Below, one piece after another: positions 1-64,000 of a stretch of DNA of 64,000 nt. A program made the translations under genes and the position numbers. Each line of letters begins with the position of its first letter. Positions within the stretch are counted from its first letter, which is position 1. The stretch covers positions 291,875 through 355,874 of the IMG/VR virus record IMGVR_UViG_3300047476_002078, one strand, 5' to 3'. This stretch comes from a virus. Below the pieces are notes generated by a model. It was not told where the DNA came from. It searched no databases and saw nothing but the letters and a program-made list of their open reading frames with translations.

Positions 1-2604
1 TTTACTGCAAATAGAGCGTCTGTAAGTCAGTATGCTTCACCGAATTTAATTACTGCTAAGTTTAGTGTAAGAACAGGAAGTTTCTCCGGAAACGCTGTCA
101 GCCTTGATGACGCACCTTCTTTTTCAATTAGACCTAATTGCTGGGTTCGTGTTGGTCAAGAGTTTAGAAGAATAACCAATATTTCTAGTCAAACAGAATT
201 TGAAGTTTCTTCAGATTTTTTAGGAGCTTCTTGGATTAACGAAAGTGATATAGAGCAGTTGCCTTGGGTAGATGTTGTATATGGGCAAAGTAAATTTTTT
301 GCGGTATCTACTACAGGTAAAATAGCTAACTCTGAAGATGGATTAAGCTGGACAGAAAAATATACATCCTCATATCATTTTAACAAAATAATTTATACAG
401 GCTCTATATTGGTTGCTGTTGCCAATGATGGAGTTATTGTTCACTCTAATGATGAGGGTGAAAATTGGAATGTGGTAACGACAGGATTAGAAGATTTTTA
501 TTCTGTTGTTTTTGATGGTACAAATTATATTATTGTTTCAAGCGGTAATGTTTATACTTATGATAGCGTATTTACTCTAAGTAATACTGTTTCAATACCT
601 CAAACTTTACTTCAAACTTCTGGAAATAATAAATACTATACCTCAAATCTAATTAAAAAAATTACTTATGGAAACGGTTTGTATGTAATTGTTACTGACG
701 AGTTCAAAGAATATGAAACAGTCGGTTCTACAACAGTAACAAACCTATATCTCAGCTATATATGGACTTCAAATGATGGTACAACTTGGAGTAGAATAAG
801 CACTCCTTGGAAAACCTCATTCAATTATTCAAGTTTTTATGTTAATTATGCAGATTACTTAAACGGTGTTTATCTTGTAGGTGGAAATTTTGGAACTTAC
901 AAGTCAAGTGATGGTTCAAGCTGGTCTTTTGCTTGTGCTGAAACTATGGGAGCCTCATACGGCTTAGGTATTTATCTTTTAATTAGTTCAAATATTTCAT
1001 ACTTCTCAGAAGACTTAATTACATTTTCAGAAACTACTCTTGCTCAAAATAATTGGAAAGCTAGTTCGTTTAACGGTCAAATTTTCTTAGCTGTTGGAAC
1101 GTCTGGAAATTACAGGTCAATGTTTGTTGATCTTAGCACAACAACTTTTGCCATCTACGAACCTATTCCTACTAAAGATTTGTATCAAAATGTAGGGGAT
1201 GAGTCTCAGGGAACAAGAGTCATAGATAATTTTAGTGAATTAGTTACAAGTTTGATTCTCGATTATGATGACAGTTCATCTGTAGATGACGGTCAGTATG
1301 ATTCAGGAAGCAATAATATTATTGCCTTAGTATCCACAGATGATGAAGACGATTTTGTAACATTTTTAAGACCTTTATCAAAAGCAGGAGAGCTTACTGA
1401 AATAGTAATGCCTAACCCTGCACAAAATTTAAAAATCACATTTTTACCATTTCACTATGTAGGTGATGGTCAAGTTAATCTACTTGGGTATAGCTGTTTC
1501 TTTATTAAAGACGTAGAACAATACAAAGGTGGAATATTTAATCAAGCTTTAGGATTCACTAACGAGTCTTCTGGATTAAATATGGATATAGGGTTGTTTA
1601 ACAACAGAACTTTAATCACATTCAAAGATGAATTTTCTTCGTATGTTACAGGAATAAATTCTTCCTCTCCTTATGGTGATCTAATTGTTCAAGAACAAGG
1701 TGCAGAGATACCTAGACGTTTAGTTGGAGTAACAGATGATACTCTTCCTTATTACGAAGAACTGTCTCCAAATCAAATTCTTTTATGGGATAATCTAAGC
1801 AATTCTGTAAAAAGAAGAATGATTTCTGTAGTAAGAAGATATGGAACAATTGATACAAACGACCAAAACTCTTCTTATATTCAATCCTTTAAAGCAAAAG
1901 GTTCCCCTGTACTGTACAGCGTAACTCAGGCTGGTTGTAATAATGGAGATGTTGTTTATTTTAATGGTACTCAATTCGTAAAAGCTTTAGCAGACGATAT
2001 TTCAAATGCCGACATTGTTGGAGTAATTTTTAACGTATCTGGCACATTAGGAGATGTTGCAATATCTGGGAAAATTGAAAACGTGTTCACAGGTCTTGTA
2101 GTAGGAAATCCGTATTTTTTAAGTCAGGTTGATGCAGGTCAAATAATTACACCAAAACCAAGTTCCGGATTAATTGTAAAAGTAGGATTCGCTACGTCAT
2201 CTAACACTTTAGTTCTTGATGTAAAAGAATTTTTTGATCTTCCTCAAGCCGATGCTATTGTAGGGTCTTCAACTCAGCTTGCTAATGGACAAGCAACTCA
2301 TACTTCTTTAACAACAGCTATTAGTGATATACCTGTTGATGGAAAGATTTTGATTTTAAGAGGAACTTTTACAGGAAATATAGATGTCAATAAAAGATGC
2401 TCAATAGAAGGTCAAGGATATGGTTCTAACTTCAGTGGAAACATAACTGTATCTACTGATTACGTTACTTTAAAAAATGTAAGATTTGGTGGAAATTTAA
2501 CTGTGTCTGGAAATAGCAATTTCATTCAACAATGTTTTGTTTCTTCTACCTCTACAATTTCTAACACAGGTACTAACAATCTGGTTCAGACAATTACAGG
2601 GTAA
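1..2604 (+). CDS. Tail fibre / receptor-binding protein, 5' end missing
   Basis: The reading frame is open from base 1, so the gene begins upstream of the window and 867 codons are visible. The first two thirds carry at least four copies of an Asp-box-like motif of the form S-N/S-D-G-x-x-W (for example SEDGLSW, SNDGTTW, SSDGSSW), as in sialidase-like beta-propellers. The last ~120 residues (after LPQADAIVGSS) have short alternating beta strands with Gly/Asn turns, resembling a right-handed beta-helix of the pectate-lyase type. A propeller plus a trimeric beta-helix tip fits a phage fibre or tailspike that contacts host glycans. No catalytic residues were recognised, so enzymatic activity is not claimed. 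The next gene starts 3 bases after the stop. Confidence 0.7.
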   Translation, partial: FTANRASVSQYASPNLITAKFSVRTGSFSGNAVSLDDAPSFSIRPNCWVRVGQEFRRITNISSQTEFEVSSDFLGASWINESDIEQLPWVDVVYGQSKFFAVSTTGKIANSEDGLSWTEKYTSSYHFNKIIYTGSILVAVANDGVIVHSNDEGENWNVVTTGLEDFYSVVFDGTNYIIVSSGNVYTYDSVFTLSNTVSIPQTLLQTSGNNKYYTSNLIKKITYGNGLYVIVTDEFKEYETVGSTTVTNLYLSYIWTSNDGTTWSRISTPWKTSFNYSSFYVNYADYLNGVYLVGGNFGTYKSSDGSSWSFACAETMGASYGLGIYLLISSNISYFSEDLITFSETTLAQNNWKASSFNGQIFLAVGTSGNYRSMFVDLSTTTFAIYEPIPTKDLYQNVGDESQGTRVIDNFSELVTSLILDYDDSSSVDDGQYDSGSNNIIALVSTDDEDDFVTFLRPLSKAGELTEIVMPNPAQNLKITFLPFHYVGDGQVNLLGYSCFFIKDVEQYKGGIFNQALGFTNESSGLNMDIGLFNNRTLITFKDEFSSYVTGINSSSPYGDLIVQEQGAEIPRRLVGVTDDTLPYYEELSPNQILLWDNLSNSVKRRMISVVRRYGTIDTNDQNSSYIQSFKAKGSPVLYSVTQAGCNNGDVVYFNGTQFVKALADDISNADIVGVIFNVSGTLGDVAISGKIENVFTGLVVGNPYFLSQVDAGQIITPKPSSGLIVKVGFATSSNTLVLDVKEFFDLPQADAIVGSSTQLANGQATHTSLTTAISDIPVDGKILILRGTFTGNIDVNKRCSIEGQGYGSNFSGNITVSTDYVTLKNVRFGGNLTVSGNSNFIQQCFVSSTSTISNTGTNNLVQTITG

Positions 2605-2607
2605 CAA

Positions 2608-3243
2608 ATGAAAAAAGCAAATCAGAGTCAATCAGATACAGATATTGAAAAACGTCGTTACGAAACAACGCTAGAAAGACCTCCAAGACATGATTTGAGA
2701 AGAGATCATGCTCCAGTACGTGACCCTGATTTACAAAAAGAAAAAATACAAAGAAGAGACGATATGGGTGGAACTTCTGTTTACAAGAAAAAGAACGAAC
2801 AAAAATCCAAAGCCTCCAAAGAAGAATCTGGTTCAACTGGAAGATTAATGGATGGCTGGGAACCTAAAAAAGAAAATTTAGAACAACTATTAAAAGTTGA
2901 AGCAAAACTAGATGTTTGTATTAAGTTTTTATCTCAAGCCCTCTCTGATTTTGCTGGTTTAAAATCCATAGACATTTCCCCTGACGGAAAATTAGGTGGA
3001 AGAGGTTTCGTGATGGATATTTCTGAAATCCGATCTCGTTTATATAGCACGGTAGAAAACATCTCTTTAGTGATTGATACTTTGTATGATGAAACTAGAG
3101 GAAAACATTGGACTAGCAAATTTGAAGTAGCTGAAATGAAAGAAGAGGCGAAAGAAGATGCAAAAGACGATCATTTGGAAGAATCTGACTTAAATAAAGT
3201 ATCTTCAATTTACGAATTTGTAAAAAAGAAGGCTAATAAATGA
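2608..3243 (+). CDS. Hypothetical charged virion-associated protein
   Basis: 211 residues, not recognised. The first ~95 residues are highly charged and probably disordered (many K, R, D, E, Q). Residues ~95-180 look helical, including a stretch with LLKVEAKLDVCIKFLSQAL, and could form a compact bundle. The tail is rich in K and E. An AGGG precedes the ATG. The stop overlaps the next start as ATGA, so it is translationally coupled to the following zincin gene. The position between a fibre gene and head genes suggests a structural or internal virion protein, but nothing in the sequence proves this. Confidence 0.6.
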   Translation: MKKANQSQSDTDIEKRRYETTLERPPRHDLRRDHAPVRDPDLQKEKIQRRDDMGGTSVYKKKNEQKSKASKEESGSTGRLMDGWEPKKENLEQLLKVEAKLDVCIKFLSQALSDFAGLKSIDISPDGKLGGRGFVMDISEIRSRLYSTVENISLVIDTLYDETRGKHWTSKFEVAEMKEEAKEDAKDDHLEESDLNKVSSIYEFVKKKANK

Positions 3244-3761
3244 GCCAAAAGGCAGCATTAAAAATAGCCGCTCATTGGATGACTGTCGCACAACCTAATC
3301 TAAAGTGTGACGAGTTCTCATTACCTTACTATATTATATTTTCTCAACGCATTAATTCCTTATATAACAAGCTTCCATCAAAAGTGAAGAAAGTTATGTA
3401 TGGGTGCAATTTACATTTGTGCTCTCAAGAAACTTTGGAAGAGTGTGCTGATAGAGAAGGAATTCTTGGTTTATGCAGACCTAAAGAAAAGTGCATTTGG
3501 TATAACATTGAAAGATTTTTGGACGGTAAAGAAGTCAATTTTGAAAAAAATCGTTTTGACAGTCTTTTTTATCATGAAATTGGGCATTACTTGACCCATT
3601 TTATGACAGAAAGAGAAAAATCTTTCTATTATAAATTATTCAATATGGAGCCAAAAACTTCAGGAGAACCTGAAGCAGATGGGTTTTCAGCTTACATGAG
3701 AGGGGTAGCTCCTTATCATGTACAAGAATTTTGGTCTTGGTATATTTTAAACGAATTGTAA
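3240..3761 (+). CDS. Zincin-like metallopeptidase, no signal peptide
   Basis: 173 residues. Residues 112-116 read HEIGH, the HExxH zinc site, and a downstream Glu in GEPEAD (residues 142-147, probably E145) is a good third ligand, as in gluzincins. Six cysteines lie between residues 56 and 85, in the pattern C56, C61, C69, C79, C85 plus an earlier C23. There is no hydrophobic leader, so the enzyme should act in the cytoplasm or inside the virion. The start overlaps the preceding stop (ATGA). The substrate is unknown. Proteolysis of a head or tail component, or entry with the DNA, are possibilities. It is not close in sequence to the secreted metallopeptidase at 21728. Confidence 0.6.
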   Translation: MSQKAALKIAAHWMTVAQPNLKCDEFSLPYYIIFSQRINSLYNKLPSKVKKVMYGCNLHLCSQETLEECADREGILGLCRPKEKCIWYNIERFLDGKEVNFEKNRFDSLFYHEIGHYLTHFMTEREKSFYYKLFNMEPKTSGEPEADGFSAYMRGVAPYHVQEFWSWYILNEL

Positions 3762-3797
3762 TTATTTAATGATTTTTTATGTTTAGAAGGTTTTATT

Positions 3798-4520
3798 ATG
3801 AAAAAAGATATTGCAGAAAAAATTTTTAAAAAAATGGCTTATGAAAGTGGTGCAGACTATTTTCATAAACATAAAATTTTAGACTCTGGTGACAAACGTG
3901 AAGAAAGAGAGCCTTACACAAACCCTTCTCACGTAAGCGATGATGATCTTTTAGTAATAGCAAAACACGCCTCTACTATATTGGATAAAGAGCTAATGAA
4001 TTATAATGTAGAGGTTGCCAAGCAATCTGCCGTAGAAGTGGCTATTAAAACATTAGCAGACGGTAAGTATGACGGTAAGATTAATTCGGTAAACTATTTT
4101 AAAATTTTAAATTTAATGAATCAGTCAAAAACTGGAGGAGTAAACATGAAACGTACTGCAAAGTATTATACTGACAGACTTGATAAGATTGCAAACGAAA
4201 TTCGCAATCTTGTAGCTGAAGGTAAACTGGAAGCAAAAGTAGGATTTAATCTTGAATATGCCCTAGACCAAGTGTCAGATGAGCTTGAAGTTCAAGCAAA
4301 ACAGGCAAAAGCCCTAGAGCACGACAAAGATGAAAAATACATGAAAGATTTCGGTCAAGACCCTGCAACTCATGAGCAAGATAAAGACGAAGACTATATG
4401 AAAGAATTTCATAACTTTGGTCAAAATGTAATGTCTGAAGCTCACGATAAAGGTGAGTTCGACCCAAATAAAAAAGCAAGCAGGCTTGACGCTAAAAAAC
4501 TTGCTGCAAGAAGAAAGTAA
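3798..4520 (+). CDS. Hypothetical head-region protein with internal in-frame start
   Basis: 240 residues, not recognised. AGAAGG stands upstream of the ATG. The protein falls into two parts. Residues 1-116 contain a conserved-looking NPSHVSDDD segment and a helical stretch. Residues 117-240 begin at an internal ATG (4146) preceded by a near-perfect Shine-Dalgarno. The C-terminal part repeats the motif DKDE-x-YMK-x-F twice (around residues 174-205) and ends in a Lys/Arg-rich tail. It may make two products, a full-length form and a 124-residue form, as some phage scaffolding genes do. The neighbours are other small proteins ahead of the prohead protease, so a head-core role is plausible but unproven. 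Confidence 0.6.
   Translation: MKKDIAEKIFKKMAYESGADYFHKHKILDSGDKREEREPYTNPSHVSDDDLLVIAKHASTILDKELMNYNVEVAKQSAVEVAIKTLADGKYDGKINSVNYFKILNLMNQSKTGGVNMKRTAKYYTDRLDKIANEIRNLVAEGKLEAKVGFNLEYALDQVSDELEVQAKQAKALEHDKDEKYMKDFGQDPATHEQDKDEDYMKEFHNFGQNVMSEAHDKGEFDPNKKASRLDAKKLAARRK
4134..4148 (+). promoter_or_regulatory. Internal ribosome-binding site and ATG inside the preceding gene
   Basis: GGAGGAG at 4134-4140 is followed after five bases by an in-frame ATG at 4146. This is the strongest Shine-Dalgarno in the 2.6-6.2 kb stretch and is stronger than the one for the annotated start at 3798. It would produce a 124-residue C-terminal product (4146-4520) whose first residues (MKRTAKYYTDRLDKIANEI) resemble the N-termini of other small proteins in this window. 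Confidence 0.5.
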
Positions 4521-4539
4521 TAATTTTAGGGAGAGTGCT

Positions 4540-5058
4540 GTGAGCAAATCTAAAAAATCTTCAGTAGCTCTTTTTCCTTTCCAGACTTCAGTTTTAGATT
4601 ATAAAATTGGAGATCATGTAAAGAAATTGACTCGAAACAACGAAAGTCAGATTGTTGGTATAGTGACTCACATTTTACCAAAATCTTGCAAAATTAGAGT
4701 TCAGTGGACTTACGGAAATGAATTAGAGTCGCCTGAAGAAATCTACAAAGTTTCGCCAACTCTTTATCCAACTAGCGTAGGATTTGATACTTCTTATGAC
4801 AGTTGGGAGAACAGAGACAGTGAAAAAAATTACGGCACTTCTCTCCCTAAAAGACCAAAAAAATATTTAGAGTCTTTAGCTGATAAGATAGCATCAAAAC
4901 ATGTCAACGCTACTTCAATTTTAGTTGAAAACATACTTAGTATGAAAAAAGCTAATCTGAACGAACTACAATGTTATTTAAAGATGAGTAGTAAGTATGC
5001 CAAGAGTGTTGGAGATAGCTTACTAAAAGAATTGGTTTTATCTGTTTATGAAGAATAA
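4540..5058 (+). CDS. Hypothetical protein with SH3-like fold signature
   Basis: The GTG at 4540 is preferred over an ATG at 4453 because AGGGAG lies at 4528-4533 and the longer form would overlap the previous gene by 68 bases. The product is 172 residues. Residues ~15-60 (VLDYKIGDHVKKLTRN ... GIVTHILP ... IRVQWTYGNE) have the rhythm of a small SH3/KOW-type beta barrel of the kind found in several large phages. The second half is helical. The function is unknown. The stop overlaps the next ATG, so it is part of the same translational unit. Confidence 0.6.
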   Translation: MSKSKKSSVALFPFQTSVLDYKIGDHVKKLTRNNESQIVGIVTHILPKSCKIRVQWTYGNELESPEEIYKVSPTLYPTSVGFDTSYDSWENRDSEKNYGTSLPKRPKKYLESLADKIASKHVNATSILVENILSMKKANLNELQCYLKMSSKYAKSVGDSLLKELVLSVYEE

Positions 5059-5818
5059 AATTGCTATTGATTTAAACAAAGTAACTAACTCTTTGGATGC
5101 TAGATTCAAGTGTGAATTATTAGAAGACAATCTTCTTTGTATCGAAAATAAATTTGGCTTACCAAAACATATTTATGTAAATGATAAGGGCGAGATTTGG
5201 ACAAGTAGTGCTGACGTACTGGTAGATTCAAAAAATGTTGGCGATGTTGTGAAAACAGTTCGTAACCTAGCTGCTTCTAAACAAGAATTGGTCTTCAAGG
5301 TAAGCGATTTATTCAAATTAGTCGTTCCTCCTGACTGTTCGCTACCTGAACCAGAACTATTAGAAGACGAAGTTTTTGAAGTCGGTAATGACCTTGCTTC
5401 TGACATTTTGAAAGAGCCTGAAATTTTAGCACTTAACCTACCTCAAGAAGATGAAAATGAAGTAGTAGTAATGGTTTTTGATTCTATTGCTGACGATAAA
5501 ATCCAATCTTTTGAGGAAATGGAAAGCTTCATAGCTCCAAAATTGGCTTCTTTTTTAAATGATACTTTTGAAAATATGAAATTTATTAATATTGGAAACG
5601 GTTTAGTTGAAATTGTTTTTGATTCTAAATTAGCTTCAAATGTATCAAAAGATCAATTTTGTGATTTTCTTAAAGTAGCTTTTCAAGATGTAGATTTTTT
5701 TAATTTTTACTCAAGTTGCGTAAAAGATTTTTCAAAAAAGATTTCTTCTGATTTACCTGATTATTTTAAAATAAGAAATGAAGTCATAAATGAAGTGCTG
5801 GAGCAAATAAATGGATAA
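5048..5818 (+). CDS. Hypothetical acidic protein
   Basis: 256 residues, not recognised. The ATG lies 11 bases inside the end of the previous gene. An alpha/beta N-terminus is followed by an acidic linker (residues ~95-135) and a mainly helical C-terminal half with many Phe and Asp. It overlaps the next start by 8 bases. There are no enzyme motifs. The tight overlapping arrangement with its neighbours and its position just upstream of the prohead protease suggest a head-assembly or core component, by inference only. Confidence 0.55.
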   Translation: MKNKIAIDLNKVTNSLDARFKCELLEDNLLCIENKFGLPKHIYVNDKGEIWTSSADVLVDSKNVGDVVKTVRNLAASKQELVFKVSDLFKLVVPPDCSLPEPELLEDEVFEVGNDLASDILKEPEILALNLPQEDENEVVVMVFDSIADDKIQSFEEMESFIAPKLASFLNDTFENMKFINIGNGLVEIVFDSKLASNVSKDQFCDFLKVAFQDVDFFNFYSSCVKDFSKKISSDLPDYFKIRNEVINEVLEQING

Positions 5819-6164
5819 GAAAAAAGCTCAAAAGATAGCTAATAATATCATGCAAAAGAAAGCTTACATGGTTCTTAAAGTACCTGTTGGCTACGCACTT
5901 CTCAAAAACTCTAAAGATGTTTTACAAAAAAAGATCGGAATTCAAGTTCAGGATGAGGATTTAGAAGAAATTTTTGCAAGATTTATAGATTTAGTTATTT
6001 TTGGTCTTATGAAAGATACAGAAAATGTAGGGACTTCTATGCCATCGGCAGATGCTTTTGTTCAAGTAGCAGAAGAAGTTTTACAAGATAATTATGACAG
6101 TGATGAAGATTTTGAAGATTCTGATTTTGACGATGATATTGAATCTGAAAACAATAGGTATTAA
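5811..6164 (+). CDS. Small protein with N-terminal basic helix and acidic tail
   Basis: 117 residues. The first ~20 residues are a basic amphipathic helix (MDKKKAQKIANNIMQKKAY). The middle is helical, and the last ~25 residues are almost entirely D, E and S. The split into a basic head and acidic tail is common in phage core and scaffold proteins, but no family was recognised. The start overlaps the preceding gene, and the stop is directly followed by the ATG of the protease gene (TAAATG). Confidence 0.55.
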   Translation: MDKKKAQKIANNIMQKKAYMVLKVPVGYALLKNSKDVLQKKIGIQVQDEDLEEIFARFIDLVIFGLMKDTENVGTSMPSADAFVQVAEEVLQDNYDSDEDFEDSDFDDDIESENNRY

Positions 6165-7796
6165 ATGGCTTTTTTAAAATATGCAGATGCTATAGTAAGA
6201 AATCCTAATTTAGAGCCAAAAGCTTGGAACAATATGCGAGCCGCTGCAACGGCAGTCAGAGTTCCGGTTTCTTCCATACTTGAAGATTTTTCGCCAGACA
6301 AATATCTACTTACCCACGCTACAATTGTAGCTTCCGTAGATGTAGAAGATAATGATTATTATATAAAACCAGACTGCTCACAATACGTTAATCAAAATGG
6401 CGACTGTTGGGAAAGGCAGCTTTTGATGGCTTCTTATCCAACATTTATTGGAGCTTATAATTATTTAGAGCATGTTCAAATTCCAGCTTTGTCAAAAGGC
6501 AGAATTATTGACGCTGTTGCTAGAAGTGTTTCAAATAACAATTCAGTTTATATAGATATTCTTGTAGCTACTGAAAGAAAGCACAGAGAATTAGTTGCAT
6601 CAATTGAAGGTGGAAAAATTTCTACACTTTCTATGGGGTGCTCAATCAAATATTCAATATGTTCCGCCTGCGGTAACAAAGCAGCCGATGAAACTGAATT
6701 ATGTGACCATATAAGATATATGAAAAATTCTTATTTCGTTGATGAAAACGGAGTAAAGAGGATAATTGCAGAACTTTGCGGTCATCGTGAAGAAAAAGAT
6801 TCTAACGTGTTTATTGAAGCATCTTGGGTTGCTAATCCAGCCTTCAAGGGTGCTGTAATGAGAAATATTTTATTTCCAAAAGATTCTTTAGAAAGTGTAG
6901 AAGTAGCAAAGAAAATTGAAGCTTCTTACGTTCTTAAAAAAGTAGAAGAAAATAGTTTAGACGCTTATTTAAAAGCAGCTTCACTTCGTAAAGCAGTTGA
7001 AGACCCAATGGATTTCCCAAATAAAGACGAAGAAGATTTAGTTAAACCAGAGCAAGCTCAACCAGAGCAAGCTCAACCAGAACAAGCTCAACCAGAGCAA
7101 GCTCAACCAGAACAAGCTCAACCAGAGCAAGCTCAACCAGAGCAAGCTCAACCAGAGCAAGCTCAACCAGAGCAAGCTCAACCAGAGCAAGCTCAACCAG
7201 AACAAGCTCAACCAGAGCAAGCTCAACCAGAGCAAGCTCAACCAGAGCAAGCTCAACCAGAGCAAGCTCAACCAGAAGAAGATTCTTTTGATGGGGTTAT
7301 AAATAAAGTTAAAAAAGAAATTCGCCAGCAAGTTATTGACGAACTGCAAAAAGAGTTGTCTGACTCGGTAACAACAAAAACACCGGATTTCTCAGATTCA
7401 GACAAAATGAATCAAGGTTGGAATACTAACGATAATCTAGTGAAAGCTTTTATTGAGATATATCAACCCAAAACAGGATTTTCAAAAGCTAAATTAGCCT
7501 CAATTTTTAAAATGGTTGAAGCTTATGAAAATAAGAAAGATATTGTTAAATTGGCTCACAGTTCTCGTGACCTTATAGATTTTTTTGAATTTGTAGATAC
7601 TTTTCAATTAAATCCAAAAAGTCTCAAGAAAAGTCACTACAATATTCTTAGAAAAGCTTCTAGCGAAAATTTAAGTAGTTTTGATAGTTTTTTAAACTTT
7701 GTTGCAAGTAACGGTATTTCCGATAATGCAGTAATTAACAGTATTTTAGCAAGGGCTAAGTTTATTCGTGAAAAATTTAAGGACGATAATCGCTGA
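6165..7796 (+). CDS. Prohead (capsid maturation) serine protease, candidate
   Basis: 543 residues. The N-terminal ~230 residues match the logic of herpes-fold phage prohead proteases (HK97 U35 / T4 gp21 type). A His in YLEHVQIP (H103) is followed by G-R-I-x-D-A and a beta strand, then a helix and the K-I-S-T-L-S-M-G element with candidate nucleophile S156. A probable zinc-binding insertion follows: C166, C169, C180, H182. A 15-copy PEQAQ linker (residues ~295-369) separates a C-terminal helical domain, so this may be a protease fused to a core protein. The downstream order of basic protein, acidic scaffold, decoration proteins and capsid supports the call. The Ser/His assignment is by analogy, not alignment. 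Confidence 0.6.
   Translation: MAFLKYADAIVRNPNLEPKAWNNMRAAATAVRVPVSSILEDFSPDKYLLTHATIVASVDVEDNDYYIKPDCSQYVNQNGDCWERQLLMASYPTFIGAYNYLEHVQIPALSKGRIIDAVARSVSNNNSVYIDILVATERKHRELVASIEGGKISTLSMGCSIKYSICSACGNKAADETELCDHIRYMKNSYFVDENGVKRIIAELCGHREEKDSNVFIEASWVANPAFKGAVMRNILFPKDSLESVEVAKKIEASYVLKKVEENSLDAYLKAASLRKAVEDPMDFPNKDEEDLVKPEQAQPEQAQPEQAQPEQAQPEQAQPEQAQPEQAQPEQAQPEQAQPEQAQPEQAQPEQAQPEQAQPEQAQPEQAQPEEDSFDGVINKVKKEIRQQVIDELQKELSDSVTTKTPDFSDSDKMNQGWNTNDNLVKAFIEIYQPKTGFSKAKLASIFKMVEAYENKKDIVKLAHSSRDLIDFFEFVDTFQLNPKSLKKSHYNILRKASSENLSSFDSFLNFVASNGISDNAVINSILARAKFIREKFKDDNR
7047..7271 (+). repeat. 15 tandem copies of a 15-bp unit (PEQAQ)
   Basis: Fifteen consecutive copies of CCAGARCAAGCTCAA lie in frame inside the prohead protease gene. 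They differ only by G or A at one wobble position (GAG/GAA). The near-perfect DNA identity points to recent expansion by slippage or recombination. The protein product is a Pro/Gln/Glu-rich flexible linker. Confidence 0.95.
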
Positions 7797-7998
7797 ATTA
7801 GAAGTCCGTTTAGAGCGGATAGCGTACAAACCTAGATTTAAAAGACAACGTAAATTACGTGGTCCTAGAAAAACTAAAAGCCGAAAGTATTATCGCAGAA
7901 ATAAGTCTGAGATAAAACGTAGAATGAAGCATTATAGGAAAAAGTTTAAGACTTTTTTGAAAAATAGAAGGAAGAAAATTCATCATAGAAGGCTATAA
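7768..7998 (+). CDS. Very basic small protein
   Basis: 76 residues, of which about half are K or R after residue 20 (for example KRQRKLRGPRKTKSRKYYRR). The GTG start is the only start codon in this frame near the beginning; it overlaps the end of the protease gene by 29 bases, with AAGGG about 12 bases upstream. The protein has no recognisable domain and could bind DNA or the acidic scaffold encoded two genes later. The charge complementarity with that scaffold is striking. A chance open frame is possible but less likely given the compact spacing to the next gene. Confidence 0.5.
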   Translation: MKNLRTIIAELEVRLERIAYKPRFKRQRKLRGPRKTKSRKYYRRNKSEIKRRMKHYRKKFKTFLKNRRKKIHHRRL

Positions 7999-8006
7999 GG
8001 AATATC

Positions 8007-8282
8007 TTGAAAAAGCTCAATAGTGATTACTTAAAAAGATTGGTTGGGAGTATAGAGGAAATAGCTGACGATTTTCTTGATTCTAATGATTTTTCTACAG
8101 GATTAAAACTTAGAAGAATTGCTTCAAATATTATGGGAAGTTTAGCGTCAACTGATCTTTTAGTAGAAAATTTAGACGTTGATGATGAAAGTAGAGAGCA
8201 CATTGCTACAATAATAAAAGAAGCTGTCGCTGCAAAAAGAGCTTCTAAGCAAACTAAGAAAAAAGTTAAGAATAAAGTATAA
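8007..8282 (+). CDS. Small helical head-region protein
   Basis: 91 residues from a TTG start with TAAGGA (7996-8001) upstream. The N-terminal helix LKRLVGSIEEIADDFLDS is followed by a second helical part and a Lys-rich tail (KQTKKKVKNKV). The family is not recognised. The N-terminus resembles the leaders of several other small proteins in this window. Its place between the protease and the scaffold fits a prohead core component, by inference. Confidence 0.55.
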   Translation: MKKLNSDYLKRLVGSIEEIADDFLDSNDFSTGLKLRRIASNIMGSLASTDLLVENLDVDDESREHIATIIKEAVAAKRASKQTKKKVKNKV

Positions 8283-8318
8283 ATAAATTTTTAAATTAAT
8301 CTCTTTGGAGGAAACAAA

Positions 8319-9626
8319 ATGAGAAACAGACTTACAAGATTAAAGAAAGCAGACCCTTTCACACTAGGACGTGAAAAAGAGAATCCACCTGTTGAAAAAT
8401 ATACTAACGGGGACCCTGATTCATGGGCTGAGACTCCTTACGACAAAAAACATTGGGAAGACGATAAGCGTGAAGAAACTAACCACGCTGCCGAATCAGA
8501 CCACAATTTCGGTGCTTCTGTAAAAGCTTCTGTAAAAGTTGCTCGTGAACTTCGTGAAAAAGCACTTAAATGCGTTCACATTGCTTCTGCTCTTTTCCCT
8601 ACAGCTTCAGAAGAAACTCTTGAAGCTCAAGGATTTGACCTTATGGAACTTTCTGATCGTTCAATCGAAGCAACACTTAAACGTATTGCTGAAATGGAAG
8701 AAATGAAAGAAGACGAAGCTCAAGAAGAAGAACAAGAAGAAGTAATGAAAGAAGCTCGTTCTCTTCTCGCAAAAGTTCGTTCTTTAATTGCTGAAGCTGA
8801 AGAAGGAGAAAAAGAAGAAGCTCTTGAAGAAGATGAAGCTTGTGAAGACGAAGAAGAAATGAATCAAGCTGAAAAAGCTGCATCTGTTCTTGTTAAAAAA
8901 GCTTCGGCTCTTGTAGCTGCCGCTGAGTATGAAGAAGAAATTGGTGCTGAAGAAGAAGCTGAAGCTAAAAAAGAAGAAGCAAAGCAAATCCTTGCTAAGG
9001 CTAAAAAAATTCTTGCAGGAGAGCTTCCACCAGCACTTAAAGAAAATGCAGAAAAGATGAAAAAACTTCATGAAGAAGGTGCAGAAGTTGATAATTCTAA
9101 ACTTAATACTGAAGGTCTTGAAGAAGCAGAAATGAGTCTTGAGGAAAAGAAAGAAGCTGCCCTTCGCCACTTAGCCGCTGCTAAAAAGCTTATGGCTGAA
9201 GTTGGAGTTGAAGATAAAGAAGAAGCTCACGAAGAAGAAGCACAATCTGAAGCTATGGAAGAAGAAGTAGAATCTGAAGAAGAAGCTATGGAAGAAGAAG
9301 TAGAATCTGAAGAAGAAGCTATGGAAGACGAAGAAGAACTTTCTATGGAAGAAGTTGACATGATTCCGTCTGAAAAAGACGAAGCTCTTGAAGACCTTTT
9401 CATGTCTCCTGATATGAAAGATGCTAAAGAAGCTTATGAAGACGCTTTCGGTGGGGAAGCTCACGAAGAGAAAGAAGAAAAACAAGCTTCTAAAACAGCT
9501 TCAAAGGCTCCTAAAAAAGGTGCTAAAACTCTGAAAGGTGGATTAAAAATTAGCTCTGTAAATAGTGCTGAAGATTTATCTAACTTGTGGGACTGCCCAC
9601 CAGATGTTTCTCACCTATTTAAGTAA
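8319..9626 (+). CDS. Acidic prohead scaffold / core protein
   Basis: 435 residues with strong GGAGGA upstream of the ATG. The composition is dominated by Glu, Ala and Lys in long helical runs (residues ~65-400), typical of phage scaffolding or core proteins that are degraded by the prohead protease. A near-perfect 33-bp repeat makes two MEEEVESEEEA units. The C-terminus is less charged, ending in DLSNLWDCPPDVSHLFK, and could be the capsid-binding end. It sits between the candidate protease and the decoration and capsid genes. The assignment is from composition and order, since such proteins rarely show sequence identity. Confidence 0.65.
   Translation: MRNRLTRLKKADPFTLGREKENPPVEKYTNGDPDSWAETPYDKKHWEDDKREETNHAAESDHNFGASVKASVKVARELREKALKCVHIASALFPTASEETLEAQGFDLMELSDRSIEATLKRIAEMEEMKEDEAQEEEQEEVMKEARSLLAKVRSLIAEAEEGEKEEALEEDEACEDEEEMNQAEKAASVLVKKASALVAAAEYEEEIGAEEEAEAKKEEAKQILAKAKKILAGELPPALKENAEKMKKLHEEGAEVDNSKLNTEGLEEAEMSLEEKKEAALRHLAAAKKLMAEVGVEDKEEAHEEEAQSEAMEEEVESEEEAMEEEVESEEEAMEDEEELSMEEVDMIPSEKDEALEDLFMSPDMKDAKEAYEDAFGGEAHEEKEEKQASKTASKAPKKGAKTLKGGLKISSVNSAEDLSNLWDCPPDVSHLFK
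9249..9338 (+). repeat. 33-bp tandem repeat in the scaffold gene
   Basis: Two exact 33-bp copies (9249-9281 and 9282-9314) are followed by a degenerate partial third copy (9315-9338). Each encodes E-A-M-E-E-E-V-E-S-E-E. The identity at DNA level indicates recent in-frame duplication. Confidence 0.85.
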
Positions 9627-9651
9627 TTGATCTGATAAAGGGAGATAGCAG

Positions 9652-10182
9652 ATGCTAACATTATTGTACGTCGGTCATAGAGTAAGTTTAGGAAAGTTGA
9701 ATAACGCTGCTTTTACTAAAAGTAATGCAAGCGGAAATTTACAACTTGCCAACAACACTACTCTTCTCCCTTACAGAGACATTGCAGGAGTTCTAGGCGG
9801 TTCTGTGGCGGCAGCGGTTGGGTCAGATATTATCGGACCTGCGGGTGCTGCCGCATCCAACGATGCTGTCGTTGGTATTTTTATGAACAACGCTGCGGGA
9901 AATCCTTTTGAAAACTCTCCAGCCGCCGCTTCAGGAATTTGTCCTTATGTAAGCGGTATGGGTGTTTATGAAGTGGATATTTTTGAAACCTGTGATGTGA
10001 GTGGTAATCCAATAGCTTTGCCACAAGTAGGGGATAAACTTTATAGCTCACAAAATGGATTGTTGACGACCGCCGCTGGATTAGCAGGAGGAACGGTTCC
10101 AAATGGTGCAACACTAATTGGGATTGTAACAAGTGCTCCAACAGGTTCCAACATGATTATGAAATTTGAATTACGTATTTAA
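9652..10182 (+). CDS. Capsid decoration-like protein 1
   Basis: 176 residues with AGGGAG upstream. The composition is rich in Ala, Gly, Asn and Val with short beta strands. The middle reads VGSDIIGPAGAAASNDAVVGIF and the C-terminus LIGIVTSAPTGSNMIMKFELRI. The pattern of G-x-x-x-A-x-V-G-I followed by a final beta strand is shared with the next gene product, suggesting the two are distant relatives. Such small beta proteins ahead of a capsid gene are commonly head decoration or cement proteins. The call is inferred from position and fold-like features. Confidence 0.5.
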   Translation: MLTLLYVGHRVSLGKLNNAAFTKSNASGNLQLANNTTLLPYRDIAGVLGGSVAAAVGSDIIGPAGAAASNDAVVGIFMNNAAGNPFENSPAAASGICPYVSGMGVYEVDIFETCDVSGNPIALPQVGDKLYSSQNGLLTTAAGLAGGTVPNGATLIGIVTSAPTGSNMIMKFELRI

Positions 10183-10238
10183 TTTTTTAACAATAACAGA
10201 CTAATAAATTTTTAATTACAGTCTAGGAGGATTTAACA

Positions 10239-10688
10239 ATGGCTTTTGAACTTTTACACGCAGTAAAGCGTCCCACAGTTCTAAAACTTGGCTCTGGTGT
10301 TGACAAGACTCTTGTCGAAGCAGGGAAAGTGGCGGCTGTGAACACGTCAGGAGAATTAGTTATCGGTGCAGACAATGAAGCTGCTCCAGTAGGTATTTTC
10401 CAAGTACAGGGATACGTCCCATCTTATCAATCTACAGGATTACTTGATTCGCAAATCAACGGAGCCGTTGGTTCCGCTGGCGGTGGAGTAACTGTATCAC
10501 TTATCGCAGGTGCAGGTGCAGTTTTTAAAACTGACCAGTTCGTGTCACTTAGTTCAGCGGCTATCGGCTCTGAGCTTGTTTGTGGTGCAGGCGGTAAGTT
10601 AAAAGTTAAGGGAGTTTCTACAGCACCAGTTGTAGGGCTACTTATTGGTAAAGATGGCGATTTAGCAATCGTACAAATGAGACTTTAA
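10239..10688 (+). CDS. Capsid decoration-like protein 2
   Basis: 149 residues with a perfect AGGAGG upstream, so high expression is expected. It is a beta-rich protein without cysteine clusters. The sequence runs through AAPVGIFQVQGYVP, a Gly-rich centre and a final VGLLIGKDGDLAIVQMRL strand, resembling bacteriophage decoration proteins of the gpD or parallel small-beta-barrel type. It lies directly ahead of the capsid gene. The strong ribosome site matches a protein needed in hundreds of copies. The exact family is not recognised. Confidence 0.55.
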   Translation: MAFELLHAVKRPTVLKLGSGVDKTLVEAGKVAAVNTSGELVIGADNEAAPVGIFQVQGYVPSYQSTGLLDSQINGAVGSAGGGVTVSLIAGAGAVFKTDQFVSLSSAAIGSELVCGAGGKLKVKGVSTAPVVGLLIGKDGDLAIVQMRL

Positions 10689-10716
10689 TTTTTTAACAAT
10701 TATTAAGTAGGTGCTA

Positions 10717-10733
10717 GTGGACGAAAATTCCAC
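10717..10733 (+). promoter_or_regulatory. Small hairpin in the capsid gene leader
   Basis: GTGGA and TCCAC form a 5-bp stem with a CGAAAAT loop, about 16 bases before the AAGGAG of the capsid gene. It has no T-tract, so it is not a terminator. It could protect or set the 5' end of capsid mRNA. Confidence 0.3.
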
Positions 10734-10762
10734 GAACGGTACTGAAAAAGGAGTTTTTAACA

Positions 10763-11632
10763 ATGAAACCAGCAGATAACGCAACAAAACAAAAAGTAAT
10801 CAGCGAACTGATTAAAACCGCCGCAGGCAGAGCAAAATTAGCTGCCTCTATGGTTCAACCTCTTCGCTTCCGTCGTGATTACACTTCAATTGGACGTAAA
10901 ACATTCCTAGTTGAAGCTTTACCAGATGGAGCACTTCCAATCTACGATAAAGACCCAAAGGCTACTGCCTACATTATCGGTGAAGAAGGTGAAAACATTC
11001 TTGCTATCCAAAAGCCTAAGCGTGTTATTTTCCCTCTTTTCGAGATTGCTTCTAACCCAGAAATTCCTCTAACGCAGATCAAAGAGCGTCGCTTCGACCT
11101 AATCGAACGTGCTCAAGACCTTGCTAAAGCTGAAATTCAAGCTGAAGAAGATGGTCGTGTATTTGAAATCATGAACGCAATCGCAGGTGCGGCTACTGAC
11201 GATGGTATCACTAACCCTGATATTCCAGTTGTAGCTCCTCTAACTGCTTCTGTTATGGCTGACTCTTTTGCAGACGTTGAGCGTCACGATCTTCGTGTTG
11301 CTAAAATTTTCGCAAACGCTAAAGACTATACAGATATTCGTAAATGGGGTCGCGACGTTCTCGACATCGAAACTCAGCAAACATTACTTAAAACAGGTCT
11401 TCTTGCATACCTTTGGGGTGCTCAAATTCTTGTTTCTCGTCGTGTTCCAGTAAACTACGTTTATACTTGCTGTGAAGCAGAAATGTTTGGACGTATTCCT
11501 GTAAGAACTGAACTTACTGTTCTTTCTGCGGATGATCCGAAAGCAAGAACTATCGGTTTCTCAATCTTTGAAAATATCGGAATTGGTGCTCATAACCCTG
11601 CCGGTCTTTCAAGACTTGTTCTTACTCGATAA
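10763..11632 (+). CDS. Major capsid protein, HK97 fold
   Basis: 289 residues, with AAGGAG upstream. The early segment RRDYTSIGRKTFLVEALPDG and the mid segment with AEIQAEEDGRVFEIMNA fit the N-arm/E-loop and spine-helix order of HK97-type capsid proteins in large phages. The codons are noticeably richer in optimal-looking C-ending choices than the neighbours, as expected for the most abundant product. It has its own leader hairpin and is followed at once by a strong terminator. The order of protease, scaffold, decoration proteins and capsid is canonical. A short capsid of 289 residues implies little or no removed propeptide. Confidence 0.75.
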   Translation: MKPADNATKQKVISELIKTAAGRAKLAASMVQPLRFRRDYTSIGRKTFLVEALPDGALPIYDKDPKATAYIIGEEGENILAIQKPKRVIFPLFEIASNPEIPLTQIKERRFDLIERAQDLAKAEIQAEEDGRVFEIMNAIAGAATDDGITNPDIPVVAPLTASVMADSFADVERHDLRVAKIFANAKDYTDIRKWGRDVLDIETQQTLLKTGLLAYLWGAQILVSRRVPVNYVYTCCEAEMFGRIPVRTELTVLSADDPKARTIGFSIFENIGIGAHNPAGLSRLVLTR

Positions 11633-11656
11633 TCAATTTTTTTGTGAATCTAGTGA

Positions 11657-11689
11657 AGGGCGACCAGAAATGGTCGCCCTTTTTATTTT
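11657..11689 (+). terminator. Rho-independent terminator after the capsid gene
   Basis: GGGCGACC (11658-11665) pairs perfectly with GGTCGCCC (11672-11679) around an AGAAAT loop and is followed by TTTTTATTTT. On the opposite strand there is no U-tract, so it works mainly on the + strand. The T-tract contains the last codons of the - strand nuclease gene. Confidence 0.9.
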
Positions 11690-13515
11690 GTGATTTTAAA
11701 TTTCCAATTTCCAGAATTCCATATTGAATAAATTCCTTTAGACGATAGAATTTGATCTGCGGTTAAATTGCTATTAAATGATTCTGGAAAAAATGATTTA
11801 ATTTTATGTTTTTGAAATGCTTCTCTTGACCAACGTCTGCGAAAATTTGTGTAGAATAATCTCGGTCCTGTATCTTCTACTAACTCAAATCCGTTTTTAA
11901 AATACACTGTGTTTTCTGCTACTGGAGATAAGTCTCTATCGCAGTATGAAATTATTGTATGCCATTTAAGAGTCTTCATAGCGTGTTTTAAGAGCCTTGA
12001 AAAACCTCCTCTAACCGATGTTCCTAGTCGAGAAGAGAATCTACTGATCTCTAACCCTTCTGGATGATTACGAAAACTCATTGCACATTGTATTTCATCT
12101 TTTTCATCTACCAAAGCAAATTGAGCTATTGCTTGAGCCTTACCATAAACATGTGTTTCATCAAAAAACTTAGAACAATCTATTTCTTTTATTTTTAGTG
12201 ATCTAGCATTTTTCTTATCTAATATTCCTAGCTCTGACTTAATAACTGATTGTATTTTTAAAAGACTCCAATCTTCCCAAAGATGAATTAACCTTATCCC
12301 TTCTTTGGTTGCGGATTGTGTCTTATTTAAGTGATAATTTTTTTCAACGGGTTTACCCCATTGTAAAGAGTGGGTGCTGTGGTGATATAGGCTATCAATT
12401 TCAAAAGCTAATTTTTTACTTTCAATATAAATATCTATCTCAAACCATTTACCTGTTGATGTGTTTTTAATAACGTCTTTAGTATTACACTGAACATTGA
12501 ATCCGAGAGACTCTATATATGAAGCTAATGCTATTTCAAGTTGTCCTCTTTTATTACCTACAAGCGGAAAGCATTTTCGACACCGTGGGGTCAAATAAAG
12601 GTCATCATAAAATTCTAACCCACAATCTAAATGTTTTATTTTGTATTGTTTATATCCCTTAGTAAAACCGTCTTTGGTAAAGATTCCTTTGTATTCATCG
12701 AGTAGAGCATAATTAAAAAAATCAAGAGTTTTTAATACCTCTGCATATTTTTTATCAGTGATGGTAGCGACTCTTTTTTGTATAACTTCTTGATTTGAAA
12801 GAGGTGATTCACTTCCATACCGAACTTTATTAGTATTTTGAATTTTTGAACGAACTATATTTGAAGATGCTGCGTGAGCAGTTCCATATCTTTCAATATT
12901 TGTGTTTAATATTTTCTGTTTTACTTCAGGGTCTTGTTGAGCAAAATTAAAACCATAGCGACATAGGTTTGTCTCTTTTCTTTTTACAAGAGCCTCTTCA
13001 GATGTAGCAGAAACACTTTGAGAAATTTTAACTCTTGAATCTACGAATTGAGCGACATTATCGACACAGTATTTTTCTTTTACTGTTATCTGAGTAGCTT
13101 TTTTAATTTCATCTGATTGTTGAGCGTACTCAACTCCATACAATTTCTTTGTAGTAGATCGCATTTTTTCGATTGCTAACTTTCTATTTTCTGATTCTTT
13201 GCGTAGCTCTAGGTTAAAAAGATTAAATCTTTCTTTTATAGTATTAGGCTTGATACCAAGTTTAGAAGAAAGAGATTCAATACTTTCACCTGACTTATAA
13301 TCATTATGGATATTTTCCCAGTATTCTTTATCATTTTTTGGGACAAGAGGTTTAAAAGAATTTCGAGGAAAGTAGTGGCTTTCAGAACTAAATCCTAAAG
13401 AACGCATACGGGAGTTAAAGGTTGCTTTTTTGTAACCTAATACAATCATAGCTTCTTCTTTGGAAATCTTTCCATGTGCATAATTAAGTAAGATTTGTGT
13501 TTCTTCAGGAGACAT
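11683..13515 (-). CDS. Homing-type endonuclease, Vsr/EDxHD-like, with C-terminal acyltransferase-like domain
   Basis: 610 residues. The ATG at 13515 is used because AAAGGAGG lies five bases upstream; a TTG one codon earlier is too close. Residues 1-100 hold helix-turn-helix-like segments. Residues 120-245 contain three or four copies of a short DNA-binding repeat of the form TN-x-x-RYG-x-x-x-A/P. Residues 325-385 carry a PD-(D/E)XK/Vsr-like core: E328, E360, D362, E373, H379, H380. The region from ~445 to ~570 resembles the GNAT-like domain that often ends phage homing endonucleases. It is the last gene of a four-gene overlapping - strand operon inserted in the + strand head module. Confidence 0.65.
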   Translation of the reverse strand: MSPEETQILLNYAHGKISKEEAMIVLGYKKATFNSRMRSLGFSSESHYFPRNSFKPLVPKNDKEYWENIHNDYKSGESIESLSSKLGIKPNTIKERFNLFNLELRKESENRKLAIEKMRSTTKKLYGVEYAQQSDEIKKATQITVKEKYCVDNVAQFVDSRVKISQSVSATSEEALVKRKETNLCRYGFNFAQQDPEVKQKILNTNIERYGTAHAASSNIVRSKIQNTNKVRYGSESPLSNQEVIQKRVATITDKKYAEVLKTLDFFNYALLDEYKGIFTKDGFTKGYKQYKIKHLDCGLEFYDDLYLTPRCRKCFPLVGNKRGQLEIALASYIESLGFNVQCNTKDVIKNTSTGKWFEIDIYIESKKLAFEIDSLYHHSTHSLQWGKPVEKNYHLNKTQSATKEGIRLIHLWEDWSLLKIQSVIKSELGILDKKNARSLKIKEIDCSKFFDETHVYGKAQAIAQFALVDEKDEIQCAMSFRNHPEGLEISRFSSRLGTSVRGGFSRLLKHAMKTLKWHTIISYCDRDLSPVAENTVYFKNGFELVEDTGPRLFYTNFRRRWSREAFQKHKIKSFFPESFNSNLTADQILSSKGIYSIWNSGNWKFKITK

Positions 13516-13996
13516 CAAGTCCTCCTTTAAGCTTTAGTAGAACCTCTTCAACAGTTAAATTTGGGTAATATTTTTCTTGAACGTATTTAAGCTTTTTAAT
13601 ATTTATATTTGTGGGCTTATTCTTATAGTATGAATCATTTCTAAGTTGAGAAGACATACAACCACAGCTTTTAGTTGTTCCTTTAATAAGATACTGGCTC
13701 CTTACATCAACTACATTTCCGCAAAAACATAAGCACGTCCAATAACCTCTACGAGATATTTTTTGTGTAGTTAAAAAACCAAATTTTTGATTCTCTTGAA
13801 TTTTTCTTCGACCAGATAAAACTTTTTTTCTTAAACATCCGCAAGATTTTGTATTTTTTAACAAATATGTATTTTTTTCACAGATAGTTCCACAGTCACA
13901 CATAACAAGCCAGTTACGGTTTTTCTTATCGTTTTCTAATTGGTCTATCACGACCATTGATCCAAACCTTTCTCCGATTAAACTTTTTCTTTTCAT
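13505..13996 (-). CDS. Duplicated zinc-ribbon DNA-binding protein
   Basis: 163 residues containing two copies of a phage zinc-binding module of the form G-x-x-F-G ... W-x-C-x-C-G ... L-x-x-x-T-K-S-C-G-C. Copy 1 uses C33, C35, C52, C54; copy 2 uses C88, C90 or C92, C111, C113. This module usually precedes AP2 or HNH domains in phage mobile endonucleases. Here no nuclease domain follows, only a short helical tail (NLTVEEVLLKLKGG). It may be a specificity subunit or a remnant of a truncated endonuclease. It overlaps the upstream gene as ATGA and the downstream gene by 11 bases. Confidence 0.6.
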   Translation of the reverse strand: MKRKSLIGERFGSMVVIDQLENDKKNRNWLVMCDCGTICEKNTYLLKNTKSCGCLRKKVLSGRRKIQENQKFGFLTTQKISRRGYWTCLCFCGNVVDVRSQYLIKGTTKSCGCMSSQLRNDSYYKNKPTNINIKKLKYVQEKYYPNLTVEEVLLKLKGGLDVS

Positions 13997-14817
13997 GATC
14001 TTTTAGGATAAGGTAAAGGTGTATAATTTTTAAGGCTGTTTAATTTTAAAGACTCTTTTTTATTAGAGCCTAAAACAAGAATGTATTTTCCTTTAGGTGA
14101 GATTTGTATTTTTTCAGATTCTTTTACGATAGAATTAATCCAATTTTTCCATGCTTTATTTACATCTTGTGGTATTTTAGAAAGGTCTTTAAAACCGTTT
14201 TCTTTTATCCAACTCGGTTCTATTTTGACATTATTCTCTTTCGCCCATTTTTTTAAAGTGGATGTTCGATAAAGAGACTGCTTTGAAAAAGGAGCACCTT
14301 TTTTAAATTTAGGATGAGTCAACATGTTTTTTGTTCCAAAATTACATCCTAGATAATCAAAATTGCAAGCTTGGTATATTGTTCCTATTTCATTGGCGGA
14401 AGAATCAGCATAAGCTACGAAAGCTCTTTTAGGTGTGGTTTTAACCATTTCTTTACATGAGAACATGATTAACCTGCTTCCGAGATTTTTTGGAGTCCAT
14501 GAAGCACAAGCACCCCGCTGAATTAAGGCTTCATATTTTTTGGTATCTTTCCCCAAAACATTTGAATATGAGCTAGGTTCATTTATTAAAACCACTCCGC
14601 CGAGTAAATTGTTATACCTTGCTGTAAAAACCCATTTAGGTTTTGTTCCTATATTTCCTAACCATTCATAAGTTTTTATAAAATCTATAATTTCTGAATT
14701 TAATATTTCTTGCTTCAAAGAAAAGTCCGAAGCTTTTAAATTACTAGAGTCAAAATTTAGATTAACTAAATCAGCTTCTAACCTTTGCTCTCGGATAATT
14801 CTTTGATGGCATTTCAT
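13993..14817 (-). CDS. GNAT / Mom-like protein in the homing cassette
   Basis: 274 residues. Segments FIKTYEWLGNIGTKPKWVFTARY, GGVVLINEPS, CASWTPKNLGSRLIMFSC and GTIYQACNFDYLG recall the acetyltransferase-fold proteins related to phage Mu Mom that occur beside or inside phage homing endonucleases. Whether it modifies DNA bases or serves in target recognition cannot be told from sequence. Its start and stop overlap both neighbours by four bases, so it is co-translated with the LAGLIDADG protein upstream. The family name is given from memory of similar phage proteins. Confidence 0.45.
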   Translation of the reverse strand: MKCHQRIIREQRLEADLVNLNFDSSNLKASDFSLKQEILNSEIIDFIKTYEWLGNIGTKPKWVFTARYNNLLGGVVLINEPSSYSNVLGKDTKKYEALIQRGACASWTPKNLGSRLIMFSCKEMVKTTPKRAFVAYADSSANEIGTIYQACNFDYLGCNFGTKNMLTHPKFKKGAPFSKQSLYRTSTLKKWAKENNVKIEPSWIKENGFKDLSKIPQDVNKAWKNWINSIVKESEKIQISPKGKYILVLGSNKKESLKLNSLKNYTPLPYPKRS

Positions 14818-15716
14818 AGTAATTTATATTTTAATGTTGGTATTATGTTTGGTTCAAGTATTTTACTAAGAATTAAGGCATTTATTCCTTGAAAATATAT
14901 TCTTTTATTTCGAGTATAAGATTCAATTTTCCACCGACTTTTGAACCACTTTATACAATTGTTTATATCTTCTTCAGAAAAACAATCTGTGCTTATTCCC
15001 AATAAATTTTCATTCTTGAAACCATCATCTTGAAACCAAAAAGCTAAACCTCTGTCATCAAGACTATTAAGAACTTCTTCTGATACTATTTTTAATTTGT
15101 TTTTATAAAAAAGGCTGTGAATGTCATTGAATATAGGATTTGTTTCTGTTCTAAAAGAAACACTTTGGTAGTTTTTGTTAGTTCTTTTGTCAAATCTTTC
15201 AAAAATTTTAGGAGGTTGTTGGACAAAGTTTTTAAGAATATTATATTTTAATTCCACATAGTCTTTTTGTTTTAAACCATGCTCTATTTTTAATCTACCT
15301 TTGTTTCTATGCAATTCAATACTAGCATCACCCAACAAAGACCCTTTTATAAGCTGTTCCTGAATAGGGCTAATCCAATTAAGTAGTTCATTTTTTGAGT
15401 CTGAGATAACATCGCTTACTATTCGGAATCTAACTAAAGCTTTTTTTATAGCGTCAACATTGGTGTTTTTATTTGAAGCTATCTCTTCAATAGATTTATT
15501 GTTTTCTAAAAATTCTTTTATCAGATAATGTTTTTGGAGAGACACTCCGTCTTGCCTTCTCAGAGTTATTTTTTCTTTTTTAAATATTTGATACAAAGTT
15601 GAAGTCGAAAGACCTACCTTGGAGGCTATTTCAGATACGGGAACGCCTTCAGAATACATTTTGATTATGGTTTCAAACATATTGAATTTACTAACATTAC
15701 TATATTTTTGTGTCAA
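14814..15716 (-). CDS. LAGLIDADG homing endonuclease with N-terminal helix-turn-helix
   Basis: 300 residues from a TTG at 15716; an ATG at 15680 is an alternative and neither has a good Shine-Dalgarno. Residues 22-50 (EIASKVGLSTSTLYQIF) and 75-100 are resolvase-like helix-turn-helix motifs. The nuclease core has LAGLIDADG motif 1 at residues 122-131 (LIKGSLLGDA, D130) and motif 2 at 222-232 (RGLAFWFQDDG, D230/D231). A monomer with two such motifs can cut DNA alone. It is first gene of the - strand cassette. LAGLIDADG enzymes are much rarer in phages than HNH or GIY-YIG types. Confidence 0.8.
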   Translation of the reverse strand: MTQKYSNVSKFNMFETIIKMYSEGVPVSEIASKVGLSTSTLYQIFKKEKITLRRQDGVSLQKHYLIKEFLENNKSIEEIASNKNTNVDAIKKALVRFRIVSDVISDSKNELLNWISPIQEQLIKGSLLGDASIELHRNKGRLKIEHGLKQKDYVELKYNILKNFVQQPPKIFERFDKRTNKNYQSVSFRTETNPIFNDIHSLFYKNKLKIVSEEVLNSLDDRGLAFWFQDDGFKNENLLGISTDCFSEEDINNCIKWFKSRWKIESYTRNKRIYFQGINALILSKILEPNIIPTLKYKLL

Positions 15717-15723
15717 TTTAATT

Positions 15724-15732
15724 ATTTTAGCA
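15724..15732 (-). promoter_or_regulatory. Possible extended -10 promoter for the homing cassette
   Basis: On the - strand the sequence TGCTAAAAT matches an extended -10 (TGnTATAAT) just upstream of the cassette. No good -35 is seen. Transcription starting here would make the TTG at 15716 nearly leaderless and would favour the ATG at 15680. Confidence 0.3.
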
Positions 15733-15793
15733 ACTATTCACTGAATAAACCTTTATTTTTTCATAATAAGTGAATCTTTTACATAAGGTAATC

Positions 15794-16111
15794 ATGGACG
15801 ATCTGCTTAAAGATTTTCAAGGAGGGGAATGGCGACCAAAGAATTTGGTTCAGCCTGCCTTGGCTAAAGCTTTGTTGTCGGAAATGTCAAAACTGAAAAA
15901 AACAGTAGATGTTTTAGAGAATCAAGACTTGCCGAGTATTAAAAAGATGTTAGCTCGTCTTAATATGTATTTGGCGAAAGCGAATCAAGTTAAGTCGATA
16001 AACCATGTAGATTACTTAGTATTTATTGCAAATGCGTTGATAGATATACAAGAAATTGTTGGATGGTATCAAAGAAATAAACAAATCCTTAAAGGGGGAA
16101 AAAATGGCTAA
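15794..16111 (+). CDS. Small helical virion-region protein
   Basis: 105 residues. The ATG at 15794 has AAGG 6 bases upstream; a GTG at 15770 in frame lacks one. The protein is all-helical with Lys/Leu-rich amphipathic stretches (LAKALLSEMSKLKKTVDVLE) and a second helical hairpin (FIANALIDIQEIVGWYQRNKQI). It is not recognised. It overlaps the next gene by 8 bases. It resumes the + strand structural series after the homing cassette. Confidence 0.6.
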   Translation: MDDLLKDFQGGEWRPKNLVQPALAKALLSEMSKLKKTVDVLENQDLPSIKKMLARLNMYLAKANQVKSINHVDYLVFIANALIDIQEIVGWYQRNKQILKGGKNG

Positions 16112-16382
16112 GGTTTTAACACACACTGGAGAAGTTACAACTGCGAGTGGAGGATTTCAAGTAGGTCCTTTTACATCACCTATTTATCTTGGTTTTCTTG
16201 AAAAAAGAAACGGATTAGGTGGAGGTGTAGCAGTTGGTCAAGCAGGTCAAGATCAGTACCTTGCTTCAGGCAATTCTATTATCGTAGAAGAAACGTCTCA
16301 GTATCTTTTAGCAGTCGCTTCTGGCGGTGCTCTTGATAAGTTCGTTGTTATGGGACTTATTGAAATTTCTGATCCAGAATAA
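16104..16382 (+). CDS. Small beta protein, possible head-associated
   Basis: 92 residues from the ATG at 16104 with AAGGGGG upstream; an upstream GTG at 16056 in the same frame has no ribosome site. Residues are rich in Gly, Val, Ser with likely beta structure (GGFQVGPFTSPIYLGFLEKRNG, LDKFVVMGLIEISDP). The strong ribosome site suggests high expression. A hairpin follows the stop. The protein is not recognised. A head or neck cement role is possible from position. Confidence 0.6.
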   Translation: MAKVLTHTGEVTTASGGFQVGPFTSPIYLGFLEKRNGLGGGVAVGQAGQDQYLASGNSIIVEETSQYLLAVASGGALDKFVVMGLIEISDPE

Positions 16383-16392
16383 ATTTAATTAA

Positions 16393-16421
16393 GGGCGGAG
16401 AAATAAATCTCCGCCCGAATT
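16393..16421 (+). terminator. Hairpin terminator candidate
   Basis: GGGCGGAG (16393-16400) pairs with CTCCGCCC (16409-16416) around an AAATAAAT loop. The stem is GC-rich and stands out in AT-rich sequence, but the tail is only GAATTT, so termination may be partial. Confidence 0.55.
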
Positions 16422-16436
16422 TAAAAGAGATTTAAA

Positions 16437-16673
16437 ATGAATGAATATAAAACATCTGATTTGTACTTCGCTGCTTATCTTCAAACGGCAGGATGTACTT
16501 TAAAAAGAACAGAAAAGACTGGAAACAGAGTATTTTTTATTTTTGAGTATCAGCCTTTACTAGATGATTTAAAGCTTCAATACTTTAATGGAGAGGCAAA
16601 AGTTAAGGCTCAACCTTACGCCGCTTCAATAAAAAATTTGAAGTCTCTCACACATCAAGTAATGTCTGCTTAA
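16437..16673 (+). CDS. DUF5659-like small protein
   Basis: 78 residues. The pattern YKTSDLYFAAYLQTAGC ... K-x-G-x-R-V-F-F-I-F-E ... Y-F-N-G ... Y-x-x-S-I-K-N-L-K-S-L matches, from memory, the small DUF5659 family found in phages and bacteria near virion genes. The predicted fold is alpha/beta. The function is unknown. It starts shortly after a GC-rich hairpin and is the first gene of the next transcription segment. Weak AGAG precedes the ATG. Confidence 0.6.
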   Translation: MNEYKTSDLYFAAYLQTAGCTLKRTEKTGNRVFFIFEYQPLLDDLKLQYFNGEAKVKAQPYAASIKNLKSLTHQVMSA

Positions 16674-16720
16674 TCCACAAATAATTTTCTTTTCTTGAGA
16701 AATTTTATTAAGGAAAGAAA

Positions 16721-17320
16721 ATGAAAATTTTTAATATAGGGGATTATGCAGATTTCGTTTTTGAATCTAATGAAATAGTAACCGCTATTCAAATTAAAAT
16801 ATTCAATATAGTTGAACCTAAGCCAGCGTATGTACTAAGTAATTTGGAGCCTTTTGCTGATTTAGAAAATACTTCAATCACTTTATCCGTTAGCGGAGGT
16901 AGTGAAGAAACAGTTGTGTTTGATAAAAATTATCAAACTGCTTCAGATGTCGCTAATTTTATTAATTCTGAAATATACCCAAATTTTGACTTCACGGCAG
17001 TAGAAGACAAAGGAAGAATTAAAATCCAAAGTCTTTTGGAAGGCAGTCAATCAAATTTAATTATTTCATCTAACACCTCTTTGGGGTTTTCTGAAGGTAT
17101 TTATTTTGGCGAAGATTTATCAAAAAATGATTACTTAGGTGGGATAGAATTTTCTTCGATATTCAGCGGTCTTTATGCAGTTTCACTATACCTAGATTCT
17201 GAATTTTTTGTACCTAATGAAACTTATTTTCTTTTAGTAGAACTTGAAAATTATAAGATAATAAAAGAATTTAAAGTAGTTAAAAAACAAACTTTTGCAT
17301 CTGTTAATTTCGTTAGCTAA
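16721..17320 (+). CDS. Hypothetical beta-rich virion protein
   Basis: 199 residues, AAGGAAAG upstream. The middle section (TASDVANFINSEIYP ... FTAVEDKGRIKIQS) resembles the inserted beta-alpha-beta units seen in flagellar hook and phage tail proteins. Both ends are beta-strand rich (YFLLVELENYKIIKEFKVV). There are no catalytic motifs. The next gene begins 9 bases after the stop. It is probably part of the neck or tail, inferred from neighbours. Confidence 0.55.
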   Translation: MKIFNIGDYADFVFESNEIVTAIQIKIFNIVEPKPAYVLSNLEPFADLENTSITLSVSGGSEETVVFDKNYQTASDVANFINSEIYPNFDFTAVEDKGRIKIQSLLEGSQSNLIISSNTSLGFSEGIYFGEDLSKNDYLGGIEFSSIFSGLYAVSLYLDSEFFVPNETYFLLVELENYKIIKEFKVVKKQTFASVNFVS

Positions 17321-17329
17321 GGAGATACT

Positions 17330-18562
17330 GTGGTAGTTTTTGAAAGAGGTCAACAACTTACTAAAAACGATCTAAATATTTTTGTTAGAGATAACGAAGG
17401 AAATTTAATTGACCCTTTTTCTATTACATACACTATTTACGATAGGACTGGTAGCAAGCCTGTTCTTGTAGGAGGTTCTTTAAATCAGATACCTAGTAGA
17501 GATTCTGTTGGTTACTATTGGGTAAATGTTAGAATGGATGAAGGGGAAAATCTCGGTGAATACGAAATCCAATGGGATATACGTTTAGTAGAAAACGGAA
17601 ACAGGGAGCAAGTAAATCAAAGGTTTTCTATTGTTAGAAAATCAACTCCTCTTCAGTTTCTTGCAAATACTGGAGGGGTAGCATATTACCCCGGACAAAT
17701 ACTTGGACCTCAAGAATTATACATTCAAGTTTTGAATGAACGTAATAACCCATTTGACCCAAAAGAAATTTATTATGCAGTATTCGACAGAACCACAGGA
17801 TTGGACATTCTAGTTGGCGGTTTAAAAAACCAACCTGTAAGGCTTTCTACTGGTAAATATTATGCAAATTATACTGTTCCTCAAAATGCTCCAGTAGGGG
17901 ATTATTCTATTCGATGGACTTTTATTGATGATGAAGGGAATCCTGCAAGAAACGTAGTGCAAGAATTTGCAGTAGTTAATCCATCAACTATTGTTAATAG
18001 CATTTACAATGAAAATGAAAGAACTATGGTAAGAAGATTAAGATTCTTACTTCGTGATAATAACCCTGACAGAAACTACAGATTTGTACCGCCTGAACAT
18101 GAAAAAGTTATTCAGAATTACACGGAAACTTTTGGGTTTATCTGGACTGACGAGGAATTATACGAATATTTATTGATGGCTGTTGATGCCGTCAATATGG
18201 CTCCACCTATAGAACAACACACATTAACAAGTTTACCAAATTTTCTTCAAACTATCGTAACGGTAAAAGCAGCTTCTTTAGCTTTATCTGCATTAAGTAT
18301 TAACTGGATTCACGACGAGTTTGATTACAGTATTGGGGGAGTTTCTTTACAGATTGATAAGTCTTCTAAATATCAAGGTATGTCTGACAAATTTGAACAA
18401 GAGTATCAAACTTCTGTGGAGCGTTACAAAGATTTTGGAGTCAAGATTGTTAAAGGTATCCAACAACCTAAATATGGAATTGGGGTATCGGCAGCACTTG
18501 GTCCCTTTTCTTCTCAGGGTGTTCAGAACAGAAGAAATTTTATTTCTTCCAATAGAGTTTAA
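17330..18562 (+). CDS. Neck / head-tail connector-like protein with two Ig-like repeats
   Basis: 410 residues from a GTG with AAGGAGA upstream. Residues ~5-105 and ~118-218 are two related beta-sandwich repeats. Each contains a D-R-T-G/T ... L-V-G-G and ends with G-D/E-Y-x-I-x-W. The C-terminal ~190 residues are helical (MVRRLRFLLRDNNPDRNYRF, AASLALSALSINWIHDEFDY) and resemble, from memory, neck or head-completion proteins of large phages. The fusion of surface-type Ig domains to a connector-type domain suggests decoration of the neck. It is not an enzyme. Confidence 0.55.
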   Translation: MVVFERGQQLTKNDLNIFVRDNEGNLIDPFSITYTIYDRTGSKPVLVGGSLNQIPSRDSVGYYWVNVRMDEGENLGEYEIQWDIRLVENGNREQVNQRFSIVRKSTPLQFLANTGGVAYYPGQILGPQELYIQVLNERNNPFDPKEIYYAVFDRTTGLDILVGGLKNQPVRLSTGKYYANYTVPQNAPVGDYSIRWTFIDDEGNPARNVVQEFAVVNPSTIVNSIYNENERTMVRRLRFLLRDNNPDRNYRFVPPEHEKVIQNYTETFGFIWTDEELYEYLLMAVDAVNMAPPIEQHTLTSLPNFLQTIVTVKAASLALSALSINWIHDEFDYSIGGVSLQIDKSSKYQGMSDKFEQEYQTSVERYKDFGVKIVKGIQQPKYGIGVSAALGPFSSQGVQNRRNFISSNRV

Positions 18563-18577
18563 CCTTTTAAGTTTGAC

Positions 18578-18583
18578 TATAAT
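18578..18583 (+). promoter_or_regulatory. Possible -10 box (TATAAT) without clear -35
   Basis: A consensus TATAAT lies 28 bases before the next gene start. No -35 is recognisable at the usual spacing. It may be a chance match in AT-rich DNA or a phage-specific -10-only promoter. Confidence 0.25.
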
Positions 18584-18611
18584 AAATCAAGACTTTTAAG
18601 GAGTTAATTTT

Positions 18612-19403
18612 ATGCGTGAATACATTGCCACAAAATCATTTTATTCAGGTGAGCTAGACCAGTATGTTCAGAAAGACGAGCGAATCAAATTTGACGGCGT
18701 AAAAGCTGAATTCAGGGGTGAAGATAAAAAAGCCCCTTCATTGATGTCTGCAATCCGAGCAGGGATACTAAGCCCTGCACAGGTAACATCTTTGGGTAAA
18801 TCAGAAGAAGACGCTTCAATTCCCCAAGAATCTGCTTCTGAAAGAGCAAAAAAAGCTAAAGAGGCTAGATTAATGCAAATTAGAGGTTCCGCTGGGAATG
18901 GTCAATTTCTTGAAGATACTGAAATGAAAAAAGTGGATAAAAGAATTGTTAAATCCACTGTAGATGAAAAAGAGACGGAAATTAAAAAAGACAAAAAAGT
19001 AGAAAGACCTATCGTTCAAGAAACAGAAGGGGTTGAGGTTGCTAAAGTAACTAAAAACGCTGTTGTGGAAGATGAACATCCTAAATCTTTTTATGAAAAT
19101 TTGATGGAAGGTCAAACTAAAAAATTAGAAGTAGCTAAAGATCAGTTTGTTCCAAAGGTAATCAAAAAAGACTCTCAAGACGACGCTATTGAAGTTAAAA
19201 GCTTAGTTGATTCAGAAATGACTGCTTCTAAAGACCCTTTAAAAAATTGGTCTAGCTTAAATGCGAAGAAAAAAGCGACATTTATCAAAAATGCTTCCGA
19301 TAGTGCAGTAATCAAACAGATTATTAGTAAAGAGTCTGGCTCTATTAAACGTAAAGCAGAAGAAAAATTGGCAGAGATAAATGGCGATAAAGGGTTACGA
19401 TAA
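18612..19403 (+). CDS. Hypothetical Lys/Glu-rich virion-region protein
   Basis: 263 residues, AAGGAG upstream. The first ~65 residues look folded (FYSGELDQYVQKDERIKFDG ... MSAIRAGILSP). The rest is charged, low-complexity and probably helical or disordered. The last ~60 residues (WSSLNAKKKATFIKNASDSAVIKQIISKE) may fold as a helical domain. The N-terminus has the flavour of small beta modules seen in phage neck proteins. It is not recognised. It overlaps the next gene by 23 bases. Confidence 0.55.
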   Translation: MREYIATKSFYSGELDQYVQKDERIKFDGVKAEFRGEDKKAPSLMSAIRAGILSPAQVTSLGKSEEDASIPQESASERAKKAKEARLMQIRGSAGNGQFLEDTEMKKVDKRIVKSTVDEKETEIKKDKKVERPIVQETEGVEVAKVTKNAVVEDEHPKSFYENLMEGQTKKLEVAKDQFVPKVIKKDSQDDAIEVKSLVDSEMTASKDPLKNWSSLNAKKKATFIKNASDSAVIKQIISKESGSIKRKAEEKLAEINGDKGLR

Positions 19404-20247
19404 TATTTATGATTTTAGAACTCCAGAAGAGATGGCAAAACCGGGCGACACGGTTTTGCAACCTTCTGAGAAACTTCTAGTTCCGTATTTTAATAAACCG
19501 AGTCTTTCAGATGTTCCGGGCGAATACGAGAAACTGTTAGAGCAAAAAAACCAAATCGACCCAGAGACAGAAGCTCAATTTCCTAATATGTCTTTAGATT
19601 CAGAAAAGCCAAATACTCCACCCAGAAAAGCCTATTTGAGTGATTTAACTCCTTCTTCTGAGCAGGATAAAGAAGAAATCAAAGAAGATGTTTTTTCAGG
19701 AAATTGGGATAGCGGTATTGAGGTTCAGACTACTCCCGACCCATACATTGAAAAAATAGCTAGATCAATACTTGCAGAGTACAGGCTTGAAAAAAATCCA
19801 GTAGAGCTAGATTTAAGTGAAAACATAAAGGTAGCTTGGACTTTAGATGAGTTGTTTGATGCCACTAGCAAATTTTCTTTAAAATATAAGGGAAGTTGTA
19901 GTGCCTCCCCTAAAAGGATAAGAAATAAAATTTTCAGATATGACTTTCATGTTATTTGTGGGGAATCTTGGTCTAACCCTACAGGTCACATAGTAAAACT
20001 TAAATTTTTGCCTAAAGGTAATCAGAAAAAAGCAGTTAGTTCAAAAGTTTTAATTTCTTGCTCATGCGAGTTTTGGCAATTTTATGGTTGTGATTGGAAT
20101 AGCTTAAAAAAAGACTATAACGAAAGGCAGATGAGTAATGGGGAAGCTCCTACAATAAGAGGAAAACGACATCTTATATGTAAACATGTGGCTAACTGTG
20201 TTCCTTTAATAAAAGAGATTTATTTAAAAACAAAAAGGCGTTCATGA
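19381..20247 (+). CDS. SWIM-type zinc-finger protein
   Basis: 288 residues. The C-terminal part carries the SWIM pattern C-x-C ... C-x-H: C227, C229 in ISCSCEFWQFYGC and C267, H269 in LICKHV, separated by a longer-than-usual insert. The same arrangement is familiar from large phages, where such genes lie in the virion module. Residues 1-120 are Pro/Glu/Asp-rich and likely disordered. SWIM fingers bind DNA or protein; here a role in head assembly or DNA packaging is inferred only from position. It overlaps the preceding and following genes. Confidence 0.65.
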   Translation: MAIKGYDNIYDFRTPEEMAKPGDTVLQPSEKLLVPYFNKPSLSDVPGEYEKLLEQKNQIDPETEAQFPNMSLDSEKPNTPPRKAYLSDLTPSSEQDKEEIKEDVFSGNWDSGIEVQTTPDPYIEKIARSILAEYRLEKNPVELDLSENIKVAWTLDELFDATSKFSLKYKGSCSASPKRIRNKIFRYDFHVICGESWSNPTGHIVKLKFLPKGNQKKAVSSKVLISCSCEFWQFYGCDWNSLKKDYNERQMSNGEAPTIRGKRHLICKHVANCVPLIKEIYLKTKRRS

Positions 20248-20498
20248 AAGAGTTAGAAAACCTGTTGTTAGAAATATTGGAAAATCAACAAGAACTTATC
20301 AGTAATTATTATGATTTATTGTCAGAAGTAGAAGACGATGAATTAAAAATTTCTCTTGAGGAAAATGCCAATGAATTAGCCTTTTCTCACAAAGAGCTTA
20401 TCAAGTGTTTCAACGAAATTTTAGATTCAGATTATGAAGAAGATGAAGATTATGAGTCTGAAGACGAGGAAGAAAACGACGATTCAGATTACGAATAA
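20244..20498 (+). CDS. Small acidic helical protein
   Basis: 84 residues. The N-terminal ~60 residues form a likely coiled coil (LENLLLEILENQQELISNYYDLL). The last ~22 residues are almost all Asp, Glu, Tyr and Ser. Its start overlaps the previous stop by four bases (ATGA). Function unknown. The acidic tail resembles that of the small protein at 5811. Confidence 0.5.
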   Translation: MKELENLLLEILENQQELISNYYDLLSEVEDDELKISLEENANELAFSHKELIKCFNEILDSDYEEDEDYESEDEEENDDSDYE

Positions 20499-20521
20499 TT
20501 AAATAATTTAAGTAGGTTTAT

Positions 20522-21172
20522 ATGTTACCAGAAATAAATGTCTTTAATGTAAATTCTCAAGAAATCATGTTAAATTGGTTTGTCCAAGATAATGATTTTG
20601 TTAAATTTAACCTTTACGGTAGCCCTTCTTTTGATGGGGAATATTCTATTGTAGAATACAATATTCCGAATAAATCTCATCCGTTTACTCCGGGCAACGT
20701 GTTGGCAAAAGTATCTCGTACCTCCATATCATTAACAGGTTCTTCTGGGGCATCTGCTCCTTATTTTTTTAAAATTACTGGTATATATTCAAACGGTGAT
20801 GAAACAGACGTAGAAGAGTCTTTAGCAGTTTCAGTAGATTCTTTAGATGATGTTATAAATAACAGGCTTACTGATAACAACTCCCCTGTGTATAAAAATT
20901 TCACTTTAACTTTAGGTTCTTTAGAAGAAAAATCTTTAGATATTTCTAGGTTGTTAGGGAGAAATGCAAATTATATTAGAATATCTCCTACAGGTGCGGA
21001 TGTATCAATTAGATTTAATTCAATCGCTAACGATGCGACTACTGTAAAAGGTGGCTCTACTTTTGAATTGCCGAAACAATCTCTTTTAATAAGCAAACTT
21101 TTTATCACTGTTGGGGCTATACCCTCACCATTTACATCTATGACTATTGAAATATTTGTAACAGGAAATTAA
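20522..21172 (+). CDS. Beta-sandwich (fibronectin-like) virion protein
   Basis: 216 residues. Residues 1-105 follow a fibronectin type III pattern (INVFNVNSQEIMLNWF ... FNLYGSPSFDGEYSIV ... APYFFKITGIYSNGDET). Residues 125-216 are a second beta domain (LTLGSLEEKSLDISRLL ... YIRISPTGADVSIRFNS ... IEIFVTGN) similar to small phage tail or head-fibre modules. There is no signal peptide. Probably it decorates head, neck or tail. AGTAGG lies upstream. The next gene starts one base after its stop. Confidence 0.55.
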   Translation: MLPEINVFNVNSQEIMLNWFVQDNDFVKFNLYGSPSFDGEYSIVEYNIPNKSHPFTPGNVLAKVSRTSISLTGSSGASAPYFFKITGIYSNGDETDVEESLAVSVDSLDDVINNRLTDNNSPVYKNFTLTLGSLEEKSLDISRLLGRNANYIRISPTGADVSIRFNSIANDATTVKGGSTFELPKQSLLISKLFITVGAIPSPFTSMTIEIFVTGN

Positions 21173-21173
21173 A

Positions 21174-21407
21174 GTGTCGAAAAAATTAGCAAATAATATT
21201 CGTGAAATTGCAACTAAGCTAGATAAGTATTCATCCGCATCAAAACTGTATGAGTATGAAATAGATGGTTTTAAATTTTATAGTTCTGAAAAAATGCCTT
21301 CTGGTATTAGACTTCCTGTAGGAAAAGCAGAATTTACTAAAAACTTTTTTAATACTACTGGTGAATTATCAAAATCTTTAGAAGAAGACTCAATAAAGGA
21401 GAATTAA
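21174..21407 (+). CDS. Small paralogue A of a tandem pair
   Basis: 77 residues from a GTG start. An N-terminal helix (LANNIREIATKLDKY) precedes the core YEYEIDGFKFY-S-S-E-K-M-P-S-G-I-R-L-P-V-G-K-A. The next gene encodes a close copy of the core with a diverged leader, so the pair arose by tandem duplication. The family is unknown. The core is short, beta-rich, and has conserved Gly, Pro and aromatic positions. Confidence 0.65.
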   Translation: MSKKLANNIREIATKLDKYSSASKLYEYEIDGFKFYSSEKMPSGIRLPVGKAEFTKNFFNTTGELSKSLEEDSIKEN

Positions 21408-21408
21408 A

Positions 21409-21675
21409 ATGAATAAATTTGAAAAACTTGCGAGTGAAATCCGTGAGCTTGCCTATGAACTAGAAGTTTTTGGAGTAGAGACAGATAAAGTTGCTGCCGC
21501 TTCAAAACTATATGAGTATGAAATTGACGGGTTTAAATTTTACACAGATGAAAAAATGCCTTCAGGTATCCGTCTCCCTGTAGGAAAAGCAAAATATACA
21601 AAAAACTACTTTTCTACCAGTGGTCAATTAGCAAAAGCTCTTGATGAAGAAAGAGACTATTCAAACGATCTTTAA
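21409..21675 (+). CDS. Small paralogue B of a tandem pair
   Basis: 88 residues with AAAGGAG upstream. Its core (SKLYEYEIDGFKFY-T-D-E-K-M-P-S-G-I-R-L-P-V-G-K-A) is nearly identical to the product of the preceding gene. The leader is longer and different (FEKLASEIRELAYELEVFGVETDKVAAA). The conserved core and variable leader suggest that the leader is a separate targeting or propeptide element. A hairpin follows the stop. Confidence 0.65.
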   Translation: MNKFEKLASEIRELAYELEVFGVETDKVAAASKLYEYEIDGFKFYTDEKMPSGIRLPVGKAKYTKNYFSTSGQLAKALDEERDYSNDL

Positions 21676-21684
21676 TTTTCAATA

Positions 21685-21709
21685 AAGCCTGTCGGTTCTC
21701 GGCAGGCTT
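21685..21709 (+). terminator. Hairpin terminator candidate
   Basis: AAGCCTGTC pairs with GGCAGGCTT (one G-T pair) around a 7-base loop after the second small paralogue. The downstream sequence is AAAATATTT rather than a T-run, so efficiency is uncertain. Confidence 0.5.
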
Positions 21710-21727
21710 AAAATATTTGGAGTATTC

Positions 21728-22606
21728 TTGAAAAACATATTAATATTTATAGCATTTTCTTTTTTTATAACTTCAGTTAAAGCAGATTTACCAAAAAATG
21801 ATCTCTACATTCCAAGCCACGTTAAAACTTCCTCAACGATTACAGAAGAAGATTTTTTAAAAGCTATAGAAGATATGAAAAATATCTATTTGCCCATTTT
21901 TAAAAATAACTACGACGCTGAATTAGTAATTGAAGCTAAATGGCAAGACGGAACAGTAAATGCTTTTGCTCAACAGACAGGTAAAGTATGGAAAGTGAGC
22001 ATGTATGGAGGTCTTGCAAGACATAAAGAAACTACCCTTGATGGTTTTCGTGCTGTTATATGTCATGAAATTGGTCATCATATAGCAGGAGCACCAAGAA
22101 AGCCTAGCTTTGTCGGAATTTCATGGGCATCAAATGAAGGTCAGTCTGATTATTATGCTACGACAAAGTGCTTGAGAAAATTTTTATCTCAACCTGAACA
22201 AATTAAAGAAACTTACGCTTTATATAGAAAAGAAATAACTGACGAAGAGGATTTATTCGCAAAAAATCAATGTAAGCTAGTTCATAAAACCTTCAAAGAT
22301 AGAGCGATATGCTTTAGATCAGCGTTAGCTGGAAAATCATTGGCTCGCCTTCTAGGCTCTTTAGGCGGAAACGCTGAAGTGTTTTTTAGTAAAAAAGATA
22401 CACGAAAAGTAACAAAAACAAATCATAATCATCCTAATGCTCAATGTAGAATGGACACTTATTTCCAAGGAGCTTTGTGCATTAATGATATGGATGAACT
22501 GGCTGAAGCCGAAGATGTTAAAAAGGCATACTGCACAGCTATTGAAAATTTTGAGATAGGTATAAGACCTGACTGTTGGTACGCAGCATCCGAATACGAG
22601 AAATAA
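21728..22606 (+). CDS. Secreted zinc metallopeptidase, Bdellovibrio-like
   Basis: 292 residues from a TTG with TTGGAG upstream. Residues 1-19 are a clear Sec signal peptide (hydrophobic FIAFSFFITSV, A-D cleavage). HEIGHH at 113-118 supplies the zinc-binding histidines and E114. E137 in SNEGQSDYYAT is the likely third ligand. Cys residues (C112, C148 and at least six more in the C-terminal half) suggest disulfides for an exported enzyme. The order of CHEIGHH, W-A-S-N-E-G-Q, CLR, then H-P-x-x-Q-C-R-x-D-T-Y matches, from memory, a family abundant in Bdellovibrio-type predators. It is probably host-derived cargo and may act in the periplasm or in prey remains. Confidence 0.75.
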   Translation: MKNILIFIAFSFFITSVKADLPKNDLYIPSHVKTSSTITEEDFLKAIEDMKNIYLPIFKNNYDAELVIEAKWQDGTVNAFAQQTGKVWKVSMYGGLARHKETTLDGFRAVICHEIGHHIAGAPRKPSFVGISWASNEGQSDYYATTKCLRKFLSQPEQIKETYALYRKEITDEEDLFAKNQCKLVHKTFKDRAICFRSALAGKSLARLLGSLGGNAEVFFSKKDTRKVTKTNHNHPNAQCRMDTYFQGALCINDMDELAEAEDVKKAYCTAIENFEIGIRPDCWYAASEYEK

Positions 22607-22825
22607 CTAACAAGAAGCCACGCTTACTTTTTTAGGGTACAGATTAATTACTTGTGCTTGAAACCCAGAAGTTGTTTCTAATGGGCAACTGGTAGTATTT
22701 TTTTTAGTACATCTATTGCACCATTTTTGAAGTTGCTTACCTTCTAACTCTTGGTAAATATTACATACTGCGAGTTTTCTTTTGTATTTATTTTTAGCAA
22801 AATTTGAAAAAGCTATTACTTCCAT
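22607..22825 (-). CDS. Small Cys-rich protein
   Basis: 72 residues. The ATG at 22825 is chosen because GGAGA lies five bases upstream; a longer in-frame start exists at 22867. Cysteines at 21, 36, 39, 47 and 72, with WCNRCTKKNTTSC in the middle, suggest a small zinc ribbon. It is not recognised. It converges on the metallopeptidase gene with no gap between the two stop codons. Confidence 0.5.
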   Translation of the reverse strand: MEVIAFSNFAKNKYKRKLAVCNIYQELEGKQLQKWCNRCTKKNTTSCPLETTSGFQAQVINLYPKKVSVASC

Positions 22826-22890
22826 GTCTATCTCCAATCTCAGCAATCTCTTCTGAAAGATTACCAAAAAACTAAAAATTGTGTGGAAAA

Positions 22891-22919
22891 AGTGTAAGAA
22901 AAATAATCGCTTTAATCAA
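22891..22919 (-). promoter_or_regulatory. Possible sigma70-type promoter for the Cys-rich gene
   Basis: On the - strand TTGATT (22914-22919) is followed after 17 bases by TACACT (22891-22896). Each hexamer matches consensus in four of six positions. The rest of the 22826-23008 gap shows no other gene, tRNA or obvious repeat. Confidence 0.3.
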
Positions 22920-23008
22920 CGGTTATAGTAAGTAATTAGTCTAACACCTTCTAACTTTTGAATTAAGGTCTGCGTCATATACAAGTAATTGCGTAATGTA
23001 AGAAAATG

Positions 23009-25246
23009 TCATTTCTTGAAAAATAGTTTAAAGCTCAGACATCCGTTTATTTTTTTATTGTTGAAAAACAAAGAACCGAAGTTGAATGAGTGGTTTACAA
23101 AATATGCTGTAATAGAATTACCAAAAGAGCCGTTTTTACATTCTATGTTTATAAATATCTTTCTACCTTGCACGTCGATAGGATTAAAATAAAAGCTAAA
23201 CCAATCGTTATCTTGAATATTATCACAACCTACTGAAGAGAATCTGAGTAAATCACCGTTTAAAGAATTTGTGATAGATAGAAATAAATTACAATAATTT
23301 TTTCTGGAAAAAGTTCCCAAAAATAAATCTATTCTACAAAGATTAGGAGAATCTATGAAAACTTCCTGAGATATTTTTTTATTGCCGAATATTTCTCCGA
23401 AATTGTGCGTATGAAAATTTTGTTGCATCCCAAGTATAACTTGATTGTCTTCTTTTTCAGTAACTTGAATTAACCATTCTTGATAAGAATTATTTCCGTT
23501 GTTATCTACAAAATTACAGGAGAGGCGGTATATTCCTTTATTCTTGCTTGAAAAAATGTAAAAATGTCCTGAATGAGATATTTTATCATCGTTTAAAAAC
23601 CAGACTATTGGATAATCTTTTCTATGATTTTTTATCTCGAATCGTTGAGTTGTATCAGCTTCTAAATTAATTGATTGTACTGGAGCTTTATTATTTGTTT
23701 GAGTTTCTTTTGTTTTTATAAAAGTATGCGTGTTACCTTTATGCCAATAACCTGTCGTTGTAATAACTGTTGGAAAAATATTTTTCCATTTTTCGTGTAC
23801 TTTCTTAAATTCTTGCCAGTATCTATCTAATCCGTTTTTAGTAGAGGATGTGCCATCACTTTTATGATAAGCTGGGCAATTAATAACGACATTGAACATT
23901 CCTTTATTTTTTGAAATTAAGGATATGTCTGGTCCGTAAAAATGAAAATCTGATAGAGTGTATTCATCAAAGTAAATTTCATTACTTTTTCTGATTATTA
24001 TGCAAAGCTCATCTACTACATCAACTATACCTTCTGAAAATTGACCATATTTGTGATCTTTTCCTTCGTAAGGGTATGTTATTTCTCCATAGCAATGAAC
24101 CCAAATCTTTTCTTTAGGCTCTACTGGAATACCTTTATGAACAGGGGTTCTAATCCACTTAACTCCAGCTAAACCTGCAACTCCAAAACCTTGATATTTT
24201 GCAATTTCACGCAGAAATTCTTTAGTCCAATTTTTATTATAAATAACATCGTGGTGCGTACAAATGACAAAATCTGTTTTGGATTCTCTAATTCCTTTGT
24301 TCAAGGCTTTTGCAGATGAATATCTATTATCAAAATTGTATATAATTCTGAGATCAAAATTTTGATTCACTTGCTTCAAAAGTGATGAGATCAAACATTC
24401 ATTTAAAAGTGCTATGTCATGCGTACACACAACAAAGGTCATTTCATAAATTTTAGAATTTTTAACATAGATGTTTATGTCATGTGAAAAATCAGATACG
24501 TCTGATTTTATAACATGCTTCCATCTAGTCTTAAAAAATTCAAAATTTTTAGGCAAATTAGGATTAGCTTTAGAATAACTTTCGTAATGTCTTAAATTGG
24601 ACTGTGAGCATCCAACGATTTTTTTTATCTTGTGGTATTTAATTTTTAAACACAAGTCAACATCTTCATAAGCCCAATTATAGTTAGCATCAAAACCCCA
24701 AACATCTTCAAAATCCTGTTTCCTAATTAATAGGCAAGCCCCTGTAACAGACTGGTATTCTCTAGTTTTTAAATGGGTTTGTTTGTTGAGAGTTTTGATA
24801 TTCTTATATAAAGGGTCACTTATATTCACAGGCGATAGATTTTTATCAATTAAAACTCCGCCGTGTTGAAGTTCCCCGTTTGGATAGAAAAGATTAGCCC
24901 CGACTACTCCAATCGAATCATCATTTTCAATAAGGTTTAACATCGGAGTTAAAAAATCGTCTGTGGCTTCAGTATCATTATTTAAAAATAACAAATATTT
25001 ACCACTAGCTTGCCCTGCTAGATAGTTGTTCATGCTACTGAAGTTACCTTCATTAGTTCTCTCAATAATTTTTATTCTTGAATCTTTGAGAGACTGTAAC
25101 CACTCTAAAGAGCCGTCAGATGAACTATTTTCTCCAATAATCCATTCCCAATCAATAGAACTTAAATGCGTCTGTATTGACTGAACACATGTTTTTAAAA
25201 CATTTAATCCGTTATAAGTTGGAGTTATTATTGATACTTTTTTCAT
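23009..25246 (-). CDS. Two-domain GT2 glycosyltransferase with C-terminal beta domains
   Basis: 745 residues (ATG 25246; a GTG one codon earlier is possible). Residues 1-~245 are a GT2 glycosyltransferase: SIITPTYNG nucleotide-binding start, FLNNDTEA as the DxD-type site, and GFDANYNWAYEDVDLCLKI as the acceptor or ED motif. Residues ~265-500 are a second, more diverged GT2-like domain (FVVCTHD, FVICTHHDVIYNKNW). Residues ~530-620 look like an Ig/PKD-type beta domain and ~620-745 like a carbohydrate-binding beta sandwich. It overlaps the upstream exonuclease gene by 35 bases. It may glycosylate a virion fibre or host surface glycan. Confidence 0.7.
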   Translation of the reverse strand: MKKVSIITPTYNGLNVLKTCVQSIQTHLSSIDWEWIIGENSSSDGSLEWLQSLKDSRIKIIERTNEGNFSSMNNYLAGQASGKYLLFLNNDTEATDDFLTPMLNLIENDDSIGVVGANLFYPNGELQHGGVLIDKNLSPVNISDPLYKNIKTLNKQTHLKTREYQSVTGACLLIRKQDFEDVWGFDANYNWAYEDVDLCLKIKYHKIKKIVGCSQSNLRHYESYSKANPNLPKNFEFFKTRWKHVIKSDVSDFSHDINIYVKNSKIYEMTFVVCTHDIALLNECLISSLLKQVNQNFDLRIIYNFDNRYSSAKALNKGIRESKTDFVICTHHDVIYNKNWTKEFLREIAKYQGFGVAGLAGVKWIRTPVHKGIPVEPKEKIWVHCYGEITYPYEGKDHKYGQFSEGIVDVVDELCIIIRKSNEIYFDEYTLSDFHFYGPDISLISKNKGMFNVVINCPAYHKSDGTSSTKNGLDRYWQEFKKVHEKWKNIFPTVITTTGYWHKGNTHTFIKTKETQTNNKAPVQSINLEADTTQRFEIKNHRKDYPIVWFLNDDKISHSGHFYIFSSKNKGIYRLSCNFVDNNGNNSYQEWLIQVTEKEDNQVILGMQQNFHTHNFGEIFGNKKISQEVFIDSPNLCRIDLFLGTFSRKNYCNLFLSITNSLNGDLLRFSSVGCDNIQDNDWFSFYFNPIDVQGRKIFINIECKNGSFGNSITAYFVNHSFNFGSLFFNNKKINGCLSFKLFFKK

Positions 25247-25835
25247 CACTTAACTGCTTAAACTCTTTGAAAATGTTTTTCATCCTAAAGTAAACTTTTG
25301 CGGTAGTTCTCGCATCCTCTAATGCTCCGTGAGCACAAGGATTTTCAATTTGAAAAAAATCGCTCAAATTTTTTAGGGATGGGCTTTTTGCCTGTACTAT
25401 ACCAGAATCTATTAGTTGATAACCTAGAACACATGTATCTACACGGTGATAGGAAAAGAGTTCGCTCCAGCCAAGAAAACCATGCTCACTCATAAATTCA
25501 TTTGTGAAACCTACATCAAAATTAATATTTTGTCCGACTAATACAGGGCTATATTTTTTTACAACTGAAACGCACCACTCAGCATAACCTCTAGCTACAG
25601 AAAGATTATCCTCATAAGACAAATCACCTTTTCTTGAAAAGCAATTATTAACTTTCAAAGCGTACATAGTGACTTTTTTATTTCCCTCAAGAGGGTTTAA
25701 AAATTTTTGAAAATGTTCTAATTCGTTACCGTCTTCATCATAGATAGCAGAACCTAGTTCCAGTAATTTATGTAATCCGTTGTCTAATCCACCTGTTTCA
25801 GTGTCATGGAAAAAGTAATATTTTTTGTTAAGCAT
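25212..25835 (-). CDS. DEDDh 3'-5' exonuclease (DnaQ / RNase T superfamily)
   Basis: 207 residues, AGAGG upstream. The three exonuclease motifs are intact: DTET with D11 and E13, GQNINFDVGF with D107, and HGALEDA with H169 and D174. The pattern is that of a DEDDh enzyme, close in layout to exonuclease X or the DNA polymerase III epsilon domain. It would remove nucleotides from 3' ends of DNA or RNA with two metal ions. No polymerase gene is near, so it acts alone or in another complex. It overlaps genes on both sides within the - strand block. Confidence 0.8.
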   Translation of the reverse strand: MLNKKYYFFHDTETGGLDNGLHKLLELGSAIYDEDGNELEHFQKFLNPLEGNKKVTMYALKVNNCFSRKGDLSYEDNLSVARGYAEWCVSVVKKYSPVLVGQNINFDVGFTNEFMSEHGFLGWSELFSYHRVDTCVLGYQLIDSGIVQAKSPSLKNLSDFFQIENPCAHGALEDARTTAKVYFRMKNIFKEFKQLSDEKSINNNSNL

Positions 25836-26283
25836 GAAAACCTCTATTTTTTGCAGTTGAAATTTCTTTAAACATAAAAGCTATTAATTCTGAAAATAAT
25901 GGAAGCCCGTTTAAAGTAAACGCTAATAAATCAAAATCAAATTTTGGATTATCTAAGTCAATCACCTTAATTAAATCTACTTTTTCAACAATTTTGAATT
26001 TGTATAAAATGTACTCAGGATTACTATTTTCATCAAAATTTTTCACATTGATTTGGAATGATTCCATGACACTAGCTGAAAGATTGTGAACAAATAATGG
26101 ATGTCCTGCTTTATACATGTTGTATGAAACAAATTCAAAATTATCTCCCACATTAAAAGGGTATCTTGTGTCAGAGGAAGGGTCAATTTTGACTAATAGG
26201 TTATTTTCTAATCTATATGCTTCCCAAGGCTGTAAGTGAGCTACGCCATACTTTTGAAACATCTCATATAAGTTAAAAGACAT
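25828..26283 (-). CDS. Hypothetical protein in the accessory block
   Basis: 151 residues, with AAGG upstream of the ATG. It is not recognised. The fold is probably alpha/beta: helical start (LYEMFQKYGVAHLQPWEAYRL), a beta-rich middle (PFNVGDNFEFVSYNMYKAGH) and a hydrophobic helix near the end (LPLFSELIAFMFKEI). It overlaps the exonuclease gene by 8 bases, so the two are co-translated. Confidence 0.5.
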   Translation of the reverse strand: MSFNLYEMFQKYGVAHLQPWEAYRLENNLLVKIDPSSDTRYPFNVGDNFEFVSYNMYKAGHPLFVHNLSASVMESFQINVKNFDENSNPEYILYKFKIVEKVDLIKVIDLDNPKFDFDLLAFTLNGLPLFSELIAFMFKEISTAKNRGFHA

Positions 26284-26292
26284 AAAAATACC

Positions 26293-26592
26293 TTAAAGTT
26301 GAAGCTTAGACTTGGAAGGCATGATAATGCCTGTGGATTTTTGAGTTCTATAAGCTTCATACTTTTCGACTACATCAATTTTTGGATTGGATATAGCTAC
26401 TACGTATTGCTTAGATACTGTTAATTCGTCTTCAAACAAGGGATTATTTTGCATAGCGATACCGTTTTGGCTTGGGCTTAAAAATAATGGGTTTGTGACA
26501 ATATACATGTCTTCTTTTACGGTAATATTTCCCATAACGATGCCGAGGTTATCTATGACCAAAACTTTAACTTCTTTGGTTAATTCTTGCAT
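26293..26592 (-). CDS. Small possible LSm-like protein
   Basis: 99 residues. The ATG at 26592 has AAAGGAG five bases upstream; an in-frame TTG at 26607 lies before that ribosome site. Strand order VKVLVIDNLGIVMGNITVKEDMY ... IVTNPLFLSP ... VVAISNP then a short helix resembles the five-strand Sm/LSm barrel found in some large phages. If so it could bind RNA. This is a fold guess without signature residues. First gene of a four-gene - strand operon with its own promoter. Confidence 0.45.
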   Translation of the reverse strand: MQELTKEVKVLVIDNLGIVMGNITVKEDMYIVTNPLFLSPSQNGIAMQNNPLFEDELTVSKQYVVAISNPKIDVVEKYEAYRTQKSTGIIMPSKSKLQL

Positions 26593-26626
26593 AATGACTC
26601 CTTTCAATAATTTACAACTACAATGT

Positions 26627-26656
26627 ATTATATGTAACTTTTCCCAAATGAGTTAA
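26627..26656 (-). promoter_or_regulatory. Sigma70-type promoter for the - strand block
   Basis: On the - strand TTAACT (26651-26656) and a perfect TATAAT (26627-26632) are 18 bases apart, upstream of the ribosome site at the first gene. It lies in the gap between divergent genes. The next + strand gene starts only three bases beyond the -35. Confidence 0.6.
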
Positions 26657-26658
26657 GA

Positions 26659-27483
26659 ATGGCACTATTTAAAGGTAATGTAAAACCCTACGTTGTAATT
26701 GATGGTTTAGGAATTAGGTTAAATTTCGGAGAAACCGTAAATTTAGCTGAATGGCAAACAGCTAATCCAAATTTTAAATTCGCTTTAAAAAATAAGTGGG
26801 TTATTTCCGCCGACAGAAAAGCTCTGCTTTACAACACTCTCGAATCCAAAAAAATGACGGAAAAAAACAATGTACAGCGTCATAATGAAATCGTTAGTCC
26901 TGCCAATAGAGAAATAGTAAAAGAAGTCTCTGGAATAGACCCTGCCGTTTTAAATCAGGTTTTAGAAAAACAGGCTATATTTTTACGAAGTGTTCAGCAA
27001 TCTTATGATTCATTAAAACAAGAAGTTAAGGAAAACAAAGAGATTAAAAAAGAAGATGTTAAGATTGACATGTCTCCATTTTATCAAGCTTTATCTGCGT
27101 TACAGGAACAACAAAAACAAATAGTTGAGCAGATTAACAAAACAGACAACTCTCATCTATTTACCGCTTTATTACATGAAATTAGAAATCTGAGTTTATC
27201 CCAACAGCCTCAAGAATCTCAAAAAACTGTGGAGCTTCTTTCACAAATTCAGAAGACTTTAGAAAATACAAAGACACAAGTTATCTATAATAATTCAGGA
27301 ACAGGAAGAATTGAAAATCAAAGTGAAGGTTTCAGAATCCAAGACTTTGAAGAAAAATACGTTCCTAAAGTGGAAGACTTGAATGTTAAAGATTCTAAAA
27401 TTGTAACTCAACAAACACAATCAGGAAGCGTGGATGATGCGTTAGCTGCATTGAAGAAATTAAAAAATCAAATGAAAAAATAG
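26659..27483 (+). CDS. Coiled-coil virion-region protein
   Basis: 274 residues with only a weak ribosome site (GAG). Residues 1-55 are a small beta/alpha domain (YVVIDGLGIRLNFGETVNL ... KFALKNKWVIS). Residues ~95-215 are Gln/Glu-rich heptad-like sequence suited to a coiled coil. The C-terminus (VDDALAALKKLKNQMKK) is helical. It restarts the + strand structural series after the accessory block and is followed by an actin-like gene 9 bases later. The function is not recognised. Confidence 0.55.
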   Translation: MALFKGNVKPYVVIDGLGIRLNFGETVNLAEWQTANPNFKFALKNKWVISADRKALLYNTLESKKMTEKNNVQRHNEIVSPANREIVKEVSGIDPAVLNQVLEKQAIFLRSVQQSYDSLKQEVKENKEIKKEDVKIDMSPFYQALSALQEQQKQIVEQINKTDNSHLFTALLHEIRNLSLSQQPQESQKTVELLSQIQKTLENTKTQVIYNNSGTGRIENQSEGFRIQDFEEKYVPKVEDLNVKDSKIVTQQTQSGSVDDALAALKKLKNQMKK

Positions 27484-27492
27484 GAGATGTAA

Positions 27493-28539
27493 ATGGAACA
27501 ATTAGAAAATCAAGAAATGCCAGCAAGCCCGAAACAAAAAGAACCCAAATATCTTTGTAAGGGTTTAGATATAGGAACAGGAACTATTATTGCTTCTCAT
27601 TTGGATGAGAATAATAATGAAGTTAAAAGTTTACGAGTCAGAGACGCTTTCGTGTCACTGGCTGTAGAGCAAAAACAAATGTTGAAGCTATCAAATATTT
27701 CATATATTGAAGAAGGCGACAGAGTTATTATTGTTGGAGACGATGCTGCAAATATCGCAAACATATTTAATCAGCCTTTAAGAAGACCTCTTAGTAAAGG
27801 AACAATTTCTCCGCAGGAAATTGAAGCTCAAAAAGTAATCAAGCATTTGTTTAGGCATGTTCTTGGTGAAGCTCCTGTGGCAGGAACACCTTGTTATTAT
27901 TCTGTGCCTGCGGCTCCTATTGATGCTGATATGGACGTTACTTACCACGAAATGATTATGGGTCAAATGGTTGAATCTTTAGGTTGGCAAGCGTGTCCTG
28001 CAAATGAAGCTCAAGCAATCGTATATTCAGAATGTGCTGACACTATGTTCAGCGGTTTTGCAATGTCCTTTGGTGCAGGGATGGTAAACGCATCTCTTTC
28101 ATATAAATCCATCCCTCTAATTACTATGGCTGTTGCTAGAAGCGGTGATTACGTTGATGAATCAGCCGCTAAAGCAACAGGTCTATCTCCTGCAAAAATT
28201 TGTGCCGTAAAAGAAAAAGGCGTTGATTTGTTAAACCCGAAAGGGCGAGAGCAAGAAGCAATCGCTATTTATTATAAAACCTTAATTCGTTACGCTTTAA
28301 CTAACTTTGTAGAAAAAATTAAAAGTCAAAACGTGATGGCTCAAATTGATCTTCCTGAATCTGTTCCTGTAGTTATTGGTGGAGGAACTTCTCTGCCGAT
28401 CAACTTTATGGAAGTTGTAAGACAGGAAGTTCAAAAGTTGAAAGGTTTTCCTTTCTCGGTAACAGATATAAGACACGCTAAGAATCCTCTATTCGCAGTT
28501 TCCAGAGGACTTTTAATCATGGCACAAAACCATGAGTAA
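27493..28539 (+). CDS. Actin-fold ATPase (MreB/ParM/FtsA superfamily)
   Basis: 348 residues, GGAGATG upstream. All nucleotide-site motifs of the actin/Hsp70 superfamily can be seen. Phosphate-1 is GLDIGTGTIIAS (24-35), a connect-like NEAQAIVYSE lies at 171-180, phosphate-2 is MSFGAGMVNASL (191-202), and the adenosine motif is VPVVIGGGTSLP (291-302). The size matches MreB and ParM (~320-350), and Hsp70-type C-terminal domains are absent. The segment LSPAKICAVKEKGVDL also fits the MreB/Alp type. It might form filaments that position phage DNA or capsids. The coiled-coil gene 9 bases upstream could encode its partner. It is unexpected inside a tail module. Confidence 0.75.
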   Translation: MEQLENQEMPASPKQKEPKYLCKGLDIGTGTIIASHLDENNNEVKSLRVRDAFVSLAVEQKQMLKLSNISYIEEGDRVIIVGDDAANIANIFNQPLRRPLSKGTISPQEIEAQKVIKHLFRHVLGEAPVAGTPCYYSVPAAPIDADMDVTYHEMIMGQMVESLGWQACPANEAQAIVYSECADTMFSGFAMSFGAGMVNASLSYKSIPLITMAVARSGDYVDESAAKATGLSPAKICAVKEKGVDLLNPKGREQEAIAIYYKTLIRYALTNFVEKIKSQNVMAQIDLPESVPVVIGGGTSLPINFMEVVRQEVQKLKGFPFSVTDIRHAKNPLFAVSRGLLIMAQNHE

Positions 28540-28548
28540 GGAGTAAGG

Positions 28549-29889
28549 GTGTATTATTTTCTCTCAAGAGAAATTAAAAGACGTGTCGTCGAGGAACTGA
28601 AAGGTATTTTTTCAGAATACCCCGGACTTTCTAAATTTAAAGTTTCTGATAAATTCCCGTATGATGAAAGACCTCAGTATGGAGTTGTTGTGAAAAATGT
28701 TTCAGGCAACTCCATGCCAATCTCTTCAGATAACTTTATCGGTACGGTAGTAAGTCATTGTTTTACAGCCTCATTGAAAGGTAAAAAAAGTCTGATTTTT
28801 GATTGGGTTCGAGAAGACTCTGCAAACATAACAAAATATGAAATGGATGATTTATCTTCTCAAGTTGATGGCAGCAAAAGGATTTTTCAACTAAATTTTC
28901 AACCTACTTCAGGTGAGGGCAATCTTGCTTTAGCTACGAGTCCAAAACAGATTTTGGCTTATGCAAACGGCAACCCTATACCTGTAATTGACTTAAAAGA
29001 AAAACAAGTCGTGCTAAATTATGCCCCTGCTATAGGAAGCAAACTTGTTGTAGAGTATCATCGAAGAAATTTAGTTCCTGCGGGTCTTTATTATTTTGAA
29101 GTCATTGAACCAAACAAAGTTATGATTGATACTTTGTTAAATTTTGATGAAGTTATAATAAAAGAAGCTAGAGGTGATGAGGTTTCATATCAATTGCCTC
29201 ATTTTCCTATACGCCAAAAAACTTTTGAAATTTTTGAAAATGACAGAACTGTTTTACGAGAAGGTATCCATTATAATGTAAATTTGGATACAGGTTTGAT
29301 TACGTGGTTAATTAACCCTGACGATACTAATGGTACTACTTTAATCAAAGGTGCTAATTATCGAGTTTTTTATCGTTACCAAAGTAATTCTATCGGACCA
29401 GTTGATATACAAAAACAAACTTTGTGTCAGGCACTATCGGGAGTTGTTGTAGCTATAAGTAATTGGGTGGAAGTAGGGGATAAACAAGTAGTAATTGTAA
29501 CTGACAAAAGAGAAGACGCTGCCCAAGAATATGGGGGTCATTTTGAAACAAGTCTTTCGATGGATATATACAGTCGTGACCCTATTCAAAGAGAAATTAT
29601 TGCAGATTTGTTAGCCGTTAAGATTTTTGGGCATCTAAAACCTATATTTGATTCACAGGGTTTAATGATAACAAATGTATCTTTGAACGGAGAATCTGAA
29701 GATTTATATGATGAAAATACTGATACTGTGTATTACATGGCAGGCATAGATATTAATTTTAATAGTGATTGGAGATTTTATGCTCCTCTCCTTCCAAAAA
29801 TAAAATTTTTAGACATTCACATAGAATTATTGGAAAGTTTACAAAAATACCAAGTTGACTTTATACCTAAAACCGAAAGTTTGAGATGA
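28549..29889 (+). CDS. Neck / tail-completion-like structural protein
   Basis: 446 residues from a GTG with AAGGAG upstream. Residues ~105-185 are a beta module (DLSSQVDGSKRIFQLNF ... VVLNYAPAIGSKLVVEYHRR) related to modules in the tail sheath. A second related stretch is FEIFENDRTVLREGIHYNV ... YRVFYRYQ. The C-terminal part (DIYSRDPIQREIIADLLAVKIF ... YMAGIDINFNSDWRFY) resembles tail-terminator or neck proteins that cap the sheath. It lies two genes upstream of the sheath, which fits. Not an enzyme. Confidence 0.55.
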   Translation: MYYFLSREIKRRVVEELKGIFSEYPGLSKFKVSDKFPYDERPQYGVVVKNVSGNSMPISSDNFIGTVVSHCFTASLKGKKSLIFDWVREDSANITKYEMDDLSSQVDGSKRIFQLNFQPTSGEGNLALATSPKQILAYANGNPIPVIDLKEKQVVLNYAPAIGSKLVVEYHRRNLVPAGLYYFEVIEPNKVMIDTLLNFDEVIIKEARGDEVSYQLPHFPIRQKTFEIFENDRTVLREGIHYNVNLDTGLITWLINPDDTNGTTLIKGANYRVFYRYQSNSIGPVDIQKQTLCQALSGVVVAISNWVEVGDKQVVIVTDKREDAAQEYGGHFETSLSMDIYSRDPIQREIIADLLAVKIFGHLKPIFDSQGLMITNVSLNGESEDLYDENTDTVYYMAGIDINFNSDWRFYAPLLPKIKFLDIHIELLESLQKYQVDFIPKTESLR

Positions 29890-29898
29890 GGATTAAAT

Positions 29899-30297
29899 AT
29901 GCCTACGTATGAATATTTCTGTGAAGATTGCAATTATCATTTTGAAGAATTTAAAAAAATGGATGAAGCGGGACCTCAAACAAACTGTCCAAAATGCTCA
30001 AAAATAGAGGCTACAAGAAGAGTTTTTAGCCCTGTAGGCATTATGAGAGCAGGTACTTCAAGAGACACTGTTGATAGACTTATAGGAGCAGAAGCAGAAA
30101 AAAGATGGGAAGACATCAATGATCGCAAAAAACAAAAAGACAAAATAAGAAAAGAATCAGGAAATCAAGCAATTAAGTCAGAGATCAAAAAAGATGATTC
30201 TGGAAAAATAAACTATGAATATAAATCAGTAAATAAAGAGAGAATTGAAGAACGAAAAACTCTCTATTCGGAATTCTCAAAGCAAGAAAAGCCTTAG
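29899..30297 (+). CDS. FmdB-type zinc-ribbon protein
   Basis: 132 residues. The start MPTYEYFCEDC with C8, C11 and C30, C33 (CPKC) is the FmdB-family putative regulatory zinc ribbon. The remaining ~85 residues are charged and helical and are an unusual extension. Small FmdB-like proteins are common in bacteria and some phages, with unknown role. It sits just before the tail sheath gene and may act as a late regulator or a sheath chaperone; neither is shown by sequence. Confidence 0.75.
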   Translation: MPTYEYFCEDCNYHFEEFKKMDEAGPQTNCPKCSKIEATRRVFSPVGIMRAGTSRDTVDRLIGAEAEKRWEDINDRKKQKDKIRKESGNQAIKSEIKKDDSGKINYEYKSVNKERIEERKTLYSEFSKQEKP

Positions 30298-30387
30298 AGA
30301 ATATTCCTCCCAAATTATTTATATTAATAATGTAGAATTTTTTTAGTGAAATATAGATAAAGTTAATTCTTTTTGGAGGATTTTTTC

Positions 30388-33141
30388 ATGGCAATTTTTA
30401 GCACTTACGCCCCTCCGGGCGTGTACGTTCAGACATTAACAGATACTTCAGTTCCAAGCATTATTGCAGGTTTGAGATTACCTGTTTTTATTGGAGTTGG
30501 AGCGGAAACTTTAAAATTAACCAATTTTGAAATTATCAGAGGTTCTTCTGCGACTTCTGATATTAGAATGGTTGGCGAAGACGTATCAAATCAATTTACA
30601 GGAACTAACAGAACTTTTAACGTGGTTCATTTTCCCGTTGTTGATGGAAACGGAAACGCTTTTGTAACAAATGACCCAAATGCTATTACTGTAACTGTAG
30701 ATGGGGAGCCTACTTCTATTATAAACCTTAACGGTGAGTTAGGGCAAGTAACTCTAGGAACTATACCTCCTCTCGGCTCAACTGTCAGGGTGTCCTATTT
30801 CTTTTCTCGAAAAGATACCAAAATCACAGACGATGATGTTAGTTCACAGGCGGACGGTTTAAATAAAACTTTCAAAGTTAATTTTCCTAGAATTGTTTCT
30901 GGGAATAATGGTGGAATTTCAACTACTGACCCTTCAAGATTGTCCGCTACTGTAAATGGTTCATCTGTAGTAATTTCTTCTGTTGACGGTGAGCTTGGAT
31001 TGGTAACTCTTTCAAGTGCTCCTGAAGAAGGAGATACAGTTCTTTTAACTTATTACACAAACACTTGGCAGGATACTTTTGACTTCCTTCCTCAAGATAT
31101 TACTTTAAGCAAAATAAATGCTGTAGGTAATACTCCAAATAAACAAGATTATTTTTTAGGTTCTGACTTCGTTATAGAATCTGGAAATAAAATTCAATGG
31201 GGAAGCTCAGTAAGTGTAGGAGTAGGTGAATTAGAATCAGGTGAAGCCTTCGATGACACTCAAATCCAAGGTATTTTAGTAGATAACCGTGCTTTCTTTA
31301 GACAGTGTTCTGGCTCATCTAACGGAAATAATAAAGTTTTTCAACTTGAATTTTTCCCTACAGATGGTACAGGTTTAGCGAAAGTAACAGATGATATTAC
31401 TAAAATTCAAGTATATGTTGGTAATTCTGTAGCTTCAGCCAAAGCTGCTGGACCTGTTTCTGTTGCACAACTTGTAGGAGGAACTAGAACAGTAACTCTT
31501 AAAAATGCACCTTCGGCAGGAATGAAAGTATATGCGTCTTTTTATTACAATAATTTAACAGACGACTCTTTCACAATCACAAATAAAGTAGCTTCTGTTG
31601 GAGCTTCCGCAGGAGATTACGAAATATCTTCAGATAATTTCGGGCAACTATTCGACGCTAATTTCGATATTACTGGTTCAATGGTAGCCGCTGCTAATTT
31701 TAGCATTGAAGGTATTAGTTTTCCGGGCGATGTAGAAGACACTTTAACAATACCAAGAGCGTCACTTGAAGAGACAGTGACTCTGACATTTACAGATAGT
31801 AACACTTATGTTGTTACCTCCTCTTTAGGTGCTTCTGGCTCAAACGGTACTGGATATTTAGACCAAACTTATATTGATTCAAAAACAGGGTTACGTTTTA
31901 CTGTTTTAAGCCCTTCGACATTTAGTTACCAATCTGGTGATTTTTTAATGATCGAATGTTCTCAAACATTTAAGACAGATTCAAACCCAACAAAGTCAAT
32001 ACCCGGAATCAATTTAATTGTTTCAAATTCTACTGGGGTAGGAGTAGGAAACACGGCTATTGTTAATACTTATAACAAAGGTGGAAGCGAGCCTGCTATC
32101 GGAGATTCTTATTACGTTTCTCTTGAGTACGCTAAAGCTGATTTCAAGCCAAATGTTTACTTAAATTTCAGAGATGTCGTAAGCAACTTTGGTGAACTAA
32201 ATGTTGAGAACAGACTAACTTTAGCAAGTAATTTAGCGTTCCTTAACGGTGCTCCTGCGGTAGCTCTAGTTCAAGTTAAAAAAGGTCCAGATGGATTACA
32301 GGCAAATGACTCTGATTATTTTGCAGCCATGGATTCATTAGAAAACCCTATGGATGGAGATGTAAGACCAAACATTATGGTTTGTTTAACAACAAGCAAA
32401 CCTGTAATTCAATACATGAAAAAGCATGTTGAGAAAGTTTCAAGTACAAGGTACGCACTTGAAAGAACTGGTGTTTTTGGTTACGCAATCGGAACAACTC
32501 CTGAATCTGCTCAAGATTTTTCAAAGGCTTTAAGAACCGAGCGTTTAATAGGAGTATATCCAGACGGAGCTATTGTAGCTCTAACTGACGCATTAGGTCG
32601 TGAAGTTGAAACCGCAGTTGATGGAAGCTTTTTAGCGGCAGCTTTAGCTGGATTAGCTTGTAATCCTTCTTTCGATGTTGCTACTCCGCTAACACGTAAG
32701 AGCATGGTAGGGTTTCGTCGCTTGTTTAGAAAACTTGACGCTGTTTCAGCCAATCAATCTGCAACCGCAGGTTTAACGGTTCTTACAGAAAATCAAGCGG
32801 CTATTCAAATTAGACAAGCTGTAACTACAGACATGAGTAACGTGCTTACTAGAGAGCCTTCTATAGTGTTTATTAAAGATTATGTTCAGCAACAAACAAG
32901 GGCAATTCTTGACCCATTTATTGCAGAAAAATTCTTACCTACTCGCATAACAGATATTGAAATATCTCTAGCGAATATGTTCAAAGCACTAATCCAAGGT
33001 GAGATTGTAACTGCATATACAGGAATTAAGGCTACTCCTAGAGCGAGTGACCCTACTGTAGCAGATGTCGTAGCTTTCTATTCTCCTGTTTTCCCGTTAA
33101 ATTGGATTCAGGTAAATTACACTATCAGAACTAGCCTTTAA
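30388..33141 (+). CDS. Contractile tail sheath protein
   Basis: 917 residues from the ATG at 30388 with GGAGGA upstream; an in-frame TTG at 30373 precedes that site. The N-terminus APPGVYVQ and the C-terminus WIQVNYTIRTSL are typical sheath termini, and the conserved core lies at ~620-917 (FRDVVSNFGELNVENRLTLA ... PSIVFIKDYVQQQTRAILDP). Three beta modules at residues ~64-140, ~148-226 and ~290-385 are inserted after the first sheath strand, making it longer than usual sheaths of 400-700 residues. These would project from the tail surface. Followed by a strong terminator. Confidence 0.9.
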   Translation: MAIFSTYAPPGVYVQTLTDTSVPSIIAGLRLPVFIGVGAETLKLTNFEIIRGSSATSDIRMVGEDVSNQFTGTNRTFNVVHFPVVDGNGNAFVTNDPNAITVTVDGEPTSIINLNGELGQVTLGTIPPLGSTVRVSYFFSRKDTKITDDDVSSQADGLNKTFKVNFPRIVSGNNGGISTTDPSRLSATVNGSSVVISSVDGELGLVTLSSAPEEGDTVLLTYYTNTWQDTFDFLPQDITLSKINAVGNTPNKQDYFLGSDFVIESGNKIQWGSSVSVGVGELESGEAFDDTQIQGILVDNRAFFRQCSGSSNGNNKVFQLEFFPTDGTGLAKVTDDITKIQVYVGNSVASAKAAGPVSVAQLVGGTRTVTLKNAPSAGMKVYASFYYNNLTDDSFTITNKVASVGASAGDYEISSDNFGQLFDANFDITGSMVAAANFSIEGISFPGDVEDTLTIPRASLEETVTLTFTDSNTYVVTSSLGASGSNGTGYLDQTYIDSKTGLRFTVLSPSTFSYQSGDFLMIECSQTFKTDSNPTKSIPGINLIVSNSTGVGVGNTAIVNTYNKGGSEPAIGDSYYVSLEYAKADFKPNVYLNFRDVVSNFGELNVENRLTLASNLAFLNGAPAVALVQVKKGPDGLQANDSDYFAAMDSLENPMDGDVRPNIMVCLTTSKPVIQYMKKHVEKVSSTRYALERTGVFGYAIGTTPESAQDFSKALRTERLIGVYPDGAIVALTDALGREVETAVDGSFLAAALAGLACNPSFDVATPLTRKSMVGFRRLFRKLDAVSANQSATAGLTVLTENQAAIQIRQAVTTDMSNVLTREPSIVFIKDYVQQQTRAILDPFIAEKFLPTRITDIEISLANMFKALIQGEIVTAYTGIKATPRASDPTVADVVAFYSPVFPLNWIQVNYTIRTSL

Positions 33142-33148
33142 AAAATTA

Positions 33149-33184
33149 TACGAGAGGGAAGATATAACTTCCCTCTCGTATTCC
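33149..33184 (+). terminator. Rho-independent terminator after the sheath gene
   Basis: A 12-13 bp stem (TACGAGAGGGAAG / CTTCCCTCTCGTA) around a 6-base loop, followed by TTCCTT. It starts 8 bases after the sheath stop. Confidence 0.8.
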
Positions 33185-33224
33185 TTAAAATTTCAGACTT
33201 ATTTTCTAATAATTTGTTGTATTG

Positions 33225-33704
33225 ATGCTAAAGGTTTATATCAAGCCCTTATTGAGTAAATCTGTCTTAAAAAAGAAATTGGACAGATTACTAACACGCC
33301 GTCTTAAATATAATTTAGGGAGGGCAGGTTTGAAAAAAATTCGAGAGCATCAAAAGAATTACGGTAAAAACGGTAATTCTATCAGAAAAAGTGTATCTTT
33401 TACGATAGGTAAAAGCAGTATAACTTTTCATTTAAACGCTATCGGCTCCTATCATAACTATGGGGTAAGAAAGCATAAAATGAAATACTTGCAAAAGGCA
33501 ACACGTCCTATTCCTATCAAAGATAAGAACACAGGAGAGATTGTTTTTAGATGGGCTAGTAAAAAGTCCATGAGGAAAAAAGGAAGTTGGACTCACCCCG
33601 GTCTTCCCAAAACAAAGTTTTTTGAAAAGGGTGTAGAAGATTTAAAAAAAGATTTTCGTAAAAAATTAAAAAGTGAATTCAAAAAATATATGAGTAAAAA
33701 ATAA
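33225..33704 (+). CDS. Basic tail-completion-like protein
   Basis: 159 residues, rich in Lys and Arg. No convincing ribosome site precedes it; ATG 33225 follows a TTG codon. N-terminal helices are followed by beta strands (SVSFTIGKSSITFHLNAIG) and then WTHPGLPKTKFFEKGVEDLKKDF. This matches the usual ending of HK97 gp10 / tail-completion proteins, in which a hydrophobic Pro-Gly loop is followed by a helix. That family plugs the tail-neck interface. It overlaps the next start by one base (TAATG). Confidence 0.5.
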   Translation: MLKVYIKPLLSKSVLKKKLDRLLTRRLKYNLGRAGLKKIREHQKNYGKNGNSIRKSVSFTIGKSSITFHLNAIGSYHNYGVRKHKMKYLQKATRPIPIKDKNTGEIVFRWASKKSMRKKGSWTHPGLPKTKFFEKGVEDLKKDFRKKLKSEFKKYMSKK

Positions 33705-34843
33705 TGGCTAATTTAAAAATACAGAATAGGCAAAATTCATCAAAAGTTGATACAAGATTTTTAGGTTATTCTGAAGGCTCTGTTTTTTATTTGCACCCTT
33801 CAAGATATGTTAAAAATTCAAGAATTGAATTTGGATACGTTGGAGACAATATATCTAAATTTCCAAGAAATACTCTAAATGAATATCAAGATTTAATAAC
33901 TTCATTAGATTTCAGTACAGGTGTAATTGACGGAGGGGATGAAATTTCTTCGGATTTTTTAGTACCTAATATGTCATCTGGAGAAGGAGTTGTAGCTGTT
34001 ATTTCAATAAACACGCAGGATTTATTAAGTGTTGTTTATGAAAATGTTAAAACTATAGAACTTGCTACAGTTGATTTTGATTCCATTAATTTTTCTAAAC
34101 CTTACAACATGCCTTTATACAGTGTCTTAATCGTTAATAGGGGTTCTGGTTACAAAATTGAGTCATTCCATGATTTAAGACCTGATTTTGTGCTTGGTTT
34201 AGATACTGAAACATTGCATTTTACAAATGATAATAATGAAGAATACCGCATACAATTTTTAGAATATTTGAGTGAGTCTTCTTTAGCCGGACAAAATCAG
34301 ATCAATATTAGAAATACAAATTTACAAGCAGGTGATTCAGTAACATTATTTTCTAAAATTAATTCAGAAAATTTAGTAGTTGAAAATATTCAAAAAAGAT
34401 CACCTCTACCTGACATAATTACATTTTCTTCTAATCTTCAAAATGCTTATGATTTGTCGGATTTGCCTAGAGTTAGAATGAATGAATATAGTAATTTAAG
34501 GCAGGCTTTGGAATCTAAAAGTAAAATTTTATATGATTCTGGATGGGTGGCTGCTTCAACATCTCAAACGGTCAATATTGTACATAATTTGAACCGAAAT
34601 ATTTTTACTTATCATTTTTTAATTTATTTCAATTCAGTCGAAAGTATGGAAGGTGCGAGACTATTGACTCAATATGCAGACACAAGTTTAAGTCAAACCT
34701 ATGGAGTAAATATAAAAATGAATTTTGATAACGTGACTCTAAAATTTGGAAATAACTCATTATACCATATTTTAGATTCCTCTGGAGACGTACTTAGTTC
34801 TGTCAGTAATGGATACTACAGAGCGGTAGCGGTTTTAAATTAA
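33704..34843 (+). CDS. Tail fibre, first of three related
   Basis: 379 residues beginning MANLKIQN. The N-terminal ~110 residues share ISKFPRN and VPN landmarks with the third paralogue. The C-terminal domain starts at YDSGWVAAS and ends ..YYRAVAVLN, a form shared by all three. The middle carries a beta-strand element (LAGQNQINIRNTNLQAGDSVTLFS). It is probably a trimeric baseplate-attached fibre. Its start overlaps the stop of the previous gene. Confidence 0.65.
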   Translation: MANLKIQNRQNSSKVDTRFLGYSEGSVFYLHPSRYVKNSRIEFGYVGDNISKFPRNTLNEYQDLITSLDFSTGVIDGGDEISSDFLVPNMSSGEGVVAVISINTQDLLSVVYENVKTIELATVDFDSINFSKPYNMPLYSVLIVNRGSGYKIESFHDLRPDFVLGLDTETLHFTNDNNEEYRIQFLEYLSESSLAGQNQINIRNTNLQAGDSVTLFSKINSENLVVENIQKRSPLPDIITFSSNLQNAYDLSDLPRVRMNEYSNLRQALESKSKILYDSGWVAASTSQTVNIVHNLNRNIFTYHFLIYFNSVESMEGARLLTQYADTSLSQTYGVNIKMNFDNVTLKFGNNSLYHILDSSGDVLSSVSNGYYRAVAVLN

Positions 34844-35982
34844 TGGCAAACATAAAATTACAGAATATTGAAAATAATTTTTCAGGTAAAGAAAAACCTA
34901 TTCATTGTTTTATAGAAAATAAAATAATTGATATTTATACCAATGAAAGAATATTTTATGAGAGTGCTGTTCAATCAAATTTTCCATCTTCTGTTAATTT
35001 TGAAAAAATAAAAATAACAATAGATTTTCAAAATGGGACAATCAATAACTCGTCTTTTATAAACGTAATACCGTCCAGTAATAATTTTAGACTGGCTCAA
35101 GTTTACTATACTAGAAACAAAAATATTGAAGTTAGATATAGTTTATTAGATTTTTTAACTAGAGAAGAAGTATTACAAGGTTTTATAGATAACGCACATG
35201 ATGTTTGTGGAAATAAAGTATATGGAGCGATAAAGATTTTTTCTGTAATAATCTCATCTACTGGCGGTATTTTAAATACTATTAATGAAAATGATTTGTT
35301 TGTAGAATCATCTGCCTTTAAATTTTTAAATTCTGTTAATGATATTTTTACTGAAACTGACATAGTTCATTTTGAAACATTACTTGTTGATGCTTTTGAC
35401 GGTGAAAGCTCGGTAAAAGTAGATAAAACAATATGTGAAATAGGTGATTTAATAAAAATTCAAAAGTTATTGAATGGAACCCAAGAGGAATTTCCCGTAG
35501 GTTCAGGAGAAGATGATTTCCTCCGAGTCACTAATGTAGTTAAAGGTGAACTCTTTGATGAAGTTTTTTTCACTCCTACAATTGTCGGAAATTTTACAGT
35601 TGGCGAAGCTGCGAGAATAATTAAATTAAATGTTACAGAATTTAAAACTTCTTTTTTATCATATTCAGAAAATCAACCATACGATACGGGATGGATTTTT
35701 GTTTCGGCAGGAACAAACGGAAGTTTTGCTCACCCTGAAAATAAATCTTTTAGTGGTGTTCCTATAGTTTACTATAGCCCTACAGGTTCAGATAGTGATG
35801 TAAGAACCATACCTCACGGCTATGCTTCAGGTTCTACACAAATCGGTATTTGGATTTACCCTGATACTGGAGGATTGGGAACATTTGCATACGAAATAGG
35901 AGCAGGTGGTATTTTTTTTGATTTTGAAACAAATAGTTTAAGAACAACTGGTTTTATAAGAATCGTATTAAGTAGAGCATAA
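34843..35982 (+). CDS. Tail fibre, second of three related
   Basis: 379 residues beginning MANIKLQN. It is more diverged at the N-terminus than the other two. The C-terminal head begins YDTGWIFVS and ends GFIRIVLSRA, close to the third fibre (GFIRILFIEN). The middle contains the same type of short beta motif (DGESSVKVDKTICEIGDLIKI). It overlaps the previous gene by one base (TAATG) and is followed by the third paralogue after three bases. Confidence 0.65.
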   Translation: MANIKLQNIENNFSGKEKPIHCFIENKIIDIYTNERIFYESAVQSNFPSSVNFEKIKITIDFQNGTINNSSFINVIPSSNNFRLAQVYYTRNKNIEVRYSLLDFLTREEVLQGFIDNAHDVCGNKVYGAIKIFSVIISSTGGILNTINENDLFVESSAFKFLNSVNDIFTETDIVHFETLLVDAFDGESSVKVDKTICEIGDLIKIQKLLNGTQEEFPVGSGEDDFLRVTNVVKGELFDEVFFTPTIVGNFTVGEAARIIKLNVTEFKTSFLSYSENQPYDTGWIFVSAGTNGSFAHPENKSFSGVPIVYYSPTGSDSDVRTIPHGYASGSTQIGIWIYPDTGGLGTFAYEIGAGGIFFDFETNSLRTTGFIRIVLSRA

Positions 35983-35985
35983 AAT

Positions 35986-38900
35986 ATGGCTAATTTAAAA
36001 ATATTGAACGGAAAAAATAACTCATTAGAAGACGCAAGACTATTGTTATTTAAAAATAGTCCAAAAACTGTCTGCTTACTTCCTAGTATTTGTAAGGTAG
36101 CTGGAACTACTAAATTTACTTATCTTAAAGGTAGTCAAATAGTTTCTAAATTTCCAAGAAACTCAAACGGTGAGGCGACTTTTGGAAGCACCTTTATAGA
36201 TTTAGAAAAGGGTAATATAAGTGGAGCGTATTCGTCATTCTCTAGTTTTGTTCCGAATATACCTAGCATTGGTAAATCCTTAGCTTGTCACATTTATTTG
36301 AACCTTGATGATGAAATTAGAATTAATTATGGGGTTGAAGGAACTTACAATGAAGTTTTAGATGCCATAAAGAATGGAAGAGAGGACAATCAAGCAGGCT
36401 CTTTAAAAATTTTAGATGAAAACTCTTTAATTTGGATAGTAATATTAAAATCTTCAAATGGTGTAGAAATTGATGAAATCTCAGAATCAGATTTATTTGA
36501 TTTTAGGGGTAAAGATAGTTATAGAAAAATTTCTACGAGAAAAGTTTTTAGTAAAAATAACTCAAGGTCTTTTAGAAATTATATTTTAGATAATGTTTTG
36601 GAAGGTCAAACAGAAATATTTGTTCCAACTAACGAGGTTAAATATTTAGTAGGAGAAAAATTAAAAATAAAAAGTTCCGCTGATATTTCAAGCGTCGTTG
36701 AAGAAGAATTATTTAGTTTAGGTCAAAATTCTTATTCGATAAGACCTACATCTGAGCCTTCTTCTGCTAAGGTATTAAAAAAATCAGATGGGACAAGTTG
36801 GGTTGAAAACACTGATTACTTGATAGGAGATGATTTAACCCAAACACCTTCTTTAGGTAATAAAATATACGGTAGTGCTGACGGAATAACTTTATATCAT
36901 GACAGTTTAGATTTTTTAGTTCATAAAAATTATACAAAATTTATAGCTAGAGATTTAACTGATCTGAGTTTTATACCTGAAAACAGAGAAGTTTCGATAG
37001 ACATTCAAAAAGGTATTTTAAAATTTGGAACAGATATTAATTTTGGTGACGGTCGCCACGGCAATTTAATATTAAATTCAGGAGAGTTTAATATTAATGA
37101 AGACATAAATGGTGTCATTTATAGTCGCAAAAGAAAAGTTTCAAATAATGTATTAAAAAATCAAACGGCAATAAATTACTTAGGGGGTGATATTGAAGTT
37201 CAAGAAGGCGATGTCATTCTAATTTTTACTGCTCAAGTAAATACATTATCAGATTCTTCTCAAATAGGTCAGTATGATTTTTTAAAAGTTAAATCTTCAG
37301 CCTCTAATTATATTGAAGTTGAAGAGAATCTTATATTGAATCGTTTTATAGGTGTAAGCAATTCTTTTTATGGTGAAAATAACCATGTTTTCATCATGAC
37401 TATACCACAATTTGAAAATGTAACTTTAAACAATGCGACTCTTACATGTAGTTCTTACAGTCCTGTGGATGGAGGAGGGATTTTATCTTTTCTTGCTAAA
37501 GGGGTAGTTGAATTTATAGGAGATTCAAAAATTGACGTAACTGGAAAAGGCTATCGAGGAGCCAGTCTAGCTGGCGGAAAAGGAGAAGGGTTTTTATTTG
37601 GTCAATTTAACCAAAAAACAAACACTACTCAAGATTGTGGAGGCGGTGGAGGTTTAGATGGAAGTAATGGTTTAGATTCTAGTGTACCTCAATCTTTTTC
37701 AAATAACGGATTTCAAGTTACGGGAGGAAGAGGCGGTGGCTCTGGTGCTATGGGTGGAGGAGCAGGAGGCGGCGGAGGATATGCTACCGTAGGTGATATT
37801 GGGAAAAGTGGTTCTGCTTCTGGAGCAGGAGGCGGTGGAGGCGGTGCAACATCTATAAATGGATTAACTCCTGTAGGCTCAAGTACAGACGGGGCGATAG
37901 GTGACTCCGCTACTTTAGTGTCAGATATTCCTACTAACGGTCAAAACGGAGGCTCCTTTGGATTTGGTTTAGGAGGAGGATTAAATGTTTCAGGTTCTTC
38001 AGGCTCTATAAACACTGGAACATCTTCTCTTTCAGGTGTTGGAGGTCAATCTATCGGCATACCTGAGCTATCTCAGTTATATTTTGGAGGCGGTGGAGGA
38101 GCCGCAGGCAAAGGTGGAAATGGAGGTTCAGGTCTTCTTTCTGGAGGGATTTCTAGTAATACTCCGGGGTCGGGAGGAAGCGGTGGAGGTGGATTTTTAT
38201 TAGGGCAGAACGGTAGTGATGGAAATGCTATCGGCGGAAATGGTGGGGGTATAGTTTTTCTTCAAGTTAATGCAATTAACAACCCTTTAATTTTGTCTAA
38301 TGGTCAAAATGGAGGAAACGGAGGAAACGGAGGAAATGGAGGTAACGGAGGAAATGGGTTTGTTTCGGGCAGTTCATCTCCTCTCACGGCACAATCTATC
38401 GGTGGAGCAGGAGCAGGTGGAGGCGGTGGAGCAGGTGGAGGCGGTGGAGCAGGAGCAGGTGGAACAATTTTTGTAAATTCTCGCTCAATAAGCACTCCTA
38501 TATTTGATTGTCTTGGAGGCAGTCGAGGCTCAGGAGGACTGTCAGGCAATGGAGGTTCTTCTGGAGTAGGTGCAATTAATAGTTTTGCTTCCGCTGGAGG
38601 TGGAGGGGCAGGTGGAAAAGGGGAATCTGCGGAAACTTTAGAAGGAATAATAGGAGGGGACGGAGCAGATGGAAGAATAAGAATAAACTATTATGCTTTC
38701 AATGGATTTCAGTACCCTGATTCTGGTTCTGGTCAACAAGCTTTAGCGTCAAATCCTTCAGGTTATTTAGGGCAAACTACAGTCTTAGATAATTTTTCAC
38801 CCATAGAGGCTACTTATAATTTTCAAGATTCAAATTCAGACTTTTCATTCCAAAGTGAAAAAATTGAAATCTTAGATATAGTTAATGAAACTTTTGACGT

Positions 38901-39366
38901 ATATGATGCTACAAAAATTATTTTGAAAAATCCTCTTCAAAAAAATTATTCAGTGGCTAATTGTGCTTATATTGAAAAATTGAATACAAATCAATCTCTA
39001 AAGCAGGTAATTTTTAATTCTAGTGGAAAAATTATATTTGATTCAGGAGTAATACCTGCCCAAAAAGGGACTCAGTTTTCTAATTTAAAACATGGTGTGA
39101 ACTTATCCCCATATCAATATAGAATAGTGGTTTTCATATATCCTGATTTGCCGATAAATTTTGGTAAAACTCCTGATTTTTATTTTACTGGACACTTAGC
39201 AAACATGGTTATCAAAAATGGAACAAGTGTCTATGGAGTTTTTGTAGATGTTGGAGAAGAAACATTTAGTTACACCATAGGAAAAGATGGAATTTTATTT
39301 TTTCCAGCGGATACGCTACTTGTTTTAGAAAATGGGTTTATAAGAATACTTTTTATAGAGAATTAA
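35986..39366 (+). CDS. Long tail fibre with polyglycine adhesin domain
   Basis: 1126 residues beginning MANLKILN, with the same N- and C-terminal modules as the two preceding genes (ISKFPRN near residue 55; FDSG near 1030; GFIRIL at the end). Residues ~470-550 resemble a beta-helix. Residues ~550-900 are extremely Gly-rich, with many GGGGG and (G-G-N)n stretches interrupted by longer loops. This matches the polyglycine type II sandwich of T4-like gp38 adhesins, in which exposed loops bind the receptor. It is probably the main specificity determinant among the three fibres. Confidence 0.7.
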   Translation: MANLKILNGKNNSLEDARLLLFKNSPKTVCLLPSICKVAGTTKFTYLKGSQIVSKFPRNSNGEATFGSTFIDLEKGNISGAYSSFSSFVPNIPSIGKSLACHIYLNLDDEIRINYGVEGTYNEVLDAIKNGREDNQAGSLKILDENSLIWIVILKSSNGVEIDEISESDLFDFRGKDSYRKISTRKVFSKNNSRSFRNYILDNVLEGQTEIFVPTNEVKYLVGEKLKIKSSADISSVVEEELFSLGQNSYSIRPTSEPSSAKVLKKSDGTSWVENTDYLIGDDLTQTPSLGNKIYGSADGITLYHDSLDFLVHKNYTKFIARDLTDLSFIPENREVSIDIQKGILKFGTDINFGDGRHGNLILNSGEFNINEDINGVIYSRKRKVSNNVLKNQTAINYLGGDIEVQEGDVILIFTAQVNTLSDSSQIGQYDFLKVKSSASNYIEVEENLILNRFIGVSNSFYGENNHVFIMTIPQFENVTLNNATLTCSSYSPVDGGGILSFLAKGVVEFIGDSKIDVTGKGYRGASLAGGKGEGFLFGQFNQKTNTTQDCGGGGGLDGSNGLDSSVPQSFSNNGFQVTGGRGGGSGAMGGGAGGGGGYATVGDIGKSGSASGAGGGGGGATSINGLTPVGSSTDGAIGDSATLVSDIPTNGQNGGSFGFGLGGGLNVSGSSGSINTGTSSLSGVGGQSIGIPELSQLYFGGGGGAAGKGGNGGSGLLSGGISSNTPGSGGSGGGGFLLGQNGSDGNAIGGNGGGIVFLQVNAINNPLILSNGQNGGNGGNGGNGGNGGNGFVSGSSSPLTAQSIGGAGAGGGGGAGGGGGAGAGGTIFVNSRSISTPIFDCLGGSRGSGGLSGNGGSSGVGAINSFASAGGGGAGGKGESAETLEGIIGGDGADGRIRINYYAFNGFQYPDSGSGQQALASNPSGYLGQTTVLDNFSPIEATYNFQDSNSDFSFQSEKIEILDIVNETFDVYDATKIILKNPLQKNYSVANCAYIEKLNTNQSLKQVIFNSSGKIIFDSGVIPAQKGTQFSNLKHGVNLSPYQYRIVVFIYPDLPINFGKTPDFYFTGHLANMVIKNGTSVYGVFVDVGEETFSYTIGKDGILFFPADTLLVLENGFIRILFIEN
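37636..38676 (+). repeat. Glycine-rich repeat region (polyglycine II)
   Basis: Dense GGA/GGC/GGT codons encode runs such as GGGGG, GGAGGGGG and GGNGGNGGNGGNGG. The DNA includes near-identical repeats of GGAGGAAACGG and GGAGGCGGTGGAGC. The loops between runs differ in sequence, as expected for surface-exposed adhesin loops. Confidence 0.85.
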
Positions 39367-39368
39367 AT

Positions 39369-39542
39369 ATGAATGATGAAGAAAAAGAAAAAATTGAATG
39401 GAAAGAACAAAAACTTCCAAATATCTACAATAAATTAGAAGCTATTTTGTACCAAGCTTCATGGGTAATTCAAAAAGAATTAGAAAGACAAAAAGAAAAA
39501 GCAGAAAATATAAAAAATACGTTAGAAACAACAAGGAAGTAA
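39369..39542 (+). CDS. Short charged coiled-coil protein
   Basis: 57 residues (MNDEEKEKIEWKEQKLPNIY...). It lies exactly between the third fibre and the next gene, starting two bases after one stop and ending directly before the next ATG (TAAATG). The second half is a helix rich in Lys and Glu. It fills the gap perfectly and shares the direction and codon use of its neighbours, so it is probably real. It may be a fibre chaperone or trimerisation factor, by position only. Confidence 0.6.
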   Translation: MNDEEKEKIEWKEQKLPNIYNKLEAILYQASWVIQKELERQKEKAENIKNTLETTRK

Positions 39543-41936
39543 ATGGCAAATATTCAATGGGAAACCGGAATTCGGGGAACTTTATTTGAAAGCTATATTG
39601 AACCTTTGGAAAACGCTGCGAGCAGTATTGAAGCTACTCTTTCCCCACTACAAACAATTTTGTCCATAATACAAAGTATATTAAAAATTATTAGAGTTTT
39701 TATTGTAGATGCAAGTTCTTTACTTTTAGCAGTAACAAAAGCTCTAGTTGAAGAAATAACAGCGTTCATAAGAAGTTTGGCTAATGCTGGAATTCATATC
39801 CTTGTTGTCGGACCAGACACATCAAATGCACAAAATTTTGTAAACTCAGTCAGGGGAGGTTTTCAAGGTTTTTTAGATAAAGCTTATAATTCTTTTTTTG
39901 ATGCTTCTGACCCTCAAAGACCTATTTACAATTCAAACACTCCTGTAGGAGGAACAGTCTTAGTAGCTACTTCTGGTAATTTAATGGATTGTATTAATTT
40001 GTTAGCGTTGATAGCCAGAGGTTTCAAAAATATTTACCAGTCTTTATTTGTTCCTCCTGTAATTTATGGAGTTTCTGGAAATAACGTAAATTTAGTGATG
40101 TTTGAAACCGCAGATTTGCCCGGAAATTTATTCAGTTCTTTCAGATACGTTATTCAAAGATCGGAAGTATCTGGGGGTGTTCCTGTAAAAGAGTCTCCTT
40201 CTTCTAATCAAACAAGTAATCAACAAACATTGCCAGAATCTAAAAAAGACTCTTCCACTTATACAGAAGAAACAACTTATGAAACAATTTATGCAGAAAC
40301 ATTTAATGCTTTAGATGTTTTAGTTAGACCCAAACAACTAGCTATAATTGACAAATCTTTAGCTGAAAATATTCTCAGCCCTCAACTTGTTAAAATAGAT
40401 TTAAGTGAAAGAGCAAATGTTAGATTTGGTTCTGTAGTAAGCTCTGAATTTTTATTGGGAAACAATTTAGGTCCATCTCAATTCAATTTATATGACACTG
40501 AAGCAGCCAGATATTTTCTATTTTCTGGTAATTTGAGAACAAAATTTAGTACAGTAGATCAAATAAAAACGAGCGTATCAGATACTTCGGCTGGCTCTGA
40601 TTTTAAATCAAAATATATAGGAAATAATTGGATTGATTTTAGAATAAATGGAATATCAATACCTAATTCAGGAAATGAAAATGACTTATATGTTCAAAGG
40701 TTTGAAGAAGGGGTAGTAACTCTAAGTAAACCTGTTCCTCTAGGTTCAAGAGTCGAAGCATGGACTTATGTACAATCTACTGTCGAAGTTCAGCTTTTAG
40801 CCAATAACTTTAATGCTGGATTTCCTAGTTGGTACACTAAAAAAATAACACCAAATCCATCTACCAGAATAGAAAATGGAAAAACTTATTATTACAGAGT
40901 CCTTATAACAAGTGGAGACGGCGAAACTGTTTTTGCAAAATCTAATGAAATAAGATTAACTCCTAAACTAGACGTTGCTCCTAACTCACAGAGAGCTTAT
41001 TGCGTTAGTTCAAAAAGAGAACCGTTTTTCATAAGTTTAGATAATAATTTTTTAAATTTTAGTGTTGGTGAAGAAAACTTTCAAATAAATCTTAGACCTA
41101 ACAGAAAAAATTTAATAGCTGAGACTAATGAAATTTTTCAAAATTCTTACGGAACTCTACTCAGAAGAGACATAACTTCTTCAGCAAGTTTACCCAATTC
41201 TTCGGATGCTGTTATAGCTGATTTTGCCAATATTTTTTCAGGAAATTCAAATCAAGGTCTTCAGTTTGAATACTTCACTCAAGATGGAATAAGACAAATA
41301 ATTTTACCCGGCGGTCTAATACCTGTTAATGCTGAAAATATAATTTTAGATTTAGAAACTCAATGCAACAATCCTAATGTTAGATTTTCTGTCACAGATG
41401 GAAGAATAATGATTCAAGATGTTTCTGGAACACGTACATCTAAAATAATTTTTAATGAAGACAACACAGCTTTAGGATTTCAAAAAGGTGTTTGCATGTC
41501 AGTAATAGCCGCCGAACCTCCTAACTGGAATAGATATGCCGTTAAAGATTTCATTCCAGTTATTTACGATGTTGCGGAATTAATTGAAAGTTTAGCAAAC
41601 GGACTTATATCTTCACTAGAAACAGGCGTAAAAGCATTAGTAGATTTTATTGATTTGATTTCAATAAAAATAAAAGTTCTTCAAGACTTTTTAAAAAGAA
41701 TAGAAGATTTAACAAATCTTTTAAGAAGTTTTAGAGTCAATTTGCCTAACCTATATGCACTTAGAATACCTATAGTTATGGGTTCTACAGCTTTTGCAGA
41801 AACTATGTACAATGCCACTTTTCCAGAAGGTGCTGAAATCGTCAGTTCTCCTAATGACTTTGCGTGTGGTCTTGTATTTTTAGCAGGAGGAGCAGACGCT
41901 ACAGCGGTAACGCCGTTGCTTCATTCTATCTTATGA
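39543..41936 (+). CDS. Large baseplate / tail protein with hydrophobic N-terminal helices
   Basis: 797 residues, AAGGAAG upstream. Residues ~20-95 contain amphipathic to hydrophobic helices (ILSIIQSILKIIRVFIVDASSLLLAVTKALVEEI), and another helical block lies at ~680-740. The middle is beta-rich, with fibronectin-like strands (GKTYYYRVLITSGDGETVFAKSNEI) and a segment FQINLRPNRKNLIAETNEIF like those in flagellar hook proteins. The two helical ends around beta domains suggest a long tail or baseplate component. It is not a typical tape measure. The next gene overlaps by four bases. Confidence 0.5.
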   Translation: MANIQWETGIRGTLFESYIEPLENAASSIEATLSPLQTILSIIQSILKIIRVFIVDASSLLLAVTKALVEEITAFIRSLANAGIHILVVGPDTSNAQNFVNSVRGGFQGFLDKAYNSFFDASDPQRPIYNSNTPVGGTVLVATSGNLMDCINLLALIARGFKNIYQSLFVPPVIYGVSGNNVNLVMFETADLPGNLFSSFRYVIQRSEVSGGVPVKESPSSNQTSNQQTLPESKKDSSTYTEETTYETIYAETFNALDVLVRPKQLAIIDKSLAENILSPQLVKIDLSERANVRFGSVVSSEFLLGNNLGPSQFNLYDTEAARYFLFSGNLRTKFSTVDQIKTSVSDTSAGSDFKSKYIGNNWIDFRINGISIPNSGNENDLYVQRFEEGVVTLSKPVPLGSRVEAWTYVQSTVEVQLLANNFNAGFPSWYTKKITPNPSTRIENGKTYYYRVLITSGDGETVFAKSNEIRLTPKLDVAPNSQRAYCVSSKREPFFISLDNNFLNFSVGEENFQINLRPNRKNLIAETNEIFQNSYGTLLRRDITSSASLPNSSDAVIADFANIFSGNSNQGLQFEYFTQDGIRQIILPGGLIPVNAENIILDLETQCNNPNVRFSVTDGRIMIQDVSGTRTSKIIFNEDNTALGFQKGVCMSVIAAEPPNWNRYAVKDFIPVIYDVAELIESLANGLISSLETGVKALVDFIDLISIKIKVLQDFLKRIEDLTNLLRSFRVNLPNLYALRIPIVMGSTAFAETMYNATFPEGAEIVSSPNDFACGLVFLAGGADATAVTPLLHSIL

Positions 41937-42376
41937 GTTTTAAATTTTTAGGTCATCCCTCAGTTGGAGAAATAGATCAGTTAGAAAATTATCTTAATAT
42001 AAGATATAAAAATATTGATCTTCAAATTGATTCGCTGCAAACGGAAATAGACAATCTTAAAAGCTTTTTATCGAGATTGCAAAGAGCCGAAGGTATATTA
42101 GGCTCTATATATGGAAAAGCTGACGTGGACTATGCTTTATCAAAGTACATCAAGTCTCCTATTGTGAACGAAGACTTATCTTATTTTGAATCACATAAAT
42201 TCGATAGCACCAAAACAGCCTCGATTATTGATTCGCTTTTAAAACCTTGGCAGTCTCATTTAAGAAGGGATGAAAAATTAGAGTATAAAATAAAAAAGAC
42301 TTATTATTTAATAGAGCAAAAAAGTTTTCAATTAAGAGCTTTGAAAGAATTAAAGAATGATTTGAGGGATGTTTAA
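41933..42376 (+). CDS. Coiled-coil baseplate-region protein
   Basis: 147 residues. The ATG at 41933 overlaps the previous stop (ATGA), which is typical for this operon; an in-frame start at 41864 would overlap by 73 bases. Almost fully helical, with heptads in residues 15-55 (LQIDSLQTEIDNLKSFLSRLQRAE) and again at the C-terminus. It is not recognised. It overlaps the next ATG by one base. Confidence 0.55.
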   Translation: MSFKFLGHPSVGEIDQLENYLNIRYKNIDLQIDSLQTEIDNLKSFLSRLQRAEGILGSIYGKADVDYALSKYIKSPIVNEDLSYFESHKFDSTKTASIIDSLLKPWQSHLRRDEKLEYKIKKTYYLIEQKSFQLRALKELKNDLRDV

Positions 42377-42843
42377 TGTCTTTTTTTAATACGACTGGTA
42401 AAATTACAAATAGTCTATGGGATAAATTAAAGTCTCAAGTATCGAATCAAGAAAATTTTCCAAATATATTGCAAGCTGAGTATCAGTCACTTCAAAGAGA
42501 ACTGCAAAAAATATATGATACTAATTTTGGGTTAAAGATTGAAGGCAGTAATTATTATTTTTTGGTTTTAGCTGTTCATGGTAAAAAAATAGAACCTAAT
42601 AAGATTAATGAAAATTCTAACACAAATAAAAACGCAATATTTTTGGCTAATTATTTTTGGAATTTTGATTCTGGTACAAAGTTAATTTTGAATACTAATA
42701 ATAATAGAAATGTATCAGTAACAATCACAGCATGTTTGGGTAATGGGGCATTTCAAGTAGCAGAAGATTTAGTTTTAGACGTTAAAAATATAAGCTCAGA
42801 AGCTCAAGCTTCTAAACCTTATTTACTATTTGTTAAAGGTTAA
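42376..42843 (+). CDS. Hypothetical baseplate-region protein
   Basis: 155 residues, not recognised. Helical first third (ILQAEYQSLQRELQKIYDTNF), beta-rich remainder (YYFLVLAVHGKKIEP ... NVSVTITACLGNGAFQVAEDL). Its start is coupled to the preceding stop (TAATG). Its place in a run of overlapping baseplate genes suggests a structural role. Confidence 0.5.
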   Translation: MSFFNTTGKITNSLWDKLKSQVSNQENFPNILQAEYQSLQRELQKIYDTNFGLKIEGSNYYFLVLAVHGKKIEPNKINENSNTNKNAIFLANYFWNFDSGTKLILNTNNNRNVSVTITACLGNGAFQVAEDLVLDVKNISSEAQASKPYLLFVKG

Positions 42844-42848
42844 AATTT

Positions 42849-43616
42849 ATGAGCAGAGAAATAAAAGTAGAAAGAATTTGCGATCATAAAGTAGTAGAAG
42901 ATATAGCTTTTATTGAAAGTGACAGAAGAACTATAAACATAATCAGAGATTTAGCTGTAAGTAAAAGTTTACAAATTAAAAGAAACGGTTTCGTTATTTC
43001 AGAAAATAGCCCTGAATTTGGGTTTAAGGTATTAGAAAATAAAAATTCTAGTCGGAAAAAAATTGAATTAAAGAAAAAACAAAAAAGTTCAGATGATTTT
43101 TTTGAATTAAGTTATACTACCTCTTTAACAGACTGCCCTAAATGCGAAGGTCTTTCTTATTATTTTGATTACGCTGTTGATGAATTAGGAAGGCTTGTTC
43201 TTATAAGCAATGAGGAAAAACTTCTCCAAGATGTTGTTAAGGGAACACTAACAATTAGAGGAACAAATACGTACTATCCTTGGTATGGAACAGTATTAGA
43301 CGCTTTAATTGGCGGTAAAATAACCAATATAGATAATTTAAAATTGTTAATGGCTCAAGACGTTGAAGCTTTATTACAAAATTTAAAAGACCTGCAAGAT
43401 CAACAAGCTTCGTTTCAAGAAGTTTCAGATGAAGAGAGGATAGAGCAATTAATAAGTATAGATGTAAGCCAGCCTGACTTTACCAATCCAACTCTCGTTG
43501 AAATATCAATAATTTTTCGTAATAGAGCCGGAAACATTAGAGATGTTAGAAGGGTTATTGATAAAAACAACCAGATGAAGCTGTATGCCCAAATTCAGGA
43601 TAAATTGAAAATATGA
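42849..43616 (+). CDS. Baseplate protein with CxxC motif, gp25-like region
   Basis: 255 residues. Residues 94-101 read TDCPKCEG (C96, C99). The segment D-E-L-G-R-L-V-L-I-S-N-E-E-K-L-L-Q-D follows, then RGTNTYYPWYGT, an element like that in gp25-type (W-like) baseplate proteins of large myophages, where it forms the inner baseplate ring. The C-terminus has a beta strand pair (EISIIFRNRAGNIRDVRRV). It lies directly upstream of, and overlaps by ATGA, the J-like gene, the normal neighbour of gp25-type genes. Confidence 0.6.
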   Translation: MSREIKVERICDHKVVEDIAFIESDRRTINIIRDLAVSKSLQIKRNGFVISENSPEFGFKVLENKNSSRKKIELKKKQKSSDDFFELSYTTSLTDCPKCEGLSYYFDYAVDELGRLVLISNEEKLLQDVVKGTLTIRGTNTYYPWYGTVLDALIGGKITNIDNLKLLMAQDVEALLQNLKDLQDQQASFQEVSDEERIEQLISIDVSQPDFTNPTLVEISIIFRNRAGNIRDVRRVIDKNNQMKLYAQIQDKLKI

Positions 43617-46600
43617 GTACACTAAATACACCAAATATAACATTCCCTACTTCTGAGCCTTCCTTCAGTACGAATATTCAGAATATAACAATTTCAGGAA
43701 CTTATGAAATAGGGATTGATTCAATTATTGTCAATCAATCAAGCGGTGGAGTTACTCTTAATGGATTTGGAGGGTGGAGCTATTCTGCCAATCTCTTAGA
43801 AGGTGAAAATAAGTTTGTTGTTCAAGCCGTAAAAGGTACTGCTTTTAGTGGAGCGGATTTTTTAGCTGTCATTTACGACCCTAATTTGATTACAGATTTT
43901 GAAGATATTGTCCCTAACGGGATAAAAATAAGACAACAAAGAGATAGCATCAAAATTAGCGTTCCTGCATCTCAAAACGCAGACTTTATAGGGTTCAATT
44001 TTTATGGGGCTGAAGACATAGGCGGTGGCTCTATAGGATTTACTCTTTTAAATCAATCTCCTGTTAATACTGTTGATTATTTTGAAGACAATAAAACCAC
44101 TCTAAATGAAGAAGTCACTCAAGTAGGAAACATTGTTACTACCGTCACACAACAAAAAGTAGAAAGAATAAGTTACATATCCTATACACATAATAGGCAA
44201 ACACAACCTTTAGGGATAAAACCGATAACTGAAAAAAATCATTACGTCGTTACAAGCGTTTTCTTTGACCCTATAAATAAACAGTTGGTTGAATCAGCTT
44301 ATAGTGAAGAATTAGCTGCTAAACCTGTTGTGATAGACACTCAGATAAAGCAAATAGATCAAAGGACTGAAGGGGATTTTAGAGTTTCTATAATTGACCA
44401 AATATTACAAGCTGATTCCACTTTAGATGTAAAACCGGGAACAGTTCTCAGGGACACTTTTGTTGACCCCGCATCTACACTTTTTTCTCGTATGTTTACA
44501 ATTTTAAGGTTCATGAATACGGCACAATCTTTTTCAACTTTGCTGTCTTTTGATGACCCAGATAGTACAGGTTCTTCGGCTCCTGTTTTAACAACTCCTG
44601 AAAAAAATTCTCTTAGACAAGCTATTTTAATTCCAGAAGATCAAGCATCTTTAGTTCAAGATTTAATTGATGCTGCTTTTGACAAATTAGCGAGCAATGT
44701 TAATAAAACTAGATTACCTGCGAGTCAAGCAACTGGAGAAATAACTGTTTACACCAAAAGAGTTCCAGAAAAAGATAGTATTGTTCAAGCTGGGGCAATA
44801 TGTGAAACATTACCAGATAATATAAATAGAGTTCCTTCAATACGTTTTGAAGTTCTTTCAGGATTTACGTTGAGGCTGTCTGAGTTATCAAGATACTATA
44901 ATCCTACGACTCAAAGGTATGAGTTCAAATTAAATATAAGAGCTTTAGATTCAGGAGATTTAGGTAATGTTGATGCAGGTAAAATAGTAACAGCCGTTAG
45001 TGGCTTCGATTCAATTTTTGGGATAATTAATTCTGTTCCTACTGAGTTCGGTCAAGACAGAGAATCTAACAGTTCGTTAGCAACCAGATCGTTACTAGCT
45101 TTTTTATCAGTTGATTCTGGAACCGAGGCTGGATATTTTTCAAACACTATAGGCATCAAAGGTGTTACAAGAGCCAAGATTATTAAGGCAAAAGACCCAT
45201 TAATGCAGAGAGATTTAGACCCTCTGAGAGAAATTCACACTTATGGAAAAGTGGATATTTATGTTCAAGGTATTCAAAATAGAACGGTAACAGAATCTTT
45301 TGGGTTTTCTTATAGAAAAATTCAAAATGAGCTATTTTACATTCAATCCAGACCTTTTATGCAGTTTAGAGCTACGAACTCTGACGTTTCACCCGAATAT
45401 CCTATTTTCCAAGTTATTGAAGTAAGAAATGTTACTAAAAACAATGTTTATGATTTAACAAATCTAACAATATCAAATGATGGTAATTTAATAGATTTAG
45501 ATGAATCTTTAGAAACAAATCAATTGATTGGTTTATCTATTACAGACGTGATTAGAGTAACGTACATCTACAGAAAATCAGATAATGTTAGATTTTTAAC
45601 ACAACCTGTAGAGAAAATTCTAAGCGTTACAGGTAGTAAATCAGGAGAACTATCTTCAGAAAATTACACCTTAATAAGACAAGATGACCCGTTATTACTT
45701 GGTAGATCGACTTCGGCTAGAGACGAAATAAGATTTAATTTTGCAAATGGTCTTCCTAACGCACAAAAAGAGGTGATCGCAGGAGAACCTTTAGTTTTGG
45801 TAGGTATTTTTCCTCAAGCGTTGAGTCAAGTAGATGTAGATTTAACAACTCTTGAAGTTAAAGACGTATCAAATGTTTTATACGTTTTGAACTTAGACTA
45901 TGAGATTATTCCGGGCGATAATAGAACCCCTCCTCAAATAAAAAGAACTAATAATGGAAATATTCCAGACGGTTCGATTGTTTATCTTTCTTATGAAGCT
46001 GGAGAAATCATGACTGTTGAATATCAAGTAAATGATATTTTAACAGAGGTTCAAGAAGTTATTGATGAGATGAGACATTTGACGGCAGATGTTGTTATAA
46101 AAGCTGCCCAACCTACATTCATAGATATGGATATTACTGTTGTTCTTGAAAGCGGTGCAGATACTATACGTGTAGATAGAAATATTAGAACTAATATTGG
46201 AAATTTTTTAGCAAACACTAAGTTAGGTCAAAACATTTATCAATCAGACATTATAAGTATTATGGAAAACACTAATGGCGTTGATTATGTCGTCGTTCCT
46301 GCTTCAAAAATGGTAAAAACTGACGGAACCCAAGTTATTAGAGAAGTTTTAGCTAATCCTCAATTTGAAATTTATCAAGTAGGTTCAGTAACTTCATATA
46401 GAAGTATCCAAAAATTAGCATCAAAGACGCTTGAGAACGGCGGACCTGAAAACGAATTTAGGGGAATTTTTGAAAACGACTTTTTATTAAATATGAAACA
46501 AACTGACGTAGAAGTTTCTAATGAAGCTGGTTCAGGTTACATTTCATCGGATGGGACTATCATAGTCTCTACTAGAAACGGAAATAACCCAAATCTCAAT

Positions 46601-46732
46601 AAATACACAGTAACATATCTGGCTATTGGTGAGACTGGAGCAAAAGACATTATTTTGTCTTCTGTAGAATACGGTCAAATAGGAACTTTAAATATAACTT
46701 ATGCTAATAACGGCTTAACAATTTCAGGGTAA
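43613..46732 (+). CDS. Baseplate J-like protein (gp6/gp47 type)
   Basis: 1039 residues, much longer than P2 J (~300) or Mu gp47 (~360). Residues 1-75 look like an Ig-like module (NITISGTYEIGIDSIIV ... EGENKFVVQAVKG). The J core is visible near residues 420-550: GDLGNVDAGKIV, then R-E-S-N-S-S-L-A-T-R-S-L-L, GTEAGYFSNT and GVTRAKII. The J C-terminal domain is near 830-920 (IDMDITVVLESGADTIRV ... TKLGQNIYQSDIISIMENTNGV). Inserted beta domains resemble those of the sheath. It forms the periphery of the baseplate wedge. Overlaps the previous gene by 4 bases. Confidence 0.8.
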   Translation: MSTLNTPNITFPTSEPSFSTNIQNITISGTYEIGIDSIIVNQSSGGVTLNGFGGWSYSANLLEGENKFVVQAVKGTAFSGADFLAVIYDPNLITDFEDIVPNGIKIRQQRDSIKISVPASQNADFIGFNFYGAEDIGGGSIGFTLLNQSPVNTVDYFEDNKTTLNEEVTQVGNIVTTVTQQKVERISYISYTHNRQTQPLGIKPITEKNHYVVTSVFFDPINKQLVESAYSEELAAKPVVIDTQIKQIDQRTEGDFRVSIIDQILQADSTLDVKPGTVLRDTFVDPASTLFSRMFTILRFMNTAQSFSTLLSFDDPDSTGSSAPVLTTPEKNSLRQAILIPEDQASLVQDLIDAAFDKLASNVNKTRLPASQATGEITVYTKRVPEKDSIVQAGAICETLPDNINRVPSIRFEVLSGFTLRLSELSRYYNPTTQRYEFKLNIRALDSGDLGNVDAGKIVTAVSGFDSIFGIINSVPTEFGQDRESNSSLATRSLLAFLSVDSGTEAGYFSNTIGIKGVTRAKIIKAKDPLMQRDLDPLREIHTYGKVDIYVQGIQNRTVTESFGFSYRKIQNELFYIQSRPFMQFRATNSDVSPEYPIFQVIEVRNVTKNNVYDLTNLTISNDGNLIDLDESLETNQLIGLSITDVIRVTYIYRKSDNVRFLTQPVEKILSVTGSKSGELSSENYTLIRQDDPLLLGRSTSARDEIRFNFANGLPNAQKEVIAGEPLVLVGIFPQALSQVDVDLTTLEVKDVSNVLYVLNLDYEIIPGDNRTPPQIKRTNNGNIPDGSIVYLSYEAGEIMTVEYQVNDILTEVQEVIDEMRHLTADVVIKAAQPTFIDMDITVVLESGADTIRVDRNIRTNIGNFLANTKLGQNIYQSDIISIMENTNGVDYVVVPASKMVKTDGTQVIREVLANPQFEIYQVGSVTSYRSIQKLASKTLENGGPENEFRGIFENDFLLNMKQTDVEVSNEAGSGYISSDGTIIVSTRNGNNPNLNKYTVTYLAIGETGAKDIILSSVEYGQIGTLNITYANNGLTISG

Positions 46733-46735
46733 GTA

Positions 46736-49700
46736 ATGGGTTTTTACAATAATAAAGGTGTCGAAGATTCAAAGCTTACTAGACAAATAATTGTTGAAAA
46801 AGCTAATTTAATGTTAAACTCATTGTTATCTACAATGGGTTCAACTTATGTTTCATCGAACTCCTTTTCTGTTTTTGCAGTTCAATTAAAATCACTTTGC
46901 TTTGAGGCTGCTAGAGTTATTACTAATGCCGAAGACGTTTACAATGATTTAATTTTTACAACGACTCGTCCAGAATTTTTATATCAAAATTTAGAATCTT
47001 ATTTATTTTTTAATCAAGCGTTTCCTTTTGCAAATAAAGATGACGTAGCAGTTAAAAATTTCTTGTTAGCTTTAATTAAAGCTTATTTTAATGGAGCTAC
47101 TAAGCGTTCTATTATTGCTGCCTTAGAGTTAGCCTCAGAAAATCAAGCAAGAGTAGAATTAGAAGAATTATTCCTTGGTGGAAGAGAAGCAGAAGGGATA
47201 ACGGATACAATTCCTTTGTCTCATACATTTTTAGTATCTATTTTTGTTGAAAATTCGAGCCTAGATGTAGTCCAACTTCAGTCATCTATAAATTTTTTAA
47301 CTGATTTAATTAAACCTGCTCACACCGCTTTGAATACAAGATTTGTGTTTCAAGAAGATTCTCAAGGATGGGGTGGAGCTTGTATATTTGTAATAGACCC
47401 TGTTACAAATTTGCCTTTGATTACTCCAGATGGTTTTGAAGTAACTCAAAAGACAAAAGATACTCAAATCTGTGACGTTTTCAATATAAAAATATTTAAT
47501 TACGGTTACGAAGATTTGAGGGACAATTGTTTTTCTTCTACAGAGAAAAATATTGTAAATGAGCCTGCCTTTATAGTAGATCAAAACACCTTACATACTA
47601 GATTTGGTCCACTTGGAAACGGTTCAAATGGACTTTTAGAAAGTGTAAATCAAGTAACTGTTCTAATTAACGGTTCCCCTGTTATTGTGGAATCTGTTAA
47701 TGCTTTGAAGGGTATAATAAAAACATTAGACTCTATTCCTGAAGGTGCTTCAGTTTCAGTATCTTATACATATTTAAGAAGACACTTTGAATATTTTACC
47801 CTTAACAATCCAAATACTGTTTTATCTCAATTTGACCCATATAACGATACTCTTCCGACATTCAGATATTCTTCTGTTATATGGTCGCCTACAATTGAAA
47901 TTCCGGACAAAACTCCAGTAAATTGCGACTACAGATATTCTGGCTATGATGGATTAAATTCATCTCTTCTAAACGACATTTCAACTTTAGCTTTTAATAG
48001 ATTGGGGACAGCACGGGATAAACTAAACGATTACACTGTTTTTAAATCTGACAAATATGATGAACAACCTATTTATAATTTGAACTACGGTGTTCCTATA
48101 TTTGTTTTAAAACAAGAAAAGACTTTAATTAACCCAGACGATAGTAGATCAGTTTTTAAATTAAATGACCCTTTCAGTAAACTTAATAGTTTAATTTACA
48201 ATATTGTTGGTGGAACAACGGCTCACCAAGTATCAAGTAACGGAACTCGTAAAATTTATGCTGATTTAGAAATAGAAGCTACTTGCTATGGAACTGTTAC
48301 AGATAGGTTGAAACCTATGTGTGAAGACGGGCTGGATTTATTTTTTGATTTTGCTAATAATTCTAGTCAAGAATCATATTCGGGAATCAAGCCAAGCGTT
48401 GATGAAATATTATCGACAAACAACACAGGTTTTGTACTTAATAGATTCGTTCTTTATGTTCCCAGAACTGGTTTTGATGTAAGTTATTCGAGAATAGATT
48501 TGCATGATACGCAAGTGGAAGAACCTGTAGAAAAATTCGTAGAAACTCCATCTGGTTTTCACCAAATGATAAATTGGTTGGAGCTTGATTATCAAACTAA
48601 AGTAGATAGATATTTTCACACAAATGAAAATGTTCTGAATGAAAATTCTCCAGAATCGTATTTACCTCCATTTCCGAAATTTGAGGTAGAGGACGAATAC
48701 CGACTTGATTACACATTAAATGATTTTGATGATTTTTTCGTTGCTAGATTTTGTTTAAATGACAAAAGATCAAATTTGAATTCTACAAACGGTCATAGCA
48801 TTATAAGAAGCCGCCCCGGAACAACATGTGATTCATACATATCAGATTACTTAGCTTATTTTGAATACATTAGAGATTTTGAACAAACTTTATTTGAAGT
48901 TTTTGACCCTCCTGAAGAAAGCCTCGTTCAGTTAGGTTATGGTCTTTTTGCATTAGAAGAACCTGTAAGTGCTTTCAATGATATTTTATCTTTTAATATT
49001 AATATTCTGGATAATAAAGAACTTTTTCCTGTAAGTGGCGTACTAGATCAACTTAATGTAGGTCTTAATGATTTAGATAATTATAACACTACTGGAAATA
49101 TAACTGACACAACAAGCACGGCTATTTCGGGAAGATTTGCAGACGGTTTTATACACGGGCATGTGGTATTATTCCCTTACTTCCTAGCAAGTTTCGCACC
49201 TATTTACGATATGATCGCCCCATCTGGATACAGTATCGCAATGGGTCAGAGCGGAGGATTCAATGAAAATGTACCACAGCCTGACGAAGACTACGTAAAA
49301 GAAGATTTGATAACAACAATTGTAAATTTTGAAGACGGGTTTATTCGAGGGGATGTAGTTCTTTATCCTTACTTCCTAGCAAGTTTCGCACCGATTTTTG
49401 CCATGATTGCCCCTTCTGGTTACGGAATAAACATGGGTCAAGGTGGAGGATTATCAGAAGTATTCCCTCCAATCCAAGATTTATATTTAAACAATTTAAA
49501 CCCTGTATTCTTAGAGAAAATACCTAAAATAATTGAAGACTTAAAACAAATGAAAATGGGCGATGGGGAAATTACAACAACTTATAATACTTCGGACGCT
49601 GAACTGAATACTTTAGACTACTTAGCCACTAAATTTGATTTAACTAATTCTGGATACAATTTTGCTGAAATATCAGAAAAGTTAAGAGAATTTGATGAAA

Positions 49701-49771
49701 ATGGAAATGATTTCGATGAGTGGTTTGAGCCGAGCGGAAATTTAAGTGATAATTTTTCGCTCATTAGTTAA
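46736..49771 (+). CDS. Large baseplate wedge / tail protein after J
   Basis: 1011 residues. The N-terminal ~200 residues are helical with a P2 gpI-like tone (RPEFLYQNLESYLFFNQAFPF ... LIKAYFNGATKRSIIAALELAS), which fits the J-then-I order of contractile tails. Residues ~300-345 are a beta module (VTVLINGSPVIVESVNALKG ... GASVSVSYTYLRR) of the sheath type. Near residues 800-905 a ~64-residue unit containing PYFLASFAPI and MIAPSGY is duplicated. Likely a wedge protein that holds fibres. Starts three bases after the J stop. Confidence 0.6.
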   Translation: MGFYNNKGVEDSKLTRQIIVEKANLMLNSLLSTMGSTYVSSNSFSVFAVQLKSLCFEAARVITNAEDVYNDLIFTTTRPEFLYQNLESYLFFNQAFPFANKDDVAVKNFLLALIKAYFNGATKRSIIAALELASENQARVELEELFLGGREAEGITDTIPLSHTFLVSIFVENSSLDVVQLQSSINFLTDLIKPAHTALNTRFVFQEDSQGWGGACIFVIDPVTNLPLITPDGFEVTQKTKDTQICDVFNIKIFNYGYEDLRDNCFSSTEKNIVNEPAFIVDQNTLHTRFGPLGNGSNGLLESVNQVTVLINGSPVIVESVNALKGIIKTLDSIPEGASVSVSYTYLRRHFEYFTLNNPNTVLSQFDPYNDTLPTFRYSSVIWSPTIEIPDKTPVNCDYRYSGYDGLNSSLLNDISTLAFNRLGTARDKLNDYTVFKSDKYDEQPIYNLNYGVPIFVLKQEKTLINPDDSRSVFKLNDPFSKLNSLIYNIVGGTTAHQVSSNGTRKIYADLEIEATCYGTVTDRLKPMCEDGLDLFFDFANNSSQESYSGIKPSVDEILSTNNTGFVLNRFVLYVPRTGFDVSYSRIDLHDTQVEEPVEKFVETPSGFHQMINWLELDYQTKVDRYFHTNENVLNENSPESYLPPFPKFEVEDEYRLDYTLNDFDDFFVARFCLNDKRSNLNSTNGHSIIRSRPGTTCDSYISDYLAYFEYIRDFEQTLFEVFDPPEESLVQLGYGLFALEEPVSAFNDILSFNINILDNKELFPVSGVLDQLNVGLNDLDNYNTTGNITDTTSTAISGRFADGFIHGHVVLFPYFLASFAPIYDMIAPSGYSIAMGQSGGFNENVPQPDEDYVKEDLITTIVNFEDGFIRGDVVLYPYFLASFAPIFAMIAPSGYGINMGQGGGLSEVFPPIQDLYLNNLNPVFLEKIPKIIEDLKQMKMGDGEITTTYNTSDAELNTLDYLATKFDLTNSGYNFAEISEKLREFDENGNDFDEWFEPSGNLSDNFSLIS
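49175..49392 (+). repeat. Recent in-frame duplication near the 3' end of the wedge gene
   Basis: A 26-base stretch (CCTTACTTCCTAGCAAGTTT...) is identical at 49175-49200 and 49367-49392, exactly 192 bases apart. The encoded unit includes VVL-F/Y-PYFLASFAPI-Y/F and MIAPSGY-S/G-I in both copies. DNA identity only in part of the unit indicates duplication followed by drift. Confidence 0.85.
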
Positions 49772-49779
49772 TACTTTAA

Positions 49780-49785
49780 TATAAT
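49780..49785 (+). promoter_or_regulatory. Possible -10 box (TATAAT) before the next tail gene
   Basis: TATAAT in the 37-base gap before the gene at 49809, in the context AATATAATTA, which also occurs in the promoter of the collagen-like gene. No -35 is visible at normal spacing. Confidence 0.3.
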
Positions 49786-49808
49786 TACCTAAATGGGAGA
49801 GTTTTAAT

Positions 49809-50387
49809 ATGAAACCTATGGAACAAAAATTTAATTTACCGACTGAATCTAGTCAAACAGGATTTGGAATGAAAGAAGTAGAAAAAGCCAGATTTGGTCT
49901 TGAAGGTCACTTATTTGCGACTTTAAATTACAATGATGGGCGAGTTGAGCAAAGAGACTTAGGAAAAAATATCATTACAAACGCTGCTTCTGTTCTGTTA
50001 GCTCGTTTGATGAAAGACAACACTGAACCAGCACACGGAGCTTTTGCTCTTGCAGTTGGATTAGGTGGAGGCGGTTGGGACGTATTAAATCCACCTCCTG
50101 CAACAGCCGCTCAAACTCAGCTTAACAATGAATTGACTAGAAAAACTTTCCAAAGTGTAAATTTCATTAGTGGTTTAAATGTTTCAGCTACTCCTACCAA
50201 TGTTATTGATCTTACTACCTTCTTCAACGAGTCTGAAGCTGTAGGTTCTCTTCTTGAGATGGGTCTAGTTGGAGGAGATGCGACACTTACTCCTAATACA
50301 GGAACTTTGATTAACTACCGAACATTCCCTGTAATCAATAAGCCAAACACGGCAACACTCACAATTACTTGGCGATTAACTTTCTAA
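49809..50387 (+). CDS. Tail-associated virion protein
   Basis: 192 residues, GGGAGAG upstream. The segment GRVEQRDLGKNIITNAASVLLARLM, followed by a Gly-rich loop and a final domain LLEMGLVGGD ... NTATLTITWRLTF, is the layout of a frequent phage tail or baseplate-associated protein. In that layout an N-terminal attachment helix leads to a beta domain with a conserved W-x-I/L-x-F end. It closes the baseplate gene series and has its own terminator. The exact role (tail tip, fibre connector) is not known. Confidence 0.55.
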   Translation: MKPMEQKFNLPTESSQTGFGMKEVEKARFGLEGHLFATLNYNDGRVEQRDLGKNIITNAASVLLARLMKDNTEPAHGAFALAVGLGGGGWDVLNPPPATAAQTQLNNELTRKTFQSVNFISGLNVSATPTNVIDLTTFFNESEAVGSLLEMGLVGGDATLTPNTGTLINYRTFPVINKPNTATLTITWRLTF

Positions 50388-50395
50388 TTTAAAAC

Positions 50396-50430
50396 AGTAC
50401 GCATCGAAATATCTTTGATGCGTACTTTAT
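50396..50430 (+). terminator. Rho-independent terminator
   Basis: AGTACGCATC (50396-50405) pairs with GATGCGTACT (50417-50426), extendable by GAA/TTT inside, followed by TTTAT. It separates the baseplate genes from the next small genes. Confidence 0.75.
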
Positions 50431-50437
50431 AAACATT

Positions 50438-51031
50438 ATGCAAAATTTAAAAGAACAAATCATTCACCTTCAACACAAGTTAGCCAGCATATCTCGTGGG
50501 GAGAGTGTTGAAGTAGGCTCAATAAGAATTCACCGTTATGATAGAGACGTTGCTGTTTGGGATTTAACAAACGCAGGCAAACGTGGAAAGATGGTAGATA
50601 GCTTCGTGCTTTATGATCTAAACAGATCAAATAATGAATTAGATTTGATGGAAGAATTAGAAAAAGCTAACTCTTTTGAGTCTGCGTTAAAAATTGCAAA
50701 AAAATACTTAGAGAAAGATGACAACATTAAGCTTTATGAAAGAAAGCATAAAGGTATTGAAATTTCACCGGCAGGTTTCAAACCAATCTCTATTCAAGGT
50801 AAAGATGTTTTTATTCAAGCTGATTACGACTCTTTCAGAGTGAGAGATCGTTCTGATATAAATGAAGAAACTTGTATTCCTGCCATTAAGGGTGGAAAAG
50901 CTGACATTAAAGTTTTTTATCGCTGGGTTAAAGACAATCAAGCAAAAATAAAAAATATGAACTTTAATGAAATTGTATCTGCAATGAGAGACGAAGGGAT
51001 TAAATATCACCGTTATTGTGCATTGGATTAA
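50438..51031 (+). CDS. Hypothetical protein
   Basis: 197 residues starting shortly after a terminator; no clear ribosome site. The N-terminal helix LKEQIIHLQHKLASISRGE is followed by a beta/alpha domain with IRIHRYDRDVAVWDLTNAGK and a Lys-rich helical part. The C-terminus (KYHRYCALD) is aromatic. Not recognised. It may form a unit with the next two small genes, which are spaced by three bases or overlap. Confidence 0.55.
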   Translation: MQNLKEQIIHLQHKLASISRGESVEVGSIRIHRYDRDVAVWDLTNAGKRGKMVDSFVLYDLNRSNNELDLMEELEKANSFESALKIAKKYLEKDDNIKLYERKHKGIEISPAGFKPISIQGKDVFIQADYDSFRVRDRSDINEETCIPAIKGGKADIKVFYRWVKDNQAKIKNMNFNEIVSAMRDEGIKYHRYCALD

Positions 51032-51034
51032 ATT

Positions 51035-51421
51035 ATGAAAAAGATCAAAGAAAAAATAGCAGAGTTAGAGAAAAAATTAGCCATTTCTTATGAAGAATAT
51101 AAGAAAGAGCACCCTAAGACAAAGAAGACAAAAAGCGACCCTATGTTCCAAGGTCATAATAAAAAAATGACTCTTAACGATGATTCAAATGTTTATAGTC
51201 TAAAAAAGTGGTTTTCTAAGGGCTTCAATGAAGGCTTTGGAGATGGTAAATTTCACTTCATGGGCGAGCCTAAAAAGAATCCTTCAGATGGTTCTTTAGA
51301 AGTTGCTATTGATTTGGGTGGCTCCAGTAAGATTAAAGCTTTAAATTCTTTAAAAAAAGAAGTCGGAAATAATTACGAAGTTTCCTATGACAACCAAAAA
51401 ATTAAAATTACCAAAAAGTGA
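51035..51421 (+). CDS. Hypothetical small protein
   Basis: 128 residues. The leader MKKIKEKIAELEKKLAIS is a short helix like that of the previous protein. A Lys-rich linker leads to a small beta-rich C-terminal domain (GSLEVAIDLGGSSKIKALNSL ... YEVSYDNQKIKITKK). It is not recognised. The stop overlaps a following GTG. Confidence 0.55.
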   Translation: MKKIKEKIAELEKKLAISYEEYKKEHPKTKKTKSDPMFQGHNKKMTLNDDSNVYSLKKWFSKGFNEGFGDGKFHFMGEPKKNPSDGSLEVAIDLGGSSKIKALNSLKKEVGNNYEVSYDNQKIKITKK

Positions 51422-51582
51422 TTATTTGGATTCTTTACTTCGTTATTGAGAATAATAATACCATAGATTACCCATATCATTTTGCTTTCAGAGAAACTTG
51501 CGAAAAATTCGGCAAAGATAATAAAAAAATTTTTAAAGCTGCAAAATATAGATGTGTTAAAGAGATCATTGAATCTCAGTAA
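51418..51582 (+). CDS. Possible 54-residue protein
   Basis: GTG overlaps the previous stop (GTGA). The frame is open for 54 codons (begins MIIWILYFVIENNNTI) and runs 17 bases into the 3' end of the convergent glycosyltransferase gene. A hydrophobic start is followed by a charged helical half with two cysteines. No ribosome site is visible, so translation would depend on coupling. It occupies the only otherwise empty space in this stretch. Real or chance cannot be decided here. Confidence 0.4.
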   Translation: MIIWILYFVIENNNTIDYPYHFAFRETCEKFGKDNKKIFKAAKYRCVKEIIESQ

Positions 51583-53902
51583 ACACGCCTTCTTGGAACA
51601 TTCTATGCCATTGTAAAGCGACAGCTTTCCACGTAAATCTCTTCATTCTTTCTTTAGCCATATCGCCCCAATCTCTATTTTTCTTTTTATTAACAAGCAT
51701 ATCAACGCACTCATTGATAAATCTTTCTCTGTATTCTTTCGAGTAAGCGTCACCTTCCAAAAGCAATCCGCCGTCTTTTACGGTAGAAATAATTCCTGCG
51801 TGTTTAGAGGCGATAATAGGATTACCGCTCCATCCTGCTTCAGTAGCGGTTATACAAAAAGTTTCATGGAATTTTGTAGGGTAAAACCACCCACTACTTT
51901 GAAGTTGAATTTCAGCAAGTTTTTTTTGATCTACTCTTCCTACATATTCGACATAAGGTTTTTGTAGCTGTTTTTTTAAATTTTCCATCGCTTCAACTTC
52001 AGAAGGGTTATTTCTGAACCTGACAGCTTTTTCCCAATTATTAAATCCGTAGGCTACAACGACTTTAAAATTTGGAACATACTCTTTAATGAAATCAGCA
52101 CAATAAAGAAGAGTATCCAATCCTCTATCAGGACTAGAGGAATAAAATATCTGAGATGGATTACGCTCAATATCTTTTTGATAGCGTGTTTCATCTATAC
52201 CGTTAGCCGTTATGTATATTTTTTCAAGAGGTATGCTATGGTGATAGTTTAAATAATTTTTATGCCATTCTGACAGGCACAAGTAATTTGTAACGTCGTT
52301 TACAAATACATTGTGGTTTCTATCAGGATTAATAAATACATCATGAACCCAAACGTATTTCTTATAAGCGTGAATTAAATTGTGAAAAGGTGCAACAGTT
52401 CTTGATGATATTAAGAAATCAATGAAGGTAGTTTTAGCAAAATTTTCCCACTTGCTCCAATGGATATATTCTACGTCGTCTCCGCTAGAATCCATGTGTT
52501 CTGTTTTTGGGTCTGCAAAAAGTTTAACTTGGTATCCAAACTTAGAAAGTTCTCTAGCCATCCAAATAGCCGCTGTTTCAGAGCCTCCTATTCCACCTTC
52601 AATTAAATTAGTTTCATCCCATTTCTCCCATCCTGCTCCAAGGTAAAAAGCTAAAACAGACTTACCTAACTTCTTTTTTAATCTTGTGTTGTTAAAAACA
52701 TCCTCTTCATGATGCCTGTTGTAATTTTCATTTTCATTAACTTTTCGAGTTTTTCCACCAAAATGAAATACAAAAGATTGGTGAATTGTATAAAAAGACC
52801 AACCTGCTTTTTTAGCTCGGTAGCAATAATCGAAGTCTTCTCCCCCATTTACATATTCTGGGTCTAGGATTCCGATTTTGCTAACAAGTTTACGGTTAAA
52901 CATTGTGCAATAAAAAGCTAACTTTTCTCGTTGTACCCTTTCATCTTTTTTAAAGTTGTTTTGAGAAAAATAAAAGTCATCAATATCAAAGTCATCAACC
53001 GAATGTATTCCGGGTTCAAGACTTAAACCTTTATTGGTAATAAGGTTATGATTATGTAGCCAATACTTGTCACAGTTAGATAAAGGTCCAACCATTGCAT
53101 TAGGGTTATCTTTTAAAAAAGAAACTAAAGGTTCATCCCAATTTTTAGTAAAAAGCAAATCATTGTTTCCGATTAAAATTAAGCTATTGCTTGAATTTTC
53201 GATTCCCCAATTGACCTGTTTGCTAAAGCAAGTTCTTTCATTAAATTTTTTGAAGCTGTATCTCATACCTGAAGAGGCTAGGTAATTTGAAATTTCGGAA
53301 ATATCTTCTGTGCTAGAATCTACAACGTGAACGACAAAACTGTTTTTGGTATTTTCTTTTAAAGACTCTAAAGTTTTTAAAAGATATTTTTTGTTGTTGT
53401 AATTTGGAATAATAATATCAATAGTGTTTTCTACTTCTTTAAAACATTCATACATTTTTTCAGACAAAAAAGATGGAGAGAATTTATGTTTTACAGTTTC
53501 AAAAGCTTTTTCACCAATCGAATTTCTTAAATCTGGGTTGTCTCGTAAAAGTGTTAGATATTTAAACCAATCTTCCATTTTATCAGCAATAAAACCATTC
53601 TCTCCGTTTATAACAATTTCTTTGTAACTTTGTAGAGGGGAGGCTATAACAGGCTTTTTCAAGTACATATATTGAGAAAGTTTGTTGTTTCCTTTGTATG
53701 GGAATTTATAATGGTCGATAGGGCAAATGAGAATATCAAATTTGGCAAGCTCTTGGAGATAGGTATCTTTATTCCAAGGAATGTCTGCTTCATCCCATTC
53801 AGTAATTATGAACAATCTCATCCCTAATGATTCAATTAAAGGTCTTAATTGTTTAGCAGCGTAAATTCCGCCACCCATTGCACAATATCCTACTGTTACC
53901 AT
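51566..53902 (-). CDS. Three-part glycosyltransferase (GT4 fragment, GT2, GT4)
   Basis: 778 residues. ATG 53902 has GAAGGAA upstream; an in-frame TTG lies before that site. Residues 1-~160 resemble the C-terminal half of a GT4 enzyme (KPVIASPLQSYKEIVINGENG). Residues ~162-410 are GT2 (DIIIPNYNNKKYLLKTLESL, LILIGNNDLLF, GGEDFDYCYRAKKAGW). Residues ~440-778 are a complete-looking GT4 (GIGGSETAAIWMARELSKFG, FYSSSPDRGLDTLL, EYVGRVDQKKL, FHETFCITATEAGWSGNPII). Such chains are typical of enzymes that build an oligosaccharide stepwise. One base separates it from the gene upstream, so they form an operon. Confidence 0.8.
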   Translation of the reverse strand: MVTVGYCAMGGGIYAAKQLRPLIESLGMRLFIITEWDEADIPWNKDTYLQELAKFDILICPIDHYKFPYKGNNKLSQYMYLKKPVIASPLQSYKEIVINGENGFIADKMEDWFKYLTLLRDNPDLRNSIGEKAFETVKHKFSPSFLSEKMYECFKEVENTIDIIIPNYNNKKYLLKTLESLKENTKNSFVVHVVDSSTEDISEISNYLASSGMRYSFKKFNERTCFSKQVNWGIENSSNSLILIGNNDLLFTKNWDEPLVSFLKDNPNAMVGPLSNCDKYWLHNHNLITNKGLSLEPGIHSVDDFDIDDFYFSQNNFKKDERVQREKLAFYCTMFNRKLVSKIGILDPEYVNGGEDFDYCYRAKKAGWSFYTIHQSFVFHFGGKTRKVNENENYNRHHEEDVFNNTRLKKKLGKSVLAFYLGAGWEKWDETNLIEGGIGGSETAAIWMARELSKFGYQVKLFADPKTEHMDSSGDDVEYIHWSKWENFAKTTFIDFLISSRTVAPFHNLIHAYKKYVWVHDVFINPDRNHNVFVNDVTNYLCLSEWHKNYLNYHHSIPLEKIYITANGIDETRYQKDIERNPSQIFYSSSPDRGLDTLLYCADFIKEYVPNFKVVVAYGFNNWEKAVRFRNNPSEVEAMENLKKQLQKPYVEYVGRVDQKKLAEIQLQSSGWFYPTKFHETFCITATEAGWSGNPIIASKHAGIISTVKDGGLLLEGDAYSKEYRERFINECVDMLVNKKKNRDWGDMAKERMKRFTWKAVALQWHRMFQEGVFTEIQ

Positions 53903-53903
53903 T

Positions 53904-55382
53904 TTAATTTCCTTCAAAACTATCTGATAGATGAATAGAGTTCAGATTATAATTTTTAGCCACGTTTTGCAATTTTGAACTTGAACAAAAAACTAAATTA
54001 TATTCTTTCAATGATTTTAGAAAATTTTCGTCAAAAATGCCTTCAGCCATATCAATAGCGATTATTTTTCCGTTTGACTTTAACTTTCTCAGTTCTTGGT
54101 TTGAAAACGGGGAGTGTGAAAAAACATAATCAAAATAGTCAAGCTTATCAAAATTTGTAACAATTTCAGAATCGAACCCATTTTTCTTTAATGCTTTTTG
54201 AATGTTAATTTTTCTAAGTCTAATGTTCGGATTGTTTTCATCATAGGCGAAGGGTATATATACAGCCACTTTTTTAGGTTTTTTAGTCGGAGGGTATAAG
54301 TTATTTTGTATAACTTCTTTGTTAAAGAGTGCGTTTTTGTCTGAAGGTCTAAATTTTAAAGCTTCTTCTATATGCTCAAGGGCTTTTTTCCAATCTTTTA
54401 ACATCGAGTAAACATAACTTAGTTGAAAATGTGGAGTGAATGTATGATAAGTCATATTAAAAAAGCCTAAACTATCTGTTGGATAGGGCATAATCAAAGC
54501 GGTACTATACCAAAATTTAGCTAAATCCCATCTTTGTTTATTAATGTAGATTAAACCCAAAAAACAAAATAAATCCGCACGTCTTTGATCTAACTTCAAA
54601 GCATCAAAGCAATAATGTGCAGCTTTGTCGTAATCTTTTTTGTTAAATTCTATTTCTGCTAATTTATATGTAGCAAAATAAGCGTCTTCATAATAATCCC
54701 AATGGTCTAGGTAATATTTTAACCATTTTGTCGCCTCGTCCCATTTTCCGTGATCTGCTAATTCTTTTCCGTAATAGAACTCATATCTTGAACATCTTGT
54801 AGTTGGATTTTCGCAACATTCTTTTAAAATCTTTAAATTTCTACCTTCCGCTCTAACTATTTGCTTTTGAGTTTTGTAATGATGCACTTCAAAGTCAATA
54901 TTTTCTATTTTTTTGAATCCTGAAAGTGGAACACATTCATGAATTCTATACATCCAAACAGGGTTCGCTGATCTCTTAAAAATTCTCTCTCTGGATAAAG
55001 ATACCGTAACATTATCGAAATCATCATGAGCATACTGATATTTAGCGATGTAGCAATCAGGTAATTCGTTAATACTTTTCTCTTTTATAGAATTTAATAT
55101 TTTTAAATCTTTTGATTTAATAACATCGTCTGCGTCTAACCATAGTATTAAATCTTTGGTAGCATGTCTGAACGAAAAATTTCTAGCGGCAGAAAAGTCA
55201 TCAATCCAGTTAAAGTGAACTATTTTTACTTTAGGATACCTACTCACAATTTCTAATGTTTTGTCAGTAGAGCCTGTATCTGCAATAATGATTTCATCAC
55301 ATAAACTTTCAATAGAATTTAAACAACGCTCGATAACTTCTTCTTCATTTTTTACAATCATGCAAAGTGTTAGCGTTGTCAT
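53904..55382 (-). CDS. GT2 glycosyltransferase with TPR repeats and GT4-like tail
   Basis: 492 residues, AAGGA upstream. Residues 1-~190 are a GT2 domain of the SunS/WaaE type: LCMIVKNEEEVIERCLNSI, IIADTGSTDKT, DDFSAARNFS and LWLDADDVI as the DxD site. Residues ~200-345 are tetratricopeptide-like repeats (YEFYYGKELADHGKWDEATKW, FATYKLAEIEFNKKDYDKAA). Residues ~370-492 look like a half GT4 fold. Related GT2-TPR enzymes glycosylate peptides, which supports a protein acceptor. First gene of the two-gene - strand operon, placed back to back with the collagen-like fibre gene. Confidence 0.8.
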   Translation of the reverse strand: MTTLTLCMIVKNEEEVIERCLNSIESLCDEIIIADTGSTDKTLEIVSRYPKVKIVHFNWIDDFSAARNFSFRHATKDLILWLDADDVIKSKDLKILNSIKEKSINELPDCYIAKYQYAHDDFDNVTVSLSRERIFKRSANPVWMYRIHECVPLSGFKKIENIDFEVHHYKTQKQIVRAEGRNLKILKECCENPTTRCSRYEFYYGKELADHGKWDEATKWLKYYLDHWDYYEDAYFATYKLAEIEFNKKDYDKAAHYCFDALKLDQRRADLFCFLGLIYINKQRWDLAKFWYSTALIMPYPTDSLGFFNMTYHTFTPHFQLSYVYSMLKDWKKALEHIEEALKFRPSDKNALFNKEVIQNNLYPPTKKPKKVAVYIPFAYDENNPNIRLRKINIQKALKKNGFDSEIVTNFDKLDYFDYVFSHSPFSNQELRKLKSNGKIIAIDMAEGIFDENFLKSLKEYNLVFCSSSKLQNVAKNYNLNSIHLSDSFEGN

Positions 55383-55463
55383 AAGGGTAATCCTTTTATA
55401 TTATTTTTAAAGAGTGATGTTGAATTTTTGATTTGTTTTTTAAAAAACATTGTGATTAAATTT

Positions 55464-55493
55464 TCGACAATTACCGTAAAATGTCAATATAAT
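55464..55493 (+). promoter_or_regulatory. Sigma70-type promoter of the collagen-like gene
   Basis: TCGACA (55464-55469, five of six consensus) and a perfect TATAAT (55488-55493) are 18 bases apart. This lies in the 174-base gap between divergent genes. A TTGACA on the opposite strand (55482-55487) abuts the -10 and could serve the glycosyltransferase operon, though its -10 is poor. The rest of the gap shows no gene. Confidence 0.55.
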
Positions 55494-55556
55494 TAAAAGA
55501 TGGATATTTAATACATAAAATATAACCTTTAAACCTGAATTGATTAGGAAGAATAA

Positions 55557-64000
<8,444 letters not shown>

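Follow-up and report, generated by a model that had tools for sequence, protein, structure and literature searches.

A predator-type secreted peptidase among the virion genes of a phage inferred to infect Bacteriovoracia

Why would a tailed phage keep, among the genes for its own virion, a peptidase that appears destined for export from the cell that makes it? The question is raised by a + strand gene at positions 21728-22606 of a 64,000-nucleotide stretch of DNA (the window). This stretch closes a virus record of 355,874 bases (IMG/VR IMGVR_UViG_3300047476_002078), whose capsid, sheath and baseplate genes, all within the window, mark it as that of a tailed phage (myovirus). The gene has a TTG start and encodes a protein of 292 aa, which we place in a family of secreted gluzincin peptidases from Bacteriovoracia. 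Taken as a whole, the evidence is best explained by a predator-derived protease, made late by a phage of Bacteriovoracia, that opens the bdelloplast and/or digests the prey within it, a reading that we hold with moderate confidence.

The protein begins with MKNILIFIAFSFFITSVKA, a Sec-type signal peptide by inspection and in a hydropathy scan (21728-21784, + strand), with cleavage predicted after VKA at residue 19 and the mature part starting at D; residues 1-20, at the predicted signal peptide, have low pLDDT in an AlphaFold2 model whose mean pLDDT is 93.3. The HEIGHH motif (residues 113-118; 22064-22081, + strand) lies within a helix spanning residues 104-119 of the model, and its invariance among homologues points to H113 and H117 as zinc ligands and E114 as the catalytic residue. 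The presumed third zinc ligand, E137, opens a second helix (137-153) and, with D141, makes up an ExxxD element (E137-G-Q-S-D141; 22136-22150, + strand) inside the stretch WASNEGQSD (residues 133-141). Further along the chain are HPNAQCRMDTY (residues 235-245) and a C-terminal RPDCW, and every one of the eight cysteines lies in the mature part. Across 62 aligned homologues H113, E114, H117, E137 and D141 are invariant, as are C112, C148, C182, C195, C240 and C283. The features on which the original prediction was built, namely a Sec signal peptide, HEIGHH, W-A-S-N-E-G-Q and H-P-x-x-Q-C-R-x-D-T-Y, are all present in this protein.

The start codon is preceded, 5 bases upstream, by a GGAG ribosome-binding site (21719-21722, + strand), and directly upstream of that site is a predicted RNA hairpin (AAGCCTGTC...GGCAGGCTT; 21685-21709, + strand; -16.6 kcal/mol, z -4.4) that also occurs in a related phage contig, L004 (z -4.2). 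The hairpin falls between the preceding gene and the peptidase gene and has no T run after it. Immediately upstream of the peptidase are two adjacent small paralogues (21174-21407 and 21409-21675), which have YEYEIDGFKFY...EKMPSGIRLPVGKA in common. The L004 copy of the peptidase is 92% identical to that of the window, with 78 synonymous and 28 nonsynonymous changes between them (dN/dS = 0.063), indicating purifying selection; a 31-base deletion, either genuine or introduced in assembly, also puts it out of frame. The low dN/dS, the invariant catalytic residues and the high mean pLDDT together argue that the open reading frame is not a product of chance.

No named family accommodates the protein comfortably. 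Pfam M48 (PF01435) matches only weakly (E 2.9e-4; 21.2 bits against a cut-off of 20.3) and over just 49 residues, covering 48 of the 186 profile positions, and several homologues score under the cut-off. No match was found in PHROGs or NCBIfam, no relative among 50,697 phage records (mostly isolate phages), and no PDB fold match at E <= 0.001 using the model, the top match being the M48 enzyme ZMPSTE24 (E 0.03, TM 0.27). We rejected an ordinary M48 membrane protease, given the lack of any further transmembrane segment and an unmatched M48 fold, and likewise a phage structural or prohead protease, given the signal peptide, the eight cysteines and a separate head protease gene at 6165-7796. The gluzincin label rests on the catalytic pattern of HExxH plus ExxxD, and we call the protein, as judged from sequence and model, a gluzincin with a putative M48-like core and not a member of M48. 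That it is a predator-type secreted gluzincin seems to us close to certain, export being inferred from the signal peptide seen in the sequence and from hydropathy.

Among cellular genomes the family is concentrated in predators. A scan of 84,980 species genomes recovered 54 loci, nearly all of them in Bdellovibrionota and mostly in Bacteriovoracales, with a few members in genomes labelled Pseudoalteromonas and Elusimicrobia; the best cellular matches were expected to fall within Bdellovibrionota and not outside, and they did so. Cellular loci matching the peptidase numbered 78, with tblastn E-values down to 8e-81 and identities of up to about 47%. In class-wide searches the family was found in 127 of 129 Bacteriovoracia genomes (mean 4.6 matches, maximum 11), a set defined as the class of G006 and named by inference from G006 being a Bacteriovorax isolate, compared with 2/185 genomes of Gammaproteobacteria (the class of a Pseudoalteromonas), one of these two positives being the genome chosen as the search centre. 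The class of a 'Bdellovibrionales' MAG (G015) and that of a Pseudobacteriovorax (G019) gave 33/58 and 17/56 genomes, respectively. Tandem copies are common, with three in a row at one locus (L016). The proposed resemblance to proteases expanded in Bdellovibrionota holds, the link seen in the classes searched, which leave out Bdellovibrio sensu stricto, being to Bacteriovoracia and not to Bdellovibrio itself.

In midpoint-rooted trees, the window peptidase and the copies from L004 and L003 made up a clade of phage sequences alone, whose sister group was a set of 14 Bacteriovorax-type sequences (support 96/86 with 87 sequences in the tree); the same placement was recovered with 92 sequences (support 88/88). 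The 198-kb phage contig to which L003 belongs has 29 similar proteins in common with the window's phage. Nesting within predator clades had been put forward as support for a predator origin, and placement in a phage-only clade as its refutation; each describes part of the result, with the sequence nested in the bacterial radiation next to Bacteriovorax, but inside a small phage-only clade of three sequences. A second phage clade (L065, L066, L069, L071) sits elsewhere among the bacterial sequences, as does a third viral group (L005, L070, L155, L156, L158 and others). A single clade of all 15 viral rows was rejected (p-AU 0.0005), and with it a single capture followed by spread from phage to phage, implying that phages gained the gene more than once; the exact number remains open, and the test did not reject a shared origin for the first two clades, that of the window and the second, G023-type one (p-AU 0.41). 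We are highly confident that the gene was acquired from Bacteriovoracia, and infer from the tree that an ancestor of this jumbo-phage lineage took it from a Bacteriovoracia host. In base composition the gene is on a par with other genes of the phage (GC 0.345 vs a mean of 0.332; GC3 0.226 vs 0.246), so it did not arrive recently from a compositionally different host. The idea of host-derived cargo thus has good support from the best matches and the tree, and this composition and an identity of ~46% mark the acquisition as old.

Independent evidence of gene exchange with Bacteriovoracia is provided by a second protease family. Two further HExxH proteins are encoded in the window's phage (G000:96735-97397 and 44100-44705) and one in the related phage G021, and a profile of these three matched 48/129 Bacteriovoracia genomes, with up to 10 copies in each, and 1/185 genomes of Gammaproteobacteria, the latter marginally. 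None of the Bacteriovorax-type genomes that neighbour the phage in the peptidase tree has this family, and the donors or hosts may therefore not be the same. When 20 kb of late-module DNA was compared with Bacteriovoracia genomes, at a depth of just two scored candidates per genome that is too shallow for CRISPR spacers to show, nearly all of the matches listed fell on the peptidase gene. Weak DNA matches to two Bacteriovoracia genomes at 9257-9338 of the window were set aside for want of a supporting protein match.

The gene is embedded in the virion module, between those for the major head protein (10763-11632, + strand; phrog_2522, E 1.2e-50) and the tail sheath (30388-33141, + strand; phrog_2839, E 1.3e-35). 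The head maturation protease (6165-7796, + strand; phrog_18299, E 2e-12) and a probable structural protein (17330-18562, + strand; assigned by late-module position only, with no PHROG match) lie upstream, and a baseplate wedge subunit (43613-46732, + strand; phrog_6, E 8.6e-21) lies downstream. The peptidase ends a + strand run and is followed by convergent genes on the - strand (22607-25246), comprising a small ORF (22607-22825) and a glycosyltransferase (23009-25246; PF00535, E 2.6e-29). This last-of-run position behind a hairpin, with convergent neighbours, also fits a loosely inserted accessory gene. An actin-like protein is encoded in the same late module (27493-28539, + strand; Pfam Volactin PF25216, E 3.3e-70), with relatives in G021 (32%) and, near the peptidase, in L157 (36%). 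Volactin was described from the archaeon Haloferax volcanii. Elsewhere, the phage encodes a full-length Lon protease of 790 aa (G000:C1:260983-263355), which matches a Bacteriovoracaceae locus at 48%, as well as a ClpX-like ATPase (276623-277804). Both ends of the record (about 55960-64000 of the window at one end, bases 1-890 of the record at the other) fall in one collagen-like GVQGET repeat ORF with compatible frames, so that we are probably dealing with a circular or nearly complete genome whose break lies within this repeat. The repeat is also likely to have produced, as an artefact, the long antisense ORFs at 56-63 kb.

Members of the peptidase family were found at 17 viral loci, some of them near-duplicates. 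In G023, G024 and G025 the gene is immediately downstream of that for the major head protein. In G022 it comes after genes for an Amidase_2 enzyme and a lipoprotein of the papain family, with a small nuclease-like gene next; the papain-peptidase-nuclease order recurs in G026, which has a second peptidase copy as well. Both contigs bear phage hallmarks, among them genes for terminase, for capsid or portal, and for baseplate. Another phage copy (L146:3304-4101) is broken by a stop and, like those of G022 and G026, has a nuclease-like gene after it. In L157 the peptidase is followed by a secreted polysaccharide deacetylase (4680-5342; PF01522, E 1.7e-29) and then by the actin-like gene also found in the window's phage. 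G021, a related jumbo phage of 198 kb, encodes an endonuclease I and a trypsin-like protease, both secreted, and a 236-kb phage contig (G438) encodes subtilases, one with a signal-like N-terminus. Signal peptides in these relatives, too, were assigned by eye and from simple hydropathy. The possibility that endonuclease I, papain and deacetylase are simply common phage genes was rejected: they occur in 4, 0 and 30 of the 50,697 phage records, respectively.

We consider it probable that the phage infects Bacteriovoracia. This host is inferred, with no CRISPR match, prophage or culture link: neither a structural protein of this phage nor the capsid protein of G023 was matched in 129 Bacteriovoracia genomes, and these searches turned up no prophage. 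Judging by gene position, the peptidase would be made late, alongside the head and tail genes; judging by the signal peptide, it would be exported by the host Sec system, and the eight cysteines suggest that it would fold in the predator periplasm and probably be held by disulfides. It would then act beyond the inner membrane of the predator, both in its periplasm and in the bdelloplast formed from the prey, where cleavage of envelope and prey proteins could ease the passage of virions through the two nested envelopes. A larger supply of amino acids for virion production may be a further effect. We lean towards such late action in the envelope space of predator and prey, although activity, localisation and timing are all inferred. 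In Bdellovibrio, destruction of the prey wall and the exit of the predator are governed by secreted deacetylases and a lysozyme, which mark and open that wall (PMC4876506, PMC7511926), and added lysozyme DslA causes early predator release (PMC7511926). We place release slightly above digestion because in other phages the peptidase sits beside an endolysin-type amidase or a polysaccharide deacetylase, and the late position of the gene likewise favours a role in release. That release is the main role under selection nonetheless remains a tentative proposal, and release and digestion of prey are not mutually exclusive.

The most durable alternative is that the peptidase serves feeding, not release. 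As an auxiliary metabolic gene, it would supply an enzyme that is exported into the prey compartment and speeds the digestion of prey proteins there, so that the infected predator has a richer pool of amino acids from which virions are built. Prey digestion is favoured by the nuclease, papain and trypsin-like genes of related phages, and a set comprising secreted endonuclease I, trypsin-like protease, papain and GH5 suits digestion over lysis; the host family, too, is secreted and expanded, as prey digestion would predict. However, the peptidase occupies late structural or amidase-adjacent positions and has a deacetylase for a neighbour in L157, leaving feeding alone an unlikely, if still credible, account.

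A different objection accepts lysis of an envelope but not the predator, with the gene having come from Bacteriovoracia by transfer and the phage now infecting a non-predatory or unknown host. The lack of a prophage or spacer tying the phage to Bacteriovoracia leaves room for this, as do the few family members in genomes labelled Pseudoalteromonas and Elusimicrobia. Against it stand two independent predator-associated protease families in one phage, the recurrence of the peptidase in several unrelated phages and the absence of relatives from the 50,697 mostly isolate phage records, and we regard a non-predatory host as improbable. Superinfection exclusion, in which the secreted protease would block other phages by trimming receptors at the surface of the predator or within the bdelloplast, is compatible with a signal peptide and purifying selection, but the late gene position and the wall-active or digestive enzymes found as neighbours in other phages speak against it; we know of no precedent in this peptidase family and think it very unlikely. 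Incidental cargo with no role in the phage is hardly credible, despite the gene being last in its + strand run beside convergent accessory genes and frameshifted in one relative (L004), given a dN/dS of 0.063, catalytic residues intact in the aligned phage copies and repeated acquisition of the gene.

Our preferred reading, of a predator-derived protease used late by a phage of Bacteriovoracia, points to a wider pattern, and the repeated capture of predator hydrolases by phages is a more interesting result than the single gene. We suggest, as a proposition for which the odds seem to us evenly balanced, that uncultured phages, including several jumbo phages, form a guild that infects Bacteriovoracia and has repeatedly captured the secreted digestive enzymes of these predators (here counting the gluzincin, the second HExxH family, papain, trypsin-like protease, endonuclease I and polysaccharide deacetylase), deploying them late to dissolve or take over the bdelloplast. 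Within that same proposition, we offer the name 'auxiliary predation genes' for the captured enzymes of a virus that eats a predator inside its prey. A literature search found no jumbo phage of Bdellovibrio-like predators, so a protein marker that singles out phages of Bacteriovoracia, as the peptidase may do, would allow their recognition in metagenomes. If the proposition is true, the notion of auxiliary metabolic genes would reach beyond metabolism to predation, through the predation enzymes that phages carry, and the phage copies would be minimal, selected enzymes with which to dissect the digestion and opening of the bdelloplast. Within Bacteriovoracia the peptidase family is expanded and nearly universal, yet it has no match in NCBIfam and no close fold has been solved.

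Among known systems, the peptidase resembles M48 enzymes (HtpX, Ste24/ZMPSTE24, BepA, LoiP) in its HExxH plus ExxxD gluzincin core and weak Pfam match, but differs in a cysteine-rich C-terminal half outside that match and in an overall fold that remains unmatched. It is closer to the unnamed gluzincins of Bacteriovoracia (e.g. L007, L014 and L060; genomes G029, G030 and G034), with which it shares the signal peptide, HExxH...ExxxD, a C-H-E motif, H-P-x-x-Q-C-R-x-D-T-Y and an RPxCW end at about 42-47% identity over nearly the full length; unlike them, the phage copy belongs to a virion gene module, is the only copy in its genome and forms its own long-stemmed clade. In proposed function, there is a likeness to the GlcNAc deacetylases Bd0468 and Bd3279 and to DslA of Bdellovibrio, secreted enzymes that act on the bdelloplast (PMC4876506, PMC7511926). 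The phages offer a parallel to Bd0468 and Bd3279 in the secreted polysaccharide deacetylase that L157 keeps beside its peptidase. The Bdellovibrio enzymes act on peptidoglycan, however, whereas the peptidase is of another enzyme class. Phage auxiliary metabolic genes, such as the photosynthesis genes of cyanophages, are derived from the host and kept by selection. The peptidase gene would similarly be host-derived, kept by selection and supportive of its host's special way of living; unlike cyanophage photosynthesis genes, its product is predicted to be exported, and its role would lie in predation or in exit from the prey.
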